Assembly: GCF_000716595.1 (NCBI RefSeq)
Contig: NZ_JNXC01000001.1
Location: forward strand, 558,001-622,000
Reading direction: 5' to 3'
Length of the DNA: 64,000 nt
Source: Saccharothrix sp. NRRL B-16314
GTDB taxonomy: Bacteria > Actinomycetota > Actinomycetes > Mycobacteriales > Pseudonocardiaceae
Under the pieces are notes generated by a model, which did no database searches, was not told where the DNA came from, and saw only the letters and a list, made by a program, of their open reading frames with translations. Of this stretch, positions 1 to 64,000 are shown one piece after another. How positions within the stretch are numbered: the first letter of the stretch is position 1; the number at the start of each line of letters is the position of its first letter. A program made the position numbers and the translations under genes.

Positions 1-25
1 TTCAGGCGGTGGTAGGGCAGGCGCA

Positions 26-44
26 CACGCCCGTCAAGGGCGTG
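26..44. promoter_or_regulatory. Candidate attenuator hairpin behind the leader peptide
   Basis: A perfect 7-bp stem (CACGCCC with GGGCGTG, 5-base loop) lies just past the stop of the minus-strand leader peptide and ahead of the next gene, which is off the left edge. The stem is seen directly. A role in attenuation is inferred from its place between leader and target gene. Confidence 0.35.
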
Positions 45-66
45 CGGACTGCCGGGGACCGCCCGG

Positions 67-144
67 TCAGCGCGCCGCGCGACACAGGCTGCTGCGCACG
101 CGGCACAGGTCCACCGCGAGTCGCTTGGTCAGCAGCGTGGTCAT
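67..144 (-). CDS. Putative cysteine-rich leader peptide (25 aa)
   Basis: A 25-codon reading frame opens with ATG at 142-144. Its core, LAVDLCRVRSSLCR, has two cysteines among arginines, the pattern of the short leader peptides found ahead of sulfur-assimilation and sulfur-transfer genes in actinomycetes. It is transcribed in the same direction as the thioredoxin gene upstream and points at a gene beyond the left edge. In M. tuberculosis the neighbour of thiX is the rhodanese cysA2, so a sulfur gene is the likely target. Ribosome stalling at Cys codons when cysteine is scarce is the presumed mechanism (inference). Too short to be judged by composition alone; the motif is the main evidence. Confidence 0.7.
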   Translation of the reverse strand: MTTLLTKRLAVDLCRVRSSLCRAAR

Positions 145-210
145 GCGTTCGAGACTAGCCGCTCATCCCTGCTGTCGGGAGGGGCGTCCATCAGGTGGGA
201 GTCGGCAGGT

Positions 211-636
211 TCACCCGATCGGCCCAGGTAGGTGTGGGCGCAAAGCCGCAATCAGCGAATCCCGCTTGGGCACGCCGCCGACGCGCAGCAGTTCCGCGCC
301 GGTCCCGTCGAGGGCCAGCGTCGTCGGCGCGCGCAGCACCCCGAGCTCGGCGGCGACGTCCGGCAGGTCGGTCACGTCGAGCTCGACGTGCCGCAGCCCT
401 TCGGTGCGGTGGGCGAGCTCTTCGAGCAGCGCCTTGGTCTGCCGGCACGTGGCGCAGAACGTCGTGGACACCTGCAGCAGCGTGACGTGCGTGTTCGGGT
501 CGAGGAGGGCGCGCACCGGCGCGGGCAGGCGGACACCGGGCCTGGCCGCCCGCACCCGACCGTTCCGCGTGCGCAGCACCGCGCCGATCACGGCCACCAC
601 CGCGACCGCGCCGAGCAGTGCCCAGACCCCGGTCAT
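211..636 (-). CDS. thiX: Membrane-anchored thioredoxin-like protein ThiX
   Basis: 141 aa. A hydrophobic N-terminal segment (about residues 2-21) should anchor it in the membrane, followed by a thioredoxin fold whose redox motif reads TTFCATCRQTK (C-A-T-C). A cis-proline-like APTT stretch follows further on, so the thioredoxin fold looks complete. The likely role is thiol-disulfide exchange at the membrane in sulfur metabolism. Its ATG lies one base after the stop of the LmeA-like gene, so the two are probably translationally coupled. The order hydrolase-LmeA-ThiX-leader matches Rv0817c-Rv0816c in M. tuberculosis. The redox partner is not visible here. Confidence 0.85.
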   Translation of the reverse strand: MTGVWALLGAVAVVAVIGAVLRTRNGRVRAARPGVRLPAPVRALLDPNTHVTLLQVSTTFCATCRQTKALLEELAHRTEGLRHVELDVTDLPDVAAELGVLRAPTTLALDGTGAELLRVGGVPKRDSLIAALRPHLPGPIG

Positions 637-637
637 C

Positions 638-1435
638 TCAGCCTGCCTCGTTCAACGGGATGTCGCTGATGGCGCCTTCCACGGTCAGCGCGCCGCTCTC
701 CACCTTGACAGCGGTCGGCGTCACCGTGAAGGGCAGCTCGCCGGGGTGGATGGTCACGCTCAGCGCCTCGCGCACCACGCCGAGCACCGCGTCGAGCCCG
801 GCCAGCGACGTGTCGTCCAGCTCGACGTCGTTCATCGAGATCACCACGTCGCCGTTGGCCAGCGCCACGGTGCCGTACGCGGTGATCCGGATCTTGCGGC
901 TGGCCACCGTGGTGTTGCCGGACAGCTTCACCGCCGCGACCGCCGGGTCCGCCTGCTGCCCGGCGGTCAGCTCGGTGCGGGTGTCCGGCTCGATGGCCAT
1001 GTCGGTGAACGGCGTGACCTGGTTGACCACCCGGTTCAGGTCGTTCGCCTTGATCTTGACGCTGCCCTGCACCTGGTCGATCTTCGCGCCGCGGGTGTTG
1101 CCGGCCAGCAGATCCGACAGACCGATGCGGACGTGCCGGAGGTTGGCGTGGATCTCCAGGTCCCGGAGCTGGTCGCGCACGGGCACGCCGGTGGCGCTGA
1201 TCTCGATGTCCCGGTAGTCGCCCGCGATGGCCTGCGTGACGAACGGGAAGCCGTTGATCCGCACCGACGGGTCCTCGCTCAGCCCGAGCTTCTGCCGCAT
1301 CTTCTGCGCGACCTGGTACTCGCCCGCGGCGGCCAACCCGAAGTCGGCCGCGACCAGCAGCCCGCCGACCACCAGCGCGGCGATGATCAGCTTGCGGCCC
1401 CTGGTGGGACGACGCTTCGTCTCGGTCGCGGTCAT
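638..1435 (-). CDS. LmeA-like DUF2993 phospholipid-binding protein
   Basis: 265 aa. After a basic N-terminus (residues 1-14) comes one transmembrane or signal segment (about 16-33, IIAALVVGGLLVAADFGLA). The rest is the beta-rich DUF2993 domain, rich in alternating hydrophobic strands. The mycobacterial member LmeA (Rv0817c / MSMEG_5785) is an envelope protein that binds phospholipid and is needed for mannan-chain elongation; by family this protein should act outside the membrane. The ATG at 1433-1435 overlaps the stop of the upstream hydrolase in an ATGA, which favours it over the longer open frame extending upstream. Confidence 0.85.
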   Translation of the reverse strand: MTATETKRRPTRGRKLIIAALVVGGLLVAADFGLAAAGEYQVAQKMRQKLGLSEDPSVRINGFPFVTQAIAGDYRDIEISATGVPVRDQLRDLEIHANLRHVRIGLSDLLAGNTRGAKIDQVQGSVKIKANDLNRVVNQVTPFTDMAIEPDTRTELTAGQQADPAVAAVKLSGNTTVASRKIRITAYGTVALANGDVVISMNDVELDDTSLAGLDAVLGVVREALSVTIHPGELPFTVTPTAVKVESGALTVEGAISDIPLNEAG

Positions 1436-2295
1436 CGCCTGCCCTCTGTCCGGTGGTCGGCCGTGTGGTCGCCGTGTGCGGTGTAGCCCGTGTGGTCGCC
1501 GTGTGCGGTGCGGTCGTTGTCGGTGTGCTCGTTGTCGGTGTGCTCGTCGTCGGTGGGGTGGTCGTTCCAGGCCGGCCGCGAGTGCTCGTCCAGCCAGATC
1601 GCCACCCGGTCTACCAGAGCGGGCGTCATCGAGGACTCGGCGTGCCTCATGCCGGGCTCCAGCCACAGCACCGCACCGCCGCCCGCCGCCTTGTGCAGCG
1701 CCACGGCGTGCGCAGGGCCGAAGTAGTGGTCCTCTTCACCGTGCACGATGAGCAGCGGGGTCGGGGTGATGCGGTGCACGACCTCCAGCGGGCTCTCCGG
1801 CGGCGTCGCCCACGGCGGGCCGAGGCGGACGCCCAGCGCGCGGGCGGCGAGCCTGCCGTGCGGCTGTTCCAGGAGCCAGTGCACGCGGCGCATGGCCACC
1901 GTGTCGCGCACCCACCAGCGCGACGGCGCGCTGACGGCCGCCACGGCGTCCGGTTTGTCGTCGTGCAGCCCCGCGTGGCGCAGGGCGATGGACGCGCCCA
2001 TGGAGAAGCCGACCGTCGCGACGCGGCGGTAGCCGAGCCTCCGGGCGAGGGCGACGCCGGCCGCCAAGTCGTGGATTTCGTCATCCCCGACCGAGGAGCG
2101 CCCGGCGGACCTGCCGTGGCCGCGGAAGTCCAGCGCGACGACGCCGCCATGGTGCGCGAACCGCCGCAACACCCGGCTGACGAAAGGTTTTCGGACGTGG
2201 TTCGTGAAGCCGTGGCCCACCACGAAGGCGAGATCCGTCACAGAAGGTGTTGATCTCACATGCAGGCCGTGCAGGAGGACAGCGTCGTGTGACAT
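1432..2295 (-). CDS. Alpha/beta hydrolase with His/Asp-rich C-terminal tail
   Basis: 287 aa. The fold signs are VVGHGFTNH (oxyanion region), LDFRGHGRS, a nucleophile elbow GFSMGAS, an acidic residue in HGEEDHYFG and a late HAES histidine. The substrate is unknown. The last roughly 35 residues are an unusual repeat-like run of His, Asp, Glu, Asn and Thr (EHTDNEHTDN and HGDHTGYTAHGDHTADH), absent from typical family members and encoded by short direct repeats at about 1460-1550. The start at 2293-2295 is the last ATG before conserved sequence; an in-frame ATG about 90 bases upstream is possible. It overlaps the LmeA-like gene by ATGA. It is divergent from glnR. Confidence 0.75.
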   Translation of the reverse strand: MSHDAVLLHGLHVRSTPSVTDLAFVVGHGFTNHVRKPFVSRVLRRFAHHGGVVALDFRGHGRSAGRSSVGDDEIHDLAAGVALARRLGYRRVATVGFSMGASIALRHAGLHDDKPDAVAAVSAPSRWWVRDTVAMRRVHWLLEQPHGRLAARALGVRLGPPWATPPESPLEVVHRITPTPLLIVHGEEDHYFGPAHAVALHKAAGGGAVLWLEPGMRHAESSMTPALVDRVAIWLDEHSRPAWNDHPTDDEHTDNEHTDNDRTAHGDHTGYTAHGDHTADHRTEGRR

Positions 2296-2470
2296 GGATG
2301 TAACAGGCGTGACGCTTGTGGAAACAACTGTGACTCTGTCCTGCTGACCTGGGTCTTTCGTGGTGTGCACCGGTATCGTCTCCGTCATCCGCAGGCAACG
2401 GGGCCCGGTCACCGTACTTCGCTGATGCCTGGTCGGTGACCACGCACCGGCCGAACGAGAGGGCGCCGCG

Positions 2471-3226
2471 ATGAGTATCGACGTGCTGCTGTTGACCACC
2501 GACTCCGACCCCGAGGCGGTCCTCCCCGCGCTGTCGCTCCTCCCGCACGAGGTGCGCCCGCTGCGCCCGGAGGTGTCGGCGCTGCTGGAAGCCGGCCCCC
2601 ACGACATCGTGCTGGTGGACGCGCGGACCGACCTGGTCGCCGCCCGCAGCCTGTGCCGGCTGCTCGACTCCAGCGGGGTGGACGTGCCCGTGGTGGCGGT
2701 CGTCACCGAGGGCGGTCTGGTCGCGGTGAACTCCGACTGGAGCGTGGACGAGATCCTGCTCCCCACCTCCGGCCCCGCCGAGGTGGACGCCCGGCTGCGC
2801 CTGGTGCGCTCCCGGCGCGGCACCACGCAGCCCGGTGGCGACGGCTCGATCCAGCTCGGCGAGCTGGTCATCGACGAGGCGACCTACACGGCCCGCCTGC
2901 GCGGCCGTCCGCTCGACCTGACCTACAAGGAGTTCGAGCTGCTGAAGTACCTGGCGCAGCACGCGGGCCGGGTGTTCACCCGCGCGCAGTTGCTCCAGGA
3001 GGTCTGGGGCTACGACTTCTTCGGTGGCACGCGGACCGTGGACGTGCACGTCCGACGGCTGCGCGCGAAGCTCGGCCCCGAGCACGAGTCGCTCATCGGC
3101 ACCGTGCGCAACGTCGGCTACAAGTTCGTCCGCCCGCCGCGCCCCGGCAGCGCCCGCCGCGTCGAGCACGCGATCGAGGCGCCGGAGACGACGATCGACG
3201 AGGCCGAGCTGATCTTCCGGGCGTGA
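2471..3226 (+). CDS. glnR: Orphan OmpR-type response regulator GlnR
   Basis: 251 aa. The N-terminal receiver-like domain (about 1-115) carries the GlnR phrase RSLCRLL and [14 protein letters not shown]. The C-terminal winged helix (about 125-225) contains [15 protein letters not shown] and [13 protein letters not shown]. Actinobacterial GlnR controls nitrogen assimilation genes and acts without a cognate kinase; consistent with that, no histidine kinase is nearby. It lies directly upstream of mshD, the same order as Rv0818-Rv0819. The ATG is preceded by GAGAGGG. Orthology is strongly supported by sequence and context; targets were not tested here. Confidence 0.9.
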
Positions 3227-3295
3227 TGGCCGACGCTTCGCGGACGCGACCTCGCGGCGTGGCTGAGCAGGGGCGTGGCTGAGTAGGTTTGTGGG

Positions 3296-4174
3296 GTGGA
3301 ATCGACGTGGATCGAGGAGCTGTCCCCCGAGCAGGCCGACGAGGTCACCGGTCTGCTCGGGGATGCCCAAGCCGCTGACGGTGTCGCACCCGTGGGCGAG
3401 GCCGTCGTGCTGCGGCTGCGGCCCGGCGCACCCGGCAGCAACCACCTGCTGGTCCACGACGGTGGCGCGCTGGTCGGCTACCTGCACGTGGACGTCTTCG
3501 GCGACGCGGACGGCAACGAGGTCGCCGAGCTGGCCGTCCACCCCGAGCACCGCCGTCGTGGCGTCGGCACCGCGCTGCTCGAAGCGGTCGCCGACCGCCC
3601 CAAGCCGCTCCGCGCCTGGTCGCACGGCGGGCACCCCGGCGCCGAAGCCCTCGCCGCCAAGTTCTCCTACCGCAAGGTGCGCGAACTCCTGCGCCTGCGC
3701 CGCCCGCTGGACGCCGACCTGCCCGAGCCCGTGCTGCCCGACGGCGTCACGCTGCGCCCGTTCGTGCCCCGCCGGGACGAGGCGGCCGTCGTCTACGTCA
3801 ACCACCGCGCGTTCTCCTGGCACCCCGAGCAGGGCGCGATGAGCATCGAGGACCTGCGGCAGAAGGAGGAGCAGCCGTGGTTCGACCCGGCCGGCTTCCT
3901 GCTGGCGGTCGACCGCGACGAACGGCTCCTCGGCTTCCACTGGACCAAGACGCACACCGCGGACCTCGGCGAGGTGTACGTGGTGGGCGTCGACCCGGAC
4001 GCGCAGGGCGGCGGCCTCGGCAAGGCGATCACCCTCGCGGGCCTGGCGCACCTCCGCGACTCGGGGCGCGGTGAGGTCATGCTGTACGTCGAATCCGACA
4101 ACGGTGCGGCGCTGTCCGTGTACAACCGGTTGGGCTTCACGCGCTGGGACTCGGACGTCCAATACGCCCGGTAG
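3296..4174 (+). CDS. mshD: Mycothiol synthase MshD
   Basis: 292 aa with two GNAT acetyltransferase domains: N-terminal about 1-140 (ELAVHPEHRRRGVGTALL, the acetyl-CoA loop) and C-terminal about 150-292 (VVGVDPDAQGGGLGKAITL). MshD acetylates Cys-GlcN-Ins, the last step of mycothiol synthesis in the cytoplasm. FHWTKTH, YVVGVDP and LYVESDN are typical of the family. The GTG start sits 6 bases after a TAGGTT -10-like element (3284-3289) with no Shine-Dalgarno, so a leaderless transcript is likely. Same gene order as in mycobacteria. Confidence 0.93.
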   Translation: MESTWIEELSPEQADEVTGLLGDAQAADGVAPVGEAVVLRLRPGAPGSNHLLVHDGGALVGYLHVDVFGDADGNEVAELAVHPEHRRRGVGTALLEAVADRPKPLRAWSHGGHPGAEALAAKFSYRKVRELLRLRRPLDADLPEPVLPDGVTLRPFVPRRDEAAVVYVNHRAFSWHPEQGAMSIEDLRQKEEQPWFDPAGFLLAVDRDERLLGFHWTKTHTADLGEVYVVGVDPDAQGGGLGKAITLAGLAHLRDSGRGEVMLYVESDNGAALSVYNRLGFTRWDSDVQYAR

Positions 4175-4236
4175 TGACAAACCCATCACGCCATGCAAAC
4201 GTGCAGGTCACGAGACACTCATTCGGCGGTGTACTC

Positions 4237-4276
4237 GGTCACCTCCCGTGTGGAGTTCACCTCTCGTTCACCTTCT
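4237..4276 (+). promoter_or_regulatory. PHO box upstream of pstS
   Basis: Two adjacent 11-base direct repeats, GTTCACCTCTC (4255-4265) and GTTCACCTTCT (4266-4276), match the PhoP-binding repeat of Streptomyces and related actinomycetes. A third similar unit, GGTCACCTCCC, lies at 4237-4247, and another GGTCAC at 4206-4211. The position, about 90 bases before the pstS start, fits activation of the phosphate-uptake operon during phosphate starvation. The repeats are seen; PhoP binding is inferred. Confidence 0.8.
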
Positions 4277-4366
4277 CCTGGGGGCCTGTCCACCCTCGCT
4301 ACCTACCGTCCGTGTCGAGCGGCGGATGTGCGCCGCGACATCCGTTCCGTAGCTGGAGGACTCCAG

Positions 4367-5485
4367 GTGAAGACCAAGCGACACGGCGCCGTTCTCGGCC
4401 TGATCGCGGCCGGTGCGCTTCTGCTCACCGCGTGTGGAAGCGACGCGAACACCCCGCAGGGCCAGGCGCCGGCGACCGGCGAGTCGTCGACCCCGGTCGA
4501 CTGCGGCGGCAAGTCGAAGCTCAGCGCAGAGGGCTCTTCGGCGCAGAAGAACGCGATGGACACGTTCGTGCAGGCCTACCAGCAGAAGTGCCAGGGCGCT
4601 GACCTCGCGTACAACGCCTCCGGTTCCGGTGCGGGCGTCAAGCAGTTCATCGGTGGTCAGGTCGACTTCGGCGGCTCCGACTCGCCGCTGTCCGAGAGCA
4701 AGGGCGAGGTCGCCAAGGCGGCCGAGCGCTGCCAGGGCAACCCGGCGTGGAACCTGCCGCTCGTGTTCGGCCCCGTCGCGGTCGGCTACAAGCTGGAGGG
4801 CGTCACCGACCTCACGCTGTCCGGCGAGCTCGTCGCCAAGATCTTCAACGGCACCGTGAAGAAGTGGAACGACCCGGCCGTCGCCGCCCTCAACGGCAGC
4901 GCCAAGCTGCCCGACAAGGACATCAAGGTCGTCTACCGCTCGGACGAGTCCGGCACCACGGACAACTTCCAGCTGTACCTCGACGCCGCTTCGAAGGGCG
5001 CGTGGACGCAGGGCGCGGGCAAGCAGTTCAAGGGCGGTGTCGGCGAGGCCAAGGAGAAGTCCGCCGGTGTCGCGCAGGCCGTCGGCTCGGTCGACGGTGC
5101 CATCACCTACGTCGAGCTGTCCTTCGCCCAGGACAACAAGCTGTCCATCGCCAAGATCGACAACGGCTCCGGCGCGGTCGAGCTGAACGACGCGTCGGTC
5201 GGCAAGGCCATCGACGGCGCGAAGATCAAGGGCACCGGCAACGACCTGGTGCTCGACCTCGACTCGATCTACGGCTCCACCGAGGCGGGCACCTACCCGC
5301 TGCTGCTCGCCACCTACGAGATCGTCTGCTCGAAGGGCTACGACGCCGACACCGCGAAGGCCGTCAAGGCGTTCCTCACGGTGGCCGCGACCGACGGCCA
5401 GGCCGGCCTCGCGGACGCGGGCTACGCCCCCGTGCCCCAGGCCTTCCAGGAGAAGCTGCTGACCGCCATCAAGGCGATCGCCTGA
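4367..5485 (+). CDS. pstS: Phosphate ABC transporter substrate-binding lipoprotein PstS
   Basis: 372 aa. Signal peptide with lipobox LLTAC (Cys23), then a periplasmic-binding fold with the phosphate-binding phrases [28 protein letters not shown] and [11 protein letters not shown]. It captures inorganic phosphate outside the membrane for PstCAB. The GTG start at 4367 is set by GGAGGA at 4355-4360 and by the signal peptide; the frame stays open upstream through the PHO box, which is noncoding. First gene of pstSCAB, controlled by the repeats described above. Confidence 0.96.
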
Positions 5486-5519
5486 CCGGGCCGGCACACT
5501 TCTCGGGAACGCCATTGCG

Positions 5520-6575
5520 ATGAACGACCGCACAGTGGCCCCACGCCCCGCGGGCACCGGTTCGACCGGTGCCCGCGCGGGCGTTCCGGCTGCCCGACCC
5601 GACTCGGAGGCTCCGATTCCCCCGACCACGGAAGCCGACCAGAAGACCATCGTCCGGCCGGGTGACCGGATCTTCGCAGGCCTGGCCACCGGGTCGGGCA
5701 TCTTCATCGTGGTCCTGATCGCGGCGATCGGCGTCTTCCTGCTGCTCCAGGCCATCCCGTCGCTCGCGCTGGACCAGGTCAACTTCCTGACCAGCCGCGA
5801 GTGGTCGACCGGCGACGTCGACAACATGCGGTACGGCATCCTGGACCTGTTCCTGGTGACCGTGGTGTCGTCCGCGTTCGCCCTGGTCATCGCGATGCCG
5901 ATCGCCCTCGGCATCGCCCTGTTCCTCACCCAGTACGCGCCACGCCGGCTGGCCCGGCCGTTCGCGTACGTCATCGACCTGCTGGCCGCCGTGCCGTCGA
6001 TCATCTTCGGCCTGTGGGGCCTGCTCGTGCTCGGCCCGGTGCTCACCCCGATCGGCGAGTGGCTGACCTCGAACCTCGGCTGGCTGCCGCTGTTCGCCGA
6101 GGGCAACGTCAGCATCGAGCTGGGCGGCACCATCTTCACCGCCGGCATCGTGCTGGCCGTGATGATCCTGCCGATCATCACCGCGGTCAGCCGCGAGGTG
6201 TTCGACCGCACCCCGGTCACCCACGTCGAAGGCGCCATCGCGCTGGGCGCCACGAAGTGGGAGGTCGTGCGGACCACGGTGCTGCCGTTCGGCAAGGCCG
6301 GTTACGTCAGCGCCTCCATGCTCGGCCTCGGCCGGGCGCTCGGTGAGACGATCGCGCTGACGATCATCCTCAGCGGCACCGGCGCGGCGTTCGCGTGGAG
6401 CCTGTTCGACGGCGGCGCGACGTTCGCGTCGAAGATCGCGCTGGCCGCGCCCGAGTTCAACGACCCGCGCACCGCGGGCGCCTACATCGCCGCCGGCCTG
6501 GTGCTGTTCGTGCTCACCTTCGGCGTCAACGCCATCGCCCGGTCCATCGTCGCCGGTCACAAGGAGTACGAATGA
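5520..6575 (+). CDS. pstC: Phosphate ABC transporter permease PstC
   Basis: 351 aa. About 45 residues of disordered, Pro/Ala-rich cytoplasmic N-terminus, then six or so membrane helices of the binding-protein-dependent permease type. The EAA-like coupling loop reads [20 protein letters not shown]. It pairs with PstA to form the phosphate channel. It starts 34 bases after pstS and overlaps pstA by ATGA at 6572-6575, so translation is probably coupled. Length and layout are normal for the family. Confidence 0.95.
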
Positions 6576-7486
6576 CGACCGACACGGCGGACCTGAACCG
6601 CCTCGCCACGCCGCCGACGTTCCAGAGCGTCTCCGGTGCGCGCAAGTTCAAGAACGCCGTCGCCACCGCGCTGGTGTACGGGGCGTTCCTCGTCGCGATC
6701 GTGCCGCTGATCTGGGTGCTGTTCGTGGTGGTCGAACGCGGGTTCCCGGTGGTGCTGGACGGCGACTGGTGGCAGAAGTCGCTGTCCGGTCTGCTGTCCC
6801 GCCAGCAGGGCGGCGGCGTCTACCACGCGATCTACGGCACGCTCGTGCAAGGCCTGGTGTGCGGTGTGCTGTCGGTGCCGCTCGGCCTGTTCGTCGGTGT
6901 GTACCTGGTGGAGTACGGCGGCCGGTCCAAGCTGTCCCGCGCCACCACGTTCATGGTCGACATCCTGACCGGCGTGCCGTCCATCGTGGCCGCGCTGTTC
7001 ATCTACACGCTGTGGATCACGTACTTCGGCTTCGGTCGCAGCGGTTTCGCGGTGTCGCTGGCGCTGGTGCTGCTGATGGTGCCGGTGATCGTGCGGACCA
7101 CCGAGGAAATGCTGAAGATCGTGCCGGACGAGCTGCGCGAGGCGTCCTACGCGCTGGGCATCCCGAAGTGGAAGACGATCGTGAAGGTCGTCATCCCCAC
7201 GGCGCTGTCCGGGATCATCACCGGCATCATGCTGGCCCTCGCCCGGGTCATGGGCGAGACCGCCCCGGTGCTCGTGCTCGCCGCTTACGCGCCGTACATC
7301 AACTACAACCTGTTCGAAGGACCGATGGCGTCGCTGCCGCTGCTGATGACGTCGGAGCGGAACAACCCGACGCAGGCCGGTTTCGAGCGGATCTGGGGTG
7401 CGGCGATCACCCTGGTCATCATCATCACGCTGTTCAACCTGCTGGCTACCGTGATCTCGCGGTGGCTGGCTCCGAAGACGAAGTGA
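6572..7486 (+). CDS. pstA: Phosphate ABC transporter permease PstA
   Basis: 304 aa with six predicted membrane helices. The permease coupling loop is [20 protein letters not shown], and [10 protein letters not shown] and [13 protein letters not shown] are typical of PstA. It forms the channel with PstC and docks on PstB. The ATG at 6572 overlaps the pstC stop; pstB begins 10 bases after its own stop. No anomalies were seen. Confidence 0.95.
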
Positions 7487-7496
7487 GCGGGCGGTC

Positions 7497-8273
7497 ATGG
7501 CCAAGCGCATCGACGTGAAAGACCTCAACCTGTTCTACGGCAAGTTCCACGCCGTGGACGGTGTTTCGCTCGCCGTGCCGCCGAAGAACGTGACGGCGTT
7601 CATCGGCCCGTCCGGTTGCGGCAAGTCCACCGTGCTGCGGTCGTTGAACCGCATGCACGAGGTGGCGCCCGGAGCGCGGGTGGAGGGCACCGTGCTGCTG
7701 GACGGGGAGGACATCTACGCGTCCTCCGTGGACCCGGTGCAGGTGCGCCGGACCATCGGCATGGTGTTCCAGCGCCCCAACCCGTTCCCGACGATGTCCA
7801 TCCGGGACAACGTGGTGGCCGGGCTGAAGCTGGCGGGTGAGCGGAACAAGAAGAAGCTCGACGAGGTGGCCGAGCGGTCGTTGCGCGGGGCGAACCTGTG
7901 GAACGAGGTCAAGGACCGCCTCGACCGGCCCGGTGGTGGGTTGTCGGGTGGTCAGCAGCAGCGGTTGTGCATCGCGCGGGCGATCGCCGTGCAGCCGGAC
8001 GTGCTGTTGATGGACGAGCCGTGCTCCGCGCTCGACCCCATCTCGACCCTGGCGATCGAGGACCTGATCACGGAGTTGAAGAAGGAGTACACGATCGTCA
8101 TCGTGACCCACAACATGCAGCAGGCTGCGCGGGTCAGCGACCAGACGGCGTTCTTCAACCTGCTGGGCGTCGGCCAGCCGGGTCGGCTGATCGAGGTGGA
8201 CGACACCGAGAAGATCTTCTCGAACCCCAGCCAGAAAGCCACGGAAGACTACATCTCCGGCCGCTTCGGCTGA
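7497..8273 (+). CDS. pstB: Phosphate ABC transporter ATPase PstB
   Basis: 258 aa. Walker [10 protein letters not shown] (37-45), ABC signature [14 protein letters not shown], Walker [13 protein letters not shown] and the switch histidine in [26 protein letters not shown] is specific to the phosphate importer family. It powers PstSCA. Last gene of the operon, followed by a strong terminator. The corresponding gene in M. tuberculosis is phoT (Rv0820), which lies directly beside phoY2; here a type VII secretion cassette separates pstB from phoU. Confidence 0.96.
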
Positions 8274-8291
8274 TCCCGGTTCCCCCCGTCA

Positions 8292-8322
8292 GAGCCCTCC
8301 CGCCGCTGGTGGGAGGGCTCTT
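8292..8322 (+). terminator. Terminator after pstSCAB
   Basis: Perfect 11-bp stem AGAGCCCTCCC / GGGAGGGCTCT with a 9-base loop, 18 bases after the pstB stop. There is no long T tract, as is usual in actinomycetes. Confidence 0.85.
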
Positions 8323-8437
8323 GCGCGTTCGGGTGACGGTGGAACCAGCGACCCGCCCCTAGCGTCAAAATCGAGACATGGTCCTCCTTTCGGGGGTACC
8401 GTGACGGCTGGGATCGGCAGACTTGCAGGGGGTAACC

Positions 8438-8839
8438 GTGGCGATGGAAGGTGCGTGGAGCGCACAGTCCATGCAGGCGATGACGGCCAACATGGTCGGT
8501 CTCAAGCAGGCCGCCGAGTCGGGCTCGTTCGCGATCAGCGAAGACGGTGCCCAGGCCTACCTGAAGGCGATCGACGCCGCTATGCAGGACCTGCGCAAAA
8601 TCGACCAAGAGCTCGGCTTGTTGCGTCAGGACGTCAAGCTCGGAACCAGCCCGGACGGCACGGCCATGGCGCGCTACAACAAGGAGAGCGCCGAAGGTGG
8701 CGCCGGCACGACCGGCATCGTCCCGGCGATCGAGCAGTTGCGGACAGCGTTGGACGAGGCGCGTGGGGCGATGCAGAAGGCGATCGAGAACTATCGTGAG
8801 GTCGACAGCTCGAACGCAAGCACCTACAAACGCTACTGA
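8438..8839 (+). CDS. Small helical protein with a type VII YxxxD signal
   Basis: 133 aa, largely alpha-helical, no signal peptide. Near the C-terminus NYREVDSS contains YxxxD, the general secretion signal of ESX/type VII substrates, following a long helix (residues about 90-122). It is followed by a DUF3558 lipoprotein, a PPE-like protein and EspG, so it is best read as an ESX-type substrate or partner resembling WXG100/Esp proteins. No WXG turn is evident, so it is not a standard EsxA/B. GTG at 8438 is chosen because AGGGGG lies 5-6 bases ahead; a TTG 15 bases upstream or an ATG 6 bases downstream are alternatives. Confidence 0.65.
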   Translation: MAMEGAWSAQSMQAMTANMVGLKQAAESGSFAISEDGAQAYLKAIDAAMQDLRKIDQELGLLRQDVKLGTSPDGTAMARYNKESAEGGAGTTGIVPAIEQLRTALDEARGAMQKAIENYREVDSSNASTYKRY

Positions 8840-8851
8840 GGGTGGAGTCAG

Positions 8852-9394
8852 TTGATCAAGGGATCTTCGGCCCGCGTCGTCTTGGCGCTGACAGTGCTGG
8901 GCGCTGTTGTCACCGGCTGCACCACCGGGGGAACGGCCACGCCGGGAACCAGCACGTCGTCGCCGACGGCGGAGCAGACGGCGAAGAGCACCACGACGAA
9001 GCCTCCCGGTGGTGGGGATTCGCTCGTGGACTTCGACTCGTGTGAGGTCCTGAACTCCATCGCGGCACAGTTGAACCTGACCGAGATCGAGGAGGAGAGC
9101 CGCAGCGCGTGCGGCGCCGAGTTCTCGGCGACCGTGAGCGTGTCGATCAAGGCTCAGCCCGAATTGGCGATCGCTGACGCTGTGGGTGACGGAAAGAAGA
9201 CCGACACCTCCATTGGCTCGCGCAAGGCCAGGCTTGTCGAAGCACCTGGGACCAAGACCTCGTGCCTCGTGGCTGTGGAGGTTAGTCCGACGTCGAGGGT
9301 CGACGTGATCTCCTCCTCGGACAACTCGCTGCAAGCGGCTTGCGACGCTGCGACCAAGGTCGCCACCGCCATCGAACCGAAGCTGCCGAAGTAA
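8852..9394 (+). CDS. DUF3558-type lipoprotein
   Basis: 180 aa. Signal peptide with lipobox VVTGC (Cys23), a Thr/Ser/Pro-rich linker (about 24-52), then a compact domain with paired cysteines (FDSCEVL, RSACGAEF, KTSCLV, QAACDAA) typical of actinobacterial DUF3558 lipoproteins. Function is unknown; members often occur beside PPE/ESX genes in Pseudonocardiaceae. The TTG start at 8852 is set by GGTGGAG just upstream and is 12 bases after the previous stop. It should be anchored to the outer face of the membrane. Confidence 0.75.
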   Translation: MIKGSSARVVLALTVLGAVVTGCTTGGTATPGTSTSSPTAEQTAKSTTTKPPGGGDSLVDFDSCEVLNSIAAQLNLTEIEEESRSACGAEFSATVSVSIKAQPELAIADAVGDGKKTDTSIGSRKARLVEAPGTKTSCLVAVEVSPTSRVDVISSSDNSLQAACDAATKVATAIEPKLPK

Positions 9395-9413
9395 CCCCAG
9401 GGGGGAGAACGTC

Positions 9414-10967
9414 GTGACGCCGCCGAACTCGCAGCCGCCGTCTTACTCGCCGCCGCCGCAGCCGCAAGGCAACAGCCAGGCGACCCAGGTCACCTACGCC
9501 GGTGAGAACGAGGCCGCGTTGCGCGCCGAGTTCGAGCGGGGGCAACAGGACAACCCGGGCCTGTTCGGCATGTTCGAGACCGTCGCCGACTACGCCCGCT
9601 ACAAGGCGCAGTCCGCGCAGTACCAGGCCGAGCAGGAGCGGCAGCTCGAGCAGGCGGTGGAGAGCTACCGCCCGCCGCTCACGCCCACCGGCTCGCACTA
9701 CCTCGCCCGTGACCACAAAGAGCTGAAGGCCATGGTCACCGACAACATGGCCCCCAGCACCGCGAACGAGCAGGGCGAGGCCTGGACCAAGATCGGCAAC
9801 ACGCTGGCCGAGCTCCAGTCCAACCTCACGAGCGCCACCACGGCCAGCAAGGGCGCCTGGCAGGGCGCGGCGGCGGAGTCGGCCCAGGGGTACTTCACCA
9901 GCGTCGCCACCTGGTCCGGCAACGCGGCACAGGGCGCGCAGCTCACCGGCAACAAGCTCTACGCCCAGAGCACGGCCGCCGAGCAGGCCAAGAACTCGAT
10001 GCCGGAACCGGTCGAATTCAGCACGGCCGACGCCTACAAGATGTTCTTCTCCGAGCCCAACCCCTTCAAGTGGGCCGAGACGATCGACCAGATCGAGCAG
10101 AAGTTCGAGGAGAAGCAGCAGGCCCACGAACGGGCGGCTGAGGTCATGACGACCATGTCCACGAGCTTCCAGGAGTCGGGCTCGACGATGCCCGCCTTCG
10201 CCCCGCCGCCGCCGATGGAGGGTGGTGGCGGCACCGGTGATCCGAGCCGGACGGGCACGGGTGAGGTCGGCGGACGGCCGACCATGCCGAGCGGCGTCGG
10301 CACGGGCACCGGCACCGGGACGGGTACCGGCACGGGCACGGGTACCGGCACGGGTGACTTCGGCGCGATCCCCGCCCCCGGCGGCAACACGAACCAGTCC
10401 GGCTTGAACGGCCCCGGCCCCGGCGGTGGCGGCCAGACCTACCCGTCCGGCCCCGGCGGCGGCCCGAACCTCCCGCCCAACACCCCCGGTCCCTACCCGC
10501 CCAACATCGGCACCTACCCGCCCAACGGCCCCAACGGACGGCCGAACATGCCGCCCACCGGACGTCCCACCGGACCGAACGGCCCCGGCGGCGGACGCTT
10601 CCCCACCGGCCCTGGCGGCAGCGGCGGTGGACGTGGCCCGGGTATGGGCGGTCCCGGCGGCCAGACGGCGGCGGGTCGCGGTGGCATGGGCGGCTTCGGT
10701 CCCGGCGGCAGCGCCGGCGCGCTCGGTGACTCCCACCGGTCCGGCGCGGGCGGCTTCGGCCCTGGCGGCAGCGGCGGTCCTGGTGGCGCCGGTGCGGCCG
10801 GTCGCGGTGGCGCGGCCGGCATGGGTGCGGCCGGCGGCATGGGCGGCGCGGGCGGTCGTGGGCAGGGTGACGAGGACAAGGAGCACAAGGCCGCGTCCTA
10901 CCTGGTCGAGACCGAGGACGTCTTCGGCGACGGCACCATGGTCGCCCCGCCCGTCATCGGCGGGTGA
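9414..10967 (+). CDS. PPE-like type VII secretion protein with Gly/Pro-rich tail
   Basis: 517 aa. Pro-rich N-terminus, then a helical region (about 30-265) with a WXG-like GAWQGAAAESAQGYF segment, then a long low-complexity region: a run of alternating Gly-Thr at about 296-313 and Gly/Pro/Asn repeats to about 485. The last residues (SYLVETEDVFGDGTMVAPPVIG) form a non-repetitive tail of the kind conserved in Pseudonocardiaceae PPE-type proteins. PPE proteins are exported by ESX systems with the help of EspG, whose gene follows immediately with a GTGA overlap. GTG start with AGGGGGGAG ahead. No ESX core gene (EccC etc.) is in the window. Confidence 0.7.
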   Translation: MTPPNSQPPSYSPPPQPQGNSQATQVTYAGENEAALRAEFERGQQDNPGLFGMFETVADYARYKAQSAQYQAEQERQLEQAVESYRPPLTPTGSHYLARDHKELKAMVTDNMAPSTANEQGEAWTKIGNTLAELQSNLTSATTASKGAWQGAAAESAQGYFTSVATWSGNAAQGAQLTGNKLYAQSTAAEQAKNSMPEPVEFSTADAYKMFFSEPNPFKWAETIDQIEQKFEEKQQAHERAAEVMTTMSTSFQESGSTMPAFAPPPPMEGGGGTGDPSRTGTGEVGGRPTMPSGVGTGTGTGTGTGTGTGTGTGDFGAIPAPGGNTNQSGLNGPGPGGGGQTYPSGPGGGPNLPPNTPGPYPPNIGTYPPNGPNGRPNMPPTGRPTGPNGPGGGRFPTGPGGSGGGRGPGMGGPGGQTAAGRGGMGGFGPGGSAGALGDSHRSGAGGFGPGGSGGPGGAGAAGRGGAAGMGAAGGMGGAGGRGQGDEDKEHKAASYLVETEDVFGDGTMVAPPVIGG

Positions 10968-11761
10968 GCGTGTTCTCGTTCGCCCTGTCGTTCGCGGCGG
11001 CCGACATGCTCTGGGAAGACCTGAAGCTCGGCAGCCGGCCCTACCCGTTCGAATTCCCGTACCTCGGGCACACGATGGACGAGCGGCGCGGCATCCGCAA
11101 CGCCGTGTACCGCGACCTCGAACAGCGCGGCCTGGCCCATCGCGGCCGGGTCGCGCCCGAGGTGGAGGAAGCGCTCACCCTGTTGGTGCGCTTCGACTTC
11201 TCCCTCAACGCGGTGGCGTCGCTCGACGCCCGCAACGTCGAACGCCAGCTCCTCGCACGCGCCGGCGCGTCCGGTGAGAACGCGGCCCTCGCGGTGATGG
11301 ACGACCGGCAGATCAAGGTCGACCTGATGCGCTCGGCCGCGGTGCTGCGCTCGGTCGTGGACCTCGTCCCACCGTCACGCCCCGGCCCCGGCCAGTCGAT
11401 CACGGTGCCGATGCCGACGTCCGCACCGCCGCCACCGCCGCGCCGGGACGACGATTTCGGCCAGGCCACGTTCACCCAGGCCATGGCACCGCGCTCCACC
11501 GCGTCGACGCAGGTCCGCGCGCTGGAATCGGTGTTCGAACGCCCCCGCCTGCGCGCCGGCCAGTTCGGCGTCACGGTCCGCGGCAGGCACGGTCGGGAGC
11601 AGCGGGCTCCCCAGGTCGCGTGGTTCGACAACGACCTGGGCCGCTACATGTCGCAGACCCGGCAGGGGCAGGACGGCCAGAAGTGGCTCACCCACGCCCC
11701 CGCCGACAACGCGCGCATCGCCGGCCAGCTCGCGCAGGAGCTGAACGGCCTGCTCAACTGA
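10964..11761 (+). CDS. ESX secretion-associated chaperone EspG family
   Basis: 265 aa. The N-terminus (SFALSFAAADMLWEDLKLGSRPYPFEFPY) and the following alpha/beta region match the EspG family, cytosolic chaperones that bind PPE proteins before ESX export. A Pro-rich linker of about 20 residues (near 145-160) splits the protein. The C-terminal RYMSQTRQGQDGQKWLTHAPADN is also family-like. The GTG start overlaps the PPE gene stop (GTGA), which supports a dedicated chaperone-substrate pair. It ends six bases from the convergent phoU stop. Confidence 0.75.
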   Translation: MSVFSFALSFAAADMLWEDLKLGSRPYPFEFPYLGHTMDERRGIRNAVYRDLEQRGLAHRGRVAPEVEEALTLLVRFDFSLNAVASLDARNVERQLLARAGASGENAALAVMDDRQIKVDLMRSAAVLRSVVDLVPPSRPGPGQSITVPMPTSAPPPPPRRDDDFGQATFTQAMAPRSTASTQVRALESVFERPRLRAGQFGVTVRGRHGREQRAPQVAWFDNDLGRYMSQTRQGQDGQKWLTHAPADNARIAGQLAQELNGLLN

Positions 11762-11767
11762 CGACGC

Positions 11768-12439
11768 TCAGGGCGACTCGGTGCCGGTGCCGTGGTAGCC
11801 GGGCATCCGGCCGGTGACCACGAAAACGGTGCGCTTGGCCACCGACACGGCGTGGTCGGCGAACCGCTCGTAGAACCGGCCGAGCAGCGTGGTGTCGACC
11901 GCGGCCGGCACGCCGTGCGCCCAGTCCTTGTCCATGATCACCGTGAACAGGTGCCGGTGCAGGTCGTCCATCGCGTCGTCGGCGTCCTCGAGCGACCGCG
12001 CCCGCGCCACGTCCTGGGTGCGGATGATGTCGGTCGCCTCGCGCGCCAGCTCGACCGCGATGCGGCCCATCTCGGAGAAGTACGGCCGCACCGTGTCCGG
12101 CAGCACCGGGTTCGGGTGCCTGCGCCGCGCGGCCTTGGCCACGTGCAGCGCCAAGTCGCCCATCCGCTCCACGCTCTCCGCCGCGTGGATCACCGCGAGC
12201 ACGATGCGCAGGTCGGTCGCGACCGGCGCCTGCAACGCCAGGAGCGCGTACGCCTGTTCCTCGATGTCGGCGCGCACGTCGTCGATCTTGGTGTCGTCAC
12301 CGATCACCTGCTCGGCGAGGGCGAGGTCCGCCCCGAGCAGCGAGGTGGTCGCTCGCTCCATCGCGTCGCCGGCCATCCCGCACATGTCGGCGAGCTGGTC
12401 GGCGAGGTGTCCGAGCTGGTCGTGGTAGGCCTCACGCAT
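11768..12439 (-). CDS. phoU: Phosphate signalling protein PhoU
   Basis: 223 aa, two PhoU helical repeats (about 10-105 and 115-215). The metal-binding-type motifs are [29 protein letters not shown] and [15 protein letters not shown]. PhoU links PstB activity to the PhoR/PhoP system and limits phosphate uptake. A TAGTCT hexamer lies 6 bases before the ATG with no Shine-Dalgarno, suggesting leaderless translation. It corresponds to phoY2 (Rv0821c), which in mycobacteria lies beside phoT. Confidence 0.93.
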
Positions 12440-12519
12440 GACGTCAGACTACGGTGACGTCATCGCGGTAGCGACCCACCCCGGTGAACCCGTGGTGAAC
12501 CCAAGACGTCCAGTCGGGC

Positions 12520-15500
12520 TCAGGCGCACGGGTCCTTCGCCGCGTTCACGATGTCCAGGTTCGGCGGCGGCGAGGGCTTGTTCGGCTCGGCTCCCGCGGG
12601 CTGCGGTGCCCGGACTTCCTCGTCCCAGCCGGGTCCGATGAGGAGCAGGACCGCGCCGCCCATGCCCGCGTCGAACACCAGCGTCGCGCCGGGCACCGAG
12701 GACTGGAGCGTCGCGGCGGCGTCCTCACCGCCGATCCCGTACTTGATGACGGTCTTGTCGGTGGGTGGCGCGTTGTCGCTGATGACCACGTCGTAGCCGA
12801 GCTCCCGCAGGGCTTCGGTGGTCTCGCGCGCCGCGCCGCCGTTGTCCGGATCACCGTTGCGCACCTGGACCTTCAGGCCCTTGTGGTCGACGATCTTGCC
12901 CTGCTTCGGGCCGGGTGCCGGCGCCGGCTCCTTCGCCTTGTTCGGGTCCGGCACCGTGGTGTCGGGCGTCTCGTCCGGCAGCGGCGTGCCGTCGATGATG
13001 GCCTGGAACAACGCCTTGGTCTCGGGTTCCCGCAACAACTCCAGGTTGTCGTCGGTCGCCAGCGTCTCGCCTTCGTCCGTCCTGCGCGGGACCGTGACGA
13101 AGCTGACCCGGCCCGCTTCCAGGCTCTGCATCGACTGCGCCAGCGTGAGCATGTCGTTCACGCCGACGTTCTGGCCGACGGTGGAGGCGGCGAACGCGTT
13201 GAGGAAACCGTTGAGCTTGCCCGGGTTCAGCAGGATCTCCGACGACAAGGCCTTGCGCAGCAACGCGGACAGGAACTGCTGCTGCCGCGTGACGCGGTCG
13301 AAGTCGGTCTTGCTCTCGCCCTCGACCTTGCGCGCCCGCACGTAGTCGAGCGCCTTGGTCCCGTTGATCTCGTACTTGCCCGGCTTGTCGAAGATCATGC
13401 CGAGCTCTTCGTCGTCCATCTGCTTCTGCACGCACACCTCGACGGTGCCGATGGCGTCGACCATGCCCTTGAAGCCGTTGAAGTCCACGCTGATGAAGTG
13501 GTTGATGTCCAACCCGGTCAGCTCGGTCATGAACTTGCTGACGCACTTCGGCCCGCCGACCGCGTACGGCTCGTTCGCCTTCACGCCCTCGGTCCGCTCC
13601 AGCTGGGTGCCGGTGTACTCGCCGGTGCTCGGGTCCCACGACTCGCACTCGGGGCGGGTGATCAGCAGGTCTCGCGGCACGGAGACGACGACCATGCGCT
13701 TACGGTCGGCCGGGATGTGCGCGAGCATCAGCACGTCCGAGCGCGCGCCCTGGGTGTTCTCGGAGTTCGGGTCGCCGACGCCGTCTTCCGGTTTGGCGCC
13801 CGCACGGGTGTCCGAGCCGATGATGAGGAAGTTCTCGTCGCCGAGCTGCTTCTCCGCTTGGTGCACCGCGGCGGAGTCGGTGTTCAGCGCTTCGATCTCG
13901 GTGAACTTGCTGTCGATGTAGAGCAGCGTGCCCCAGGTGAGGCCGGTCGACATGAACACCAGGATGGCGGCGGTCAGCGAGACGACCTTGATCAAGCGGA
14001 CGATCTTGCTGTGCTTGGCCGTGCGACCGCGGCGACGTGGGCCGCCCTCGTCGGGGACGTCGACCGGTGAGGCGTACTCGGTGGCGTCCTCGTCCTCTTC
14101 CTGCGCCTTCCACGGCATGAGCTTCTGGCGGCGCTCCTTGCGGATGCGCTCCTGCTCGGCCAGTTCGTCGTGGACGGCGGAGAAGCGGGCCAGCGTGTGG
14201 TCGACCTCGCGACGCTTCTTGACGTCGTCGCTGATGGCCTCCATCTCCGTGGTGAGGCTGGACGGGTCGATGGCTTCGCGCGGCTCCGGGCGTCCGCTGG
14301 TGAGGCGGTCGGCGATGGGAGCCGGGACGGGCGGGGCAGCGGGAGGCGCGGCAGCGGCGCCGTCCGCGGCGAACCTCCGGCCGGCCACGTCACCGGCGGG
14401 ACGCGGACCGCTGCCGTCGGGACGGCGGCCGGTGCTGTCGACCGGTTCGCCGGTCTCGGCGAGCCGTCGGGGTCCGCTGCCGTCCGGGTGGCGGCCGGTG
14501 AGGTCGTCGGCGGGAGGACCTTCGGCGAGCCGGCGCGGACGGGCGGCCGGGTCTTCCGGCAGACCGGAAGGGCCTTCGGCGAGGCGCCGGGGACCGCCCG
14601 CTGGGGGCCGGCCTCCGTCGTCGACCGGTGCGCCGCCTTCGGCGAGGCGTCGCGGTCCGCTGCCGTCGGGGCGGCGACCGGTGGGGTCTTCGACCGGCGC
14701 ACCGGGCCTCGGCCCGTCGGCCGGGCGGCGCGGGTCGGCGGCCGGGTCTTCGGGGCGCGGACGTCGGCCGGTTTGGGGCCCGCCGGTCAGGTCGTGCGGT
14801 CCGCTGCCGTTCGCGGGTCGCCTAGGGGCGTCACCGGCCTCCGGGCGACGGGCGTTCTCGGGGCGACGGGGGCTGTCGGCCGGCGGGGGGCCGGGGTGCA
14901 GGCGCCGGCCGGTGTTCTCGCCGGGCCTCGGGGCGTCGCCGAGGCGCTGTCCGATGCCATCGGGCGCGATTTCGGCCCGGCGGTCCGGCGCGTCCGACCG
15001 GCGACCGGGTGCGTCCGGGGCCGGGTTCTCAGGACGTCGTCGCGGGCCGCTGCCGTCGGCCTGGCGGGAGGGTGCGTCCGGGGCCAGGCCTTCGGGGTGC
15101 CGGCGCGGGCCGCTGCCGTCCGGAGAGCGACCGGGTGTGTCAGGGGCGAGGTTCTCGGGACGTCGTCGCGGACCGCTGCCGTCCGGGAGCCGTCGACCCG
15201 GCTCGGCGCCAGGAACCTCGGGGCGCCGGCCCCCGCCGTCCGCGAGCCGTCGCGGCGCAGCGGTCGGGTCCTGCGGGCCGTGCGGCCCCGCTTCGGGGCG
15301 GGGCCGGCCGTTGGCCGGGATGCGCCTGCTCGGGTCGCCCGCCGCGTCAGGGTGCGCCGTGGGCGCGGGACGTCGGGGTTCCGCGTCGTCCGGTCGGCCC
15401 GCATAGCCGTTGGGCGCGCCGTTCGCGGGACGGGGGCCGCCGCGTCGTCCACCGTCTTCCGGACGTCGCGGTCCGGCACCGGGGCCGTCGGCCCGACGGC

Positions 15501-15996
15501 GGCCGTCCTCCGGGATCGGCCGGGGCGTCCGGTTTCCGGTGCCCTCGCCGGTCGGCGCGAAGAAGTCGTTCGACGGCGGCGCGGCGGCGCGGCGACCTGC
15601 GGGCGGTGCCCCGTTGGCAGGCGGGCCGTTGGTCGGCCTCGGCCGGGTGCCGGTGTCCTCCGGCACGGGTGGCGCGTAGTTCTGCGGTGGAGCCGGCCTC
15701 GGCGGCGGCTCGGGGGCGGCCCGGCGGCCGGTGCCCTCGTCGGCGCGGCGCCCGTTCTGGGGCGGCGCCGCGGGTCTGCGGGGCGGCTCGGGCTCGGGCA
15801 CGGCGCGCCGCCCGGTGTCCGACGGGCCGGGAGGGACCGGACGTGGGATATTCGAGCGGCTGTGCTGCTCCAGCAGGTCGGACACGCTCAGCCCGCCGGC
15901 ATCCAGGGACCTGCGTCGACGGCCGGTCGGCGGATCATCCTGGGAGGCCTGGTCACCTCCGGGTCCGGGGCCGCCACGGCGGGGCTCGTCGGGCAC
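12520..15996 (-). CDS. LytR-CpsA-Psr family cell-wall ligase with giant disordered N-terminus
   Basis: 1158 aa. Residues 1-about 590 are a basic, Pro/Arg/Gly-rich disordered region with repeats such as DGSGPRRRPENLAPD. A charged helix follows, then one membrane helix (about 668-690), an external LCP domain (about 710-900: FLIIGSDTRAG, ARSDVLMLAHI, VSVPRDLLI, KALDYVRARK, RVTRQQQFL) and a LytR_C domain (about 1035-1130). LCP enzymes transfer polyprenyl-linked polymers such as arabinogalactan onto peptidoglycan. The corresponding gene is Rv0822c, which is much shorter. The GTG start is preceded by AGGGAG. The arginine-rich tail would lie in the cytoplasm; its role is unknown. Confidence 0.88.
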   Translation of the reverse strand: MPDEPRRGGPGPGGDQASQDDPPTGRRRRSLDAGGLSVSDLLEQHSRSNIPRPVPPGPSDTGRRAVPEPEPPRRPAAPPQNGRRADEGTGRRAAPEPPPRPAPPQNYAPPVPEDTGTRPRPTNGPPANGAPPAGRRAAAPPSNDFFAPTGEGTGNRTPRPIPEDGRRRADGPGAGPRRPEDGGRRGGPRPANGAPNGYAGRPDDAEPRRPAPTAHPDAAGDPSRRIPANGRPRPEAGPHGPQDPTAAPRRLADGGGRRPEVPGAEPGRRLPDGSGPRRRPENLAPDTPGRSPDGSGPRRHPEGLAPDAPSRQADGSGPRRRPENPAPDAPGRRSDAPDRRAEIAPDGIGQRLGDAPRPGENTGRRLHPGPPPADSPRRPENARRPEAGDAPRRPANGSGPHDLTGGPQTGRRPRPEDPAADPRRPADGPRPGAPVEDPTGRRPDGSGPRRLAEGGAPVDDGGRPPAGGPRRLAEGPSGLPEDPAARPRRLAEGPPADDLTGRHPDGSGPRRLAETGEPVDSTGRRPDGSGPRPAGDVAGRRFAADGAAAAPPAAPPVPAPIADRLTSGRPEPREAIDPSSLTTEMEAISDDVKKRREVDHTLARFSAVHDELAEQERIRKERRQKLMPWKAQEEDEDATEYASPVDVPDEGGPRRRGRTAKHSKIVRLIKVVSLTAAILVFMSTGLTWGTLLYIDSKFTEIEALNTDSAAVHQAEKQLGDENFLIIGSDTRAGAKPEDGVGDPNSENTQGARSDVLMLAHIPADRKRMVVVSVPRDLLITRPECESWDPSTGEYTGTQLERTEGVKANEPYAVGGPKCVSKFMTELTGLDINHFISVDFNGFKGMVDAIGTVEVCVQKQMDDEELGMIFDKPGKYEINGTKALDYVRARKVEGESKTDFDRVTRQQQFLSALLRKALSSEILLNPGKLNGFLNAFAASTVGQNVGVNDMLTLAQSMQSLEAGRVSFVTVPRRTDEGETLATDDNLELLREPETKALFQAIIDGTPLPDETPDTTVPDPNKAKEPAPAPGPKQGKIVDHKGLKVQVRNGDPDNGGAARETTEALRELGYDVVISDNAPPTDKTVIKYGIGGEDAAATLQSSVPGATLVFDAGMGGAVLLLIGPGWDEEVRAPQPAGAEPNKPSPPPNLDIVNAAKDPCA

Positions 15997-16206
15997 CCGG
16001 TCTCCCTTCAGCTTCGGTCATGAGTAGGTCGTCATCACGAGTTGACGACAGCAAGGACACATTGGTTGCACCAACGGCGTGTCACTTGCCTTGGCGATAC
16101 TACGGATGACCGCCAGTCCTGACGACCACTCCCGGTGATACAGGGGTCGGCAGTACTCGGTTGCGCGCAGCAGGCTACGCCCGAAAGGGTGAGCGGTCGT
16201 GAGGTG

Positions 16207-17070
16207 TCAGTAACCGACTACCCGAGATTCGGCGATTCCGCGTCGCCCGGAAGCGGCACCCGCCAGACGGACGCGGCCGTTCTCGCGATAGGCGACGGCG
16301 TTGCGTCCTGACTGCTTGGCCGTGTAGAGCAGGCTGTCGGCGCGCAGCAGTTGTTGCTCGGGCGCGACCGCCGGCCGGGCCGGCGACTCCCCGGCGGCCG
16401 GCTCGTAGGCCAGCCCGATGCTGACGGTCACTCGCAAACCGGGCGCGAGGGAAGCCCAAGCGTGACGCTCGACACGCAGCCGTGCCGACTCGGCGATCTC
16501 CACCGCCGGCGACGCGTCGAGGCCGGGGAGCACCAGGACGAACTCCTCGCCGCCGTAGCGCGCGCAGAAACCGTCCTCCGGCAGCTCTTCCTGGAGCAGT
16601 TCGACCACGCGCTGCAACACACGGTCACCCAACAGGTGACCGAACGTGTCATTCACCTGTTTGAACCAGTCGAGGTCGATCAGCGCGATGGCGAGCCCGG
16701 CCGTCGCGGTGCCGCGGTGGGCGACCAGGTCGAGCAGCCGCTCGTCCAGGTATCTGCGGTTGTAGCTGTCGGTGAGGCTGTCCCGGAGGCTCTGCTCGCG
16801 CGCCTCGGCGTGCTCGCGGCGCAGCCGGTCGACCTCGCGCCGCAGCTGCTCGGGCACCTGCGGCTGGTCGTCCTGATCGGCGTAGACCAGGTCGAACGCG
16901 GAGCGCAAGTGCTGGTAGGCCTGCCGCCACTGACCGCGGGAGGCGAGCAGCGCGGCGATCGACTCGTGCAGCTGGACCAGCCCGGTGCCCTCGCTGTCGG
17001 ACACGGGCAGGGTCGCTCCGCGCCGGCCGTCGCGGTCGGACTCGGCGACCTCGGGTCGCAGTGCGGTCAT
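16207..17070 (-). CDS. GGDEF-domain diguanylate cyclase
   Basis: 287 aa. A helical, TPR-like N-terminus (about 30-95), then a GGDEF domain (about 95-270) with LIDLDWFKQVNDTFGH and an intact active-site loop YGGEEF (GGEEF at 173-177). No RxxD inhibitory site is seen upstream of the loop (sequence LPEDGFCA), so feedback inhibition by c-di-GMP through a canonical I-site is unlikely. It should make c-di-GMP in the cytoplasm; no membrane segment or EAL domain. The ATG at 17068-17070 is preceded by GGGAGGTGA, which fixes the start despite a longer open frame. Confidence 0.85.
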   Translation of the reverse strand: MTALRPEVAESDRDGRRGATLPVSDSEGTGLVQLHESIAALLASRGQWRQAYQHLRSAFDLVYADQDDQPQVPEQLRREVDRLRREHAEAREQSLRDSLTDSYNRRYLDERLLDLVAHRGTATAGLAIALIDLDWFKQVNDTFGHLLGDRVLQRVVELLQEELPEDGFCARYGGEEFVLVLPGLDASPAVEIAESARLRVERHAWASLAPGLRVTVSIGLAYEPAAGESPARPAVAPEQQLLRADSLLYTAKQSGRNAVAYRENGRVRLAGAASGRRGIAESRVVGY

Positions 17071-17258
17071 CACGCTCACCTCCCTACTTGCCAAGGTGTC
17101 GTCTAGTACGAGGCGGCGCTTGAGCCGGCGGGACACGTCACCGGAGGATTTCCCTCTACTGGTTGACCGTGCACTGCTCCGAACCGGTGACATTCGGTGA
17201 TCAACTCGCCTCAGCGTGCGCCGAGCGTGTCCGAGAAGCAGCCGAGCCGAGCGTTGTC

Positions 17259-17708
17259 TCAGTTGACGCAGGGGGCGAAGCCGTAGGCCTTGCCGTTGAG
17301 CAGGACGACGTGCTGCGACCCGATCTGGCTGCCGATCTCGGTGCCTTCCTGCACCACCGTCAGCGTGACCGCGACGACCAGCACGACCCCTCGCGGGTGC
17401 TCGTCCTCGCCGGGCGGCGCCCACTGTGGGTCCAGTCTGAGCGTGGACATCGTCGGCTGCACTTTGATGGTGCCGGTGGGCAGCTCGCAGCTCTCGTCGC
17501 GGAAGTCCGGGTGCTGGGTGTCCTTGAGCAGGTCGCGCTGCTCGGACGAGCCCTGCCCACCCGCCTCGTTGAGGTCGGCGAAGTAGCCGGTCACCAGTTC
17601 CCGCTCGACGTCGGTGACCTTCAGCGGGCGCGCGGTGCCGGTGACGGCCGACGTGCAGCCGACCAGGGTGAGGGCACACGCCATCGCCGTGACGGCGCGT
17701 ACGGCCAT
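17259..17708 (-). CDS. Small secreted lipoprotein, function unknown
   Basis: 149 aa. N-terminal signal with lipobox TLVGC (Cys18), followed by TSAVTGTARP, a phrase frequent at the start of mature actinobacterial lipoproteins. The rest is a small domain with two cysteines (DESCELP and the C-terminal FAPCVN) that could pair. ATG at 17706-17708 is preferred because it lies one base after the dus stop; a GTG nine bases upstream is possible. Probably co-transcribed with dus. No function can be assigned. Confidence 0.65.
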   Translation of the reverse strand: MAVRAVTAMACALTLVGCTSAVTGTARPLKVTDVERELVTGYFADLNEAGGQGSSEQRDLLKDTQHPDFRDESCELPTGTIKVQPTMSTLRLDPQWAPPGEDEHPRGVVLVVAVTLTVVQEGTEIGSQIGSQHVVLLNGKAYGFAPCVN

Positions 17709-17709
17709 G

Positions 17710-18858
17710 TCACCCACCCGAGTGCATCTCGTCGGCGCCGACGGGCACCGTGGCGTCCTCGGGGTCGTCCAGCCAGCCCTCGGGCAGCACGACCTTGCCG
17801 GGTGAGCCCTGCCGGCCGCGCGGCTCGTCGGCGTTGTCCGGGAACTCCAGCGCCGGGTCGAGCCTGCCGACCAGGTCGTCCAGCTCGGCGAGCGTGGACA
17901 CCATGGCGAGGCTGCGCCGCAGGTCCGCGCCGACCGGGAAGCCCTTCAGGTACCAGGCCATGTGCTTGCGCAGGTCGCGGATGCCCTTGTCCTCGCCGAG
18001 GAAGTCGGCGAGGAGCGCGCCGTGGCGCCGCAGGATGGCGGCGACCTGGCCCAGCCGGGGGCCGGTGGGGAGGGGTTCGCCCCGGAACGCCGCCTGCAGC
18101 TCGCCGAACAGCCAGGGGCGGCCGAGGCAGCCGCGTCCGACGACGACGCCGTCGCAGCCGGTCTTGGCGACCATGTCGAGCGCGTCCTGGGCGCTGAAGA
18201 TGTCGCCGTTGCCGAGCACCGGGATGCTGGTCACGGCCTCTTTCAGGCGGGCGATGGCGGACCAGTCGGCCTGGCCGGAGTACCGCTGGGCCGCGGTGCG
18301 CGCGTGCAGCGCAACCGCTTGCGCACCCTCGTCCTCGGCGATGCGCCCGGCGTCCAGGTAGGTGAGGTGGTCGTCGTCGATGCCGATGCGGAACTTGACC
18401 GTCACGGGCACCCCGGCGGGCTCACCGGCGCGCACGGCGGCCCGCACGATCTGCCGGAACAGCTGCCGCTTGTACGGCAGGGCCGCCCCGCCGCCCTTGC
18501 GCGTCACCTTGGGCACCGGGCAGCCGAAGTTCATGTCGATGTGGTCGGCCCGGTCCTCGGCGACGATGATCCGGGCGGCTTCGGACATGGACTTCGGGTC
18601 CACGCCGTAGAGCTGCATCGAGCGGGGCCGTTCGCCCTCGCCGAAGGTGATCATCTGCATGGTCTTGGCGTCGCGTTCGACGATCGCGCGGGCGGTGATC
18701 ATCTCGCAGACGTAGAGCGAGGTGGGGCTGCCGAACTCGCGGCACAGCTGCCGGAAGGCCACGTTCGTGATGCCCGCCATGGGTGCGAGCACGACGGCGG
18801 GATCGACCGGGAAGCGGCCGATCTTCAGTGGCTGGGTGGCGAGCGGTGCGGTGGACAT
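17710..18858 (-). CDS. dusB: tRNA-dihydrouridine synthase (DusB family)
   Basis: 382 aa TIM-barrel flavoprotein. LAPMAGITNVAFRQLCREFG, the Dus signature HIDMNFGCPVPKVTRKGGGAA (catalytic Cys in FGCP), VKFRIGIDD, LHARTAAQRY and VLGNGDIF (phosphate-binding) are all present. It reduces uridine to dihydrouridine in tRNA D-loops using FMN and NADPH. It corresponds to Rv0823c. The C-terminal 40 residues are a charged extension past the usual helical domain. Assignment to DusB rather than another bacterial Dus is by family resemblance. Confidence 0.9.
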   Translation of the reverse strand: MSTAPLATQPLKIGRFPVDPAVVLAPMAGITNVAFRQLCREFGSPTSLYVCEMITARAIVERDAKTMQMITFGEGERPRSMQLYGVDPKSMSEAARIIVAEDRADHIDMNFGCPVPKVTRKGGGAALPYKRQLFRQIVRAAVRAGEPAGVPVTVKFRIGIDDDHLTYLDAGRIAEDEGAQAVALHARTAAQRYSGQADWSAIARLKEAVTSIPVLGNGDIFSAQDALDMVAKTGCDGVVVGRGCLGRPWLFGELQAAFRGEPLPTGPRLGQVAAILRRHGALLADFLGEDKGIRDLRKHMAWYLKGFPVGADLRRSLAMVSTLAELDDLVGRLDPALEFPDNADEPRGRQGSPGKVVLPEGWLDDPEDATVPVGADEMHSGG

Positions 18859-19006
18859 CGCCGTCCATTGTCACCCAACCCGGTCAGTGCTCGTCGCCAC
18901 ACTGGCCGGGGCACCCGAACCCCCGCCCACGGGCATCGTGGTCGCGGTGGGAGTCCGGGTGCCGTTCGCCGTGATCCGACCGGCTGCCCTTACCGGGCGC
19001 GGAGCC

Positions 19007-19036
19007 GGTGCGGGTGCCGGTGCCGGTGCCGGTGCC
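19007..19036. repeat. Short GGTGCC hexamer repeat
   Basis: Four to five near-perfect copies of a GGTGCC-type hexamer lie in the noncoding gap between the dus start and the end of the SOD-like gene. They look like slippage-prone simple sequence; no function is suggested. Confidence 0.5.
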
Positions 19037-19045
19037 GCACGATCG

Positions 19046-19516
19046 TCAGAACGGGACGTTGATGCAGGCGAGGCGGGCGCCTGCGGTTCCCGCGTGGCCG
19101 GGGTCGGTGTGGGTGTGCTCCTCGTGCAGGACGACGGAACGGGGCCGACGTTCGCCGAACTGCCAGTCGACCCGCGTGTACGACGTGCCGCGGCCGGTGG
19201 AGTCGGTGGTGAAGTCGAGCCAGATCTCGTTGCGGGGATTGGCGAAGGCCGGGTCGGTGGCACCGCCCTGGACGTGCTGGAAGTGCGGCCCGGAATCGGC
19301 CGGCAGCGCACCGCACGGGTTGACGTGCGCGTGGGCGCCGTACTCGCGGTTGGGCAGCAGGCCCTTGGTGTGGAGCAGCACGACAGTGCCGCCGCCGACG
19401 GGCGCCGACACCACCGCAGCTTGCGCTCCGGCGGGCACGCGCGGGTCGTAGCTGGTCAGGTCACCGGACACGGCGGTGAACGAGGCGGCGAGGGTGAGTG
19501 CCACAGCTAGGTGCAT
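19046..19516 (-). CDS. Secreted superoxide dismutase-like (Cu/Zn SOD family) protein
   Basis: 156 aa with an N-terminal signal peptide (about 1-18, no lipobox). SOD-family landmarks: GAHAHVNPCG (two His of the copper site plus the disulfide Cys), SGPHFQHVQGG, WLDFTTD, VVLHEEHTHTDPG and GARLACINV (second disulfide Cys and Arg). Enough ligand positions remain for Cu/Zn binding, but spacing differs from classic SodC, so activity is uncertain. It would act outside the cell against superoxide. ATG at 19514-19516 with AGAGAGA upstream. Last clearly chromosomal gene before the decayed island. Confidence 0.7.
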   Translation of the reverse strand: MHLAVALTLAASFTAVSGDLTSYDPRVPAGAQAAVVSAPVGGGTVVLLHTKGLLPNREYGAHAHVNPCGALPADSGPHFQHVQGGATDPAFANPRNEIWLDFTTDSTGRGTSYTRVDWQFGERRPRSVVLHEEHTHTDPGHAGTAGARLACINVPF

Positions 19517-19627
19517 GTGATCTCTCTATCGGGCCGTGCGCCGACCGTGCCAGCGACATCACCCATCCGGCCGATTTACACCTACGTGAACTCGAACCGA
19601 CCGCACACTCGGAACCACCGACAATCG

Positions 19628-19663
19628 TGGGCCGCCAGGGGCTCAACCCTGAACCCGCAGGTT
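19628..19663. other. Degenerate attachment site (copy of tRNA-Lys 3' end)
   Basis: This stretch copies the 3' end of the tRNA-Lys gene at 22781-22816: the first 13 bases are identical, AACCCTGAACCCG is identical, and the whole differs by three substitutions and one deletion. It is too short and too mutated to be a tRNA. Integrative elements leave such copies at the far end after inserting into a tRNA 3' end, so it is read as the second att site of a decayed element. Confidence 0.65.
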
Positions 19664-19806
19664 GTGGATCTACCTCCCTCTCCTTACTGCGGTTCATCTG
19701 TTCCCACACCCAGAACGACCATCTTGTCCGCACAGGTTCCGCAGATACGACCTGTACCTCTTCGTCCCGCACGACAAACAGCAAGGTCATCTCCGGCCGT
19801 TCCTGA

Positions 19807-19935
19807 TGCCAGGGCTGTGCCGTCACCCTGGCCGACGTGCAAGCCGCAGTGAACGTTCCCGATGCGTACGCGGCCACGCTCGCCGACCAACTCAACGCCA
19901 CGGCCACCACCACCGGGCTCGCGGTCGCCGCCTGA
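19807..19935 (+). pseudogene. Possible C-terminal fragment of a lost gene
   Basis: An open frame without a start codon reads LADVQAAVNVPDAYAATLAD and then LNATATTTGLAVAA before TGA, with coding-like composition, and is followed 14 bases later by a strong hairpin. The upstream part of this frame is closed by a stop at 19804-19806. It may be the tail of a small gene from the decayed element. The family is not recognised. Confidence 0.3.
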
Positions 19936-19949
19936 CCGTCCACCACTTC

Positions 19950-19988
19950 ACGGGGGCATGGCCGAGAACGCCCCGGTCATGCCCCCGT
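19950..19988 (+). terminator. Hairpin, probable terminator
   Basis: Perfect 11-bp stem ACGGGGGCATG / CATGCCCCCGT with a 17-base loop, just after the stop of the fragment ending at 19935. Confidence 0.55.
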
Positions 19989-20008
19989 TGTCTGGTCACC
20001 ACCCACTA

Positions 20009-20066
20009 TCGAAAGGGAGCGATCCTTGGTTCTCATCCTGCAAGACCGCATCGCCCGACCGAGTCC
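20009..20066 (+). repeat. Degenerate duplicate segment, copy A
   Basis: Contains GAAAGGGA, a TTG start at 20026 and a short frame LVLILQDRIARPSPADLV that stops at 20113-20115 (29 codons). It matches copy B at 21218-21276 at roughly three bases in four, including ribosome site and first codons. Both look like truncated starts of the same ancestral gene. Confidence 0.6.
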
Positions 20067-20095
20067 TGCGGACCTCGTCACATCCCGTCGACCCG

Positions 20096-20443
20096 TCACA
20101 TCATCCTGTCGGTAAGCCCTACTATCACCGTGGCCACGCCGTCTTTCACCGCTGTAAGGATTGCATCTTTCGCCCCGCTTGCAACCGCCGTCCTCAGCGT
20201 CCTGAGCTTTCCGGGGTGAGATTCCACCGCAGTCACCAGTGCGCCGGGTTCGATGATGGTGCCGTTCTCGTTGACTATACCGTCATTTTTCAGCTGGGTG
20301 ATGAACGCGCGTAACTCCGCAACCGCTTCGTCTAACTCTTCGCGCGACTGCGCAGTGGATTTGTGGATGGTGATTGAATTGTCACGGCCCTTGATCTTGT
20401 AGCTGTCCCCGCCGATTTTGTCTCCACCGACTACGTCCGACAT
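20096..20443 (-). CDS. Small GDKI-motif protein, partner of the DUF6232-like gene
   Basis: 115 aa. Begins with a glycine-rich run, VVGGDKIGGDSYKIKGRDNS, in which the GDKIG(G/R)D pattern also ends the upstream DUF6232-like protein. A charged helix (about 35-52), LKNDG, and a C-terminal helix-rich segment (SHPGKLRTLRTAVASGAKDA and then hydrophobic VATVIVGL) follow. No enzyme motif was seen. ATG preceded by AGAGAGGAG. It starts 17 bases after the upstream stop, so the two genes form an operon. The shared motif suggests that the proteins contact each other or assemble through the same short repeat (inference). Cargo of the decayed island. Confidence 0.7.
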   Translation of the reverse strand: MSDVVGGDKIGGDSYKIKGRDNSITIHKSTAQSREELDEAVAELRAFITQLKNDGIVNENGTIIEPGALVTAVESHPGKLRTLRTAVASGAKDAILTAVKDGVATVIVGLTDRMM

Positions 20444-20460
20444 GCGACCACTCCTCTCTT

Positions 20461-20982
20461 CTAGCGATTAATGCTGTTACCTGCGCCGTACTGGCCGAAC
20501 TTATCCCTGCCGATCTTGTCGCCGAACACCACGTCGCCGGCGACATGAAGTACTCGCTCCCCAATGGGGGGATCTTCGATCGCGTTGGCGATCTCCTCTC
20601 TGATGCGGTCGATCTCCTGTTGATCGACGCCAGATAATGCAGTGTATTGCGCGCCCGCTGCTTCGAGCAGCAGGGCGTATCGCTGCCTTGTCCCCACTCG
20701 ATGGATTAACACGCTGAGCACGTAGGCGGCGCGGATCATGAGGGTTCCGACAACTGCGATGGTCACCAGTCCGCGGAGCAGGCCGGATGCGGATCCCGCG
20801 CCATTCATCATTGCGAGCGCGGTCAAGATGGCTGCGAGTTCGACGGTGATGCGCGTATAGGTAAGGCGGGGTACGACCTTGTGCGTCTGAATTCTCGAGA
20901 TATTGGCCAGGGGGTAGATCTGATCGCCAAGTCGGATCAATCTTTTGCTGATCCGAATTTTGTCGACCGGCTTTCTTAACAT
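20461..20982 (-). CDS. DUF6232-like membrane protein with C-terminal GDKIG motif
   Basis: 173 aa. N-terminal DUF6232-like segment (RISKRLIRLGDQIYPLANIS, then RIQTHKVVPR), two hydrophobic helices (about 50-68 and 75-95), an alpha-helical stretch with LLLEAAGAQYTAL, and a glycine-rich end VVFGDKIGRDKFGQYGAG. The start at 20980-20982 is fixed by GAGGAGG seven bases upstream; the longer frame is not needed. It is preceded at about 60 bases by a perfect palindrome (21043-21081). Composition is less GC-rich than the flanking chromosome. Family recall is from sequence pattern only; function is unknown. Confidence 0.7.
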   Translation of the reverse strand: MLRKPVDKIRISKRLIRLGDQIYPLANISRIQTHKVVPRLTYTRITVELAAILTALAMMNGAGSASGLLRGLVTIAVVGTLMIRAAYVLSVLIHRVGTRQRYALLLEAAGAQYTALSGVDQQEIDRIREEIANAIEDPPIGERVLHVAGDVVFGDKIGRDKFGQYGAGNSINR

Positions 20983-21042
20983 CCGCCACCTCCTCGTCAG
21001 TGCGGCGGATACAACTCTGGTCGATCGGCCGGGACGGTTCAA

Positions 21043-21081
21043 GGTCGTTCGTTCACTGTCGATGACAGTGAACGAACGACC
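21043..21081. promoter_or_regulatory. Perfect 18-bp inverted repeat upstream of DUF6232-like gene
   Basis: GGTCGTTCGTTCACTGTC is followed after GAT by its exact reverse complement, giving a 39-base palindrome. It lies 60 bases upstream of the start of the minus-strand two-gene unit. It could be an operator, a cruciform recognised by a protein, or a bidirectional terminator. Confidence 0.6.
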
Positions 21082-21217
21082 ACCCGTTCGGTCGCCCTAT
21101 CCCGGCCTGGTCGTTACACGCGGCCCGCCGTATGGACTAACCCGGTCAAGGAACACCCAAGCCGACGGAGTCCGACCGGAACGAACGGCCCAGCCCCGCC
21201 TGCGCCGTTCACCGCAT

Positions 21218-21276
21218 CCGAAAGGGAATAATCCTCTTGGTCCTCACGCTGCAAGATCACATTTCCGACCGGGTCC
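21218..21276 (+). repeat. Degenerate duplicate segment, copy B
   Basis: Second copy of the segment at 20009-20066: GAAAGGGA, a TTG start at 21237 and the codons for LVLTLQDHISDRV. Here the frame continues (next entry). Confidence 0.6.
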
Positions 21277-21545
21277 AACGAGCCGACTGCCGGGACTGGC
21301 GCGACAAGGTCACCGCCATCGGCGGATGGCGCCCTTCCTCGCGTGGCGCGCCCGCGGAACGCCAGGCCCGCTGGGCGTGCCGCACTACACGGGCGTCGGT
21401 CCTTCGACGTGGGTTAGGCATCAACGGCCAGCGGCACCCGGAGGGGACCGCCTTGATGAAGGAAAACCCTGAACACCGCGGTCAGCCCCTCCGAGCGGGG
21501 GATGGACCAGTGCGGGTCGTCGCGCGTCGGGCATTGATGGCGTAG
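21237..21545 (+). pseudogene. Probable remnant of a replication-initiator (RepSA-like) gene
   Basis: An open frame of 102 codons from TTG. Its first 31 residues end in RADCRDWRDKVTAIGGW, resembling the start of RepSA-type replication initiators of actinomycete integrative elements (a W..QV.ATGGC phrase). About 15 residues on, WACRTTRASV recalls the VACGTRRASVC phrase of the same family, as if some 30 residues were lost between. The remainder is unlike any recognised family. The reading is an inference from short matches; it may be noncoding. Confidence 0.35.
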
Positions 21546-21554
21546 GTGTGGGGC

Positions 21555-22202
21555 ATGGTGTCTGCGGTGGTGTTCGACGTTGGCGAGACCTTGCTGGACG
21601 ACTCTCGGGAGTGGGGGGCGTGGGCCGACTGGATCGGGGTGTCCCGGCACACCTTCTCGACGGTGTTGGGCGCGGTGACGGCGGCTGGTCGGGACAACGC
21701 TGAGACGTTCCAGTACTTCCGGCCTGGGTTCGATGTTGCTCACCAGCGGGAGTTGCGGGAGCGGGCTGGGGTGGGCGAGCAGATCGAGAGCGGGGATCTG
21801 TACCCGGATGTGCGGACCGGGTTGGCGGGGTTGCGGCAGGTTGGGTTGTGGGTCGGGGTGGCGGGGAATCAGACTGCTCGGGCGGGTGAGCTGCTGCGGG
21901 GGTTGGAGTTGCCGGTGGACGGGATCGCCACGTCCGGTGAGTGGGGTGTGGCCAAGCCTGCGGCGGAGTTCTTTGAGCGGGTTGTGGACATGACGCCTGG
22001 GGCGGCTGCGGCCGATGTGCTGTACGTCGGTGATCACCGTGACAACGACGTCGTTGCGGCGAAGGCGGCTGGGCTGCGTACCGCGTTGATTCGGCGTGGG
22101 CCGTGGGGGCACCTGTGGGCGGATGATCCGTTGGTGCGTCGTGATGCTGATTGGGTGATCGACTCGCTGCACGACCTGCCGGAACTGTTGGGGAAGGCGT
22201 AA
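21555..22202 (+). CDS. HAD-family hydrolase
   Basis: 215 aa. HAD motif I AVVFDVGETLLDD (nucleophile Asp), motif II around VAGNQTAR, motif III Lys in WGVAKP and motif IV VLYVGDHRDNDVVAAKAAG. A cap domain lies between I and II (about 20-85). Likely a small-molecule phosphatase; the substrate cannot be told. ATG at 21555 is chosen at the start of the conserved strand; a GTG nine bases earlier is possible. Codon use is G/T-richer (many TTG, GTG, GGG) than in chromosomal neighbours, consistent with arrival with the island. Confidence 0.8.
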   Translation: MVSAVVFDVGETLLDDSREWGAWADWIGVSRHTFSTVLGAVTAAGRDNAETFQYFRPGFDVAHQRELRERAGVGEQIESGDLYPDVRTGLAGLRQVGLWVGVAGNQTARAGELLRGLELPVDGIATSGEWGVAKPAAEFFERVVDMTPGAAAADVLYVGDHRDNDVVAAKAAGLRTALIRRGPWGHLWADDPLVRRDADWVIDSLHDLPELLGKA

Positions 22203-22224
22203 GCCGGTAGCCCGGTGTGTTGGT

Positions 22225-22479
22225 TCAGCGCGCGCCGGCCCACGCGGCCAGGTCGAGTAGGCCGGAGCTGAGTGACGGGTTGGTGCGCAGCAAGACCGAT
22301 AGGGCTTGGCGGACCTGCGGATGGTTGCGGTACTTGTAGGCCGCGCCGTCGGCGGCACGTAGGGCCAGTGTCAGCAGGGAGGAGACGTGACGCCGGTCTG
22401 CTGTGGTGAGGAGTTGGCGGGCGCGGGACAGTTCGCCGATCAGGCCGGGTAGGTGGCGTACGGTGGCCGGTGAAGGCAT
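22225..22479 (-). CDS. Small hypothetical helical protein
   Basis: 84 aa from the ATG at 22477-22479. The sequence (TADRRHVSSLLTLALRAADG, then YKYRNHPQVRQALSVLLRTN) is helical and looks coding, but no family is recognised and no clear Shine-Dalgarno precedes it. The frame is open for another 75 codons upstream, so it may be the tail of a longer, broken gene. Its start codon overlaps that of a divergent small ORF. Confidence 0.4.
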   Translation of the reverse strand: MPSPATVRHLPGLIGELSRARQLLTTADRRHVSSLLTLALRAADGAAYKYRNHPQVRQALSVLLRTNPSLSSGLLDLAAWAGAR

Positions 22480-22651
22480 GTGGACCGATGACGACTGGCG
22501 GAACATGCGGACCGTGGCCGAGTTGCTGCTTGCCCGCATGGGAGATCTCAGCGACCGGTTGACCCGGATCGAGGATCGTCTGAAGTGCGGTCGAACAGCC
22601 CAACCTCGACACCGGAAACCGTTCATCACCCTTACGAGTACGAGTGGGTGA
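22478..22651 (+). CDS. Small hypothetical protein, possible element remnant
   Basis: 57 aa starting MWTDDDWRNMRTVAELLLAR and then MGDLSDRLTRIEDRL, an amphipathic coiled-coil-like stretch; the last 20 residues look noncoding. GAAGG lies almost against the ATG. It shares the CATG with the divergent minus-strand ORF, so at most one of the two may be real. Confidence 0.35.
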   Translation: MWTDDDWRNMRTVAELLLARMGDLSDRLTRIEDRLKCGRTAQPRHRKPFITLTSTSG

Positions 22652-22678
22652 CCGTCCGGCCGTCTCGGAGGGCGGGGC

Positions 22679-22819
22679 GCGACGCTGCTCGATGAGGCGG
22701 GCATGACGACTCGTCAGATCGCGGACCTCATCGGCCCCGCGGCCGTCGACAGGGCGTGCCGCTTTGACCAGCATCTTTGGTGGGCCGCCAGGGACTCGAA
22801 CCCTGAACCCGAAGATTAA
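22679..22819 (+). pseudogene. C-terminal remnant of a tyrosine integrase
   Basis: The frame reads ATLLDEAGMTTRQIADLIG, the phrase that precedes the last catalytic residues of phage/AICE-type tyrosine recombinases (normally followed by GH and later a catalytic Tyr). Here GP replaces GH, no catalytic Tyr follows, and the frame runs into the tRNA gene. No start or N-terminal domain exists upstream. Location next to the tRNA 3' end is where the integrase gene of an integrated element lies. Confidence 0.65.
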
Positions 22820-22853
22820 AAGTCTCCTGCTCTGCCAATTGAGCTAGCAGCCC
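22781..22853 (-). tRNA. tRNA-Lys (anticodon TTT)
   Basis: A 73-base cloverleaf on the minus strand: acceptor GGGCTGC / GCGGCCC with one G-T pair, anticodon loop CTTTTAA giving anticodon TTT, T-loop TTCGAGT. CCA is not encoded. Its 3' end (22781) faces the decayed island and its 3' sequence is copied at 19628-19663, so it served as integration site. Confidence 0.95.
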
Positions 22854-23046
22854 TCGGGCGACAGCTTACCGAGAGGCCGACCCATCGACGGCGGGGGTAG
22901 TCGGGTCGGCGGTGTGGACGCGGTGGGGGCGTTGGTGTGGACGAGTGGCGCGGTGAGGGGTTGTGGCTGGTCAGGGGCTCGCGGGGGTGCGGGTGATCTG
23001 CGCGCGTCGGGCGCGCGGTCCGGTGGGGCGGGCTACGGTGGGACGG

Positions 23047-23904
23047 GTGCGGGTGGTTACGTGGAACGTGAACTCGGTCAAGCAGCGCGTGCCGCGGTTC
23101 CTGCCGTGGCTCGACCAGCGGCAACCCGACGTCGTCTGCCTCCAGGAGACCAAACTCGCCGACGACGCCTTCACCGCGCTCCTCGGCGACGAGCTGGCCT
23201 CCCGCGGCTACCAGGTGGCGGTCCACGGTGAGGGCCGCTGGAACGGGGTGGCGATCCTCTCCCGCGTCGGCCTGGACGACGTCGTCACCGGCCTGCCGGA
23301 CGGCCCCGGTTTCCCGCACCCGGAGGCACGGGTGGTCGCCGCCACGTGCGGCGGGGTGCGGGTGCACTCGGTGTACGTCCCCAACGGCCGGGTGCCCGAT
23401 TCCGACCACTACCACTACAAGCTGGCCTGGCTCGCCGCCTTGCGCGACGTCGTCGCCGCGGGCCCCGAGGCGGTCGTCGTCTGCGGTGACGTCAACATCG
23501 CGCCCGCCGACGCCGACGTGTTCGACCCGGCGGCCTACGTCGGCCACACGCACGTGACCGCCCCTGAACGCGAGGCGCTCGCCGCACTCCAGGCGACCGG
23601 CCTGCACGACGTGGTCCGCGACCGGTGGCCGACCGAACGCGTCTTCACCTACTGGGACTACCGCGCCGGCATGTTCCACCAGGACCTGGGCATGCGCATC
23701 GACCTGGTCCTCGCGTCCGACCCGGTGGCGGCACGGGTGGAGGCCGCCTGGGTCGACCGGCACGCGCGCAAGGGCACCGGGCCGAGCGACCACGCACCGG
23801 TGATCGTCGACCTGGACGAGGCCCCGGACGGCGACATCGGCCCGGTCGTGCCGCCGCCGTCCGCTCCCCGCTCCCGCAAGTCCGTGAAGCTGCCCCAGTC
23901 CTAG
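23047..23904 (+). CDS. xthA: Exodeoxyribonuclease III
   Basis: 285 aa endonuclease/exonuclease/phosphatase fold. VVTWNVNSVKQR, CLQETKL (metal-binding Glu), YVPNGR, GDVNIAP (catalytic Asp/Asn), FTYWDYRAG and SDHAPV (catalytic His) are intact. It cuts DNA at abasic sites and trims 3' ends in base-excision repair. GTG at 23047 follows a TACGGT -10-like element by 7 bases with no Shine-Dalgarno: probably leaderless. Its TAG is read on both strands as the stop of the convergent gene (CTAG, 23901-23904). The last 25 residues are a Pro/Ser/Lys tail. Confidence 0.93.
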   Translation: MRVVTWNVNSVKQRVPRFLPWLDQRQPDVVCLQETKLADDAFTALLGDELASRGYQVAVHGEGRWNGVAILSRVGLDDVVTGLPDGPGFPHPEARVVAATCGGVRVHSVYVPNGRVPDSDHYHYKLAWLAALRDVVAAGPEAVVVCGDVNIAPADADVFDPAAYVGHTHVTAPEREALAALQATGLHDVVRDRWPTERVFTYWDYRAGMFHQDLGMRIDLVLASDPVAARVEAAWVDRHARKGTGPSDHAPVIVDLDEAPDGDIGPVVPPPSAPRSRKSVKLPQS

Positions 23905-24929
23905 CCGGCGAGCTCGTCGGGTTCGAGGTCGGCGGTCCACGACTCCGTGCGCGCCCGGCGGCGCGCTGCCGCCGCCAGGGCCAACCGCAGGCAGGCGTCA
24001 CGGACGCGGGTCAGCCGACGCACCCGGGCCAGCCGGTTGAGCTGGAGCGACCGCGCGGCGAGCCGCTGCGTCACCGGCCGCCGCGCCCGCTCGTACTCGC
24101 GCAGACCCGCCTCGACGCCACCGGTCAGGCACTCGGCCAGCACCACCCCGTCGATGATCGCCTGGCACGCGCCCTGCCCGAGGTCCGGTGTCATGGCGTG
24201 CGCGGCGTCGCCGATCAACGCCACGTTCCCGGACACGTAACGGCGCAACGGGGCCAGGTACAGCAGCTCGTGCCGCAGCACGTCCGATGCCGACGCGATG
24301 ATCCGCGGGATCGGGTCGTGCCAGTCGGCGAAGCGCGAGAGGTCGTCGGCCATCGCGTACCAGTTGGTGCGCCCGCCTGCCTGCGGGGTGAGGCCGAACT
24401 TGACGCCCCTGCCCCACGTCTCGCCGCCCGCCGCGACCGGGAAGTCCACCGTGCCGCGCCAGCCGACCGCGCCGGAGGTGCGGACCTCCGCGTCGAACAG
24501 CTCGCCCCGCACCGCGCTGTGGATGCCGTCCGCCCCCACGACGAGGTCGTACCCGGCGCACTCGGCCAACCCCGCCGACGTCCCGAACCGCACCACCCCC
24601 GCCGGCAACGCGTCCGCCAGCACCCCGAGCAACGCGGGCCGGGTGAGGAGGTGGACGGAGTCCGCGCCGAGAGGTGCGATCAGGGTTCCGTCGGGCCTGC
24701 GCAAGGCGCCGTCGGGCTGCCGTCGACCGACGCGCCGCGCGGCACCGCCCACCCCGAGCCGGTCCAGCGCCGCCATCGCGTCGGGCCAGATCCCCAGCCC
24801 GGTGCCGACTTCGGGCAACGCGCCGGAGCGCTCGAAGACGGTCACCTCCCACCCGTTCCGGCGCAACCCGACCGCGGCGGCCAGGCCGCCGACCCCGCCA
24901 CCGATGACCGCCGCACGTCGAAGTCCCAT
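23901..24929 (-). CDS. FAD-dependent monooxygenase
   Basis: 342 aa. Dinucleotide-binding VIGGGVGGLAAAVGL at the start, the DG motif VVGADGIHSAVRG, and the FAD-ribityl motif LIGDAAHAMTPDLGQGACQA, all of the PHBH-type aromatic hydroxylase class. The substrate is unknown. ATG at 24927-24929 starts directly ahead of the FAD motif. It is divergent from a TetR regulator across 56 bases holding two palindromes, so its expression is probably controlled by that repressor. Confidence 0.87.
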   Translation of the reverse strand: MGLRRAAVIGGGVGGLAAAVGLRRNGWEVTVFERSGALPEVGTGLGIWPDAMAALDRLGVGGAARRVGRRQPDGALRRPDGTLIAPLGADSVHLLTRPALLGVLADALPAGVVRFGTSAGLAECAGYDLVVGADGIHSAVRGELFDAEVRTSGAVGWRGTVDFPVAAGGETWGRGVKFGLTPQAGGRTNWYAMADDLSRFADWHDPIPRIIASASDVLRHELLYLAPLRRYVSGNVALIGDAAHAMTPDLGQGACQAIIDGVVLAECLTGGVEAGLREYERARRPVTQRLAARSLQLNRLARVRRLTRVRDACLRLALAAAARRRARTESWTADLEPDELAG

Positions 24930-24941
24930 GCGCCCCAACGT

Positions 24942-24976
24942 ACTACAGCTGTAGTGACATCACTACGGGTGTAGTG
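24942..24976. promoter_or_regulatory. Double TetR-type operator between monooxygenase and tetR genes
   Basis: Two related palindromes: ACTACAGCTGTAGT (24942-24955, perfect) and CACTACGGGTGTAGTG (24961-24976, arms CACTAC / GTAGTG), with centres 20 bases apart, about two helical turns. They fill the shared promoter region. Binding by the adjacent TetR protein is inferred. Confidence 0.75.
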
Positions 24977-24985
24977 TGGCGCGCG

Positions 24986-25615
24986 ATGACCAAGCAGCAG
25001 CAGGTGCTCGACGCCGCGATCCGCGTGCTGGGCACGGGTGGCATGCGCCAGCTCACGCACCGCGCGGTCGACACCGAAGCGGGTCTACCGCAGGGTTCGA
25101 CGTCGAACCACTTCCGCACCCGCGACGCGTTGATCACCGGCGTCCTCGGCCGCATCCTCGAACGGGAGACCGCGCTCTGGGCCGGCCTCGCCGGTGACGG
25201 CACCACTCCGGGCGTCACCACCCCGGACGGCACCACCCCGGACGGCACCACCCCGGACGGCACCACCCCAAACGTCACCCCGGACGGCACCCCGGACGCC
25301 TTCGCCCGGACCGTCGGCGCCCTGATCGAACGGCTGGCCGCCGACCCCGCCGTCACCCTCGCCCGCCACGCGCTGCTCGTCGAAGTCGCCCAACGGCCGG
25401 AGTTGCGCCCCGAAGTGGAGCGGGCGCACCGCGAGATCGCCGGCTGGGCCGTGCCGCTGATCGCCGCCCTGGGCTCGTCCGACCCGCCCGCCGACCTCGC
25501 CGTGCTGCTCGGCCTGATCGACGGCCTGCTGGCGAACCACCTGGCCAACCCGCGCCGGGACTTCGACCCGACCGCGGCCGTCCGCAGGGTGCTTCGGGGA
25601 ATCCTCGCCGGCTGA
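24986..25615 (+). CDS. TetR-family transcriptional repressor with repeat insertion
   Basis: 209 aa. N-terminal helix-turn-helix (about 5-50: VLDAAIRVLGTGGMRQLTHR and QGSTSNHFRTRDALI). Between DNA-binding and ligand domain (about residues 73-100) sits a Thr/Pro/Asp/Gly repeat, TTPDGTTPDGTTPDG, encoded by three exact 15-base repeats. The C-terminal helices (about 105-209) would bind ligand. It presumably represses the divergent monooxygenase and itself through the palindromes at 24942-24976. ATG at 24986; a GTG 12 bases earlier overlaps the second palindrome. Confidence 0.85.
   Translation: MTKQQQVLDAAIRVLGTGGMRQLTHRAVDTEAGLPQGSTSNHFRTRDALITGVLGRILERETALWAGLAGDGTTPGVTTPDGTTPDGTTPDGTTPNVTPDGTPDAFARTVGALIERLAADPAVTLARHALLVEVAQRPELRPEVERAHREIAGWAVPLIAALGSSDPPADLAVLLGLIDGLLANHLANPRRDFDPTAAVRRVLRGILAG
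25216..25275 (+). repeat. 15-base tandem repeat within the tetR gene
   Basis: CACCACCCCGGACGG occurs three times exactly (25216-25260) followed by a decayed fourth unit (25261-25275). In frame it encodes a TTPDG pentapeptide, so unit-number change would lengthen or shorten the linker without a frameshift. Confidence 0.85.
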
Positions 25616-25670
25616 CCGGTCCGCTCCGACATCATGTGCCGCGACCGGCACCGGCACCGAGGAGCAAGAC

Positions 25671-26891
25671 GTGACCGACCACGTGACGCAGGCGTACCTG
25701 GACGACGAGAGCCTGCACGGGGTGATGGGCCGGCTCGACCTGCCACCGCACCTCGAAGCCGCCTACGGCCACCGGTTAGTGGGCCGGCCGTTCTTCCTGG
25801 ACGAGTACACCGCGCACAGCGTCGCGGCCGACGTGCTGGACTTCTTCGAGCTCCTCTTCGCCCTGCCGAAGAAGATGTTCGACGGCAGCTTCACCCGTTT
25901 CGCCGACGCCCTCGGCATCCCGCCGGCCGAAGCCGCGCTGATGGGCTCCGACCGCCCGCCGATGCACGGCCGCGCGGACATCTACCGCGTCGGTGACGAC
26001 TTCCGCCTGCTGGAGATCAACGCGGGCTCCTCGCTCGGCGGCCCGGACCTCGGCGAGCTGGCCCGCGCCATCCACGAGAACCCGGGCTTCCAGCCGTTCG
26101 TCCAGGAGCACGACCTGCGCTTCTTCAACCCGGTCGAGAAGCTGCTCGACGCCGTCGGCCGCGACCGCACCATCGCGTTCCTCGAAGAGGGCGGCATGCT
26201 GACGAAGTTCGCCAAGGGCTTCGCGTCCATCAGGGAAGCCTGCGCACGCCTGGGCGTCGACGTGCTGCTCGGCGAGCTGGACGAGCTGATCGAGCGCAAC
26301 GGCCACCTGTACCTGCGCGGCACGAAGCTCGACGTGGTCGTCCGGTACTTCTCGGCGAAGCAGGCCGTCGCCCACGCGGACCTCCTGGCGAAGGGCCACA
26401 AGACCGAGCTGTACACGCCGTTCTCCAGTTACCTGTACGGCAACAAGTCCACCCTCGCGCTGCTGTCGGAGCACCGCGAGAAGCTGACCGACGACGAGCG
26501 CGCGTTGGTGGACCGGCTCCTGCCGTGGACCCGCTACCTCCGGGACGTGCCGCGCGACGAGGTCCGCGGCAACCGGGAGAACCTGATCGTCAAGGCGGCG
26601 GGCGAGTTCGCGGGCACCGGCATCCACCCCGGCTGGCTGATGACCGACAAGGAGTGGGCCGAACTCCTCGACGCAGTGGACAAGGAGCCGTACGTCGTGC
26701 AGGAACGCGTGCGCCCCACGGTGGACGTCATCCCCGGTGACGACCGCTCGTGGGTGACCGTGTGGGGCTGGTTCGTGACAGACACCGGGTTCGCGGGCAT
26801 GAGCATCCGGTCGATGCCGTCCGAGGACGGCGCGGTGATCAGCTACGCGGGCAACGGGCTGACCAGGGTGTCGGGCCTGCTCGTGCACTGA
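25671..26891 (+). CDS. Conserved ATP-grasp-like protein, substrate unknown
   Basis: 406 aa, soluble. LLEINAGSSLGGPDLGELAR, LKAAGEFAGTGIHPGW-type glycine loop (here VKAAGEFAGTGIHPGW, about 305-320), a later YVVQERVRP strand and DRSWVTVWGWFV recall circularly arranged ATP-grasp ligases such as glutathionylspermidine-synthase-like proteins, which join a carboxylate to an amine using ATP. The match is by pattern only and no partner gene reveals the substrate. GTG start with GAGGAG nine bases ahead. It follows the tetR gene by 55 bases and may be read with it. Confidence 0.55.
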   Translation: MTDHVTQAYLDDESLHGVMGRLDLPPHLEAAYGHRLVGRPFFLDEYTAHSVAADVLDFFELLFALPKKMFDGSFTRFADALGIPPAEAALMGSDRPPMHGRADIYRVGDDFRLLEINAGSSLGGPDLGELARAIHENPGFQPFVQEHDLRFFNPVEKLLDAVGRDRTIAFLEEGGMLTKFAKGFASIREACARLGVDVLLGELDELIERNGHLYLRGTKLDVVVRYFSAKQAVAHADLLAKGHKTELYTPFSSYLYGNKSTLALLSEHREKLTDDERALVDRLLPWTRYLRDVPRDEVRGNRENLIVKAAGEFAGTGIHPGWLMTDKEWAELLDAVDKEPYVVQERVRPTVDVIPGDDRSWVTVWGWFVTDTGFAGMSIRSMPSEDGAVISYAGNGLTRVSGLLVH

Positions 26892-26971
26892 ACGGGTTGC
26901 CGCGACCGCGTTGCGTCATTCCGCTCAGATTCCCCTCAGCAACGGGTTAAAGTCCCGTGAAAGGGGGCCAC

Positions 26972-27550
26972 ATGGGGCAGTTCTTCACGGCGGCACTGGA
27001 ATTTCCCGTCGTTCTGCTGACCATCCTGCTGGCCGTCGTCCTCGTCTTCTGGCTGCTGGCCGCCTTCGGGGTGGCGGACACGGACTGGGTCGAGCTGGAC
27101 ATCGGCGGCGTGCCGGCGACCATCGGCATCTCGCTGATGATCGCGTTCTCCTGGTTCGCGTGCCTGGCCGGCACCGTCCTGTTGCGACCACCGTCGACGG
27201 CGGTGGGCGCGGCCGTGCTCGGCGGGTCGCTCGTCGTCGGGTTCGTGCCGACGCGGCTGCTGATGACGCCGTTGAAACGACTGTTCCCGGCCGATCCGCC
27301 CGCGTCCCGCCTCGACTTCGTCGGCCGCCGGTGCGTCATCCGGACCGGCAGCGTGACGCAGACGTTCGGCCAGGCCGAGGTCACCGCCGAGGACGGCTCG
27401 TCGGCCGTCGTGCAGGTGCGGCAGCCGGGCCGGGACGCGCTGACCGCGGGCAGCGCCGCGGTGATCTTCGACTACGACGAGGACGGCGAGTTCTTCTGGG
27501 TCGCCGCCCTCTGGAACGAAAGCCCTACGACCACACTGGGGGACCACTAG
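26972..27550 (+). CDS. YqiJ/DUF1449-like membrane protein with OB-fold domain
   Basis: 192 aa. Two or three membrane helices (about 10-35, 53-72, 75-95) and a C-terminal OB-fold-like beta domain (about 115-185: GRRCVIRTGSVTQTFGQAEV, GSAAVIFDYDED, FFWVAAL). This is the NfeD/YqiJ layout, whose genes typically accompany flotillins. ATG at 26972 is favoured by AAGGGGG five bases ahead; a GTG at 26957 is the alternative. Its stop abuts the flotillin ATG with no gap. Likely a membrane partner of the flotillin-like scaffold. Confidence 0.75.
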   Translation: MGQFFTAALEFPVVLLTILLAVVLVFWLLAAFGVADTDWVELDIGGVPATIGISLMIAFSWFACLAGTVLLRPPSTAVGAAVLGGSLVVGFVPTRLLMTPLKRLFPADPPASRLDFVGRRCVIRTGSVTQTFGQAEVTAEDGSSAVVQVRQPGRDALTAGSAAVIFDYDEDGEFFWVAALWNESPTTTLGDH

Positions 27551-29548
27551 ATGGATGTCATCACCACCGGGTTCGGCATTCTCGTCGCCGTCGTCCTGGT
27601 CGTCGTGATCGGGCTCCTGCTCCTCGTCAGCCGCCTGTTCCGCAAGATCGACCAGGGCAAGGCGCTGATCATCTCCAAGGTGCGCAAGGTGGACGTCACG
27701 TTCACCGGCGCCGTGGTGCTGCCCGTGCTGCACCGCGCGGAGGTCATGGACATCTCGGTGAAGACCATCGAGATCCGCCGCGCCGGCCAAGAGGGCCTGA
27801 TCTGCCAGGACAACATCCGGGCCGACATCCGCATCACGTTCTTCGTGCGGGTCAACAAGACCGTCGAGGACGTCATCAAGGTGGCCCAGGCCATCGGCAC
27901 CGCGCGGGCCAGCGACGAGACGACGCTCCAGGAGCTGTTCAACGCCAAGTTCTCCGAGGCGTTGAAGACGGTCGGCAAGCAGCTCGACTTCATCGACCTC
28001 TACACCAAGCGCGACGAGTTCCGCGACCGGATCATCCAGGTCATCGGCACCGACCTCAACGGCTACAGCCTCGAGGACGCGGCCATCGACTACCTGGAGC
28101 AGACGCCGATGGCGCAGCTCAACCCGTCGAACATCCTGGACGCGCAGGGCATCCGGAAGATCACCGAGCTGACCGCGATCGAGCACGTCCGCACGAACGA
28201 GTTCACCCGGCACGAGGAGAAGGAGATCACCCGCCAGAACGTCGAGGCGCGCGAGGCGATCCTGGAGCTGGAGCGCCGCCAGGCGGACGCGGAGATCAAG
28301 CAGAAGCGCGAGGTCGAGACGATGCGCGCCCGCGAGGAGGCGGAGATCGCGAAGGTGCAGGCCGAGGAACGCCTCAAGGCCAACACCGCGCACATCCGCA
28401 CCGACGAGCAGCTGGGCATCCAGACCGAGAACAAGGCGCGCGAGATCGCCGTCGCGGAGAAGAACCGCGAGCGGGTGATCGCGATCGAGACCGAGCGCAT
28501 CGAGAAGGACCGGATGCTCGAGGTCATCGGCCGCGAGCGCGAGACCGAGCTGTCCCGGATCTCCGCGGACAAGGAGGTCGAGGGCGAGAAGCGGGCCATC
28601 GCCGAGGTGGTGCGCGAGCGGATCGCGGTGGAGAAGACCGTGGCCGAGCAGGAGGAGATCATCAAGCGGCTGCGCGCGGTCGAGGAGGCCGAGCGGACCC
28701 GCCAGACGATGGTGATCCACGCCGAGGCGCAGGCGCAGGAAGGCCTCGTCAAGGACATCAAGGCCGCCGAGGCCGCCGAGCAGGCCGCGAAGTTCAAGGC
28801 CCGCGAGGAACTGGTGCTCGCCGAGGCCCGGCAGCAGGCCGCCGAGCTGGACACCCGCGCCATGATCCGCCTCGCCGAGGGCAAGCAGGCCGAGGCGGCG
28901 GCGGCCGGGCTGGCCGACGTGCAGGTGCGCGAGCGGGACGCCGAGGCGATCGAGAAGGTCGGCCGCGCCGAAGCCGTGGTGGGCAAGGAGAAGGCGCTGG
29001 TCGAGGCGCTGGCGATCCGCGAGAAGCTGAAGGGCGAGGCCGAGGGCCTGGCCGACAAGGCGGGCGCGATGGCCGCGTTGGACGACGCCACCCGCGAGCA
29101 CGAGGAGTACCGGCTGCGGTTGGAGACGGAGAAGGAGATCCGGCTCGCCGGCATCGACGTGCAGCGCCAGGTCGCCGAGTCCCAGGCGCTGGTGCTCGCC
29201 GCGGGCCTGGAGCACGCCGACATCGACATCATCGGCGGCGACAGCATGTTCTTCGACCGGATCGTCGGCGCCATGACGGTCGGCAAGCAGGTCGACGGGT
29301 TCGTCGAGCACTCGGACGTGGCGAAGTCGCTGGCCGGGCCGTGGCTGAACGGGTCGGCGAGCTTCACCGACGACATCGGCCGGCTGCTCGGCTCGCTGAA
29401 CACCGGCGACGTGAAGAACCTGACCGTGTCCGCCCTGCTGCTCAAGCTGATCAACTCCGGTGGCCCGGACGAGGGCAAGCTGCGCGAGCTGCTGGACGCC
29501 GCCCAGCGCCTGGGTGTGGCCGAGCGGCCGGTCGCCTCGCTGTCGTGA
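27551..29548 (+). CDS. Flotillin (YqiK-type, SPFH domain)
   Basis: 665 aa. One N-terminal membrane helix (about 8-27), SPFH/band-7 domain (about 30-200: SKVRKVDVTFTGAVVLPVLH and KTIEIRRAGQEGL), then a very long charged coiled coil (about 200-560, Glu/Ala/Arg-rich) and a C-terminal globular part with IIGGDSMFFDRIVGAMT. Flotillins form membrane scaffolds. It follows the YqiJ-like gene directly and overlaps the giant ATPase gene by GTGA (29545-29548). The stoichiometric coupling suggests that the three work together at the membrane. Confidence 0.9.
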   Translation: MDVITTGFGILVAVVLVVVIGLLLLVSRLFRKIDQGKALIISKVRKVDVTFTGAVVLPVLHRAEVMDISVKTIEIRRAGQEGLICQDNIRADIRITFFVRVNKTVEDVIKVAQAIGTARASDETTLQELFNAKFSEALKTVGKQLDFIDLYTKRDEFRDRIIQVIGTDLNGYSLEDAAIDYLEQTPMAQLNPSNILDAQGIRKITELTAIEHVRTNEFTRHEEKEITRQNVEAREAILELERRQADAEIKQKREVETMRAREEAEIAKVQAEERLKANTAHIRTDEQLGIQTENKAREIAVAEKNRERVIAIETERIEKDRMLEVIGRERETELSRISADKEVEGEKRAIAEVVRERIAVEKTVAEQEEIIKRLRAVEEAERTRQTMVIHAEAQAQEGLVKDIKAAEAAEQAAKFKAREELVLAEARQQAAELDTRAMIRLAEGKQAEAAAAGLADVQVRERDAEAIEKVGRAEAVVGKEKALVEALAIREKLKGEAEGLADKAGAMAALDDATREHEEYRLRLETEKEIRLAGIDVQRQVAESQALVLAAGLEHADIDIIGGDSMFFDRIVGAMTVGKQVDGFVEHSDVAKSLAGPWLNGSASFTDDIGRLLGSLNTGDVKNLTVSALLLKLINSGGPDEGKLRELLDAAQRLGVAERPVASLS

Positions 29549-32500
29549 CGGCTCCAGTGGAAGCGGCGCCGGCGGGAGCGACGTTGGAGGCGGGCACCTA
29601 CGAGGTGCTGCGGGCCCGGCTGGCCGACCAGGCCGCCGGGCTCGCCCGCCGGGCGGAAACCCTCAACGCGCGCCGGCTGGAGGTGTTCGGCAGCGCCGAG
29701 CTGACGTTGCTCGGCACCGAACGCATCCGCACCGAGCACAACTGCGTGCCGCGCGATGTCGTCCAGGTCGCCGGCCTGATGCTGTTCGGCTACAACGTCT
29801 TCATCGGCCTCAAGCCGGAGACGACGGTCGACGACGTGTTCTCGCTGCACCGCTTCACCCGCGACGGTGACGCGTTCCGGTTCGAGGACGCGGCGGACGA
29901 CGAGCTGCCCGGCCTGCTCCGCGACCCGCAGTTCGAACGCGACTTCGCCGAGCTGTACCGGTACTACCGGGACACCCGGCTGATCCAGCTGCGCCGGATC
30001 GAGGGCAGGCTGCTGGCCGTGTTCCAGACCGGCGCCCGGATCGAGGACACCCGGGTGCTGCGCTGGCAGGTCGGCGTCGACGGCACCGTCAAGTACCTGG
30101 ACAACCGGGGCGAACGCGACCACGTGTTCCCGCCGTCGCACGACTTCGAGTGGACACCGACGGGCCGCGAGCACCACGTGCTGGGCCGCCACCCGCACAT
30201 CTCCATCGACGACGAGGTCTTCGTCGAGACCATCAACGGCGACCTCACCATCAAGGTGGAGAACAACACCGAGACCGGCGAGGGCATCTACCGGGAACCG
30301 GTGGACGAGCCGTTGCAGTCGTTGGCCGACGGCGAGGTGCACTACGCGCGGGTCGGCGCGCTGATCCTGCTGCGCGTCCGCCCGTACAACGAGACCGCGT
30401 GGCGGCACCTGGTGTTCAACACCCGCACCAGGTCCGTGGTGAGGCTGGACGGCATCGGCCAGGCGTGCCAGCGGCTGCCCGAGGACCAGGGCCTGATCTT
30501 CCCCGGCGGCTACTACCTGACCACGGGCATCAGCAAGACGTTCGACACCCCGGTGGACGAGCTGGAGTTCGAGCGGGTCATCCGGTCCACCAACGGCGAG
30601 GACGCGCTGTACGTCTTCCACGCCCGCCGTGACGGCCGGTCGCTGCTGCTGCCGTACAACGTGATCCGCAAGGAAGTGGCGAACCCGTTGTCGTGCCACG
30701 GGTTCTCCCTGTTCGACGACGGCACGCTGGTCGTGTTCCGCGCGTCGAGCGACGAGCCGACCCGCGTGCACCCGATGCAGGTGTGGCAGACGCCGTACCT
30801 GTCCGACACGTACACCGCGGCGCAACCCGTCGGCACCGGCCCGCTGGAACGGGTCGGGAACGCCGACCTGGTGCGCGGCATCTCCGACTGCCTGTCGGTG
30901 AGCCGGATGGTCGGCGAGATGGCGCCGTCCGTGCCCGTGTTCGAGGACCTGATCGCCTCGTGCACCAGGGTGTTCGACGCCTACCACTGGCTCGGCGAAG
31001 CGGCGCTGGAAGACCTGCGCACCCCGTTGACGGAGGTGCGCGCCACCGCCGAGCAGGTGCTGGACGAGTTCGAGACCGTGCAGGCGCTCACCGGCCAGGC
31101 TTCGACGGCGCTGACCGAGGCCGCCGACCGGATCGCGTCCATGGTCCGCCGCGTGCGCGGTGAGGTGCCGACGTCCGCCGACGCGTGGGTGCGGCAGCTG
31201 GCCGACCTGCGGCAGGCGCAGGGCCACCTGGTCACGCTGAAGGAGATGCGGTACGTCGACGTGGCGCGCATCGACTCCCTGGTGTCGTCGCTGGACGGCG
31301 AACTCGGGGAGACGGCGCGGCGTGCGGTCGAGCACCTGCGCCGCGACGACGCGTTCACCGGCTACCACGGCCAGGTCGAGGCGCTGGTCGGCAAGGCGGA
31401 CGACATCCGCACGGTCGCCGAGGCCGCGCCGATCGTCGAGGAGCTGGGCGAGCAGCAACGCGGCCTCGAGGTGCTGACCGAGGTCGTCGGCTCGCTCGAC
31501 ATCACCGACGCCACCGTGCGCACGTCGATCCTGGAACGCATCGGCGAGGTGCTGGGCGGCCTGAACCGGGCGCGGGCCACGGTGGACGGCCGCCGGCGCA
31601 CCCTGCTGGCCACCGAGGGCCGGGCCGAGTTCGCCGCCGAGTTCGCGCTGCTCGGACAGGCCGTCACGGGCGCGCTGGCGGTCGCGGACACCCCCCAGCG
31701 GTGCGACGAGCAGCTGGGCCGGCTGCTGCTGCAGCTGGAGAACCTGGAGTCCCGGTTCGGCGAGTTCGACGACTTCCTGACCCGGCTCGGCGACAAGCGG
31801 ACCGACGTCTACGAGGCGTTCTCGTCACGCAAGCAGGCGCTGCTGGACGACCGGGCGCGCCGCGCCGACCGGCTCGCCTCGTCCGCCGACCGGATCCTGG
31901 TCAGCGTCACCCGGCGGGTGGCGTCGCTGGCGTCGTCGGACGAGGTCAACACCTACTTCGCGTCCGACCCGATGGTGACCAAGATCCGCTCGGTCGCGGA
32001 CGAGCTGCGCGCGTTGGGCGACCAGGTGCGGGCCGAGGAGCTGGACGGGCGGGTGCTGGCCGCGCGGCAGGAGGCCGGGCGCTCGCTGCGCGACCGGCTC
32101 GACCTGTTCGACGGCGAGACGATCCGGCTCGGCAAGCACCGGTTCGCGGTGAACACGCAGCCGATGGACCTGACCCTGGTGCCGAAGGACGGCGCGCTGT
32201 CGTTCGCCATCACCGGCACCGACTTCCGCGCGCCGGTGCGCGATCCGGAGTTCGCCGACACCCGGCCGTTCTGGGACCAGCTGGTCGTGTCGGAGACCGC
32301 CGAGGTGTACCGGGCGGAGCACCTGGCCGCGTCGATCCTGGCCACCCACCCGTTGGCCGACCTGCACGCCGCCGTCACCGAGGAGCGGTTGCCGAGCCTG
32401 GTGCGGCAGGTCGCCGAGTCGCGTCTCGACGAGGGCTACGAGCGCGGCGTGCACGACCACGACGCGGCCCGGATTTTGGACGTGCTGCTCCGGTTGCACG

Positions 32501-34401
32501 CGGGCGCGGGTGTGCTGCGGTACCCGCCCGGCGCTCGTGCGGCGGCGCAGTTGTTCTGGGCCGAGGCCTCCGAGGAGTCGAGGACCGCGTGGTCGCGGCG
32601 GGCGGCGTCGTTGGGGCGGGCGCGGGCGGCGTTCGGGCACACGGCGGCGATCGACGAGCTGTGCGCGGAGCTGTCGTCGGCGGCCGGTGACCCGTTGGCC
32701 GGCGAATACCTGTTCGAGGAGCTGTGCAGTTCGCCGTTGGGGTTCGCCACCAGCGCCGGAGCGCGCGCTCTGGTGGACGCGTTCCACCGGGCGTTGGGCG
32801 GGCGCAAGGAGTTCGACGAGGACTTGCGGGCGTTCGCCGACACCGCCGTGCGACGTCGGCTGGTGGAGGGCTGGTACGAGGCGTTCCTCGCGGGCGACGC
32901 CGACAGGAGCGGCCACCTGCCGGACCTGCCCGAGGCGGTGGCCCTGGAGGTGTGCCGCGACCTGCCCCGCTACGAGTCGTCCGCCCAGTTGCAGTCCACT
33001 GTGGATGGTCTGCTCGGCACGCACCCGCGGATCACCGACCGGGCGATGGAGATCAGGCTGGACGAGCTGCTGACGCGGACCAGGGTGTTCCGGGACGAAC
33101 GCGTGCCCGCCTACCGGGTCTACCAGCGTCGGCGCAACGAGGTCGTGGCGCGGGAACGGGCCCGCCTCCGGCTGGACGAGTTCCAGCCCAAGGTGATGAG
33201 CGCGTTCGTCCGCAACCGGCTGCTGGACGAGGTGTACCTGCCGCTGATCGGCGACAACCTGGCCAAGCAGCTCGGCGCGGCGGGCGACTCGAAGCGCACC
33301 GACCAGATGGGCCTGCTGCTGCTCATCTCACCGCCCGGCTACGGCAAGACGACGCTCATGGAGTACGTCGCCAACCGGCTCGGGCTGGTGTTCGTCAAGG
33401 TCAACGGCCCGTCGCTGGGCCACGACGTGACCTCGGTCGACCCGGCCGACGCGCCGAACGCCACCGCGCGGCAGGAGGTCGAGAAGATCTCGTTCGCCCT
33501 GGAGGCCGGCAACAACGTCCTGCTGTACCTGGACGACATCCAGCACACGTCACCCGAGCTGCTGCAGAAGTTCATCTCGCTGTGCGACGCGCAACGGCGG
33601 ATGGAAGGCGTGTGGGACGGCGGCACGCGCACGTACGACATGCGCGGCAAGCGGTTCGCGGTGTGCATGGCCGGCAATCCGTACACCGAGTCGGGGCAGC
33701 GGTTCCGCATCCCGGACATGCTCGCCAACCGCGCGGACGTGTGGAACCTGGGTGACGTGCTGTCGGGGCGCGAAGACCTGTTCGCGCTGAGCTACGTCGA
33801 GAACGCGCTCACGTCCAACCCCGTGCTCGCGCCTCTGTCCACGCGTGACCGGGGCGACGTCGAACTGCTGGTGCGGATGGCCCGGGGCGAGGACGTGCGG
33901 GCGGACCGGCTGGTGCACCCGTACACGTCGGTGGAGCTGGAACAGGTGCTGTCCGTGCTGCGGAAGCTGCTGCGGGTGCAGGAGGTCGTGCTGGCGAACA
34001 ACCAGGCGTACATCGCCTCGGCCGCCCAGTCCGACGCGTCGCGGGTCGAGCCGCCGTTCCAGCTGCAGGGCTCGTACCGGAACATGAACAAGCTGGCCGA
34101 GAAGGTCGTGCCGGTCATGAACGACGCCGAACTCGCCGCCGTGATCGACGACCACTACGTGGGCGAGGCGCAGACCCTGACGTCCGGCGCCGAGGCGAAC
34201 CTGCTCAAGCTGGCCGAACTGCGCGGCACCCTCACCCCGGCCCAGTCCGCCCGCTGGCAGGAGGTGAAGTCGGCCTACGTCCGCGCCCAAGCCTTGGGCG
34301 GCTCCGACGAGGACCCGATGAGCCGCGCGGTGGGCGCGGTGGCCCTCCTGTCCGACCGCGTGGGCACCGCCCTGGACCGACTGGCCCCTCCCGAGCGTTG
34401 A
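29545..34401 (+). CDS. Giant AAA ATPase (DUF3686 / 'DNA repair ATPase' type)
   Basis: 1618 aa. N-terminal domain with conserved RIRTEHNCVPRDVVQVAG and FGYNVFIGLKPET, beta-rich middle part (about 120-400), extended helical regions (about 440-800) and a C-terminal AAA domain (about 1255-1420) with Walker A SPPGYGKTTLM (about 1262-1272) and Walker B VLLYLDDIQH (about 1325-1334). Databases label this family DNA repair ATPase (DUF3686), but that role rests on little evidence. GTG at 29545 overlaps the flotillin stop; the open frame runs far upstream but only as a shadow. Linkage to flotillin and YqiJ points to membrane-associated remodelling (inference). Confidence 0.8.
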   Translation: MTAPVEAAPAGATLEAGTYEVLRARLADQAAGLARRAETLNARRLEVFGSAELTLLGTERIRTEHNCVPRDVVQVAGLMLFGYNVFIGLKPETTVDDVFSLHRFTRDGDAFRFEDAADDELPGLLRDPQFERDFAELYRYYRDTRLIQLRRIEGRLLAVFQTGARIEDTRVLRWQVGVDGTVKYLDNRGERDHVFPPSHDFEWTPTGREHHVLGRHPHISIDDEVFVETINGDLTIKVENNTETGEGIYREPVDEPLQSLADGEVHYARVGALILLRVRPYNETAWRHLVFNTRTRSVVRLDGIGQACQRLPEDQGLIFPGGYYLTTGISKTFDTPVDELEFERVIRSTNGEDALYVFHARRDGRSLLLPYNVIRKEVANPLSCHGFSLFDDGTLVVFRASSDEPTRVHPMQVWQTPYLSDTYTAAQPVGTGPLERVGNADLVRGISDCLSVSRMVGEMAPSVPVFEDLIASCTRVFDAYHWLGEAALEDLRTPLTEVRATAEQVLDEFETVQALTGQASTALTEAADRIASMVRRVRGEVPTSADAWVRQLADLRQAQGHLVTLKEMRYVDVARIDSLVSSLDGELGETARRAVEHLRRDDAFTGYHGQVEALVGKADDIRTVAEAAPIVEELGEQQRGLEVLTEVVGSLDITDATVRTSILERIGEVLGGLNRARATVDGRRRTLLATEGRAEFAAEFALLGQAVTGALAVADTPQRCDEQLGRLLLQLENLESRFGEFDDFLTRLGDKRTDVYEAFSSRKQALLDDRARRADRLASSADRILVSVTRRVASLASSDEVNTYFASDPMVTKIRSVADELRALGDQVRAEELDGRVLAARQEAGRSLRDRLDLFDGETIRLGKHRFAVNTQPMDLTLVPKDGALSFAITGTDFRAPVRDPEFADTRPFWDQLVVSETAEVYRAEHLAASILATHPLADLHAAVTEERLPSLVRQVAESRLDEGYERGVHDHDAARILDVLLRLHAGAGVLRYPPGARAAAQLFWAEASEESRTAWSRRAASLGRARAAFGHTAAIDELCAELSSAAGDPLAGEYLFEELCSSPLGFATSAGARALVDAFHRALGGRKEFDEDLRAFADTAVRRRLVEGWYEAFLAGDADRSGHLPDLPEAVALEVCRDLPRYESSAQLQSTVDGLLGTHPRITDRAMEIRLDELLTRTRVFRDERVPAYRVYQRRRNEVVARERARLRLDEFQPKVMSAFVRNRLLDEVYLPLIGDNLAKQLGAAGDSKRTDQMGLLLLISPPGYGKTTLMEYVANRLGLVFVKVNGPSLGHDVTSVDPADAPNATARQEVEKISFALEAGNNVLLYLDDIQHTSPELLQKFISLCDAQRRMEGVWDGGTRTYDMRGKRFAVCMAGNPYTESGQRFRIPDMLANRADVWNLGDVLSGREDLFALSYVENALTSNPVLAPLSTRDRGDVELLVRMARGEDVRADRLVHPYTSVELEQVLSVLRKLLRVQEVVLANNQAYIASAAQSDASRVEPPFQLQGSYRNMNKLAEKVVPVMNDAELAAVIDDHYVGEAQTLTSGAEANLLKLAELRGTLTPAQSARWQEVKSAYVRAQALGGSDEDPMSRAVGAVALLSDRVGTALDRLAPPER

Positions 34402-34408
34402 ACTCACC

Positions 34409-34525
34409 CGTTCCGAACGTAGGACTCACCCGACGCGAACGTAGGACTCACGCGAGGCCCGCGTGAGTCCTACGTTCAGGACACGCGTGTCCTACGTTCA
34501 GAACACCTGAATTCAACGCTCAGGA
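34409..34525. repeat. Dispersed GAACGTAGGAC repeat, locus 1
   Basis: About three directly repeated 22-base units built on GAACGTAGGACTCAC, then inverted units, in the gap between convergent genes. Units at 34437-34453 and 34461-34477 form a perfect 17-bp hairpin with a 7-base loop, probably terminating both genes. The reverse complement of 34478-34525 and its flank matches locus 2 (54762-54835) at close to nine bases in ten over some 65 bases. Confidence 0.8.
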
Positions 34526-34538
34526 CGGGGCACGCGGG

Positions 34539-35072
34539 TCAGTCGGCTTGTTCGCAAGCGATGTCGTCGTGGTCGCGGTCGAGGCCGTGGTGGTCCCAGC
34601 CGACGACCTCGATCCGCGTGGTGCCCTGGTCGTACAGCCACTCGCACTTGCGCCACACGCCACGCGGGAAGCGCCGCGGCACGCACGGGCCGTCGGTCAC
34701 GTACTCCGGTGAGCAGTTCTCGTCCGAAGCCGGAGCGGAGGACGACGTGGTGGTCTCCTCCGGAACGCTGGACGACGGCGGTGACGTCGGCGAGGGCTCG
34801 GTCGTCGTCGGCGCGACGGTGGTCGTCGGCGGAGCCGGAAGCGGTCGCGGAGGCTGGGGCGGTGGGACGATCACCACCGCGGTCGTGGGACGAGTCGCCT
34901 GGATCGCGGTGGTGTAGCTCGCGCTGAGCACCCCCGGCACCAGCGGGCTCGCGTCCACCCGGCGCACGTCCACCGGCCGCGGCTCGTTGACCGAGAGTGC
35001 CACGGACACGAGTCCACCGGTCGCGAGTAACAGCGCGACCCCGGCGAAGGCGACGCTCTTGCCACTGCTCAT
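34539..35072 (-). CDS. Membrane-anchored protein with excalibur calcium-binding domain
   Basis: 177 aa. N-terminal membrane or signal segment (about 6-27), a Pro/Thr/Ser-rich wall-spanning linker (about 60-120) and a C-terminal Cys-containing domain ending DRDHDDIACEQ, the DxDxDxxxCE signature of excalibur domains. An additional cysteine pair (ENCSPE, GPCVP, RKCEW) is nearby. Excalibur domains bind Ca2+ and occur in secreted proteins; function is unknown. ATG at 35070-35072 precedes the signal; the ribosome site is weak. Confidence 0.7.
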   Translation of the reverse strand: MSSGKSVAFAGVALLLATGGLVSVALSVNEPRPVDVRRVDASPLVPGVLSASYTTAIQATRPTTAVVIVPPPQPPRPLPAPPTTTVAPTTTEPSPTSPPSSSVPEETTTSSSAPASDENCSPEYVTDGPCVPRRFPRGVWRKCEWLYDQGTTRIEVVGWDHHGLDRDHDDIACEQAD

Positions 35073-35201
35073 CCCAGCACCCGCTCCGACGCTCCACGGT
35101 GTCACGTGAAATCGTTCACCAGGCTAAAGGCGTTACGTCCCAGACCGTTCGGGCCGCTCGACGGGGTGACGTGAACCGCCGCACATGACACCATCGGCCA
35201 A

Positions 35202-36038
35202 GTGGACGCAGGGCTGCTCGGACCCGGAACCGTGACCTGGCAGTTGCACGCCGACCCGGCCATGTGGGTCGCCGGCATCGCGAGCCTCTACCTCCAGGCC
35301 CTGCACCCGCGCGCCGTCGCCGCCGTGGTCCAGAACTCGAACTTCCAGCAGGACCCGCTCGGCCGCCTCAAGCGCACCGCGAGCTTCGTCGGCACGGTCA
35401 GCTACGGCTCCACCGACGAGGCCGAACGGGCCGCCGCCCGCGTCCGCGACCTGCACCGCACCCTCCGCGCGAAGGACGCCGCCGGCCGGACGTTCCGCAT
35501 CGACGACCCCCACCTGCTGCTCTGGGTGCACTGCGCCGAGGTCCACAGCTTCGTCACCGTCCTGCGCCGCGCCGGCTACCGGCTCACCGACGCCCAGGTC
35601 GACCGCTACTACGACGAACAGCGCCGCACCGCCGCCCTCGTCGGCCTGCACGAGGACGAAGTGCCCGGCAGCGCCCGCGAGATGGACGACTACTTCGCCG
35701 CCGTGGTCCCCGAGCTGAGGCGCACCGAGGACTCCGAGATCGTGTACCGGTTCCTGCACCGCCCACCCGTCGCCGGCGTGCTGCGCCTCGGCCTGGACGC
35801 CTACGAACCGCTGCTCGGCCACCTCGCCTACTCGGTGCTGCCCCCGTGGGCCATCGCCCTGCACGGCCACCGCCCCTACCCGGAACCGGCTGCGACGGCA
35901 CTCCTGCGCGGACTGCGGACCGCCGCACTGCTGGTGCCCGCGCCGATCCGCTGGAGCATGCCGGAAGGGCACGTCAACAAGGCCATCCGCCGGCTCGGCT
36001 GCCACGTGGCGCCCAGGCGCTCCCTCCTGCCCCGGTAG
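35202..36038 (+). CDS. Oxygenase MpaB-family protein (DUF2236)
   Basis: 278 aa. LLGPGTVTWQLHADPAMWVA near the start (axial-type His), LYLQALHPRAVAAV, WVHCAEVHSF and RYYDEQRRTAALVG match DUF2236 / latex-clearing-protein- and MpaB-like haem oxygenases. The substrate is unknown. GTG at 35202. Monocistronic by position: divergent from the excalibur gene and 181 bases before the next gene. No cofactor-partner genes nearby. Confidence 0.8.
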   Translation: MDAGLLGPGTVTWQLHADPAMWVAGIASLYLQALHPRAVAAVVQNSNFQQDPLGRLKRTASFVGTVSYGSTDEAERAAARVRDLHRTLRAKDAAGRTFRIDDPHLLLWVHCAEVHSFVTVLRRAGYRLTDAQVDRYYDEQRRTAALVGLHEDEVPGSAREMDDYFAAVVPELRRTEDSEIVYRFLHRPPVAGVLRLGLDAYEPLLGHLAYSVLPPWAIALHGHRPYPEPAATALLRGLRTAALLVPAPIRWSMPEGHVNKAIRRLGCHVAPRRSLLPR

Positions 36039-36219
36039 CTCCTGCCCGTCACCGGTCTCACAGCGCGGATTAGGCCGAACGGTGTAGTGAATTGGGCCAC
36101 TGCGACCTTCATCGCACCGGCGTTCGCAGTCACTTTGCTTAGCATGGGCAACGTCCGGTGCGTCGATCCGCGCCTGCGCCGAGAGCCCCGAGTCCGAGCA
36201 CCCCGAGAGGCCCCAGCTC

Positions 36220-37047
36220 ATGCTGTTGCGAAGAATGCTGCCCGTGACCGCGGTGGTCACCGCCCTCGCGCTGACCACCGCGTGCAGTGGCGAGAGCGGC
36301 GACACCCTGGCCGGCAAGGCCGACGACGGCGAGCTGACCATCGGCATCCGGTTCGACCAACCGGGCCTCGGGCAGCGCAGGCTGGACGGCAAGTACGTCG
36401 GCTTCGACGTGGACGTCGCCAAGTACGTCGCGGCCCAGCTCGGCGTCGACGAATCCGGCATCACGTGGAAGGAAGCCCGCTCGGCCGACCGGGAGAAGCT
36501 GATCGCCGCCGGCGACGTGGACTTCGTCGTCGCGACCTACTCGATCACCGACAAGCGCAAGGAGCAGGTGTCGTTCGCCGGCCCCTACTTCCAGACCGGT
36601 CAGGGCGTGCTGGTGCGCTTCACCGAAGCCCAGATCACCGGCCCGGAGACGTTGAACGGCAAGAAGCTCTGCTCGGTCACCGGCTCGACGTCCGCGCAGA
36701 AGGTCAAGGACCAGTTCGCGCAGGACGTGCAGCTGGTCGAGTACGGCCAGTACTCCGACTGCGTCGTCGCCCTGCTCGCGGAGAACGTGGACGCGGTGAC
36801 CACCGACGAGGTGATCCTCGCCGGGTACGTGGCGGAGAACCCCGAGCTGCTGAAGCTCGTCGGCGACCCGTTCACCACCGAGCGGTACGGCATCGGCCTC
36901 GCCAAGAGCGACGCGAAGGGCCGGGCGGACGTCAGCGCGGCCATCGAGAAGATGGTCGGCTCCGGCGAATGGCGGTCCGCGCTGGAGCGGAACATCGGCC
37001 AAGCGGACGTGCGGCTGCCCGAACCGCCCAAGGTGACCGAGAAGTAG
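36220..37047 (+). CDS. gluB: Glutamate-type ABC transporter substrate-binding lipoprotein
   Basis: 275 aa. Signal with lipobox ALTTAC (Cys22), then a class-3 binding fold: [65 protein letters not shown]. It resembles GluB, the glutamate-binding component in corynebacteria and mycobacteria. No permease or ATPase gene adjoins it, so it must work with a transporter coded elsewhere or act as a sensor. ATG at 36220 keeps a basic n-region; ATG at 36235 is also possible. The symbol is by resemblance. Confidence 0.8.
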
Positions 37048-37081
37048 ATTCCCGGTTGACCAAAGGCTTCGGAGCAGTAGT

Positions 37082-37110
37082 GCTGAGCGTGGTCAACCGA
37101 TACGCTCAGC
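37082..37110 (+). terminator. Hairpin after gluB
   Basis: Perfect 9-bp stem GCTGAGCGT / ACGCTCAGC with an 11-base loop, 35 bases past the gluB stop; the likely terminator before the cold-shock gene. Confidence 0.65.
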
Positions 37111-37213
37111 CACGCAGGCCGTGGTTTCTGTGTTCGTGTCTCACGCTCGCGGAACGACACGCGGGCGTGCCGCCTCCGCTTCGGTTGGTGGGGGAAAACG
37201 CCCCGGGACGGCC

Positions 37214-37234
37214 GGGGCTGCACGGTGCAGCCCC
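37214..37234 (+). promoter_or_regulatory. 5'-UTR hairpin ahead of cold-shock gene
   Basis: Perfect 9-bp stem GGGGCTGCA / TGCAGCCCC with a 3-base loop, ending 28 bases before the csp ATG and close to its GGAGG. Cold-shock genes often have structured leaders that tune translation; that role here is inference. Confidence 0.45.
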
Positions 37235-37261
37235 AAGCTTCCCTGCGATGGAGGCAGGTAC

Positions 37262-37465
37262 ATGGCACTGGGCACTGTCAAGTGGTTCAACTCCGAAAAG
37301 GGCTTCGGCTTCATCGCGCAGGAGAACGGCGGGCCGGACGTCTTCGTGCACTACTCGGAGATCCAGGGCCAGGGATTCCGCACCCTGGAGGAGAACCAGC
37401 GGGTCGAGTTCGAGATCGGTCAGGGCACCAAGGGTCCGCAGGCCCAGAACGTGCGCAAGGTCTGA
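37262..37465 (+). CDS. cspA: Cold-shock protein
   Basis: 67 aa, one cold-shock domain. RNP1 KGFGFIAQ and RNP2 VFVHYSEI are intact, with the usual [10 protein letters not shown] start and a [17 protein letters not shown] end. It binds single-stranded RNA/DNA and melts secondary structure. ATG preceded by GGAGG. Preceded by about 150 bases of 5' leader with a hairpin; followed by a 14-base repeat array and a strong terminator. Paralogue identity (CspA versus others) is not certain. Confidence 0.92.
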
Positions 37466-37546
37466 TCGCGGCGATCGTTCCAGCTCCACCACGTCCGCGC
37501 ACTGACGACGTTCGGCACGGCCGTTCCGCATGGCCGTTCAGCACGA

Positions 37547-37600
37547 CGCTCCAAGCACAACGCTCCAAGCACAACGCTCCAAGCACAACGTTCCAGCACG
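37547..37600. repeat. 14-base tandem repeat downstream of csp
   Basis: CGCTCCAAGCACAA occurs three times exactly at 37547-37588, then a decayed unit CGTTCCAGCACGA. It lies in the 3' noncoding region between the csp stop and its terminator. Confidence 0.85.
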
Positions 37601-37603
37601 ACG

Positions 37604-37634
37604 CAGGCCCCCGACCGGGATGGTCGGGGGCCTG
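37604..37634 (+). terminator. Terminator between csp and convergent gene
   Basis: Perfect 13-bp stem CAGGCCCCCGACC / GGTCGGGGGCCTG with a 5-base loop, 138 bases after the csp stop and 14 bases from the stop of the convergent gene; it can serve both. Confidence 0.85.
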
Positions 37635-37648
37635 TCTGCGTGGTCGGC

Positions 37649-37957
37649 TCAGAAGCCGCGCTGGCGGGCTTCCCACTCCAGTCGCTGCATGACCCACTCG
37701 GTGGCCAGCGCCTGCGGGGACGTCTGCCGCTCGGCGGCCAGTTCCTTCAGCTGCTCGTTCGCCATCAACTGGAGGCGGAGCTGGTAGACCTGCGCGTTGC
37801 CGAAGCTGGTGCCGGCGGTCGTCTCCGCGTCGGTCGACTCCGGCGCGAGGGCCGCGAGGTACGACTCCAGCTCGTCGTCGGCGGGCACGACTTCGTCTTC
37901 ACGATCGGACGGGCGGTGGCGGCCGGACTTCGACCGCCCAAGGGATCCAAGAGGCAC
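37649..37957 (-). CDS. Conserved small hypothetical protein
   Basis: 102 aa from the GTG at 37955-37957 (PLGSLGRSKSGRHRPSD). Acidic middle (PADDELESYLAALAPES) and a C-terminal helical part (QVYQLRLQLMANEQLKELAA then WVMQRLEWEARQR) that recalls ribbon-helix-helix or antitoxin-like proteins, though no motif is decisive. An ATG 66 bases upstream would add 22 residues coded by more AT-rich, promoter-like DNA and is disfavoured. No partner gene is seen. Confidence 0.6.
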   Translation of the reverse strand: MPLGSLGRSKSGRHRPSDREDEVVPADDELESYLAALAPESTDAETTAGTSFGNAQVYQLRLQLMANEQLKELAAERQTSPQALATEWVMQRLEWEARQRGF

Positions 37958-38028
37958 CGCGCCACGATAACGGTTGGATTGCGGAGTCACCCAAACTGTG
38001 GCTTGGGTCACAGATGTGTGCATGGAGA

Positions 38029-38061
38029 GGCCCCCGCGCCAGGGGGAGGAACGCGGGGGCC
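38029..38061. terminator. Hairpin in the 38.0-38.2 kb gap
   Basis: Perfect 10-bp stem GGCCCCCGCG / CGCGGGGGCC with a 13-base loop, in the 270-base gap between two minus-strand genes. Probably terminates the gene ending at 38229. Nothing else recognisable is in the gap. Confidence 0.5.
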
Positions 38062-38228
38062 GGAGGGGATCTCCACAGGCGCTGACCGGGGGTGTGTCAG
38101 CAATTCGGATTGTTGCACGCGCAGGTGGGACTGGGGAGTGGGTTGGGCCGAAATCTTCAGGTAGCAGATGGCGGAAACCCGTACCCGGCCCCGATGTGGG
38201 CCTTCGGGCCGCGCCGGCGGTGATACCC

Positions 38229-38783
38229 CTAGGGGGTAGTGGGAGCGTCGGGCGGGGGCTCCAGGTTCGTGATCTCGCCCTCGAGCCGCTGCACCAGGTC
38301 CTCCAAGCCCGCGAGCATCCCGTCGAGCTGGCTCATCTTGTCGTTCATCAGCCGGTCGATGTCCGCCTCGATCGCGGACAACGAGAGGCTGCCGAACAAC
38401 TCCTGCGGGTTCGGCGGCACAGCCCCGGCGCCCGCTCCCGCTTCGGCTCCAGCCGCTTCGGACTGCGCCGCTTCGGACACCGCCGCTTCGGGTCCTACTG
38501 CTTCGGGTGCCACCCCTCCGGGCGCAGCCGGCGTTGACTCTGTTGACGTCGACTCCGTCGGCTCGACCCCCGCAGTCGCGGAGTTCGCAGAGTCGGGTCC
38601 GGTGGCCGCAGCGCCCGTCTCGTCCATCGCGTCCGTCTCGCCCGTCGCGTCCGTCCGGCGCGCCTCGGGCCTCTCGGACGTCTCGGGCGTCTCGGTTGGC
38701 TGCTGCTCAGCCGCGGGCGGGGTGGCGGTCACGGCATCCGTCACCGCGGGTTCCGGCGTCTGCCCCGGTACCGGTTCGGTCAT
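38229..38783 (-). CDS. Acidic Ala/Pro/Thr-rich hypothetical protein
   Basis: 184 aa. Residues 1-about 125 are low-complexity, Ala/Glu/Thr/Pro-rich and probably disordered; the C-terminal part (about 130-170, FGSLSLSAIEADIDRLMNDK then LDGMLAGLEDLVQRLEGEI) forms a coiled coil. No signal peptide or membrane helix. Start at 38781-38783 is supported by GAGGAGGG eight bases upstream. Function unknown. Confidence 0.65.
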   Translation of the reverse strand: MTEPVPGQTPEPAVTDAVTATPPAAEQQPTETPETSERPEARRTDATGETDAMDETGAAATGPDSANSATAGVEPTESTSTESTPAAPGGVAPEAVGPEAAVSEAAQSEAAGAEAGAGAGAVPPNPQELFGSLSLSAIEADIDRLMNDKMSQLDGMLAGLEDLVQRLEGEITNLEPPPDAPTTP

Positions 38784-38947
38784 GGGTTGCACCCTCCTCG
38801 TTCGCGTCAAGCACATCACGGGACGCTTGACACCGACTGGCCTACACGGAAAGTGACGCTCCGTCGCCCCTGAATCACTCTGCGGGGGGCTGCGGCGATC
38901 CGACAGGCTCGCTTAGCCTCGCGCCAACCTCAAGTCGGGGAGGCGTC

Positions 38948-39193
38948 ATGAGCGGGTCCCTAGAAATGCGTCAGTTCCTGTGGAACCAGGACGACACGAT
39001 GTCCAGGCCGGGCGGCGGTGGGGTGCCGACCCAGCGGACAGGTGAGCCATCGCGGATCTCGGACGAGCAGGTGCACCGGGCCAGGCTCTCGGTGGCTCGC
39101 GGTGCTACCAGTGCCGAGGACTGCCGGTTGCTGCTCGACATGCTCGGGTTGTCACCGGGCGAGGACGGGGGCGCGCCGCCCGTGCAGCGGTAG
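38948..39193 (+). CDS. Small hypothetical protein
   Basis: 81 aa. ATG preceded by GGGGAGG. Loose N-terminus, then ISDEQVHRARLSVARGATSA and EDCRLLLDMLGLSPGEDG, a helical end resembling small conserved actinobacterial proteins. No domain recognised. It sits just upstream of the tRNA cluster. Confidence 0.6.
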   Translation: MSGSLEMRQFLWNQDDTMSRPGGGGVPTQRTGEPSRISDEQVHRARLSVARGATSAEDCRLLLDMLGLSPGEDGGAPPVQR

Positions 39194-39391
39194 GACGTGC
39201 GGCCGTCGGCCCCTCCCCGCGCGTCCGGGAGGGGCCGACGCAGCCGCGAGCGCGGTGGAATCGCAGGTCAACAACTTGTTCCACCCCCGTTTTGGAGGTG
39301 TGGACACTCGTGCCCTATGCTTACGATGCTTCCACCGGACAGCGTGGAGGGCCTGGGAAGATGGTGGCCCAAGGGCTGCCGGAGGAACTAG

Positions 39392-39464
39392 GTCCCCATC
39401 GTCTAGCGGCCTAGGACCCCGCCCTTTCAAGGCGGTAGCGCGGGTTCGAATCCCGTTGGGGGCA
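39392..39464 (+). tRNA. tRNA-Glu (anticodon TTC)
   Basis: 73-base cloverleaf; acceptor GTCCCCA / TGGGGGC, anticodon stem CCGCC / GGCGG around CTTTCAA giving TTC, T-loop TTCGAAT. First of three tRNA genes in tandem (Glu-Asp-Phe), an order common in actinomycetes. Confidence 0.96.
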
Positions 39465-39505
39465 CGTAGTACAGTTAGTCGAGTACGGTGAGAAGCAGTA
39501 AGCAA

Positions 39506-39579
39506 GGCCCAGTGGCGCAGTTGGTTAGCGCGTCGCCCTGTCACGGCGAAGGTCGCGGGTTCGAGTCCCGTCTGGGTCG
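39506..39579 (+). tRNA. tRNA-Asp (anticodon GTC)
   Basis: 74-base cloverleaf; acceptor GGCCCAG / CTGGGTC with one G-T pair, anticodon loop CTGTCAC giving GTC, T-loop TTCGAGT. Second gene of the cluster. Confidence 0.96.
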
Positions 39580-39614
39580 CAAGGCAGTTCGGCCGGTTGG
39601 TCGAGCCGCTACCT

Positions 39615-39691
39615 GGCCAGGTAGCTCAGTTGGTACGAGCGACCGCCTGAAAAGCGGTAGGTCGGCGGTTCGACCCCGCCCCTGGCCACCA
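39615..39691 (+). tRNA. tRNA-Phe (anticodon GAA)
   Basis: Acceptor GGCCAGG / CCTGGCC, anticodon loop CTGAAAA giving GAA, and an encoded CCA at 39689-39691, which the other two tRNAs of the cluster lack. Last gene of the cluster. Confidence 0.96.
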
Positions 39692-39700
39692 GACCTGTTC

Positions 39701-39735
39701 GAGAAAGCCCCTCGCACCAGCGGGGGGCTTTTCTC
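39701..39735 (+). terminator. Terminator of the tRNA cluster
   Basis: GAGAAAGCCCCTCGC pairs with GCGGGGGGCTTTTCTC around a 4-base loop (one G-T pair and one bulge). It directly follows tRNA-Phe and touches the stop of the convergent PP2C-like gene. Confidence 0.85.
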
Positions 39736-40537
39736 ATTTCTCCACAGAAAATCGGATGACGGCCAGCGCCTGGTCGTCGTGGACTTTCGGCCGCGGCCAC
39801 TTCTGCCGATCGACGTCTTCCACTTCCGCCGCGCGAATCCGGTCCAAGACCGCTTCCGGACCATTCTCGGATGTGATGTCCAGCACGATTTTCCAGTTCT
39901 CGAACAAGTCGTAGTCGTCCACGCCGCAGGACACGCCGTCGGTCGCCATGAGGACCGCGCGCACCCGGTCACGCGGCCAACTCGCCCGGACGGCCCGGTG
40001 CGCGGCGGCGGGATCCGCTTCGGCCACCCACCAGCCGTGCTCGCGGTTGCGCCAGTCGGTGATCCGGTCGACCTTGCCGCGCAGGTCACGCAGGCGGTTG
40101 TCCGCGACGACCTCCGGGCCGGCGTCGGTGAACACCACCACCGGGCTGTCGGCGAGCACCAGGACGTCCACCGCGGTGTCGGTCCAGCGCGTGATCGCGA
40201 CCGTGCTCGACGGGGAATCTCCGGGGGTCAGGCCGTGGTGACGGGCGAGGCGTTCGATGGCTCGGGCGAGGTGGTCGGAGAGGTCACCGTCCAGGCGGCC
40301 CCGAACGCCGACCACTTCTCCGGCCGCGTCGTCGGCCACTTTCCCGGCCGGTTCCCCGGCGAGTTCCAGGGCCAGGTGCCGCGAATGCCAGCCGCCGTCC
40401 CGTTCGCGCGGGGTCGGTGAGGTGGCGCCGTCCAGCAGGACCACGGCGTTCGGCAGTCGGACGATGCGGTCCTCGGTGGGGCGCGGCAGGCCGTCCCGGC
40501 CCACTCCGGGCCGTTCGGCGGTGGTGATCTCCGGCAT
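39734..40537 (-). CDS. PP2C-like protein phosphatase domain protein
   Basis: 267 aa. Signs of the PP2C fold: VLLDGATSP (metal-binding Asp-Gly), SSTVAITRWTD, VLVLADSPVVVF, VLMATDGVSCG (Asp-Gly) and HDDQALAVI (late Asp). Some metal ligands seem altered relative to standard bacterial PP2C, so activity is uncertain. The start at 40535-40537 lies 8 bases after a TACGCT hexamer and next to the double palindrome shared with the divergent HTH gene, suggesting common control. Confidence 0.7.
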   Translation of the reverse strand: MPEITTAERPGVGRDGLPRPTEDRIVRLPNAVVLLDGATSPTPRERDGGWHSRHLALELAGEPAGKVADDAAGEVVGVRGRLDGDLSDHLARAIERLARHHGLTPGDSPSSTVAITRWTDTAVDVLVLADSPVVVFTDAGPEVVADNRLRDLRGKVDRITDWRNREHGWWVAEADPAAAHRAVRASWPRDRVRAVLMATDGVSCGVDDYDLFENWKIVLDITSENGPEAVLDRIRAAEVEDVDRQKWPRPKVHDDQALAVIRFSVEK

Positions 40538-40555
40538 CGACGTCGAGCGTAGTGC

Positions 40556-40599
40556 GTCAACCTGGGTTGACAAAGTCGCTCCTGTCAACCAAGGTTGAC
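40556..40599. promoter_or_regulatory. Twin 16-bp palindromic operators
   Basis: GTCAACCTGGGTTGAC (40556-40571) and GTCAACCAAGGTTGAC (40584-40599) share arms GTCAACC / GGTTGAC and start 28 bases apart. They occupy nearly all of the 65-base gap between the PP2C-like gene and the HTH gene. The small HTH protein encoded next door is the natural candidate ligand (inference). Confidence 0.8.
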
Positions 40600-40602
40600 G
40601 AC

Positions 40603-40815
40603 ATGACGGAGGCAACCCAGCTCGCCTCGGCGGCGGGCGACCAAGACCCCAGGGTCGGGCTGCGAGCGGTGAGCGCGCTGCGCCGACTGCTGGAAACGCT
40701 CGAAGCCGTGCAGGTGCGCAACGCCCGCGCACGCGGTTGGTCCTGGCAGGAGATCGCGGCCGAGCTCGGGGTCACCCGGCAGGCCGTCCACAAGAAGCAC
40801 GGGGGAGACCGATGA
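40603..40815 (+). CDS. Small helix-turn-helix protein
   Basis: 70 aa. After a loose N-terminus come a helix (VSALRRLLETLEAVQVRNAR) and a helix-turn-helix SWQEIAAELGVTRQAVHKKHG at the C-terminus. ATG lies only 3 bases after the second palindrome, so no Shine-Dalgarno exists and translation is probably leaderless. It overlaps the ClpN-domain gene by ATGA. HTH plus ClpN-domain pairs recur in actinomycetes. Likely autoregulator of the divergent pair. Confidence 0.8.
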   Translation: MTEATQLASAAGDQDPRVGLRAVSALRRLLETLEAVQVRNARARGWSWQEIAAELGVTRQAVHKKHGGDR

Positions 40816-41345
40816 TCGGGGAACGGTTCACCAGGGCCGCGCGGCAGACCGTCCACGAGGCGGTGGTGCAGGCCGAACAGCTCGACGCGCCCGAGATCGG
40901 GCCCGAGCACCTGGCGTTGGCGCTGCTCGACGCGCCCGTGCTGGCGGACTTCTCGCTGCCGCGCGACGAGGTCGTCGAAGCGTTCGCGGCGGCCCGGCGC
41001 AAGGGCGGGCTCAGCGAAGCCGACACCGAGGCGTTGCGCCGGCTCGGCATCGACGTGGACCAGATCGTGGCCTCGGTCGAACGGTCGTACGGGGAAGGTG
41101 CGCTGGCCGGTGCGCCCCGGCGTCGGCGGCGGTTCTTCGGCAACCACCTGCCGTTCACGTCGGCGGCGAAGAAGACGTTGGAGCGCAGCCTGGTCGAGGC
41201 GCGCGACCTCGGCCACGGCACGCTCGGCCAGGAGCACCTGTTGCTGGCGCTGCTGGCCGCGCGCGGGTTGGTGGCCGAGGTGTTGGAGGCGCGCGGGGTG
41301 AGTTACGCGGAGGTCAGGAAGCGGGTCGCCCGCTCACCCAGGTGA
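40812..41345 (+). CDS. Clp N-terminal domain protein
   Basis: 177 aa. Two Clp-N repeats: FTRAARQTVHEAVVQAEQLD with IGPEHLALALLD (about 5-50), and FTSAAKKTLERSLVEARDLG with LGQEHLLLALLA (about 112-155). Of the ClpA/ClpC protein only this substrate- or adaptor-binding domain is present; no AAA module. It could bind Clp substrates or the adaptor sites. ATG overlaps the HTH gene stop; its 3' end overlaps the convergent yczE-like gene by 32 bases. Confidence 0.85.
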   Translation: MIGERFTRAARQTVHEAVVQAEQLDAPEIGPEHLALALLDAPVLADFSLPRDEVVEAFAAARRKGGLSEADTEALRRLGIDVDQIVASVERSYGEGALAGAPRRRRRFFGNHLPFTSAAKKTLERSLVEARDLGHGTLGQEHLLLALLAARGLVAEVLEARGVSYAEVRKRVARSPR

Positions 41346-41943
41346 CCAGGGGGAGGAACGCCTGGGTCAGCGGGCCGATCGTGACGGCGTAGAGGACGGT
41401 GCCCACGCCGATCGTGCCGCCGAGGAGCCAGCCGATCACCAGCACCGTCAGTTCCACGACGGTCCTGACCAGGCGCAACGAGGTCCCGGTCCGCGCGCAG
41501 AACCCGGTCGTCAGGCCGTCGCGCGGGCCGGGGCCGAGGCGGGCTCCGATGTAGACGGCGGCAGCCAGGCCGTTCAGCACGATGCCGGCGGTGAGGAAGA
41601 GGATGCGCGGCAGGAGTTCGGCCGGGTTCGGCAGGATGGCCAGGCTGACGTCCACCGCGACGCCGATGACGATCACGTTGCTGACCGTGCCGACGCCGGG
41701 TCTCTGCCTGAGCGGGATCCAGCAGAGCAGGACCACGACGCCGACGAGGGCGGTGATCGTGCCGAAGGACAGGCCGGTGATCTTGGTCAGGCCCTCGTGC
41801 AGCACGTCCCACGGGTCGAGGCCGAGGGTGGCGCGGATCTGGAGCGCCATGCTCGCGCCGTAGAGCCAGAGCCCGGCGAGCAGCTGGGGGACGCGGCGAA
41901 GCGGCGAGACGGTGACCGGGACCTGGGTGAGTGCGGCGAGCAT
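41314..41943 (-). CDS. yczE: YczE/YitT-family membrane protein
   Basis: 209 aa with about five membrane helices. LLAGLWLYGASMALQIRATLGLDPWDVLHEGL, GARLGPGPRDGLTTGFCARTG and GWLLGGTIGVGTVLYA are typical of the YczE family (possible small-molecule or thiol-compound transport; not established). ATG at 41941-41943. Divergent from the MocR-type regulator across 61 bases with ATTGGC repeats, the standard YczR-YczE arrangement. Its 3' end overlaps the ClpN gene by 32 bases. Confidence 0.85.
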   Translation of the reverse strand: MLAALTQVPVTVSPLRRVPQLLAGLWLYGASMALQIRATLGLDPWDVLHEGLTKITGLSFGTITALVGVVVLLCWIPLRQRPGVGTVSNVIVIGVAVDVSLAILPNPAELLPRILFLTAGIVLNGLAAAVYIGARLGPGPRDGLTTGFCARTGTSLRLVRTVVELTVLVIGWLLGGTIGVGTVLYAVTIGPLTQAFLPLVTWVSGRPAS

Positions 41944-41962
41944 GTGGCCATCCTTCGTCGCG

Positions 41963-42004
41963 ATTGGCCTTGTATTCCAGAGCCAATCGGCAATAATTGG
42001 CCTT
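41963..42004. promoter_or_regulatory. YczR operator with direct and inverted ATTGGC repeats
   Basis: ATTGGCCTT occurs at 41963-41971 and at 41996-42004, 33 bases (about three helical turns) apart, with the inverted core GCCAAT at 41982-41987 between. Two direct plus one inverted copy is the layout expected for dimeric MocR regulators. The second copy touches the yczR ATG. Confidence 0.75.
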
Positions 42005-43465
42005 ATGAATCCCAACGTCCCACCAGGTGGACGTATATCCGGTTTCCGCCTGGCCCGATTGCTCGGCGAGTGGCGTCGTCGTGGCACGCGTCACGGCTCG
42101 GCCGACTTGGCCGCCGCGGTCCGGATGCTCGTGCTGGACGGCCGCCTGCCCGCGGGCACGCGGTTGCCGGCGGAACGTGAGCTGGCAGAGGTGCTGCCGG
42201 TGAGCCGCACCATGATCACGGCCGCGCTGGACCAGCTGCGGGAGGAGGGGCTGGTCGCGAGTCGGCGCGGGGCGGGGTCGTGGATCAGCCTGCCGACCGG
42301 GGCGTTGGGGATGATCCCGGACACCCCGTTGGTGGGGCAGAGCATGGTCGACTTCGCCCGCGCCGCGCCGCCCGCGCTGCCGGGTCTGCTGGCGGCGTTC
42401 GACCAGGTGCGACTGTCCCTGCCGGAACACTTGGCGGATCACGGCTACTACGAGCACGGGCTTCCTGAGCTGCGGAAACGTATCGCGGACCGGTATGTGG
42501 CGCGTGGGCTGCCGACGTCACCGAACCAGATCGTGATCACCAGCGGCGCGCAGCACGCCCTCGCGCTGGCACTGCGCCTGCTGACCGGTCCGGGCGATCG
42601 GGTGCTCGTCGAGCAGCCCAGCTACCCCAACGCCCTGGACGCGATCAAGGCCGTGTCGGCCATCCCCGTTCCCGTGGCGATGACGGACACCGGTTGGGAC
42701 CTGCCCGGCATCGCGGCGGCCCTCCGCCAAGCCGCACCGCGCATGGCGTACGTCGTGGTCGACTTCCACAACCCCACCGCCCACCGCCTGGACACCGAGG
42801 GGCGAGCCGAACTGGCCGACATCGCCCGCCGCGCCCGCACCCCGCTGGTGGTGGACGAGACCGTCGTCGAACTGGACTTGGACGGCGACCCGCTGGACGG
42901 CCCGCCCCCGATGGCGTCGTTCGCCGAAGACCTGGTCGTGACGTTGGGCTCGGCCAGCAAATCCCATTGGGGTGGCCTGAGGATCGGCTGGATCCGCGCC
43001 ACCCCCGAAGTAGTCCACCGCCTGATCTCCACGCGCACGGCGCTGGACTTGGGCTCGGCGGTGGTGGAGCAACTGGTGCTGGCGGAGATGCTGGCGGACC
43101 CCGAACCGGCGCTACGCGAACGCCGCACCCAACTCGCGGCCCAACGCGACGTGCTGATCGAGGGCTTGCGCGAACACTGCCCCGCTTGGCGCTTCCGCAC
43201 CCCCGCCGGTGGGCTCAGCGTGTGGTGCGAACTGGACGCGCCGGTGAGCACCCGCATCGCGGTCGTCGCCCAGAACCACGGCATCCGCTTGGCGCCCGGC
43301 TCGCGCTTCGGCGCGCACGGCGGCTTCGAACGCTGGCTGCGCTTGCCGTTCGTCCAACCCCCGGACGTCCTCCGCGACGCCGCCCGCCGGCTCGGCCTGG
43401 TGGCGGCGTCGGTGGCGGGAACCGGACTGGCGGGCGAGGCCGACGCCACCGTCCCTGTCGCCTGA
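42005..43465 (+). CDS. yczR: MocR/YczR-type regulator (GntR HTH fused to aminotransferase domain)
   Basis: 486 aa. N-terminal GntR winged helix (about 30-90: LPAGTRLPAERELAEVLPVS and EEGLVASRRGAGSWI), then a fold-I aminotransferase domain (about 110-470) with HNPTAHR, VDETVVELD and the PLP lysine in GSASKSHWGGLRIGW. MocR proteins sense a PLP or amine ligand and act on the DNA of their own divergent partner, here yczE. The ATG is directly preceded by the operator, so there is no ribosome site and a leaderless message is likely. Confidence 0.9.
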   Translation: MNPNVPPGGRISGFRLARLLGEWRRRGTRHGSADLAAAVRMLVLDGRLPAGTRLPAERELAEVLPVSRTMITAALDQLREEGLVASRRGAGSWISLPTGALGMIPDTPLVGQSMVDFARAAPPALPGLLAAFDQVRLSLPEHLADHGYYEHGLPELRKRIADRYVARGLPTSPNQIVITSGAQHALALALRLLTGPGDRVLVEQPSYPNALDAIKAVSAIPVPVAMTDTGWDLPGIAAALRQAAPRMAYVVVDFHNPTAHRLDTEGRAELADIARRARTPLVVDETVVELDLDGDPLDGPPPMASFAEDLVVTLGSASKSHWGGLRIGWIRATPEVVHRLISTRTALDLGSAVVEQLVLAEMLADPEPALRERRTQLAAQRDVLIEGLREHCPAWRFRTPAGGLSVWCELDAPVSTRIAVVAQNHGIRLAPGSRFGAHGGFERWLRLPFVQPPDVLRDAARRLGLVAASVAGTGLAGEADATVPVA

Positions 43466-43958
43466 CCACCTCATCTGCAACCCCACCCCACTACACCCCG
43501 CCCCGCATCCCGTCTCCGGCACAGCTTTCCCTTGTCCGGCACAGCTTTCCGCTGACTGGCGGGGCGGTGTCCGGCAGGGCGGTGACCGGCGGAAGTGTCC
43601 GGCAGGAGTGTCCGGCGGGAGTGTCCGGCGGGAGTCGCGAGCGGGGAGGTGGCCAGCGGAGGTGACTGGCGGGGAGGTGGCCAGCGGAGATGGCTGGCAG
43701 GGAGTGGCCGGCGGAGGTGCTGGCAGGGAGATGGCTGGCGGGGAGGTGGTCAGCCGCTGCGATGCGGGGTGAAGTGGCCGGCTCAGTGGCGGTAGTGGTG
43801 GCGGTGGCCGGGTGGCGCGGTGTGGGGAGTGGGGTGGGTGGGGACGGTGGCTGGGGGTGTGTGGGTGGTTGGCGGGGCTCCTCATGGTTTAACCGAGGTG
43901 CGGTAACGGTGTTTTCGTACATATTTCGGCGATGAGCACCCGATTGTGTTTCCGATTC
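43466..43958. other. Gene-free G-rich stretch with degenerate repeats
   Basis: No convincing gene. It holds a 13-base repeat (GTGTCCGGCRGGA/G) at 43567-43579 and three times at 43595-43633, then looser G-rich units built on GGTGGCCAGCGGA and ATGGCTGGC to about 43760. From 43890 the composition turns AT-richer (TTTTCGTACATATTTC), which could hold a promoter reading rightwards into the hairpin array. Open frames here have repeat-driven composition and no ribosome sites. Confidence 0.6.
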
Positions 43959-44139
43959 CCGTCGGGTTCCGGCGCAGCCCCTCGATGAGCCGGAACCCGA
44001 CGGTGGAACGTGGACCTGCGGCGGGGACGCTCCAGGGATTGGCGTCCCCTGCCGCAGGTTCCCGTGCGGTCCCTTCGCTGCGGGGGCAGCGCTGCGATGG
44101 GACCTGTGCCCGTTCCTGCCAGGGCGCGGTCGGCAGGAC
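43959..44139. other. Array of four consecutive hairpins
   Basis: H1: perfect 15-bp stem 43959-43973 / 43989-44003. H2: 17-bp stem 44014-44030 / 44042-44059 with one bulged base. H3: GGTCCC / GGGACC (44068-44073, 44099-44104) enclosing CGCTGC / GCAGCG. H4: CCTGCC / GGCAGG (44115-44120, 44132-44137). The stems are seen directly. Together they look like a structured RNA, a set of terminators or a small repeat element; no known family was recognised. Confidence 0.6.
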
Positions 44140-44273
44140 GGGACGTCTGGGGTGTGCTTTCAGCGCGACGAGTGCCGTTGGGCGACTGTGCGGCTGCGCG
44201 ACAAGGCGAATGCGAGATACGACCGGCAACGACCGTTTTCACGCGTGCTCAGGGCACACGGGTCCTGTCGTGC

Positions 44274-45212
44274 TCAGTCGGGTGACGTGCTGGGCAGCCC
44301 GGGGACACTGCCTGGAGACCGCCCACCGTCCCGCCGCTCGGTCGACCACGCTGCCAACGGCTTCAGGTCGGACTGGCTGCTGAACGACGCGATGAGGCCA
44401 CCGCGGTGACCACCACCGCTGTCCGCACCGCTCGATGACGACGACGCCGTCGGCGCGCTGGGCGCCGGCGCCTGGTTCGGGGTGGGTGCGGGGGCACCGG
44501 GGTTCGGCGACTCCCAGACCACGTCCGCGTTCGACGCGGTCCGGGAAGCCTGTGATGCCGATGTGGTCGGCACGTCCGAGCCGGCCAGTGCGGTTACGCG
44601 CACGGCCGTCGGGGCCGGAGGTGCCGGCTGTGGTGCGACTGCGGGTGGCGGCGCGGCAGCTGCTGCCCGAGCCGCCGCCTTCGTCGCCACCTTCGCCTCG
44701 TACAGCGGGGCGGGCATGGTGTTCGACACCGAACCCGAGTGGCTGTAGTTGCTGCTCCCGGACGTGTAGCCGGGGTGGGTGTACTCGTCCTCGTACGGAT
44801 CGTCGGACGGTGGGTCCGCGTACGGCGACGCGTACGGGGACGAGTACGGCGAACCCAGGTACACAGCGCCCGGGTTGTCAGTCGGAACCTCGCCCAGCAA
44901 GGACGTGACCCGGACTTCGAACGGGCGCTCGTCCACGACCAGCGGTCGTTCTAACGGGCGTTCGAGCAGCACGTCCAAGGCGGGGACGCCGAGCGGGAGC
45001 ACGTCGGCGAGCGGCACGTCGGCGGTGGCCGCCTGCTGCTCGCCGAGCGCCACGTTCACCGCGTCGAGCTTCGCCGCGATCTCGTCCGGGTGGTCCTCGC
45101 CGGCCGACGCGAGCCCGGCGCAAGCGAGCCAGGCCGCCGTGGCCAACCCGCCGACGGCGAGCGCCCGGAGCAGCGCCGACCCACTGCGGCGCACCGCGTC
45201 GGAGACAGCCAC
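44274..45212 (-). CDS. Secreted Pro/Ala/Ser/Tyr-rich protein, function unknown
   Basis: 312 aa. N-terminal signal peptide (about 12-37, LLRALAVGGLATAAWLACAGLASAG by composition), a short ordered part (about 40-105) with PLADVLPLGVPALDVL, then disordered low-complexity sequence: a Ser-Pro-Tyr run (SPYSSPYASPYADPPSDDP) and Ala/Pro-rich stretches to the end. GTG start. No domain recognised. Probably wall-associated; Pro/Ser richness may allow O-mannosylation (inference). Confidence 0.6.
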   Translation of the reverse strand: MAVSDAVRRSGSALLRALAVGGLATAAWLACAGLASAGEDHPDEIAAKLDAVNVALGEQQAATADVPLADVLPLGVPALDVLLERPLERPLVVDERPFEVRVTSLLGEVPTDNPGAVYLGSPYSSPYASPYADPPSDDPYEDEYTHPGYTSGSSNYSHSGSVSNTMPAPLYEAKVATKAAARAAAAAPPPAVAPQPAPPAPTAVRVTALAGSDVPTTSASQASRTASNADVVWESPNPGAPAPTPNQAPAPSAPTASSSSSGADSGGGHRGGLIASFSSQSDLKPLAAWSTERRDGGRSPGSVPGLPSTSPD

Positions 45213-45525
45213 TGCGGATCACCACCGTTCCGGGTACGGCGAACGGGACGGACCGTTCGAGGTCGACGTTCTGCTATGTCTAGCACTGGTAACCGAATTT
45301 TCGAACGTTCTGCGCCGGAACCCACTCGGAAGGGCGGTGCGGTGCGGCTGTCCGGGTTGCCACCCCCGCCGGTGAACACCGTCCGTCGTGCCACCGCACC
45401 GGACGACGTCCGCCAAAGTCCCTTGTGGACGCGGACCTCCTGTCCGCAGTGGACGTCTGAGCAGCGGTTTCGGCATCGGCGGTGGCACTAGTCCATTGGG
45501 GTGTCGTCCGGTCGAGTGCCACGGC
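45213..45525. other. Intergenic stretch, no gene seen
   Basis: 313 bases between the start of the secreted protein gene and the stop of the CHAT gene, both on the minus strand. Open frames across it are low-complexity and lack ribosome sites. A locally AT-richer stretch at about 45275-45305 could carry the promoter of the secreted-protein gene. No strong hairpin was noticed. Confidence 0.5.
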
Positions 45526-47082
45526 TCATCCCGCGCCCACGCACACGAAGCCGAGATCCCCATGCCGGGCCTGCGCGTCCGCAAGCGCTTGCGCCGGGTT
45601 CGCCAGGTTGGCGTGCAAGTCGACCATCAGGTCCACCACCCGGTCGTCCGGCACGGCGCGGACGCTCTCGACGACCACCCGCGCGCCGCGCCTCAGCAGC
45701 ACTCGGGCCAACCCGGACTCGCACGCCGAGAGCACCACGACCGACGGCACGCGCGTCAAGCCGTCGAGGTCGTTCCCGTCCAACGGCCCGTCGTCCAGCT
45801 GGAGGTACGAGAACGGGTCGTCCTGCCGCACGCCGTGCGCGGCGAAGTGCGCGACGTCCACGTGGGCCATCTCGCGCAACGCCTCGTCCACTGTGGAACA
45901 GGACCGGCCGCCGTGCGTCCTCCTCAGCGCCTCCACCTCCCGGTGCGCGTGCAGCAGGCTCGGCCCGGCGACCCAGAGGCGACTCGCGAGGGCCAGCGGT
46001 CGGGTGCTCGCCCGGTGCCAGCAGCTCGCCGACGGCGCCACCGACAGCGCCCTCCCGGCGGCGGACGGCAGGGCGGCCCACGGCATGCGTTCCAGCTCGG
46101 GGCTCGGCACGATCACCAGTGGCCGATCACCCGCCGGCCGCAGGAGGCGGTCGAGGTCGGCGACCGCGTGCGGCGCCTCGGCGAGCGACAGCGACCGGAC
46201 GTGCCTGCCCGCGGTCCGGGCGTCGCCGAAGTCGTGCAGCCTGACCCGGCCCGCTGCCACGGACACCGCCAGCAACCGGCCGCGGTGGCTGATGAAGTGC
46301 AGCAAAGCCTTGTCCCCCAGCGAATCCACGACGTCGGCCAGCGGAACGGCCGGTCGCCGGGCCGTGCGCGGCACGTGGGACAGCACGCGGATCTCGCGTT
46401 CCAACCGCGCGATCCGGTCCCGGTCGCGCCGCACCCTCGCCAGGCGCAGTTCGGCCCGCACCTTGGCGAGGTCGGGCGGGGCGTCCGGTGGGCGCACCGT
46501 GCGGCGTTCGCCCCACCGCCACGCGGATCGGGCGTCTCCGCTGGTCAGGGCGTGGTCGAGGGCGATGTCCACCAGGTCTCCGTGTGTGTCGGGGTCGTGC
46601 AGCGCCAACCCGGCCCGGCACGCGGCCACCGCGTCGCGTCGGGTGCCCGCGAGCCGTGCGCGGGCCAGCCAGCCGATGGCCCGGGACCGGGCGGTGCCCC
46701 GGTGCCGGTGCGCCGCCGCTTCCGCGGGCGCGTGGGCGAGTCGCAGTTCGGCCGCGTCGTCGTGGTGGCCGTGCCGGTCGCACGCCTCGGCCACCGCGAG
46801 CGGTGATCCAGGCGCACCCGCGCGCAACGCCACGGCCTGCGCGGCCGGTACCCAGGAGGTGCGGTTCTCCGCGCGGAACACGGTTTCGGCTTCGATGGCC
46901 AGCGCACGAGCGGCGATGAAGTCGTTGTCCCGCAACGCACACCGTGCGGCGAGCAGGAGTGCTTCGGGCAGTCGGGAGAAGTTGACGGCCTGCCGCAGCA
47001 CGACGTTCGCCTCACGCACCAGACCGGTGTTGAGCAGCGCTTCCGCCCGGCCGACGAGGGCGAGCGAACGGTCGGGCGTCAT
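45526..47082 (-). CDS. CHAT-domain (caspase-like) protein
   Basis: 518 aa. Helical TPR-like N-terminus (about 1-200), a linker, and a C-terminal CHAT peptidase domain (about 225-518) with the catalytic histidine in AHFAAHG (about 411-417) and the catalytic cysteine in LSACESGLA (about 449-456). Both residues are present, so it should be an active cysteine protease. ATG at 47080-47082 overlaps the stop of the 140-aa gene (ATGA). It is the last gene of a three-gene operon led by an ECF sigma factor; its target is unknown. Confidence 0.85.
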   Translation of the reverse strand: MTPDRSLALVGRAEALLNTGLVREANVVLRQAVNFSRLPEALLLAARCALRDNDFIAARALAIEAETVFRAENRTSWVPAAQAVALRAGAPGSPLAVAEACDRHGHHDDAAELRLAHAPAEAAAHRHRGTARSRAIGWLARARLAGTRRDAVAACRAGLALHDPDTHGDLVDIALDHALTSGDARSAWRWGERRTVRPPDAPPDLAKVRAELRLARVRRDRDRIARLEREIRVLSHVPRTARRPAVPLADVVDSLGDKALLHFISHRGRLLAVSVAAGRVRLHDFGDARTAGRHVRSLSLAEAPHAVADLDRLLRPAGDRPLVIVPSPELERMPWAALPSAAGRALSVAPSASCWHRASTRPLALASRLWVAGPSLLHAHREVEALRRTHGGRSCSTVDEALREMAHVDVAHFAAHGVRQDDPFSYLQLDDGPLDGNDLDGLTRVPSVVVLSACESGLARVLLRRGARVVVESVRAVPDDRVVDLMVDLHANLANPAQALADAQARHGDLGFVCVGAG

Positions 47083-47501
47083 GCGACGAACCACGGTGTG
47101 GCGTGCTCACGGCCGTCACCGCGCAGCACGAACCTGACCGGTCCGAACGGCACGCGGTCGACGTGGAACCAGCCGGCCGCGTCGATCGCGGTCGCCGCCC
47201 GTCCGCCGAGCCAGTGCGCCACGGCGAGGGTTCCGAAGCGGGCGAGTCCGGTGGCGTGGAGGCCGGCCGGCACGCGGTCGAGCCGCAGGTCGAGGTCGGT
47301 GAAGGTCAGCGTGCGGGTGCTGCCCCTGCCCCGCATCCCGGGCGGATCGACCCGCGCCGAGTCGGACAGGAGCCGCATCGCGCTACCGCCGGTGCGCTCC
47401 CGAAGCGCCGATCGTGCCTGCGCGGCAAGGGTTCGCGGTGTCGGGTCGAGGTTGTCGACGAGGTGGGCGAGGGCGTCGAGGAGTTCGCGGTCGCTGGTCA
47501 T
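47079..47501 (-). CDS. Conserved protein between ECF sigma factor and CHAT protease
   Basis: 140 aa. Helical start (LLDALAHLVDNLDPTPRTLA) and a beta-rich end (LTFTDLDLRLDRVPAGLHAT and WFHVDRVPFGPVRFVLRG). No membrane helix and no zinc anti-sigma motif, so it is not a classic anti-sigma factor, although its position would suit a regulator of the sigma factor or a substrate of the protease. Both ends overlap neighbours by ATGA, implying tight translational coupling. Not recognised as a known family. Confidence 0.7.
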   Translation of the reverse strand: MTSDRELLDALAHLVDNLDPTPRTLAAQARSALRERTGGSAMRLLSDSARVDPPGMRGRGSTRTLTFTDLDLRLDRVPAGLHATGLARFGTLAVAHWLGGRAATAIDAAGWFHVDRVPFGPVRFVLRGDGREHATPWFVA

Positions 47502-48043
47502 CGGGCCACCTCGACGCCGATGCGCCGGCGCAGCACGGCCAGGCAGCGGCCCCGGGTCGCGCCGAGGCTGTTGACCGGGATGCCGACCGCTTCGGCGACC
47601 TGCGTGAACGACAGTTCCGGCGCGAACGCCGCCAACCGCAGGATTTCCCGGCACCGGTCGGTCAGCGTCGCGTACGCGCGCCACAACCTCGGCCCGGTGT
47701 CACCGGCCACCGCCGCGTCCTCGGGTGTCGGCCGGTCGTCGGGTGGTTCCCACAGGTCGAGCGGCTCCTCCCGACCGCGCAGGCGGAACACGGTCAGCGC
47801 TTCCCGCCGCGCCGTCGTGACCAGCCACGCGCCGAGCCGTTCGGGACGGCGGATGCGGGTCAGGTTCTCGGCGAGCGCCAGCCACGTGGCCTGGCAGACG
47901 TCCGCCGCGTCGTCGGGGTTCAGCCGGTGCGAGCGCGGCACCGCCCAGACCAGGCGCACGTACCGGCGGACGATCTCGTGCCACGCGGCTTCGTCACCGG
48001 TGTGGGCGAGGGCGAGCAGTTCAGTGTTGGTCCGATCTTGCAT
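47498..48043 (-). CDS. ECF-type RNA polymerase sigma factor
   Basis: 181 aa. Region 2 (about 12-80: DEAAWHEIVRRYVRLVWAVP and DAADVCQATWLALAENL) and region 4 (about 115-175: LTDRCREILRLAAF, SFTQVAEAVGIPVNSLGATRGRCLAVL). ATG at 48041-48043. It heads the operon with the 140-aa protein and the CHAT protease. No anti-sigma factor with a membrane helix is adjacent, which sets it apart from most ECF loci; control might pass through the two downstream proteins (inference). Confidence 0.88.
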   Translation of the reverse strand: MQDRTNTELLALAHTGDEAAWHEIVRRYVRLVWAVPRSHRLNPDDAADVCQATWLALAENLTRIRRPERLGAWLVTTARREALTVFRLRGREEPLDLWEPPDDRPTPEDAAVAGDTGPRLWRAYATLTDRCREILRLAAFAPELSFTQVAEAVGIPVNSLGATRGRCLAVLRRRIGVEVAR

Positions 48044-48131
48044 GCTCGTTGAGAGCACCGGTGCTGACCTGGGGATACCGGGGCCATCCGATGGTGTGGT
48101 CGGGGGAACCGGTGATCGTTTCCGCGCGTCG

Positions 48132-50312
48132 CTATTCGGTTCGCAGGCTGGTCGGGTGGATCGCCGTGCGCAACGCCGGCAGCGTGCACAGCGTCACCAC
48201 GAGGACGACGACCGCCGCCGCGCCGACCGTGGTGGCGATCTCGGTCCAGTCGACGCGGAACCGCTCCACGGGCACCACGAGCCACGCCGTGCCGAGGCCG
48301 ATCGGGATGGCCAGTCCGATGCCGAGCGCGGTCGGTATCGCCGACTGCCACAGCGCGGACACCGCGAGGACCTTCGGCGGCACGCCGTTCGCGGCCAGCA
48401 CCGCGGTGGGCCGGCGGCGTTCGAAGACCTGGTCGACGGCCGCCGCCGCGAGCCCGATCACGGCCAGCAGCGTGAGCAGCACCGACCCGCCGATGACGCC
48501 GCTGCGCAGGGACTCGAACAGCTCGACCTGCCCGGCCGGGCGGCGCAGGGTGACGCCCCGGTCCGCGCGGCCGGTGGCGGCCAGCAGGCGGTCGCCGAAC
48601 GACGCGTCCGGATCACCTCGGACGACGAGTTCGACCGGTGGGACGGCGGCGAGCACCGGATCGGCACCGCCCGCGACGAAGAGCGCTTGCACGCCCTCGT
48701 ACACCGACTTGTGCTCCGCCACGGTCCACTTCGGCACGGTCCACTGCTGCCCGTTGACGGTCAGCGCGGTGCCGGGTGCGGGGCCGGGGCCCACCAGGTA
48801 GGCGGAGCCGGTCTTGCAGTCCTCGACGTCCAGCCGTTCGGCGATCTCCGTGCAGTCGGTGCTGACGATCTCGACGTCCTCGTCGGGGACCACCCGCACT
48901 TCGCTGACCTGCCGCACGCCACCGACCAGGGCGATCGCCTCCTCCAGCGACCGGACCGGGGTGCGGTCGGACAGGTCGAGCACCCAGCGGCCGGGGGTGT
49001 CGGACGGCGGCGCGGCGGTGAACTGGGCCGCCACGCCGAGCAGGACCTGGAGCGTCAACGACCCGGTGAGCACGACGACGACACCGGCCAGCACGCGCGG
49101 GGTGCCGGCGTCGAAGCGGAGGGTGCGCAGGGCGAGCAGCGGGGCGATGCCGTCCGGTTCCACGCCGTGCGCGACCTTGCCGACCAGCCACGGCAGCACC
49201 GCGCCCGTGCCGGCGAGGACCAGCGCGACTCCGATGCCGAGGCCGACCGCCAGGCTCGCGTCGGCCATCACCTGCCAGTAGCTGCCGACCGCGGTGATCA
49301 CCACGATCAGCAGGGCGCCGGCGCCGATCAGCCCGAACCGCCACCACACCCGGTGCTTGGGGAGTTCGACGGCGCGGGACAGGCCGAGCGGCCCGACGTC
49401 CTCGGTGCGCAGGGCGAGCAGGGCCGACACCACGGCGACCACCGGCACGCCCAACGCGATCAGCGCGCCGAGCGCGGGGTCCGGCAGCAGGTCGGTCGGG
49501 AAGAACCCGACCCCTTCGACTTCGATGAACCTGGCCAGCGGCCGGGCCGCGAAGAACAGCGCCACGCCGACGAGCAGCCCGAGCACGGCGCCCGTCAACG
49601 TCTCGCCGCTCGCGATCCAGCGGATCTGGTTGCGGGACGCGCCGACCAGCCGGATCGCGGCCAGGCGCTGGGCCCGGCCGGTGGCACCCAGGCGGGTGGC
49701 GACCAGGACGAAGATGCCCAGCGGCACGAGGAGCGCCCCGATCGCGGCGACCATCAGCAGCCGGTAGATCGGCAGGAGCGTCGACCGGGGCCGGTCGCCG
49801 CCGAAGCCGGTGGCCGGGTGGGCGCTGTCGAGGTGGGCGTCGGGCAGGCCCGCGTAGAAGATCAGGGATTTCGGCCGGGGCAGGCCGGCGTCCGCGATGA
49901 CGCCGACGACGCTCTCCGGGAAGCGGGCGCGCACCGAGTCGTCGGTGCGCATCAGGTGGAGCAGTTCGGGGGAGACGACCAGTTCGCCCGGTCCGGGGAT
50001 GCGGCCGACGCCGGGTGGTGCGGGCGCGCTGGGTGTGGTGGCGGCCAGTTCGACGCCGGTGATCAGGCGGCCTTGCCAGGAGACGCTGACGTGGCGCGCT
50101 CTGAGGGTGGGTGCCGCGTTGGCGGACGTGACGGTCGCCGCTTGGACGCGTTCGGACTTGGCCTCGCGGGCCGGGCCGATGGACGCGGCGAGGAGCAGGA
50201 CGGTGACGCCGAGGCCCACGCCGGCGGCGGTGAGCGCCAACCTGGCCCAGGACGTCCGGCTGCCCCCGACGGCCAGCCGGATGCCGAGGACCAGGTCGGC
50301 GGTCCACCTCAT
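48132..50312 (-). CDS. FtsX-like ABC permease (second copy)
   Basis: 726 aa. First membrane helix at about 26-44, a large extracellular loop, then three helices and a central region, another loop, and three helices near the C-terminus: a duplicated FtsX/MacB layout with FtsX motifs LAAIRLVGASRNQIRWI (middle) and LAANGVPPKVLAVSAL (end). Homologous to the next gene upstream. Starts 124 bases after that gene. Most likely part of the same export or envelope-stress transporter. Confidence 0.85.
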   Translation of the reverse strand: MRWTADLVLGIRLAVGGSRTSWARLALTAAGVGLGVTVLLLAASIGPAREAKSERVQAATVTSANAAPTLRARHVSVSWQGRLITGVELAATTPSAPAPPGVGRIPGPGELVVSPELLHLMRTDDSVRARFPESVVGVIADAGLPRPKSLIFYAGLPDAHLDSAHPATGFGGDRPRSTLLPIYRLLMVAAIGALLVPLGIFVLVATRLGATGRAQRLAAIRLVGASRNQIRWIASGETLTGAVLGLLVGVALFFAARPLARFIEVEGVGFFPTDLLPDPALGALIALGVPVVAVVSALLALRTEDVGPLGLSRAVELPKHRVWWRFGLIGAGALLIVVITAVGSYWQVMADASLAVGLGIGVALVLAGTGAVLPWLVGKVAHGVEPDGIAPLLALRTLRFDAGTPRVLAGVVVVLTGSLTLQVLLGVAAQFTAAPPSDTPGRWVLDLSDRTPVRSLEEAIALVGGVRQVSEVRVVPDEDVEIVSTDCTEIAERLDVEDCKTGSAYLVGPGPAPGTALTVNGQQWTVPKWTVAEHKSVYEGVQALFVAGGADPVLAAVPPVELVVRGDPDASFGDRLLAATGRADRGVTLRRPAGQVELFESLRSGVIGGSVLLTLLAVIGLAAAAVDQVFERRRPTAVLAANGVPPKVLAVSALWQSAIPTALGIGLAIPIGLGTAWLVVPVERFRVDWTEIATTVGAAAVVVLVVTLCTLPALRTAIHPTSLRTE

Positions 50313-50436
50313 CGGAGCGCGTCCTGAGTGCTCCGGTCGCCCCTGCGGGCGACGTGGTGGGGATGGTGCTGTTGTGCGATCACAACTGAAGAGACGCGGC
50401 AGGGGGCGTCGACGTGGCTTCGGCGTACCGAGCGAG

Positions 50437-52755
50437 TTACTCGGAACGCAGGCCGAGGGCGCCGGTGGCCCGCCGCAGGGACGGCAGGGAGAGCACCGTC
50501 ACCGCCACGACCAACAGTGCCGCGGCACCGCTGAGCAGGGCGATCCCCGGCCAGTCGAGGACGACGGGTTGGGAGATGACCTTCAGCAGCAGGACCGTCA
50601 GACTTCCGCCCACTCCCACGGCGACGACGAGCGCGAGCAGCAGCGGCACCGCGTTCTGCCACAGCAGGGACCTGCTCAGCGCTCCTCTCGGCACGCCGCT
50701 CGCGGCCAGCACGGCCAGTGGCCGCCGGCGTTCCCGGACCTGCTCCAGGGCCAGCACCAGCAGGCTGGCGCCCGCGAACAGCAGCGTGATCAGCGAACCC
50801 GCGAGCAGGCCGCGGCGGATGCCCTGGAACTCCTTCACCCGCTGGGCGACCTCGGCCTCCCCGAAGTAGGAGGTGTAGGTGCGCCAGGTCATCGACGCCA
50901 CCGCGTTGCGGACGTGCTCGGCGACGTCCGGGACGTCCGGGTCGACCATCACGTGGAAGGTGGCGCGACCGGCGGCGAGGGGCAGGTCCCGCGCCAAGGA
51001 CGGGGTGAGGAGCAGACCCGGCCGGTAGCCGAGCGAGTCGTCGGGCGCGGTGACCACGGTGTACTGCGGGATCGTCCACTGTGGACCGCTCTGCCCGCCG
51101 TCCGCGTCCTGCTTCGGGTTCACCGTGACCTTCTGCCCCGGTTTGAACGGCGCGGGTCCGCCGGCGTAGGCGGAGCGGTGCTCGACGTAGAACGAGTCGC
51201 CGTCCTGGCAGCTCGGCAGGACCGCCTGCGCCCTCAGGGCTTCGCAGGTGCCGACCCTCGCCAGGTCGAACTGCTCCGACGCGCCCGTGAACACGAGGTC
51301 GCGCATGGTGTGCACCTGCTCGACGCCCGTCGACCGCTCCAGCAGGTCCACCGTCCGAGCGGCCACCTCGGTCGTCGCCTCCCTCATGTCGATCACGATC
51401 CGGCTGTGGTCCGCCGGGCGCTGCGGCCGGTCCTCGACCTGGCTCGCCGCGCTGGCCATGATCGACTGGAGGGCGATGCCGCCCGCCAGGACCACCGCGA
51501 CGCCACCGACCACGCGGGCCGCCGTGCCGCTTTCCAGCTGGAGCCTGCGGATCGCCAGCTGCCACGACGGCGCGCCGCCGCGCAGCCGGCCCACCGCGTG
51601 CTCCACCACCCACGGCAGCAGGACGGGGATGCTCAGCAGCAGCATCAGGATGCCGCCGATCACGACCGTCTCGGACGCGTTGTTCTGCGGGCCGCCGAGC
51701 GTGCCGGACTGGCTGATCAACGCCACCACGCCGACGACGGGCGGCACCAACCGCCACCACAGCACCCGCCGCACCGGCTTCGCCCGCCGCACCACGCCCA
51801 GCGGCTCGATCACGGTGTGGCGCATCGCCACCACCGACGTCACCACCGCCATGACCGGCACCAGCACGGCGATCACGACCGCGAACGGCAGCGACGGGGT
51901 CAGGTCGCTCATGAACACGCTGAGCCCCAGCAACCGCACGTCCTCCACGAACTGCCGTGCCACGAAGAACAGCACCGTGCCCACCGCCAGCCCGACGAAC
52001 GCGCCGAGCAGCGACTCGCCCGCGGCGATCCGCCGCACCCGCAACGCCCCCGCGCCGACCAGCCGCAACGCCGCCAGCCTGCGGTCCCGCTCGGCGCCGG
52101 CCAACCGGGTGCTGATCCCGACGAACACCAGCACCGGGAACAGCAGCGCGACCACGCCCACCATGATCAGCAAGGTCAGCAGCGGGTCGAGCGTGCGTTC
52201 GTGCACCTGCCCGCCGAACCTCACGACGGCGGTCTCGGCGTCCTCCTTGACGGTCGCGTCACCGGCGTAGAACAGCAGGTCGTTCGGCGCGTTGAGGCCG
52301 ATCTGCCCGATCGTGCCGACCACCCGCTGCGGGAACCGCTCGCGCAGCAGCCCGCCTTCCGGCGACTCCAGCAGCGCGCGCAGCGCGGGCGACGCGAACA
52401 ACTCGCCGTCGCCGGGCACCCTCGACATGCCCGGCGGCACGGGTGCGTCCGGGCCGCTGCCCTTCACGAAGTAGCCGGTGACCGACTCGCCGCGGTACGC
52501 GGTGAACCACATCGTCGAGTACAGGACGTCGCCGGACGCCTTCTCCGCGTCGGCCGTGCCGCCGGTGACCTGCGCGCCCAAGGCCTCCCGCTCGGCGCGT
52601 TCGGACAGCACCGTCGGCACCGACGCCGCGGTCAGCAGCACGGCGACCCCGATGCCGATGCCCGCGCCCGTCAGCGCGAGCCGGACCCACGACGTGCGAC
52701 CGCCGCCGAGGGCCAGCCGGACGCCGAGCGCGAGGTCGGAAACCCACTGCCTCAC
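50437..52755 (-). CDS. FtsX-like ABC permease (first copy)
   Basis: 772 aa. Helix near the N-terminus (about 24-43), large outer domain, three helices, linker, second FtsX module with three more helices. Signatures LAALRLVGAGALRVRRIAAGES (by parts) and LAASGVPRGALSRSLLW. It forms the membrane part with the ATPase encoded upstream. GTG at 52753-52755 overlaps the ATPase stop (GTGA); the longer upstream frame is only a shadow. Substrate unknown; MacB-type systems export lipopeptides or antibiotics. Confidence 0.86.
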   Translation of the reverse strand: MRQWVSDLALGVRLALGGGRTSWVRLALTGAGIGIGVAVLLTAASVPTVLSERAEREALGAQVTGGTADAEKASGDVLYSTMWFTAYRGESVTGYFVKGSGPDAPVPPGMSRVPGDGELFASPALRALLESPEGGLLRERFPQRVVGTIGQIGLNAPNDLLFYAGDATVKEDAETAVVRFGGQVHERTLDPLLTLLIMVGVVALLFPVLVFVGISTRLAGAERDRRLAALRLVGAGALRVRRIAAGESLLGAFVGLAVGTVLFFVARQFVEDVRLLGLSVFMSDLTPSLPFAVVIAVLVPVMAVVTSVVAMRHTVIEPLGVVRRAKPVRRVLWWRLVPPVVGVVALISQSGTLGGPQNNASETVVIGGILMLLLSIPVLLPWVVEHAVGRLRGGAPSWQLAIRRLQLESGTAARVVGGVAVVLAGGIALQSIMASAASQVEDRPQRPADHSRIVIDMREATTEVAARTVDLLERSTGVEQVHTMRDLVFTGASEQFDLARVGTCEALRAQAVLPSCQDGDSFYVEHRSAYAGGPAPFKPGQKVTVNPKQDADGGQSGPQWTIPQYTVVTAPDDSLGYRPGLLLTPSLARDLPLAAGRATFHVMVDPDVPDVAEHVRNAVASMTWRTYTSYFGEAEVAQRVKEFQGIRRGLLAGSLITLLFAGASLLVLALEQVRERRRPLAVLAASGVPRGALSRSLLWQNAVPLLLALVVAVGVGGSLTVLLLKVISQPVVLDWPGIALLSGAAALLVVAVTVLSLPSLRRATGALGLRSE

Positions 52756-53558
52756 GTGATCGGCTCCATCTCGCGGGAACGGCCGTCGCGCACGACGACC
52801 TCGCGGTCGGAGTACGCGGCCACGCGCGGTTCGTGCGTCACGAGGACGACCGCGGCGTTCGTCTCCCGCGCGGCGGTCACCAGCAGCTGCATCACGCGCT
52901 CGCCGTTGAGCGAGTCCAGCGCGCCCGTCGGCTCGTCGGCGAACACCACGCGCGGTCCGGTCACGAGGGCGCGTGCGACCGCGACCCGCTGGCCCTGGCC
53001 GCCGGACGTCTCGCCGGGGCGCTTGTCCGCGACATCGGCGACCTCCAGCCGTTCCAGCCACTCGCGGGCCCGCGACTCGGCCTCCTTGCGCTTCACCGAA
53101 CCGAGCCGGAGCGGGAGGGCGACGTTCTCCAGGCAGGTCAGCTCGGGCACCAGCTGGCCGAACTGGAACACGAAGCCGAAGTCGGTGCGCCGCAACTCGC
53201 TGCGCGGGCCGTCGCCCATCGCGCTCAGCTCGACGTCGCGGTAGCGGACCGTGCCCTTGTCGGGGGTGAGGATGCCGGCCAGGCAGTGCAGCAGGGTCGA
53301 CTTGCCCGAGCCGGACGGGCCCATCACGGCCACCACTTCGCCCGGTCGCACGCTCAGGCCGGCGCCGTCCAGCGCGGGCGTCGGGCCGAACGACTTGTGC
53401 AGGCCTACGGCCTCCAGCAGCGTTCTCGCGGGTGCGGGTGCGGGTGCGGGTGCGGGGTGAGGTGTCAAGACGGGTGTCGTGTGCGGTTCCGTCGGTGTGA
53501 TGTCGGCCGCCACGTCGGGTGCCGAGTCGGGAGTCGTGTCGGGTGCCGTGTCGCTCAT
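52752..53558 (-). CDS. ABC transporter ATPase, LolD/MacB type
   Basis: 268 aa. A 44-residue low-complexity leader (PAPAPAPAPA, coded by a GCGGGT hexamer repeat at about 53430-53455) precedes a complete ATPase: Walker A GPSGSGKST, Q-loop FQFGQL, signature TSGGQGQRVAVARAL (Thr replacing Leu), Walker B VVFADEPTGALD, H-loop VTHEPRV. It pairs with the two FtsX permeases. ATG overlaps the PadR gene stop (ATGA). Confidence 0.9.
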   Translation of the reverse strand: MSDTAPDTTPDSAPDVAADITPTEPHTTPVLTPHPAPAPAPAPARTLLEAVGLHKSFGPTPALDGAGLSVRPGEVVAVMGPSGSGKSTLLHCLAGILTPDKGTVRYRDVELSAMGDGPRSELRRTDFGFVFQFGQLVPELTCLENVALPLRLGSVKRKEAESRAREWLERLEVADVADKRPGETSGGQGQRVAVARALVTGPRVVFADEPTGALDSLNGERVMQLLVTAARETNAAVVLVTHEPRVAAYSDREVVVRDGRSREMEPIT

Positions 53559-54079
53559 CGGGTCACCGCCCGCTTCAACCGGCCGAGGCGTGCGGCGGTG
53601 AGTTCCAGCCAGCGCAGGTCCGCCTCGAGGTGGAACAGGGCGTGGTCGCAGATCAGCTGGTCGGCGAGGTCGCCGTTGGCCTTGCGCTTGGTCAGCTCGC
53701 GCATCGAGACCAGGTGGGCGGCGCGCTGGACGTCGAGCACCTCGTCCGCGCTGCGGCCGGACAGCAGGGCCAGCACGACCTTCGCGTAGAGCGTGTTCTG
53801 GAGGTAGGGCTCCGGTTTCTCCGGCGTGCCCAGCCAGTGCTCCACGTCCGTCACGCCGGCGTCCGTGATCGCGTACCGCTTGCGTTCCGGACCGTCGCCC
53901 GACTCGACTCCCGCCTCCTCGACGAGGCCGTTGCGGAGCAGGCGCGAGAGCGTGGTGTAGACCTGCCCGTAGTGCAGCGGCCGGTCATGGCCGAAGCGCT
54001 CGTCGTAGGCCCTCTTCAGGTCGTAACCGTGGCTCGGGCCCTTTTCGAGCAGGCCCAGCAGGGTGTGTCCGATCGACAT
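53555..54079 (-). CDS. PadR-family transcriptional regulator
   Basis: 174 aa. Winged helix at the N-terminus (about 1-80: TLLGLLEKGPSHGYDLKRAY, YGQVYTTLSRLLRNGLV, KRYAITDAG) and a C-terminal helical dimer domain (about 95-170). It heads the operon with the ABC ATPase and permeases and probably represses it until a toxic substrate appears. ATG at 54077-54079; a direct repeat just upstream is its likely operator. Confidence 0.9.
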   Translation of the reverse strand: MSIGHTLLGLLEKGPSHGYDLKRAYDERFGHDRPLHYGQVYTTLSRLLRNGLVEEAGVESGDGPERKRYAITDAGVTDVEHWLGTPEKPEPYLQNTLYAKVVLALLSGRSADEVLDVQRAAHLVSMRELTKRKANGDLADQLICDHALFHLEADLRWLELTAARLGRLKRAVTR

Positions 54080-54088
54080 GCGGGGGAC

Positions 54089-54109
54089 TATACACACCGG
54101 GTATACACA
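54089..54109. promoter_or_regulatory. Candidate PadR operator/promoter
   Basis: TATACACA occurs twice in direct orientation (54089-54096, 54102-54109), 13 bases apart, 10-30 bases upstream of the padR ATG. The TATA-rich core could also be a -10 region. PadR autoregulation is common; binding here is inferred. Confidence 0.5.
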
Positions 54110-54231
54110 GCATTCATAGCTCGAACGGCGCAGTGCGGGTGGTCGTCCGGTCCGACAATTGGGCTAACCGGTGATAATCGTTCGACGGTTACTTCGCCAC
54201 ATCGCGACCTTTCGACGCCTACAGTGGAGGG

Positions 54232-54768
54232 GTGACTGGTCTGGCGGCCGGCTGGGACCACGCGGCTTTCACGCAGGGTCGAGCCGGCGATGCGGAACAC
54301 GATGTGGAGCTGCTGCTCGCTTTCCTGAACACCCGGGATCTCGAACTCGGCACGGACGTCCTGGACAGCGCCGCCGCCTGGCGCGCCTGGGTCACCGAAC
54401 GCGGCCTCGGCCGCGCGGGTGATCCGGTCGAAGTCCGAGCCGCCCGCGCGTCGCTGCGAGCCTCGCTGGGTGAACGCCACGACGGACCCGATCCCACTCC
54501 CGCCGCGGGCCTCGTCCGCGTCGACCTCAGCCACGGCGTGCCGACGATGTCCAGCACCGACGCCCTCGGCGCGGTGCTCGGCGCGGCGGCGCGGCTGGCG
54601 GTCCTCGGGTCGTGGGAGCGGTTCAAGATCTGTCAGGCGGACGACTGCCGGTGGGCGTTCTTCGACCGTTCGCGCAACCGCTCGCGCACCTGGTGCTCGA
54701 TGCAGACGTGCGGCAACCGGGAGAAGGCGCGCAACTGGCGGGAGCGGCGCGCCCTCAGCGTGTCCTGA
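54232..54768 (+). CDS. CGNR zinc-finger stress-response regulator-like protein
   Basis: 178 aa. N-terminal ABATE-type helical domain (about 20-110: ELLLAFLNTRD, AAWRAWVTERG) and a C-terminal CGNR zinc finger with cysteines at 134, 139, 155 and 160 (ICQADDCRWAFFDRSRN and WCSMQTCGNREKAR). CGNR proteins are thought to be DNA-binding regulators. GTG follows TACAGT (54220-54225) by 6 bases, so it is probably leaderless; the GGAGG between is too close to serve as a ribosome site. Confidence 0.85.
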   Translation: MTGLAAGWDHAAFTQGRAGDAEHDVELLLAFLNTRDLELGTDVLDSAAAWRAWVTERGLGRAGDPVEVRAARASLRASLGERHDGPDPTPAAGLVRVDLSHGVPTMSSTDALGAVLGAAARLAVLGSWERFKICQADDCRWAFFDRSRNRSRTWCSMQTCGNREKARNWRERRALSVS

Positions 54769-54835
54769 GCGTTGAATTCGGGTGTCCTGAACGTAGGACA
54801 CGGGTGTTCTGGACGTAGGACTCGCGCGGGGGTCA
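54762..54835. repeat. Dispersed GAACGTAGGAC repeat, locus 2
   Basis: Three units: TGAGCGTTGAATTC, TGAACGTAGGACAC and TGGACGTAGGACTC. GTGTCCT / AGGACAC arms at 54782-54801 can fold. As in locus 1 (34409-34525, opposite orientation) it fills the gap between two convergent genes, where it likely acts as a bidirectional terminator. Confidence 0.8.
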
Positions 54836-56089
54836 GGTGACCAGTTGGGCGACGGTGTAGATCACCAGGCCCGCGAGCGCGCCGACGACCGTGCCGTTGA
54901 TGCGGATGAACTGGAGGTCGCGGCCCACCTGGAGCTCGATCTTGCGCGACGTCTCCTCGGCGTCCCAGCGCTCGACCGTGTCGGTGATCAGCGTGGTGAT
55001 CTCGTCCCGGTAGTTGGTCACCACGTACCCCGCCGCGCCCTCGAGCCACCCGTCGACCTTCGCGCGCATCGACTCGTCCTCCACCATCCGGCGGCCGAAC
55101 GACATCAGCCCCTCGCGGACCCGCTTGCGCAGCTCCGACGACGGGTCCTCGGCCGCGTCGAGCAGCATCTTCTTCGCCGTGCCCCAGGCCGACCCGATGA
55201 GCCGCTGCACGTCCGGGTGCTCCACGAGCTGCTGCTTGACCTGCTCGGCCCGCTGCATCGTCGCCGGGTCGGTCCGCAGGTCGCCCGCGAACTCGATCAG
55301 GAACTGGTCCACCGCCAGTCGCATCGGGTGGTTGGGGTCGGTCTTCACCGCCCACGCGAAGTCCATCAGCTCGCCGTACACCTTGTCGCCGAGCAGCGAG
55401 TCCACGAACTTCGGCGACCACGACGGCGCCCGGTCCGACACCACGCCCATGACCTTGTCGTAGTTGTCCCGGACCCAGTCGTACGCCCGGTCGCAGATCA
55501 GGTCCACCAGCTTGTGGTGCGCGCCGTCGGTGAGGACCTGCCCGAGCAGCTTGCCCAGCGGCGGACCCCACGGCTGGTCGACCAACCGCCGCACGAGCGC
55601 GTGCTCGACCACGGCCTGCACGTCGTCGTCCCGGAGGACGGTGACCGCGCCCCGCACGACGTTGGCCAGCTCGGACGTCACCCGTTCGGCGTGATCAGGG
55701 TCGGCGACCCACTCGCCGAGGCGCCGGCCGATGCCGACCCGCCGGAGCTTGTCCCGCACCACCGCCTCCGACAGGAAGTTCGTCCCGACGAACGACCCGA
55801 GCGCGTCGCCGAAGGTGTCCTTGCGGGTCGGGATGATCGCCGTGTGCGGGATCGGCAAGCCCAGTGGCCTGCGGAAGAGGGCGGTCACGGCGAACCAGTC
55901 GGCCAGTGCGCCGACCATGCCCGCCTCGGCCGCGGCGCGGACGTACCCGACCCACGCCGGGCCGTCGTCCTCGAACAGCAGTGCCACGACGAAGATCACC
56001 GTCGCGGCCAGGAAGAAGCCGGTGGCCACGAGTTTCATCCGGCGCAAGCCCTGGCGCTTGAGCTGGTCAGCGGCGGTCAGTTGCTCCAC
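54833..56089 (-). CDS. DUF445-family membrane protein
   Basis: 418 aa. N-terminal helix (about 19-40), the conserved GMVGALADWFAVTALFRRPLG-like segment (about 56-75; here in parts), PHTAIIPTRKD and GSFVGTNFLSEAVVRDKL, a long helical soluble middle, then INGTVVGALAGLVIYTV at the C-terminus forming a second membrane anchor. DUF445 (YjiN-type) proteins are widespread and uncharacterised. GTG start; a GACAAT -10-like element lies 6 bases ahead, suggesting leaderless translation. Confidence 0.85.
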   Translation of the reverse strand: MEQLTAADQLKRQGLRRMKLVATGFFLAATVIFVVALLFEDDGPAWVGYVRAAAEAGMVGALADWFAVTALFRRPLGLPIPHTAIIPTRKDTFGDALGSFVGTNFLSEAVVRDKLRRVGIGRRLGEWVADPDHAERVTSELANVVRGAVTVLRDDDVQAVVEHALVRRLVDQPWGPPLGKLLGQVLTDGAHHKLVDLICDRAYDWVRDNYDKVMGVVSDRAPSWSPKFVDSLLGDKVYGELMDFAWAVKTDPNHPMRLAVDQFLIEFAGDLRTDPATMQRAEQVKQQLVEHPDVQRLIGSAWGTAKKMLLDAAEDPSSELRKRVREGLMSFGRRMVEDESMRAKVDGWLEGAAGYVVTNYRDEITTLITDTVERWDAEETSRKIELQVGRDLQFIRINGTVVGALAGLVIYTVAQLVT

Positions 56090-56118
56090 GCCGCCATTGT
56101 CCGTGAAGATTCGGGCTT

Positions 56119-57291
56119 GTGCGGGTACCAGCGCTAGTCCCCAGGATGCGGCCGTTCACCTCGACGATCTTCGCGGAGATGACCGCGTTGGCGAACCGGA
56201 CCGGGGCGGTGAACCTCGGGCAGGGCTTCCCGGACACCGACGGCCCGGTGGGAATGCTGGAGGTGGCCAAGGCTTCGATCGACGCCGGGCTCAACCAGTA
56301 CCCGCCCGGTCCGGGCATGCCGGAGCTGCGCCACGCGATCTCCGAGCACCGGGCGCGCTACGGCACGCACTACGACCCGGACACCGAGATCCTCGTCACG
56401 GTCGGCGCCACCGAAGCCATCGCGGCCTCGTTGCTCGCGTTGGTGGAGCCCGGTGACGAGGTCGTGCTCATCGAGCCCTACTACGACTCGTACGCGGCGT
56501 CCGTGGCGCTCGCCGGTGCGACGCGGCGGACCGTCGGCCTGGTCGAGGAGCCGGGCACCGGGCGGCTCGGGCTGGACGTCGACGCGCTGCGCGCCGCCAT
56601 CGGGCCGCGGACCAGGGCGTTGCTGCTCAACTCGCCGCACAACCCGACCGGGACCGTGCTCAACTACGTGGAACTGGCCGCCGTCGCCGCGCTGTGCGTC
56701 GAGCACGACATCGTGGCGATCACCGACGAGGTGTACGAGCACCTGGTGTTCGACGGCCTCACGCACGTGCCGCTGGCGACGTTCCCGGGCATGGCGGAGC
56801 GGACCGTCACCATCTCCGGCGCGGGCAAGTCGTTCAACTGCACGGGCTGGAAGATCGGCTGGGTGTGCGGCCCGGCGGAGCTGGTCGGCGCGGTGCGCGC
56901 GGCCAAGCAGTTCCTGACCTTCGTGGGCGGGGCGCCGTTCCAGCCCGCCGTCGCGCACGCGTTGCGCAACGAGCTGGACTGGGTGGACGACCTGCGCACG
57001 TCGTTGCAGGACAAGCGGTCGCGGCTGTCCGACGGGCTGACCCGGGCCGGGTTCTCGGTGCGGCCGAGCGAGGGCACGTACTTCATCACCGCGGACGTCC
57101 GCCCGCTCGGCTTCACCGACGGCGCGCAGCTGTGCCGGGAGCTGCCCGAGCGGATCGGCGTCGCGGGCGTGCCGGTGCAGGTGTTCACCGATCACCCCGA
57201 CGAGTGGCGGCACCTGGTGCGGTTCGCGTTCTGCAAGCGGGACGAGGTGCTGGACGAGGCGATCAGCAGGCTGCGGAAGCTAAGCGTCTGA
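56119..57291 (+). CDS. dapC: Aminotransferase DapC (N-succinyldiaminopimelate aminotransferase)
   Basis: 390 aa fold-I aminotransferase. AVNLGQGFPDTDGP, NQYPPGPG, VTVGATEAIAAS, NSPHNPTG, ITDEVYEHLVFD, the PLP lysine in SGAGKSFNCTGWKIGW and VRFAFCKRDE all follow M. tuberculosis DapC (Rv0858c) closely. It makes an intermediate of lysine and meso-diaminopimelate for peptidoglycan. GTG at 56119; an ATG at 56146 is also possible. Ends in a 12-base overlap with the convergent NACHT gene. No other dap gene adjoins. Confidence 0.87.
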   Translation: MRVPALVPRMRPFTSTIFAEMTALANRTGAVNLGQGFPDTDGPVGMLEVAKASIDAGLNQYPPGPGMPELRHAISEHRARYGTHYDPDTEILVTVGATEAIAASLLALVEPGDEVVLIEPYYDSYAASVALAGATRRTVGLVEEPGTGRLGLDVDALRAAIGPRTRALLLNSPHNPTGTVLNYVELAAVAALCVEHDIVAITDEVYEHLVFDGLTHVPLATFPGMAERTVTISGAGKSFNCTGWKIGWVCGPAELVGAVRAAKQFLTFVGGAPFQPAVAHALRNELDWVDDLRTSLQDKRSRLSDGLTRAGFSVRPSEGTYFITADVRPLGFTDGAQLCRELPERIGVAGVPVQVFTDHPDEWRHLVRFAFCKRDEVLDEAISRLRKLSV

Positions 57292-59226
57292 CTTGACCTC
57301 CGACGGGCGGGCGCCCGCGAGCCGGTCCTGCACCAAGGCGTGCCGGAACTGGTAGGCGGCGCCCGCCTGGCGCAGCACGCCGAGCTTGCGCGCGTCCTCC
57401 AGGAACACCATCAGCTCCCACGGCAGCTTGCCGCGCAGCGCCAGCCAGATCCGCGCCACGGTGAACCACCACCAGCGCAGGTGCAGCACGGACAGGGTGA
57501 AGCCGAGCATCAGCCCGGACGCCAGGCCGAGACCGACCATGCCCGACTGGGTCGGCCCGAACACCAGTCCGGCGGCGGCGCCGAACACCACGGCCAGCAC
57601 CAGCGACCCGGTCCACACCGCGATCCGGTCCTGCGTCATCGTCCACTGAGGACTGGACGGGTGGCTCAGCTCGGCGGTGCTGGCCAGCGTGAACCGCAGC
57701 GCCACCGCCACCGCGATGCCCAGCCCGACGACCAGGCCCGCGGACAGCCCGTACAGCGCGCCGAACACCAGGCCTGCCGCCGTGCCCAGCACGCCGCTGA
57801 CCACGAGGAGGCTGCGCCACACGCCCAGCCGGGGCTTCGGCACGCGGTTGTTGCCCGACGCGTGCAGCGCGGCCACGGCCACCGCGAGCCCGGCGGCCAG
57901 ACCGGTGACCGGGGCCAGCTTCGGCGTGCTCGCGTACGCCATCAGCCAGGCGACGCCGAGCCCGCCGATGGCGCCGAGCACGACCGCGCCGAGCAGTGCC
58001 AGCCACACCGCGCCGACCGACCGGCGCAGCTCCCACCAGCCCAGTTCGAGCACACCGCGCCGGCGCATCGCGACCGCCAGGAACGCGAGCCAGCGGGTGG
58101 CCTTGTCGCGCGGCCAGACCTGGCTCGCACGGGCCTGGTGCGCGATGCCGCGGTCGCCGAACGCGCTGCTGACCAGCCGGTCCACCAGGTGGTCCTCGAC
58201 CGCGCGGCGATCCGGGAACCGGCCGCGGTCCAGCAGTTCGCTCGGCTCGCCGTAGCCGTAGACGATGCCCGCCAGCCACAGCGAGAGCGGCGTGGACAGC
58301 GCCTCGGCCAGCCGGCCGTCCGGCTCGTCGCGCAGGTGCAGGAAGATCGGCTCCCAGCGGGCCGCGGTCACCGGGTCCGACACCGCCCGCAGGTAGCCCG
58401 CGACCTCCTCGTGGTCCAGCGGCTGGAGCTGCACGACCTGCGCGCCCTGCACCGGGACGCCCGCCTCGGCGAACTCGTCCGTGCGGCTGGTGAGCACCAG
58501 CGGGTGCGCGCCGGGGAACGCGCGGTTGATGCGGTCCAGCGCGTCGGCGCGGCGCTCGGCCGGGATCTGGTCGAGGCCGTCCAGCACCGGGAACACGCGG
58601 CGCTGCTCGACCAGCAGGTCACCGGCGTAGCTGCCGTACAGCTCGGTGTTGCGCAGGGCCGGGTGGTCCTCGTAGAGCCGCCGGGTCATCCAGGTGCGGA
58701 CGTCCTCCGCGTTCGGGTCCCAGGTGGACAGGGGGAGCAGGAACGGCACCGGCCCGTCCGCCCGGCGGTCCAGCAGGCCCATGGTGAGGAGCATGGCCGT
58801 GGTGCTCTTGCCCGCGCCGGGTTCGCCCAGGAACACCAGGCGGGGGCTGCGCTGGAACGCGCGGACGACCGCGTCGCTGTGGCCGGGGCCGCCGTCGCCG
58901 TGACCGCCTTGCAGGGCGCTCCAGTGCACGTCGAGGAGGTTGTCGTGCAGGCCGCGGGCGCGGCACTCCTCGTTCCACTGCGCGTGCAGGGCGTTGGCGA
59001 GGGCGTTCGTGGCGGCGTCGAGGTTGTCGTCGGTGGCCAGACCCGCGGCGCGCTTGCGGTGCAACCACGGGTCCAGCGCGGCGAGCAGCACCAGGAAACC
59101 GAGGGCCAGGCCGGTCAGCCACAGTTCGGGTGCGATGCCGTAGTCGGTGACGAACAGGCCGGCCGCGGCGAGCACGGCGGCCAGCACGCACCCGGTGAGC
59201 ACGGCCCGCTGGCGGAATCTGGACAC
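57280..59226 (-). CDS. NACHT-domain membrane NTPase
   Basis: 648 aa. Two N-terminal membrane helices (about 8-27, 32-52), then a NACHT NTPase (about 128-330) with Walker A LGEPGAGKST (133-142), Walker B VFPVLDGLDQIP, and SRTDEF. The C-terminal third (about 395-600) has some eight membrane helices, ending in a soluble tail with FRHALVQDRLAG. No LRR, TPR or effector domain is attached. NACHT proteins act in signalling and antiphage defence, but this layout, with the NTPase between membrane blocks, also occurs in actinomycete proteins of unknown role. GTG start; a TTG one codon earlier is possible. Confidence 0.8.
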   Translation of the reverse strand: MSRFRQRAVLTGCVLAAVLAAAGLFVTDYGIAPELWLTGLALGFLVLLAALDPWLHRKRAAGLATDDNLDAATNALANALHAQWNEECRARGLHDNLLDVHWSALQGGHGDGGPGHSDAVVRAFQRSPRLVFLGEPGAGKSTTAMLLTMGLLDRRADGPVPFLLPLSTWDPNAEDVRTWMTRRLYEDHPALRNTELYGSYAGDLLVEQRRVFPVLDGLDQIPAERRADALDRINRAFPGAHPLVLTSRTDEFAEAGVPVQGAQVVQLQPLDHEEVAGYLRAVSDPVTAARWEPIFLHLRDEPDGRLAEALSTPLSLWLAGIVYGYGEPSELLDRGRFPDRRAVEDHLVDRLVSSAFGDRGIAHQARASQVWPRDKATRWLAFLAVAMRRRGVLELGWWELRRSVGAVWLALLGAVVLGAIGGLGVAWLMAYASTPKLAPVTGLAAGLAVAVAALHASGNNRVPKPRLGVWRSLLVVSGVLGTAAGLVFGALYGLSAGLVVGLGIAVAVALRFTLASTAELSHPSSPQWTMTQDRIAVWTGSLVLAVVFGAAAGLVFGPTQSGMVGLGLASGLMLGFTLSVLHLRWWWFTVARIWLALRGKLPWELMVFLEDARKLGVLRQAGAAYQFRHALVQDRLAGARPSEVKSDA

Positions 59227-59299
59227 CAACGCATCATGACTGACCTGTGACTGATGGTGGTGACACGGTCACCCCTGTGTCGTGCGTACCCTCGGAGAT

Positions 59300-59905
59300 G
59301 TGATCTGTCCGAAATGCCAGGACCTGATGCAGACCATCAGCCGCGGTTCCGTGCACATCGAGCAGTGCGAGAACTGCAAGGGCGTTTTTTTGGACGGTGG
59401 CGAGTTGGAACAGATCATCGCCGCCGAGCGCGCGCACTACGCGCAGCCGTACCGGCCGGAAGGCGTCCCCCTGCCGCTCCCCGCACCCGTTCCCGTGCCC
59501 CTTGTGCCGGTGCCCGCCGTTCCGGTCGCGGTCCCGGTGGCGCAGGACCAGACCGTGCACGCGCCGGTCGAGGGTCAGGTGCCGGTCGAGGCCGCCGAGC
59601 CCGTGGACGGCGAGCAGCCGCCCGCCGTTCCGGCCGCACCCGCACCGGCGACACCCGCGCCGGCCGCACCAGCACCCCCGCCGGCGATGCCCGTGCCGAT
59701 GGTCGAGCCGGCCGGTCCGCCGCCGCCCTACCAGCCGCCGCCCGGCACCCCGCTGCCCGGCGGCCTGCCCGGCGGTGCGCCACCCCCGTACCAACCGCCA
59801 CCCGGCACCGCGCCCGCCCCGCCGCCCGCGTACCCGCCCGGGTACTACGACTACCAGCACCCCCAGCGCCGTCGACGCAGCTTCCTGGAGGAACTGCTCG
59901 ACTGA
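59300..59905 (+). CDS. zf-TFIIB zinc-finger protein with Pro-rich tail
   Basis: 201 aa. N-terminal zinc ribbon with paired cysteines at 3/6 (ICPKC) and 23/26 (QCENCKGVFLDGGELEQI), the zf-TFIIB signature. From about 50 on it is Pro/Ala/Val-rich and disordered, with two PPPYQPPPGT units, ending in a basic RRRRSFLEELLD. GTG at 59300 is set by GGAG five bases ahead and by the conserved ICPKC start. Function unknown; probably protein-protein or nucleic-acid contact. Confidence 0.8.
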   Translation: MICPKCQDLMQTISRGSVHIEQCENCKGVFLDGGELEQIIAAERAHYAQPYRPEGVPLPLPAPVPVPLVPVPAVPVAVPVAQDQTVHAPVEGQVPVEAAEPVDGEQPPAVPAAPAPATPAPAAPAPPPAMPVPMVEPAGPPPPYQPPPGTPLPGGLPGGAPPPYQPPPGTAPAPPPAYPPGYYDYQHPQRRRRSFLEELLD

Positions 59906-59915
59906 ACCGCCCGCC

Positions 59916-61052
59916 TCACCCGTCGGAGCTGGGCAGGGGCCAGGTGTGCGGGGTCTTGTCGAGGGCGAAGTACTGCTCGGTGGGCGTGGCGGTGAAGGTG
60001 AACTGGTGGCGGCGGGGTTTGCCGAGGGCCCGCCACTGGCGGTAGGCGGCTTCGGCCTCGTCCCACAGCGCACGCGGTCCGCCCTGGTCCACGACCGCGC
60101 CCCGGTGCCGGACCCACGAGCCGTCGGGGTGCACCAGGCGGATCGGGTCGGCCGCGATCGCGACCTCGGACAGCGCCAGGCCCGCGAAGAACTCGAAGCC
60201 GCTGGCGGGGTCCACGACGGCACGTGACGGCAGCAAGGTCGTGCGGGATTCGGCCGCCGGCGCGGTCAGGGCGTCCAGGAGGGCGTCGTCGGCCCACGAC
60301 TGGCGGTGGGCGCGGAGCGGCATGAACCGGCCGTCCTCCAGCAGCACGCGGCCGGTGGCCCGGCCGTCGTGGACGGTGAGCCGGACCAGCCCGGCGCCGA
60401 TGGCGCGGTTCAACGTGGTGACGATCAAGCCGCCCGGCGCGGTCTGCGCGAGCCACGCCGGAGGGATCCGGGACACGGCGCACGTACCGAGGACGCGGTC
60501 GTAAGGCGCACGGGGCGCGTACCCCTGCTCGCCGTCGCCCGCCACGCAGGTCGGGTGGTAGCCGGCGGCGGCGAGCCTCGCCTCGGCCCGCGCCAGCACG
60601 CCGGCGTCCACGTCGATCGACGTCACCAGGGCGTCGCCGAGCACGTGGCAGAGCAGTGCCGCGTTGTAGCCGGTGCCGGTGCCGATCTCCAGCACGCGGG
60701 CGCCCGGCGTGACGGCCAGGGCCTCCAGCATGATCGCCATGATCGTCGGCATGCTCGACGAGCTGGTGGGTACCCCGGTGGCGGCGTCGTTCACGAGTGC
60801 TTGCTGCCACGCCCGGTCGTCGCCGTCGAGCTGGGTCACGCAGACGTCGTTCCGGTACACGAGGGCGAGGTGGTCCGGGCGCGCGGACGTCACCGCCTCC
60901 CACGCGCCGTCCGGCCGCTGGACGAAGAACCCCGGCAGGAACACGTGCCGCGGGACCTGCCGAAACGCCTCCACCCAGCGCGGATCGCGGATGACAGCGG
61001 CGGCCACCATCGAGTCGACGAGCTGGTCGCGCAGGTTTGCCGCGAGGTCCAC
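59916..61052 (-). CDS. PCMT-like SAM-dependent methyltransferase
   Basis: 378 aa. RQVPRHVFLPGF, an N-terminal region with VYRNDVCVTQLDG, and the SAM-binding LEIGTGTGYNAALL resemble protein-L-isoaspartate methyltransferases (PCMT) and the larger relatives in which a C-terminal domain follows (about 225-378). Substrate may be a protein carboxylate. Start uncertain: GTG at 61052 leaves a typical short leader before LRDQLVDSMV; GTG codons at 61058, 61061 and 61082 are alternatives. Divergent from the XRE gene. Confidence 0.75.
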   Translation of the reverse strand: MDLAANLRDQLVDSMVAAAVIRDPRWVEAFRQVPRHVFLPGFFVQRPDGAWEAVTSARPDHLALVYRNDVCVTQLDGDDRAWQQALVNDAATGVPTSSSSMPTIMAIMLEALAVTPGARVLEIGTGTGYNAALLCHVLGDALVTSIDVDAGVLARAEARLAAAGYHPTCVAGDGEQGYAPRAPYDRVLGTCAVSRIPPAWLAQTAPGGLIVTTLNRAIGAGLVRLTVHDGRATGRVLLEDGRFMPLRAHRQSWADDALLDALTAPAAESRTTLLPSRAVVDPASGFEFFAGLALSEVAIAADPIRLVHPDGSWVRHRGAVVDQGGPRALWDEAEAAYRQWRALGKPRRHQFTFTATPTEQYFALDKTPHTWPLPSSDG

Positions 61053-61164
61053 GCCCACCACCGTAGCGCTGTGGTCGAGCACACGGCCGGATCGCTAGCA
61101 GGACGCTTGCAACTGCTAGCACCCCCGCGTACCGTCGAATACGGATCGAGGAGGTGCCGCAAAT

Positions 61165-61551
61165 TTGGACAAGTCCATCGACAAGGCGGTGGCCGATCTC
61201 GGCCGCGACATCGGCGAGTACATCCGCGAGCAGCGCAACACCGCGAAGATCTCGTTGCGGCAGCTGGCCAAGCTCGCCGGGGTCTCCAACCCGTACCTGA
61301 GCCAGATCGAGCGCGGGCTGCGCAAGCCGAGCGCGGAGATCCTGCAGCAGATCGCCAAGGGGCTGCGGATCTCGGCGGAGGCGCTGTACGTCGAGGCCGG
61401 GATCCTGGAGCAGCGCGAGGGCGGCGCTCTCACGGACGCCATCGTCACCGCCCCCGACCTGACCGAGCGGCAGAAGCAGGTGCTGCTCGACGTCTACGAG
61501 TCGTTCCGGCGGGAGAACACCGCCGCCAACCAGACCAAGCCGGAGGAGTGA
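61165..61551 (+). CDS. XRE-family regulator upstream of hbhA
   Basis: 128 aa. Helix-turn-helix (about 18-72: ISLRQLAKLAGVSNPYLSQI, ERGLRKPSAEILQQIAKGL) and a short helical tail with LTERQKQVLLDVYESF. TTG start preceded by GGAGG. It is directly followed (5 bases) by hbhA, as Rv0474 is by Rv0475 in M. tuberculosis, and probably regulates this block. Confidence 0.9.
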   Translation: MDKSIDKAVADLGRDIGEYIREQRNTAKISLRQLAKLAGVSNPYLSQIERGLRKPSAEILQQIAKGLRISAEALYVEAGILEQREGGALTDAIVTAPDLTERQKQVLLDVYESFRRENTAANQTKPEE

Positions 61552-61556
61552 TCCCC

Positions 61557-62258
61557 ATGCCGAACATGCCCACCACCGAGGAGCTGCGGAAGGCCGGCGA
61601 GCAGGCCGTCGCCGCCGCCCGCACCCCGTTGCTCGCCGCCCTCGGCGCCGGTGACCTGGCCGCGAAGGCCGTCATCGAGGCGCTGACCAAGGCCCGCGAG
61701 CGCGCCGAGGAGGCGCGCAACGCCGCCGAGTCGGCCGACCTGAAGAAGGACCTGCTGGAGAAGCTGGACCCGGCGGAGCTGCGCAAGGTCGTCGACGCGT
61801 ACACGCAGTCGGCCCTGAACCTCTACCAGTACCTCGCCCAGCACGGCGAGGAGGCGCTGGAGAAGCTGCGCACCCAGCCGCAGTTCCAGAAGGCGCTGCA
61901 CCAGGTCGAGGAAGCCGTCGAGAACGCGCAGAAGCGCACCGAGGCCGCCGCCGCCGACGCCCGCGTGCTGGCCGACGACGTGCTCGGCAAGGTCACCCGC
62001 CGCACCCGCGAGGTCGGCGAGAAGGTCGCCGGCGACCTGGACGACGCGAGCGAGAAGCTGGCCGAGGCGGTCGTCGAGGTCGGCGGTGACGTCGCCGCGG
62101 AGGTGCGCGACACCACCCGCAAGGCGGCCGACCGCACCGCGCCGACGCCGCGCAAGCCGGCCGCGGTGACCAAGCCCGTCACCACCAAGGCCACGACGCC
62201 CAAGGCCACCGGCACCCGCCCGGCCGCGGCGAAGAAGCCCACCGACACCACCAAGTGA
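61557..62258 (+). CDS. hbhA: Heparin-binding haemagglutinin-like protein HbhA
   Basis: 233 aa. A long alanine/glutamate/lysine-rich coiled coil (about 1-160: TPLLAALGAGDLAAKAVIEA and so on) and a lysine/proline/alanine/threonine-rich tail (about 190-233, TTPKATGTRPAAAKKPTDTTK by parts), the layout of mycobacterial HbhA, whose Lys-rich tail binds heparin. In a saprophyte the tail more likely contacts cell-surface polymers or lipid. ATG at 61557 with GGAGGAG ahead. Co-transcribed with the XRE gene. Confidence 0.88.
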   Translation: MPNMPTTEELRKAGEQAVAAARTPLLAALGAGDLAAKAVIEALTKARERAEEARNAAESADLKKDLLEKLDPAELRKVVDAYTQSALNLYQYLAQHGEEALEKLRTQPQFQKALHQVEEAVENAQKRTEAAAADARVLADDVLGKVTRRTREVGEKVAGDLDDASEKLAEAVVEVGGDVAAEVRDTTRKAADRTAPTPRKPAAVTKPVTTKATTPKATGTRPAAAKKPTDTTK

Positions 62259-62270
62259 CCGGTACCGGCT

Positions 62271-62296
62271 CGGGGCGTCCCACCAGGGGCGCCCCG
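62271..62296 (+). terminator. Terminator after hbhA
   Basis: 11-bp stem CGGGGCGTCCC / GGGGCGCCCCG (one T-G pair) with a 4-base loop, 12 bases past the hbhA stop. Confidence 0.85.
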
Positions 62297-62326
62297 TTCC
62301 GCTGTACCGGGGACCTCGAACGCACG

Positions 62327-62341
62327 TAGGCTGAACTCGTG
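62327..62341 (+). promoter_or_regulatory. Leaderless promoter of the DUF2516 gene
   Basis: TAGGCT (62327-62332) ends 6 bases before the GTG start at 62339 and no Shine-Dalgarno lies between, the spacing expected for an actinobacterial -10 box with transcription starting at the first codon. Confidence 0.6.
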
Positions 62342-62659
62342 CTGCCCTCATTCCCGGACTTCAGCCCGCTCTACCTGGACGCCTGGGTCATGTTCGTGGC
62401 GTACTACGCCGCCTTGGTCCTGGGCGTCTTCGCGTTCGCGCACGCCCTCTCGCAGCGGGCAGACGCGTACACGGCGGCCGAGCGCATGACGAAGCCCGCC
62501 TGGCTGGGCATCACCGGCGGTGGCACGTTCGCCCTGCTGCTGTTCCACCCGTTCTCCGCCGGCGGCATGTTCTGGCTGGCCGGGCTGGTCGCGGTCACGG
62601 TGTACGTGGTCGACGTCCGGCCGCGGCTGATCGAGGTCCAGCGCGGCCCCCGGTGGTGA
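62339..62659 (+). CDS. DUF2516-family membrane protein
   Basis: 106 aa with three membrane helices (about 16-36, 50-70, 76-92) and a short charged tail. MFVAYYAALVLGVFAFAHAL, KPAWLGITGGGTFALLL and FWLAGLVAVTVYVVDVRP match DUF2516, the product of Rv0476, which follows hbhA in mycobacteria. Function unknown. Its stop overlaps the next gene by GTGA. Confidence 0.85.
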   Translation: MLPSFPDFSPLYLDAWVMFVAYYAALVLGVFAFAHALSQRADAYTAAERMTKPAWLGITGGGTFALLLFHPFSAGGMFWLAGLVAVTVYVVDVRPRLIEVQRGPRW

Positions 62660-63315
62660 CGTTCCGGAGCTTCGGCTCCGGAACGCCGGTCACGCTCGTC
62701 GGACACGGCCTCGGCGCGACACCCGGTGAGGCCCGGCTGCCCACGTCCGGGCTGCCGGGCACGAAAGTCGTGGTCACCCTCCCCTCGCACGGCGACGCCC
62801 CCGACGCGCCCGAGGGGTACTGGAGCTACCGGCGGATCGCCGCCGACCTGCGCGGGGTCGCCCGGGAAACCGGTGCGACGCAAGCGATCGGCGTGTCGCT
62901 GACCGCCGGCGCGCTGCTCGCCGTGCTGGCCGGTGAACCCGCCGCGTTCGACCGGGTGGCGTTGCTGCTGCCCGCCGTGCTGGACGAGCCGAGGCCGGTG
63001 CTCGACCGCGAGGACGCCATCACCGCCGTCGGCGGCCCGCCCGGTTACCAGGCCGAGCGGCGTCTCGCGTTCGACCGCCTGGACGGTGCGCTGGCGGAGC
63101 TGCCCGGCCAGGTGGCGCTCACCGACCGCGCGGCGTTGGCCCAGGTCACGGCCCCGGTGCTGGTCGTCGGAGCGACCCGTGACCCGCTGCACCCGGAGGA
63201 CGTGGCCAAGCAGGTGGCGGCGGCGTTCCCGAACGGCCGGCTGGAGCTGGTGCCGTCCTGGACGACCCACCGGGCCGAGGTCCGCGGGTGGTTGCTGGAC
63301 TTCCTGCGCGGGTAG
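62656..63315 (+). CDS. Alpha/beta-hydrolase-fold protein
   Basis: 219 aa. VGHGLGATPGE (oxyanion-loop His-Gly), a nucleophile-like GVSLTAGA, APVLVVGATRDPLHP (acid strand) and a late WTTHRAE histidine. The elbow GxSxxxG is close to the standard form, so activity is plausible. GTG at 62656 overlaps the DUF2516 stop (GTGA); GTG one codon earlier is equally possible. Probably read from the same leaderless promoter as DUF2516. Confidence 0.78.
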   Translation: MTFRSFGSGTPVTLVGHGLGATPGEARLPTSGLPGTKVVVTLPSHGDAPDAPEGYWSYRRIAADLRGVARETGATQAIGVSLTAGALLAVLAGEPAAFDRVALLLPAVLDEPRPVLDREDAITAVGGPPGYQAERRLAFDRLDGALAELPGQVALTDRAALAQVTAPVLVVGATRDPLHPEDVAKQVAAAFPNGRLELVPSWTTHRAEVRGWLLDFLRG

Positions 63316-63318
63316 CCG

Positions 63319-63879
63319 ATGCGCATGGCCGAACAGAAGAAGATCGCATTCCTGGTCGACACGGAGGGCATCGAGCAGGTCGAGCTGACCGATCCCTGGC
63401 AGCACGTGGAGAAGGCCGGTGCGCTGCCGAGGCTGCTCGCGCCCAAACTGGGGCAGGTGCAGGCGTTCGACCACCTGACGCCCGCCGACACGTTCACCGT
63501 GGACGTGCCGTTCGCGCACGCGGACCCGATGGACTACGACGGCGTGGTGATCCCCGGCGGGGTGGCGAACGCCGACTTCCTGCGGATGGACCGCGACGCG
63601 GTGCAGTTCGTGAAGCGGCACGTGGCCGCGGGCAAGCCGGTCGCCTCGATCTGCCACGGGCCGTGGCTGCTGGTGGAGGCGGACGTGGTGCGGGGCAAGA
63701 AGCTCACGTCGTTCCCGAGCCTCGCCACGGACATCCGCAACGCCGGCGGCGAGTGGGAGGACAGCGAGGTGTGCGTGTCCGGCGCCGGCGGTTGGAAGCT
63801 GGTGACCAGCCGCAAACCGGACGACCTGCCGGCGTTCAACCGCGAGGCGTTGAAGGCGTTCGGACTGCAGGGTCTCTGA
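63319..63879 (+). CDS. PfpI/DJ-1-family protein
   Basis: 186 aa. Class I glutamine-amidotransferase-like fold: IAFLVDTEGIEQVELTDPW, YDGVVIPGGVANADFLR, and the nucleophile elbow ASICHGPWLLVEADVVRGK with Cys-His. PfpI/YhbO-type proteins are linked to stress resistance and glycated-protein or glyoxal repair. ATG at 63319 or 63325 (MAEQKK); neither has a strong ribosome site. It follows the hydrolase gene by three bases and may share its transcript. Confidence 0.87.
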   Translation: MRMAEQKKIAFLVDTEGIEQVELTDPWQHVEKAGALPRLLAPKLGQVQAFDHLTPADTFTVDVPFAHADPMDYDGVVIPGGVANADFLRMDRDAVQFVKRHVAAGKPVASICHGPWLLVEADVVRGKKLTSFPSLATDIRNAGGEWEDSEVCVSGAGGWKLVTSRKPDDLPAFNREALKAFGLQGL

Positions 63880-63905
63880 CGGCCTGGAAGGTTCCGACGC
63901 CCGGT

Positions 63906-63931
63906 CCACGGGGATGTGCACCTCCCCGTGG
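63906..63931. terminator. Bidirectional terminator between convergent genes
   Basis: Perfect 9-bp stem CCACGGGGA / TCCCCGTGG with an 8-base loop, between the pfpI-like stop (63879) and the stop of the convergent gene (63942). Confidence 0.7.
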
Positions 63932-63939
63932 ACACCGCG

Positions 63940-64000
63940 CTAGAGCCTGGCCTGCGCGTAGGCCGCGATGGCGTCGCGGACGTACTCGCCGAAACCCTCG
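63940..64000 (-). CDS. 3' end of an unidentified gene (partial)
   Basis: Only the last 19 codons are in the window, encoding EGFGEYVRDAIAAYAQARL then TAG. The coding appearance and the terminator after it support a real gene entering from the right. Too short to assign a family. Confidence 0.5.
   Translation of the reverse strand, partial: EGFGEYVRDAIAAYAQARL

Follow-up and report, generated by a model that had tools for sequence, protein, structure and literature searches.

The window analysed here is a stretch of 64,000 nucleotides from Saccharothrix sp. NRRL B-16314 (contig NZ_JNXC01000001.1, positions 558,001 to 622,000). The locus that ends at a tRNA-Lys(TTT) gene within this window represents the remains of actinomycete integrative elements (AICEs), with the features given below.

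19627-19671, plus strand: distal attachment (att) copy, a decayed 3′ part of the tRNA-Lys gene
19810-19936, plus strand: 3′ end of the gene lying before repSA in the AICEs of relatives (end coordinate read off the sequence)
19944-20074, plus strand: first RepSA-start remnant, truncated, matching the single repSA start of G016
20096-20443, minus strand: partner protein of 115 aa, with an N-terminal Gly/Asp motif and a helical domain
20461-20982, minus strand: DUF6232 protein of 173 aa (193 aa if the start is at 21042), with a C-terminal motif
21043-21081, no strand: near-palindrome upstream of the DUF6232 gene (opposite-strand self-match, 92% over 39 bases)
21193-21328, plus strand: second RepSA-start remnant (about 21193-21334), ending at a deletion junction
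21328-21545, plus strand: segment upstream of HAD, backbone of what is likely a second AICE, matching G005 from 5334
21546-22202, plus strand: HAD-family hydrolase, an AICE backbone gene (Pfam PF00702, 1.6e-11)
22210-22462, minus strand: two fragments of a gene for a 486-aa HTH_31 regulator
22526-22615, no strand: fragment of the next backbone region, 71% identical to G005 8620-8709
22614-22749, plus strand: frame-broken integrase C-terminal scrap lacking the GH and Tyr boxes, 77.7% identical to G005 16107-16244
22778-22853, minus strand: tRNA-Lys(TTT) gene, the attachment site

Remnants between two att copies

As in AICEs of the RepSA type, att copies flank the locus (19627-19663 and 22778-22853), and one of them is the 3′ end of a tRNA. 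Alignment of the 3′ part of the tRNA-Lys gene with the distal copy reveals three substitutions and one deletion, exactly as the original prediction had proposed; the same prediction gave the identity and strand of the tRNA gene correctly and placed its start at 22781 rather than 22778. The distal copy scores 40.1 bits within the window, where the next match reaches 26.3 bits, and the best score among 50 first-order shuffles was 30.2 bits. Its identity to the distal att copies in eight relatives ranges from 85.2% (G022) to 97.8% (G015).

Intact open frames at the locus are those of the HAD gene and of both genes on the minus strand, and GC content drops to 0.57-0.60 at 20000-21249 versus about 0.69-0.76 in the flanks. 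Among the fragments, 19810-19899 is 82% identical to the G005 segment directly before repSA (13515-13604), and from this position we take the gene to be SpdB-like. A profile search of its G016 counterpart returned no match. One HSP (19810-20074) also spans the first RepSA start and is 74.9% identical to G012 contig 73, and the second RepSA start is 88% identical to G005 13636-13727 and 83% to G012 contig 73 (12180-12323). These matches to the repSA regions of G016, G005 and G012 bear out the RepSA-like starts that had been predicted, of which there are two. A complete replication initiator is absent, as evident from the two truncated starts and from tblastn coverage of 50 of 500 residues, and two FtsK queries gave no match to an FtsK-type transfer gene at E 1e-8 in positions 17501-24200. 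The G005 counterpart of the backbone segment at 21328-21545 sits about 8 kb upstream of the G005 repSA start, and 567 bases of the regulator gene are gone at 22323/22324 relative to G005.

The scrap at 22614-22749 matches the 3′ end of the G005 integrase gene, which adjoins the same tRNA, and the integrase 3′ ends found there in G001, G002, G011, G017 and G022 (73-77%). Because the G005 gene encodes ...LLDEAGLTARQIADLLGHSRPSMTQDVYMGR and the window match ends after ...LLDEAGMTTRQIADLIG, the GH and Tyr boxes have been lost, in agreement with the predicted loss of the catalytic part. The conserved stretch preceding the match is divided between two frames, and no complete integrase gene is present. 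This scrap had been predicted beside the tRNA 3′ end from the frame at 22679-22819; a Pfam search of that frame gave no match, and it is the DNA comparison with relatives that upholds the assignment.

Relatives and the history of the scar

We surveyed the tRNA site in 23 same-genus relatives (G040, a further same-genus genome, figures in other searches). At tRNA-Lys, twelve carry AICE genes or an additional att copy, and 11 lack such a copy. FtsK, RepSA and integrase genes occur together at the tRNA in three (G001, G005 and G011), according to tblastn with HAD, HTH, FtsK, RepSA and integrase queries from G005, G016 and L052, by which a distant element would be missed. The G005 element matches Pfam models for RepSA (1.7e-149), integrase (2.2e-14) and FtsK (4.9e-7), and the distal att copy of G001 may be out of reach because its stretch begins at a contig end. 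G003 and G020 are empty sites, where an SOD-like gene adjoins the tRNA. Thus, both the empty sites and the intact AICEs with full-length integrase that had been expected in this tRNA are found. Of the 11 that lack an additional copy, G021 retains a short integrase scrap and the dus-tRNA distance is 3.6-7.6 kb in G004, G009 and G016, and for these reasons these genomes are not counted as proven empty.

The HAD protein is 95.8% identical to its G014 counterpart, and the gene was originally listed alongside the two-gene cargo unit. By tblastn it is present at the same tRNA in 6 of the 23 relatives (G002, G005, G011, G014, G017 and G022), and therefore we regard it as AICE backbone that is not peculiar to this locus. 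The cargo consists of the two minus-strand genes only. This pair is absent from the site in all 23 relatives, consistent with the expectation that it would not be universal there.

The locus is a composite scar with a passenger slot. Blocks of the window match the AICEs of G005 and G011 in the same tRNA in permuted order: the locus runs SpdB-RepSA, HAD, integrase, whereas HAD comes first in all four loci that have both blocks. Since deletion within one element cannot yield this order together with two RepSA starts, it is likely that at least two AICEs collapsed at tRNA-Lys. The proposal of one collapsed integrative element therefore holds for the kind of residue and probably fails for the number. 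Two or more AICEs would have integrated successively at tRNA-Lys(TTT) before their scars fused, and deletions would have removed the replication, transfer and integrase genes while the HAD gene and the passenger unit stayed intact. Rearrangement of a single AICE by internal transposition seems distinctly unlikely; the fragments are all short and in length compatible with it, but the main blocks all lie on the same strand as in G005 and the RepSA start is present twice. Frankia is known to carry AICEs in tandem within a single tRNA-Lys, and AICE remnants are described in the available text of that study (PMC3218068). The scar would exemplify a passenger that outlives several generations of its carriers.

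A recurrent pair with matching termini

The passenger membrane protein candidate belongs to DUF6232 (Pfam PF19744, E 4.1e-16, 59.9 bits versus a gathering cut-off of 27.4), and a medium-confidence model predicts a PH-like fold with a transmembrane hairpin. In G016, the pair occupies the same slot of another AICE, with a partner 52-53% identical to that of the window. DUF6232 was found in 5 of the 99 relatives searched, own genome counted, and DUF6232-partner units also occur on Streptomyces plasmid records. The residue did retain its cargo, as the original prediction held, and that description undersells a unit of two genes that is encountered repeatedly across numerous actinomycetes and whose proteins have a terminal motif in common. 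PADLOC, which covers known anti-phage defence systems, matched none of 8 proteins, and a literature search found no paper naming DUF6232 or DUF5955 (PF19380).

Both the operon layout and, at the protein level, the motif are conserved. Among the matches listed, the C-terminal Gly/Asn motif of DUF6232 is found again at the N-terminus of the adjacent protein for 44 of 48 genes (51 frames, less L103, L104 and L106, which repeat L075, L076 and L077); the loci are the best-scoring places, at most 30 per search, and the set therefore leans toward strong members. A second, named set, which overlaps the first and comprises 37 unclustered frames, some with letter-identical tails (e.g. L126 and L157), has the matched motif in 35, again among the matches listed. 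The motif falls precisely at the boundary between both genes, whose starts overlap in 37 of the 44 pairs among the matches listed. It is Gly/Asn-rich with G..N.G spacing when compared with 1,726 control frames, which include shadow frames as well as DUF6232 frames from the named set with tails that differ from those in the first. Pfam searches of the 44 partners (E 0.01) detect EAD1 in three (L107, L108 and L110), DUF5955 in 10 (best E 1.6e-4) and nothing else, including no NLR (NACHT/NB-ARC) domain; for the partner encoded in the window, Pfam gives no EAD match.

Possible function and known systems

We propose that the two passenger genes encode a signalling pair with matched tails. DUF6232 would be a membrane protein whose PH-like fold is broken by the transmembrane hairpin and whose disordered C-terminal tail bears the short Gly/Asn-rich motif repeated at the partner N-terminus. 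A trigger would cluster the helical adaptor domain of the partner, whereupon the motif would nucleate a cross-beta assembly. Recruitment of the DUF6232 tail into this assembly would draw the membrane protein together to act on the membrane. The outcome might be growth arrest or death of the invaded hyphal compartment, or exclusion of a rival element. Cross-beta contact between the tails, and hence amyloid formation, could equally well hold or fail, and a role in defence, exclusion or cell death is suggested tentatively.

The matched tails might instead serve a toxin-antitoxin-like stabiliser, in which the membrane protein would do harm by itself and is kept quiet by a partner that docks through the similar tail. 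This would account for a pair that outlives its element, and it suits two small genes with overlapping starts, one predicted membrane protein, and carriage by an AICE and by plasmids. However, contact surfaces in toxin-antitoxin pairs are usually complementary rather than copies of each other, whereas matching copies at opposite termini are a design for homotypic assembly; EAD1 on three partners points toward conflict networks, and the sporadic occurrence of DUF6232 also speaks against this reading, which we consider unlikely. Equally unlikely is a non-amyloid docking or co-assembly tag, whereby the Gly/Asp motifs fold into a small beta-roll or pair as strands and do no more than hold together a two-subunit membrane complex. 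The presence of matched motifs in nearly all pairs listed is as such a tag would have it, and the operon layout would favour co-translational assembly. Yet a one-to-one site needs no identical sequence on both partners, and the composition and spacing of the motif resemble those of amyloid signalling motifs, which are Gly/Asn-rich with G..N.G spacing. The location of the motif at the gene junction might also be a functionless leftover from the ancient splitting of a gene or from tandem duplication inside the operon. This is very improbable: synonymous codons of the tails differ within pairs as between pairs (0.674 versus 0.680), which indicates no recent DNA copying between them, yet the protein motif matches within pairs across clusters less than 60% identical (a comparison that began with all 51 frames, the repeats being absorbed in clusters).

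On balance, a fused scar of at least two AICEs whose passenger pair acts as a matched-tail signalling unit is the best overall explanation and a somewhat probable one. It is possible, though short of probable, that DUF6232 pairs represent sensor-light amyloid (prion-type) signalling, in which a membrane protein and a very small adaptor communicate by templating of their matched tails, with no NLR involved. AICEs and plasmids would have spread such a system through the actinomycetes, and adaptor exchange would have linked it to EAD networks. The proposal provides a first functional hypothesis for the DUF6232 Pfam family. Since the units are compact and naturally diverse and their tails lend themselves to individual testing, they would reveal whether bacteria use templated signalling beyond NLR systems. 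The accessible text of a 2021 review notes that mining for NLR/effector pairs biases the search for amyloids and that other criteria would be welcome (PMC7889193).

The elements of relatives share with the pSAM2/RepSA type of AICE the att copies at the 3′ end of a tRNA, RepSA (PF20199), an FtsK-type gene and a tyrosine integrase at the tRNA end. Unlike an intact AICE, the locus has no working replication, transfer or integrase genes and fuses pieces of what are likely at least two elements. With regard to the pair, EACC1 is likewise a membrane-associated two-gene unit of actinobacteria (Kaur et al. 2020; PMC7159879). As far as the available part of that account goes, EACC1 has one transmembrane helix and its second gene frequently holds a caspase-type peptidase, whereas the DUF6232 pair has two predicted helices, no peptidase that we could find, and a shared terminal motif that this part does not mention for EACC1. 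The adaptor EAD1, found on three partners, is shared with EAD-coupled conflict systems. The pair most resembles, by analogy, bacterial amyloid signalling sequences (BASS) without their usual NLR sensor. In Bell/NLR pairs the neighbour is an NLR (NACHT/NB-ARC), whereas here it is a helical protein of ~110 aa. The BASS effector has an alpha-helical Bell domain, and the candidate effector here is DUF6232 by Pfam and PH-like in the medium-confidence model. Common to both are adjacent or overlapping genes and a motif shared between the C-terminus of a small protein that targets the membrane and the N-terminus of the protein encoded next to it.

The tRNA-Lys(TTT) site in the window and in relatives

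The 3′ part of the tRNA-Lys(TTT) gene is copied at 19627-19663 and, as originally predicted and confirmed here by alignment, the copy carries three substitutions and one deletion. This match scores 40.1 bits, versus a maximum of 30.2 bits in 50 first-order shuffles and 26.3 bits for the second-best match in the window. The two att copies are 3.15 kb apart, compared with 15.6 kb in the relative G005, and GC content between them is 0.57-0.60 (20000-21249) versus about 0.69-0.76 in the flanks.

Flanks, att copies and genes of actinomycete integrative and conjugative elements (AICEs) were mapped around tRNA-Lys(TTT) in 23 genomes of the same genus (G001-G023). A second att-like copy lies upstream of the tRNA in 11 of these (G002, G005, G006, G011, G013, G014, G015, G017, G018, G022 and G023). 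G001 carries AICE genes on an examined stretch that starts at a contig end. The second copy was looked for and not found in the remaining 11, one of which (G021) retains a short integrase scrap. The original prediction anticipated both AICEs and empty sites at this tRNA in relatives, and both are found. G001, G005 and G011 each hold FtsK and RepSA along with a full-length G005-type integrase (for G005 by Pfam: FtsK_SpoIIIE, 4.9e-7; RepSA, 1.7e-149; Phage_integrase, 2.2e-14). In G003 and G020 an SOD-like gene adjoins the tRNA, and the middle part of the window yields only chance-length matches of 39 bases or fewer. Given these AICEs, the second att copies elsewhere and the two genomes without the middle part, tRNA-Lys(TTT) is a recurrent AICE site that is sometimes empty. 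The alternative, that the cargo and both att copies stand here in all relatives, is contradicted by the absence of the cargo pair at this tRNA from all 23; for DUF6232 this absence was found again in a second mapping.

In G015, G021, G006, G023 and G007 (L043, L044, L047, L048 and L050), the tRNA, together with the element where present, is reversed, so that this integration hot spot shows a local inversion. This tRNA sits between xthA and dus (in G021, an SOD-like gene replaces dus) and is only 88-91% identical to that of the window. The dus to SOD-like gene interval of G014 (L026, 6221-6930, reverse-complement orientation), the one relative inspected for it, holds a unit of 106-aa and 130-aa genes resembling a small toxin-antitoxin pair (PIN-like by eye).

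The window's own genome also has a 13-kb element with an att copy in tRNA-Lys(CTT) (G000:C5:135764-149096, L052), whose 572-aa tyrosine integrase is only about 30% identical to that of the G005 AICE. RepSA-start-like matches at G000:C2:288871-288934, where RepSA matches at the protein level too, and at G000:C6:243757-243811 suggest that it may contain further AICEs or remnants.

Block order of the decayed element

Window blocks were mapped onto G005 by DNA matching.

Blocks in window order, with matching G005 positions
Left end: att copy, first block
19810-19899: 3′ end of the gene before repSA (G005 13515-13604)
To 20074: first repSA start, one HSP with G012 contig 73
Between the two repSA starts: two-gene unit (partner gene 20096-20443, minus; DUF6232 gene 20461-20982, minus)
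21237-21328: second repSA start (G005 13636-13727)
21328-22323: HAD block (G005 5334-6332), backward jump in G005 order at base 21328
Between 22323 and 22324: 567-base gap relative to G005
22324-22462: backbone block past the gap (G005 6900-7038)
22526-22615: backbone fragment (G005 8620-8709)
22614-22749: integrase 3′ end (G005 16107-16244), followed by the tRNA
22778-22853, minus: tRNA-Lys(TTT), by ARAGORN

The HAD block precedes repSA in all four compared loci that hold both (G005, G011, G012 contig 73 and the G008 tRNA-Lys(CTT) element). In the window, repSA precedes the HAD block with strand unchanged, and repSA starts twice. Because the order is reversed on the same strand and two repSA starts are present, a single HAD-first element could not yield this arrangement by deletions alone. 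Successive integration of at least two elements, followed by deletions, could do so, and excerpted text of one report describes tandem AICEs in one tRNA-Lys of Frankia (PMC3218068). The original prediction of one collapsed element thus holds for an AICE fossil of the ordinary kind in tRNA-Lys and fails on its singleness, as the permuted blocks and two repSA starts make the fossil composite.

The HAD gene belongs to the AICE backbone. Six of the 23 relatives have it in their tRNA-Lys(TTT) elements; the G014 protein is 95.8% identical to the window's (DNA, 90.5% over the block). FtsK and RepSA genes were not detected in four of these six (G002, G014, G017 and G022), and decay with HAD kept is therefore common at this site.

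The cargo pair and its matched tails

The cargo comprises a DUF6232 protein (PF19744, 59.9 bits versus a cut-off of 27.4) and a 115-aa protein that matches no Pfam family. The originally predicted residue with its two-gene cargo is real and was mostly well read, and this pair is the part of the locus worth following. Among 99 relatives searched, DUF6232 occurs in five genomes and the partner in three, both counts including the window's own genome. G016 carries the pair twice. In one of the two copies the DUF6232 gene has a frame break, and this copy sits inside another AICE. The order there is transfer gene (lying in two frames; 226 residues align to G005 FtsK with 82% identity), gene before repSA, pair on the opposite strand, RepSA (NF041486, 1.4e-139, short of the cut-off set for that model), a small gene (putative HTH by eye) and an integrase-like frame; no tRNA was found in this 19-kb stretch. 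Since slot and orientation match those in the window, the pair occupies a real passenger position in AICEs. PF19744 was detected in 26 of 394 genomes of a class sample at E 0.001 (15 above cut-off) and in 53 of 249 sampled from the family of genome G226 (51 above cut-off).

The closest named relative of the window pair is in Streptomyces olivochromogenes (L149), where a trypsin-NB-ARC-TPR protein (5599-8280) follows the partner gene at a distance of about 0.7 kb. DUF6232 also has matches in 17 plasmid records of Streptomyces clavuligerus (L091:2956-3890 and 16 others); L091, the one record read, holds a pair with an FGDNVNMYGG-type motif.

The same short motif, which varies between pairs, is found at the DUF6232 C-terminus and at the N-terminus of the downstream neighbour, as in loci L070 (...HRIGKGAHVGGSLGDVVGRDK versus HRIGKGAHIGGSLGDVVGRDK) and L071 (...GDQYNQSGTQNIG versus GDQYNQNGTTNIG). 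A copy scoring 40 or more is present in the partners of 44 of 48 DUF6232 genes. With the nearest start codon taken, the offset of the partner start from the DUF6232 stop is -4 or -1 in 37 of the 44. Across 30 clusters below 60% identity, own pairs score a mean of 69.8 versus 36.7 for other pairings, and none of 100,000 permutations reaches the own-pair mean; shuffled tails average 27.5 (maximum 55). Two points weigh against the match: the own partner ranks first in just 13 of 30 rows because many pairs have a motif class in common, and with a score of 56 the window's pair belongs to the weaker ones. A second set, made up of 36 named loci that partly come from the same organisms (Streptomyces, Lentzea, Actinokineospora, Actinophytocola, Micromonospora and Microtetraspora), gave a matched motif in 35 of 37, again with 0 of 100,000 permutations. 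Because the 570 identical tail residues share codons at a rate of 0.674, versus 0.680 with codons dealt among pairs, the likeness is maintained at the protein level rather than by recent DNA copying.

By eye, the motif is apparently in two repeats in L166, L135, L168, L173, L175, L184 and similar loci (GD.IQQYG.GSIGKA.H.GSGDI). The HET-s prion motif is likewise doubled. In Lentzea jiangxiensis (L162:4489-4731) and Actinokineospora terrae (L165:4483-4779), the partner carries the motif together with another Gly-Asp-rich stretch and apparently has no helical domain; DUF6232 is preceded there by a gene of 147-154 aa that matches no Pfam family.

Comparison with amyloid signalling pairs

DUF6232 and DUF5955 are named in no paper of the literature searched, and among the matches listed for amyloid signalling combined with either Streptomyces or EAD (a conflict-system adaptor domain), none concerns the DUF6232 pair by title or abstract start. 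In bacterial amyloid signalling sequences (BASS), as laid out in excerpts of two reports, one motif recurs at the C-terminus of a small effector that targets membranes, a Bell domain, and at the N-terminus of a neighbouring NLR (PMC7889193, PMC8086366). The DUF6232 pair has this motif placement; however, its partners have no NLR domain by Pfam and its effector side is DUF6232. We infer amyloid formation, a trigger and an outcome for the pair. By this layout the pair probably works like BASS, yet we do not file it as BASS.
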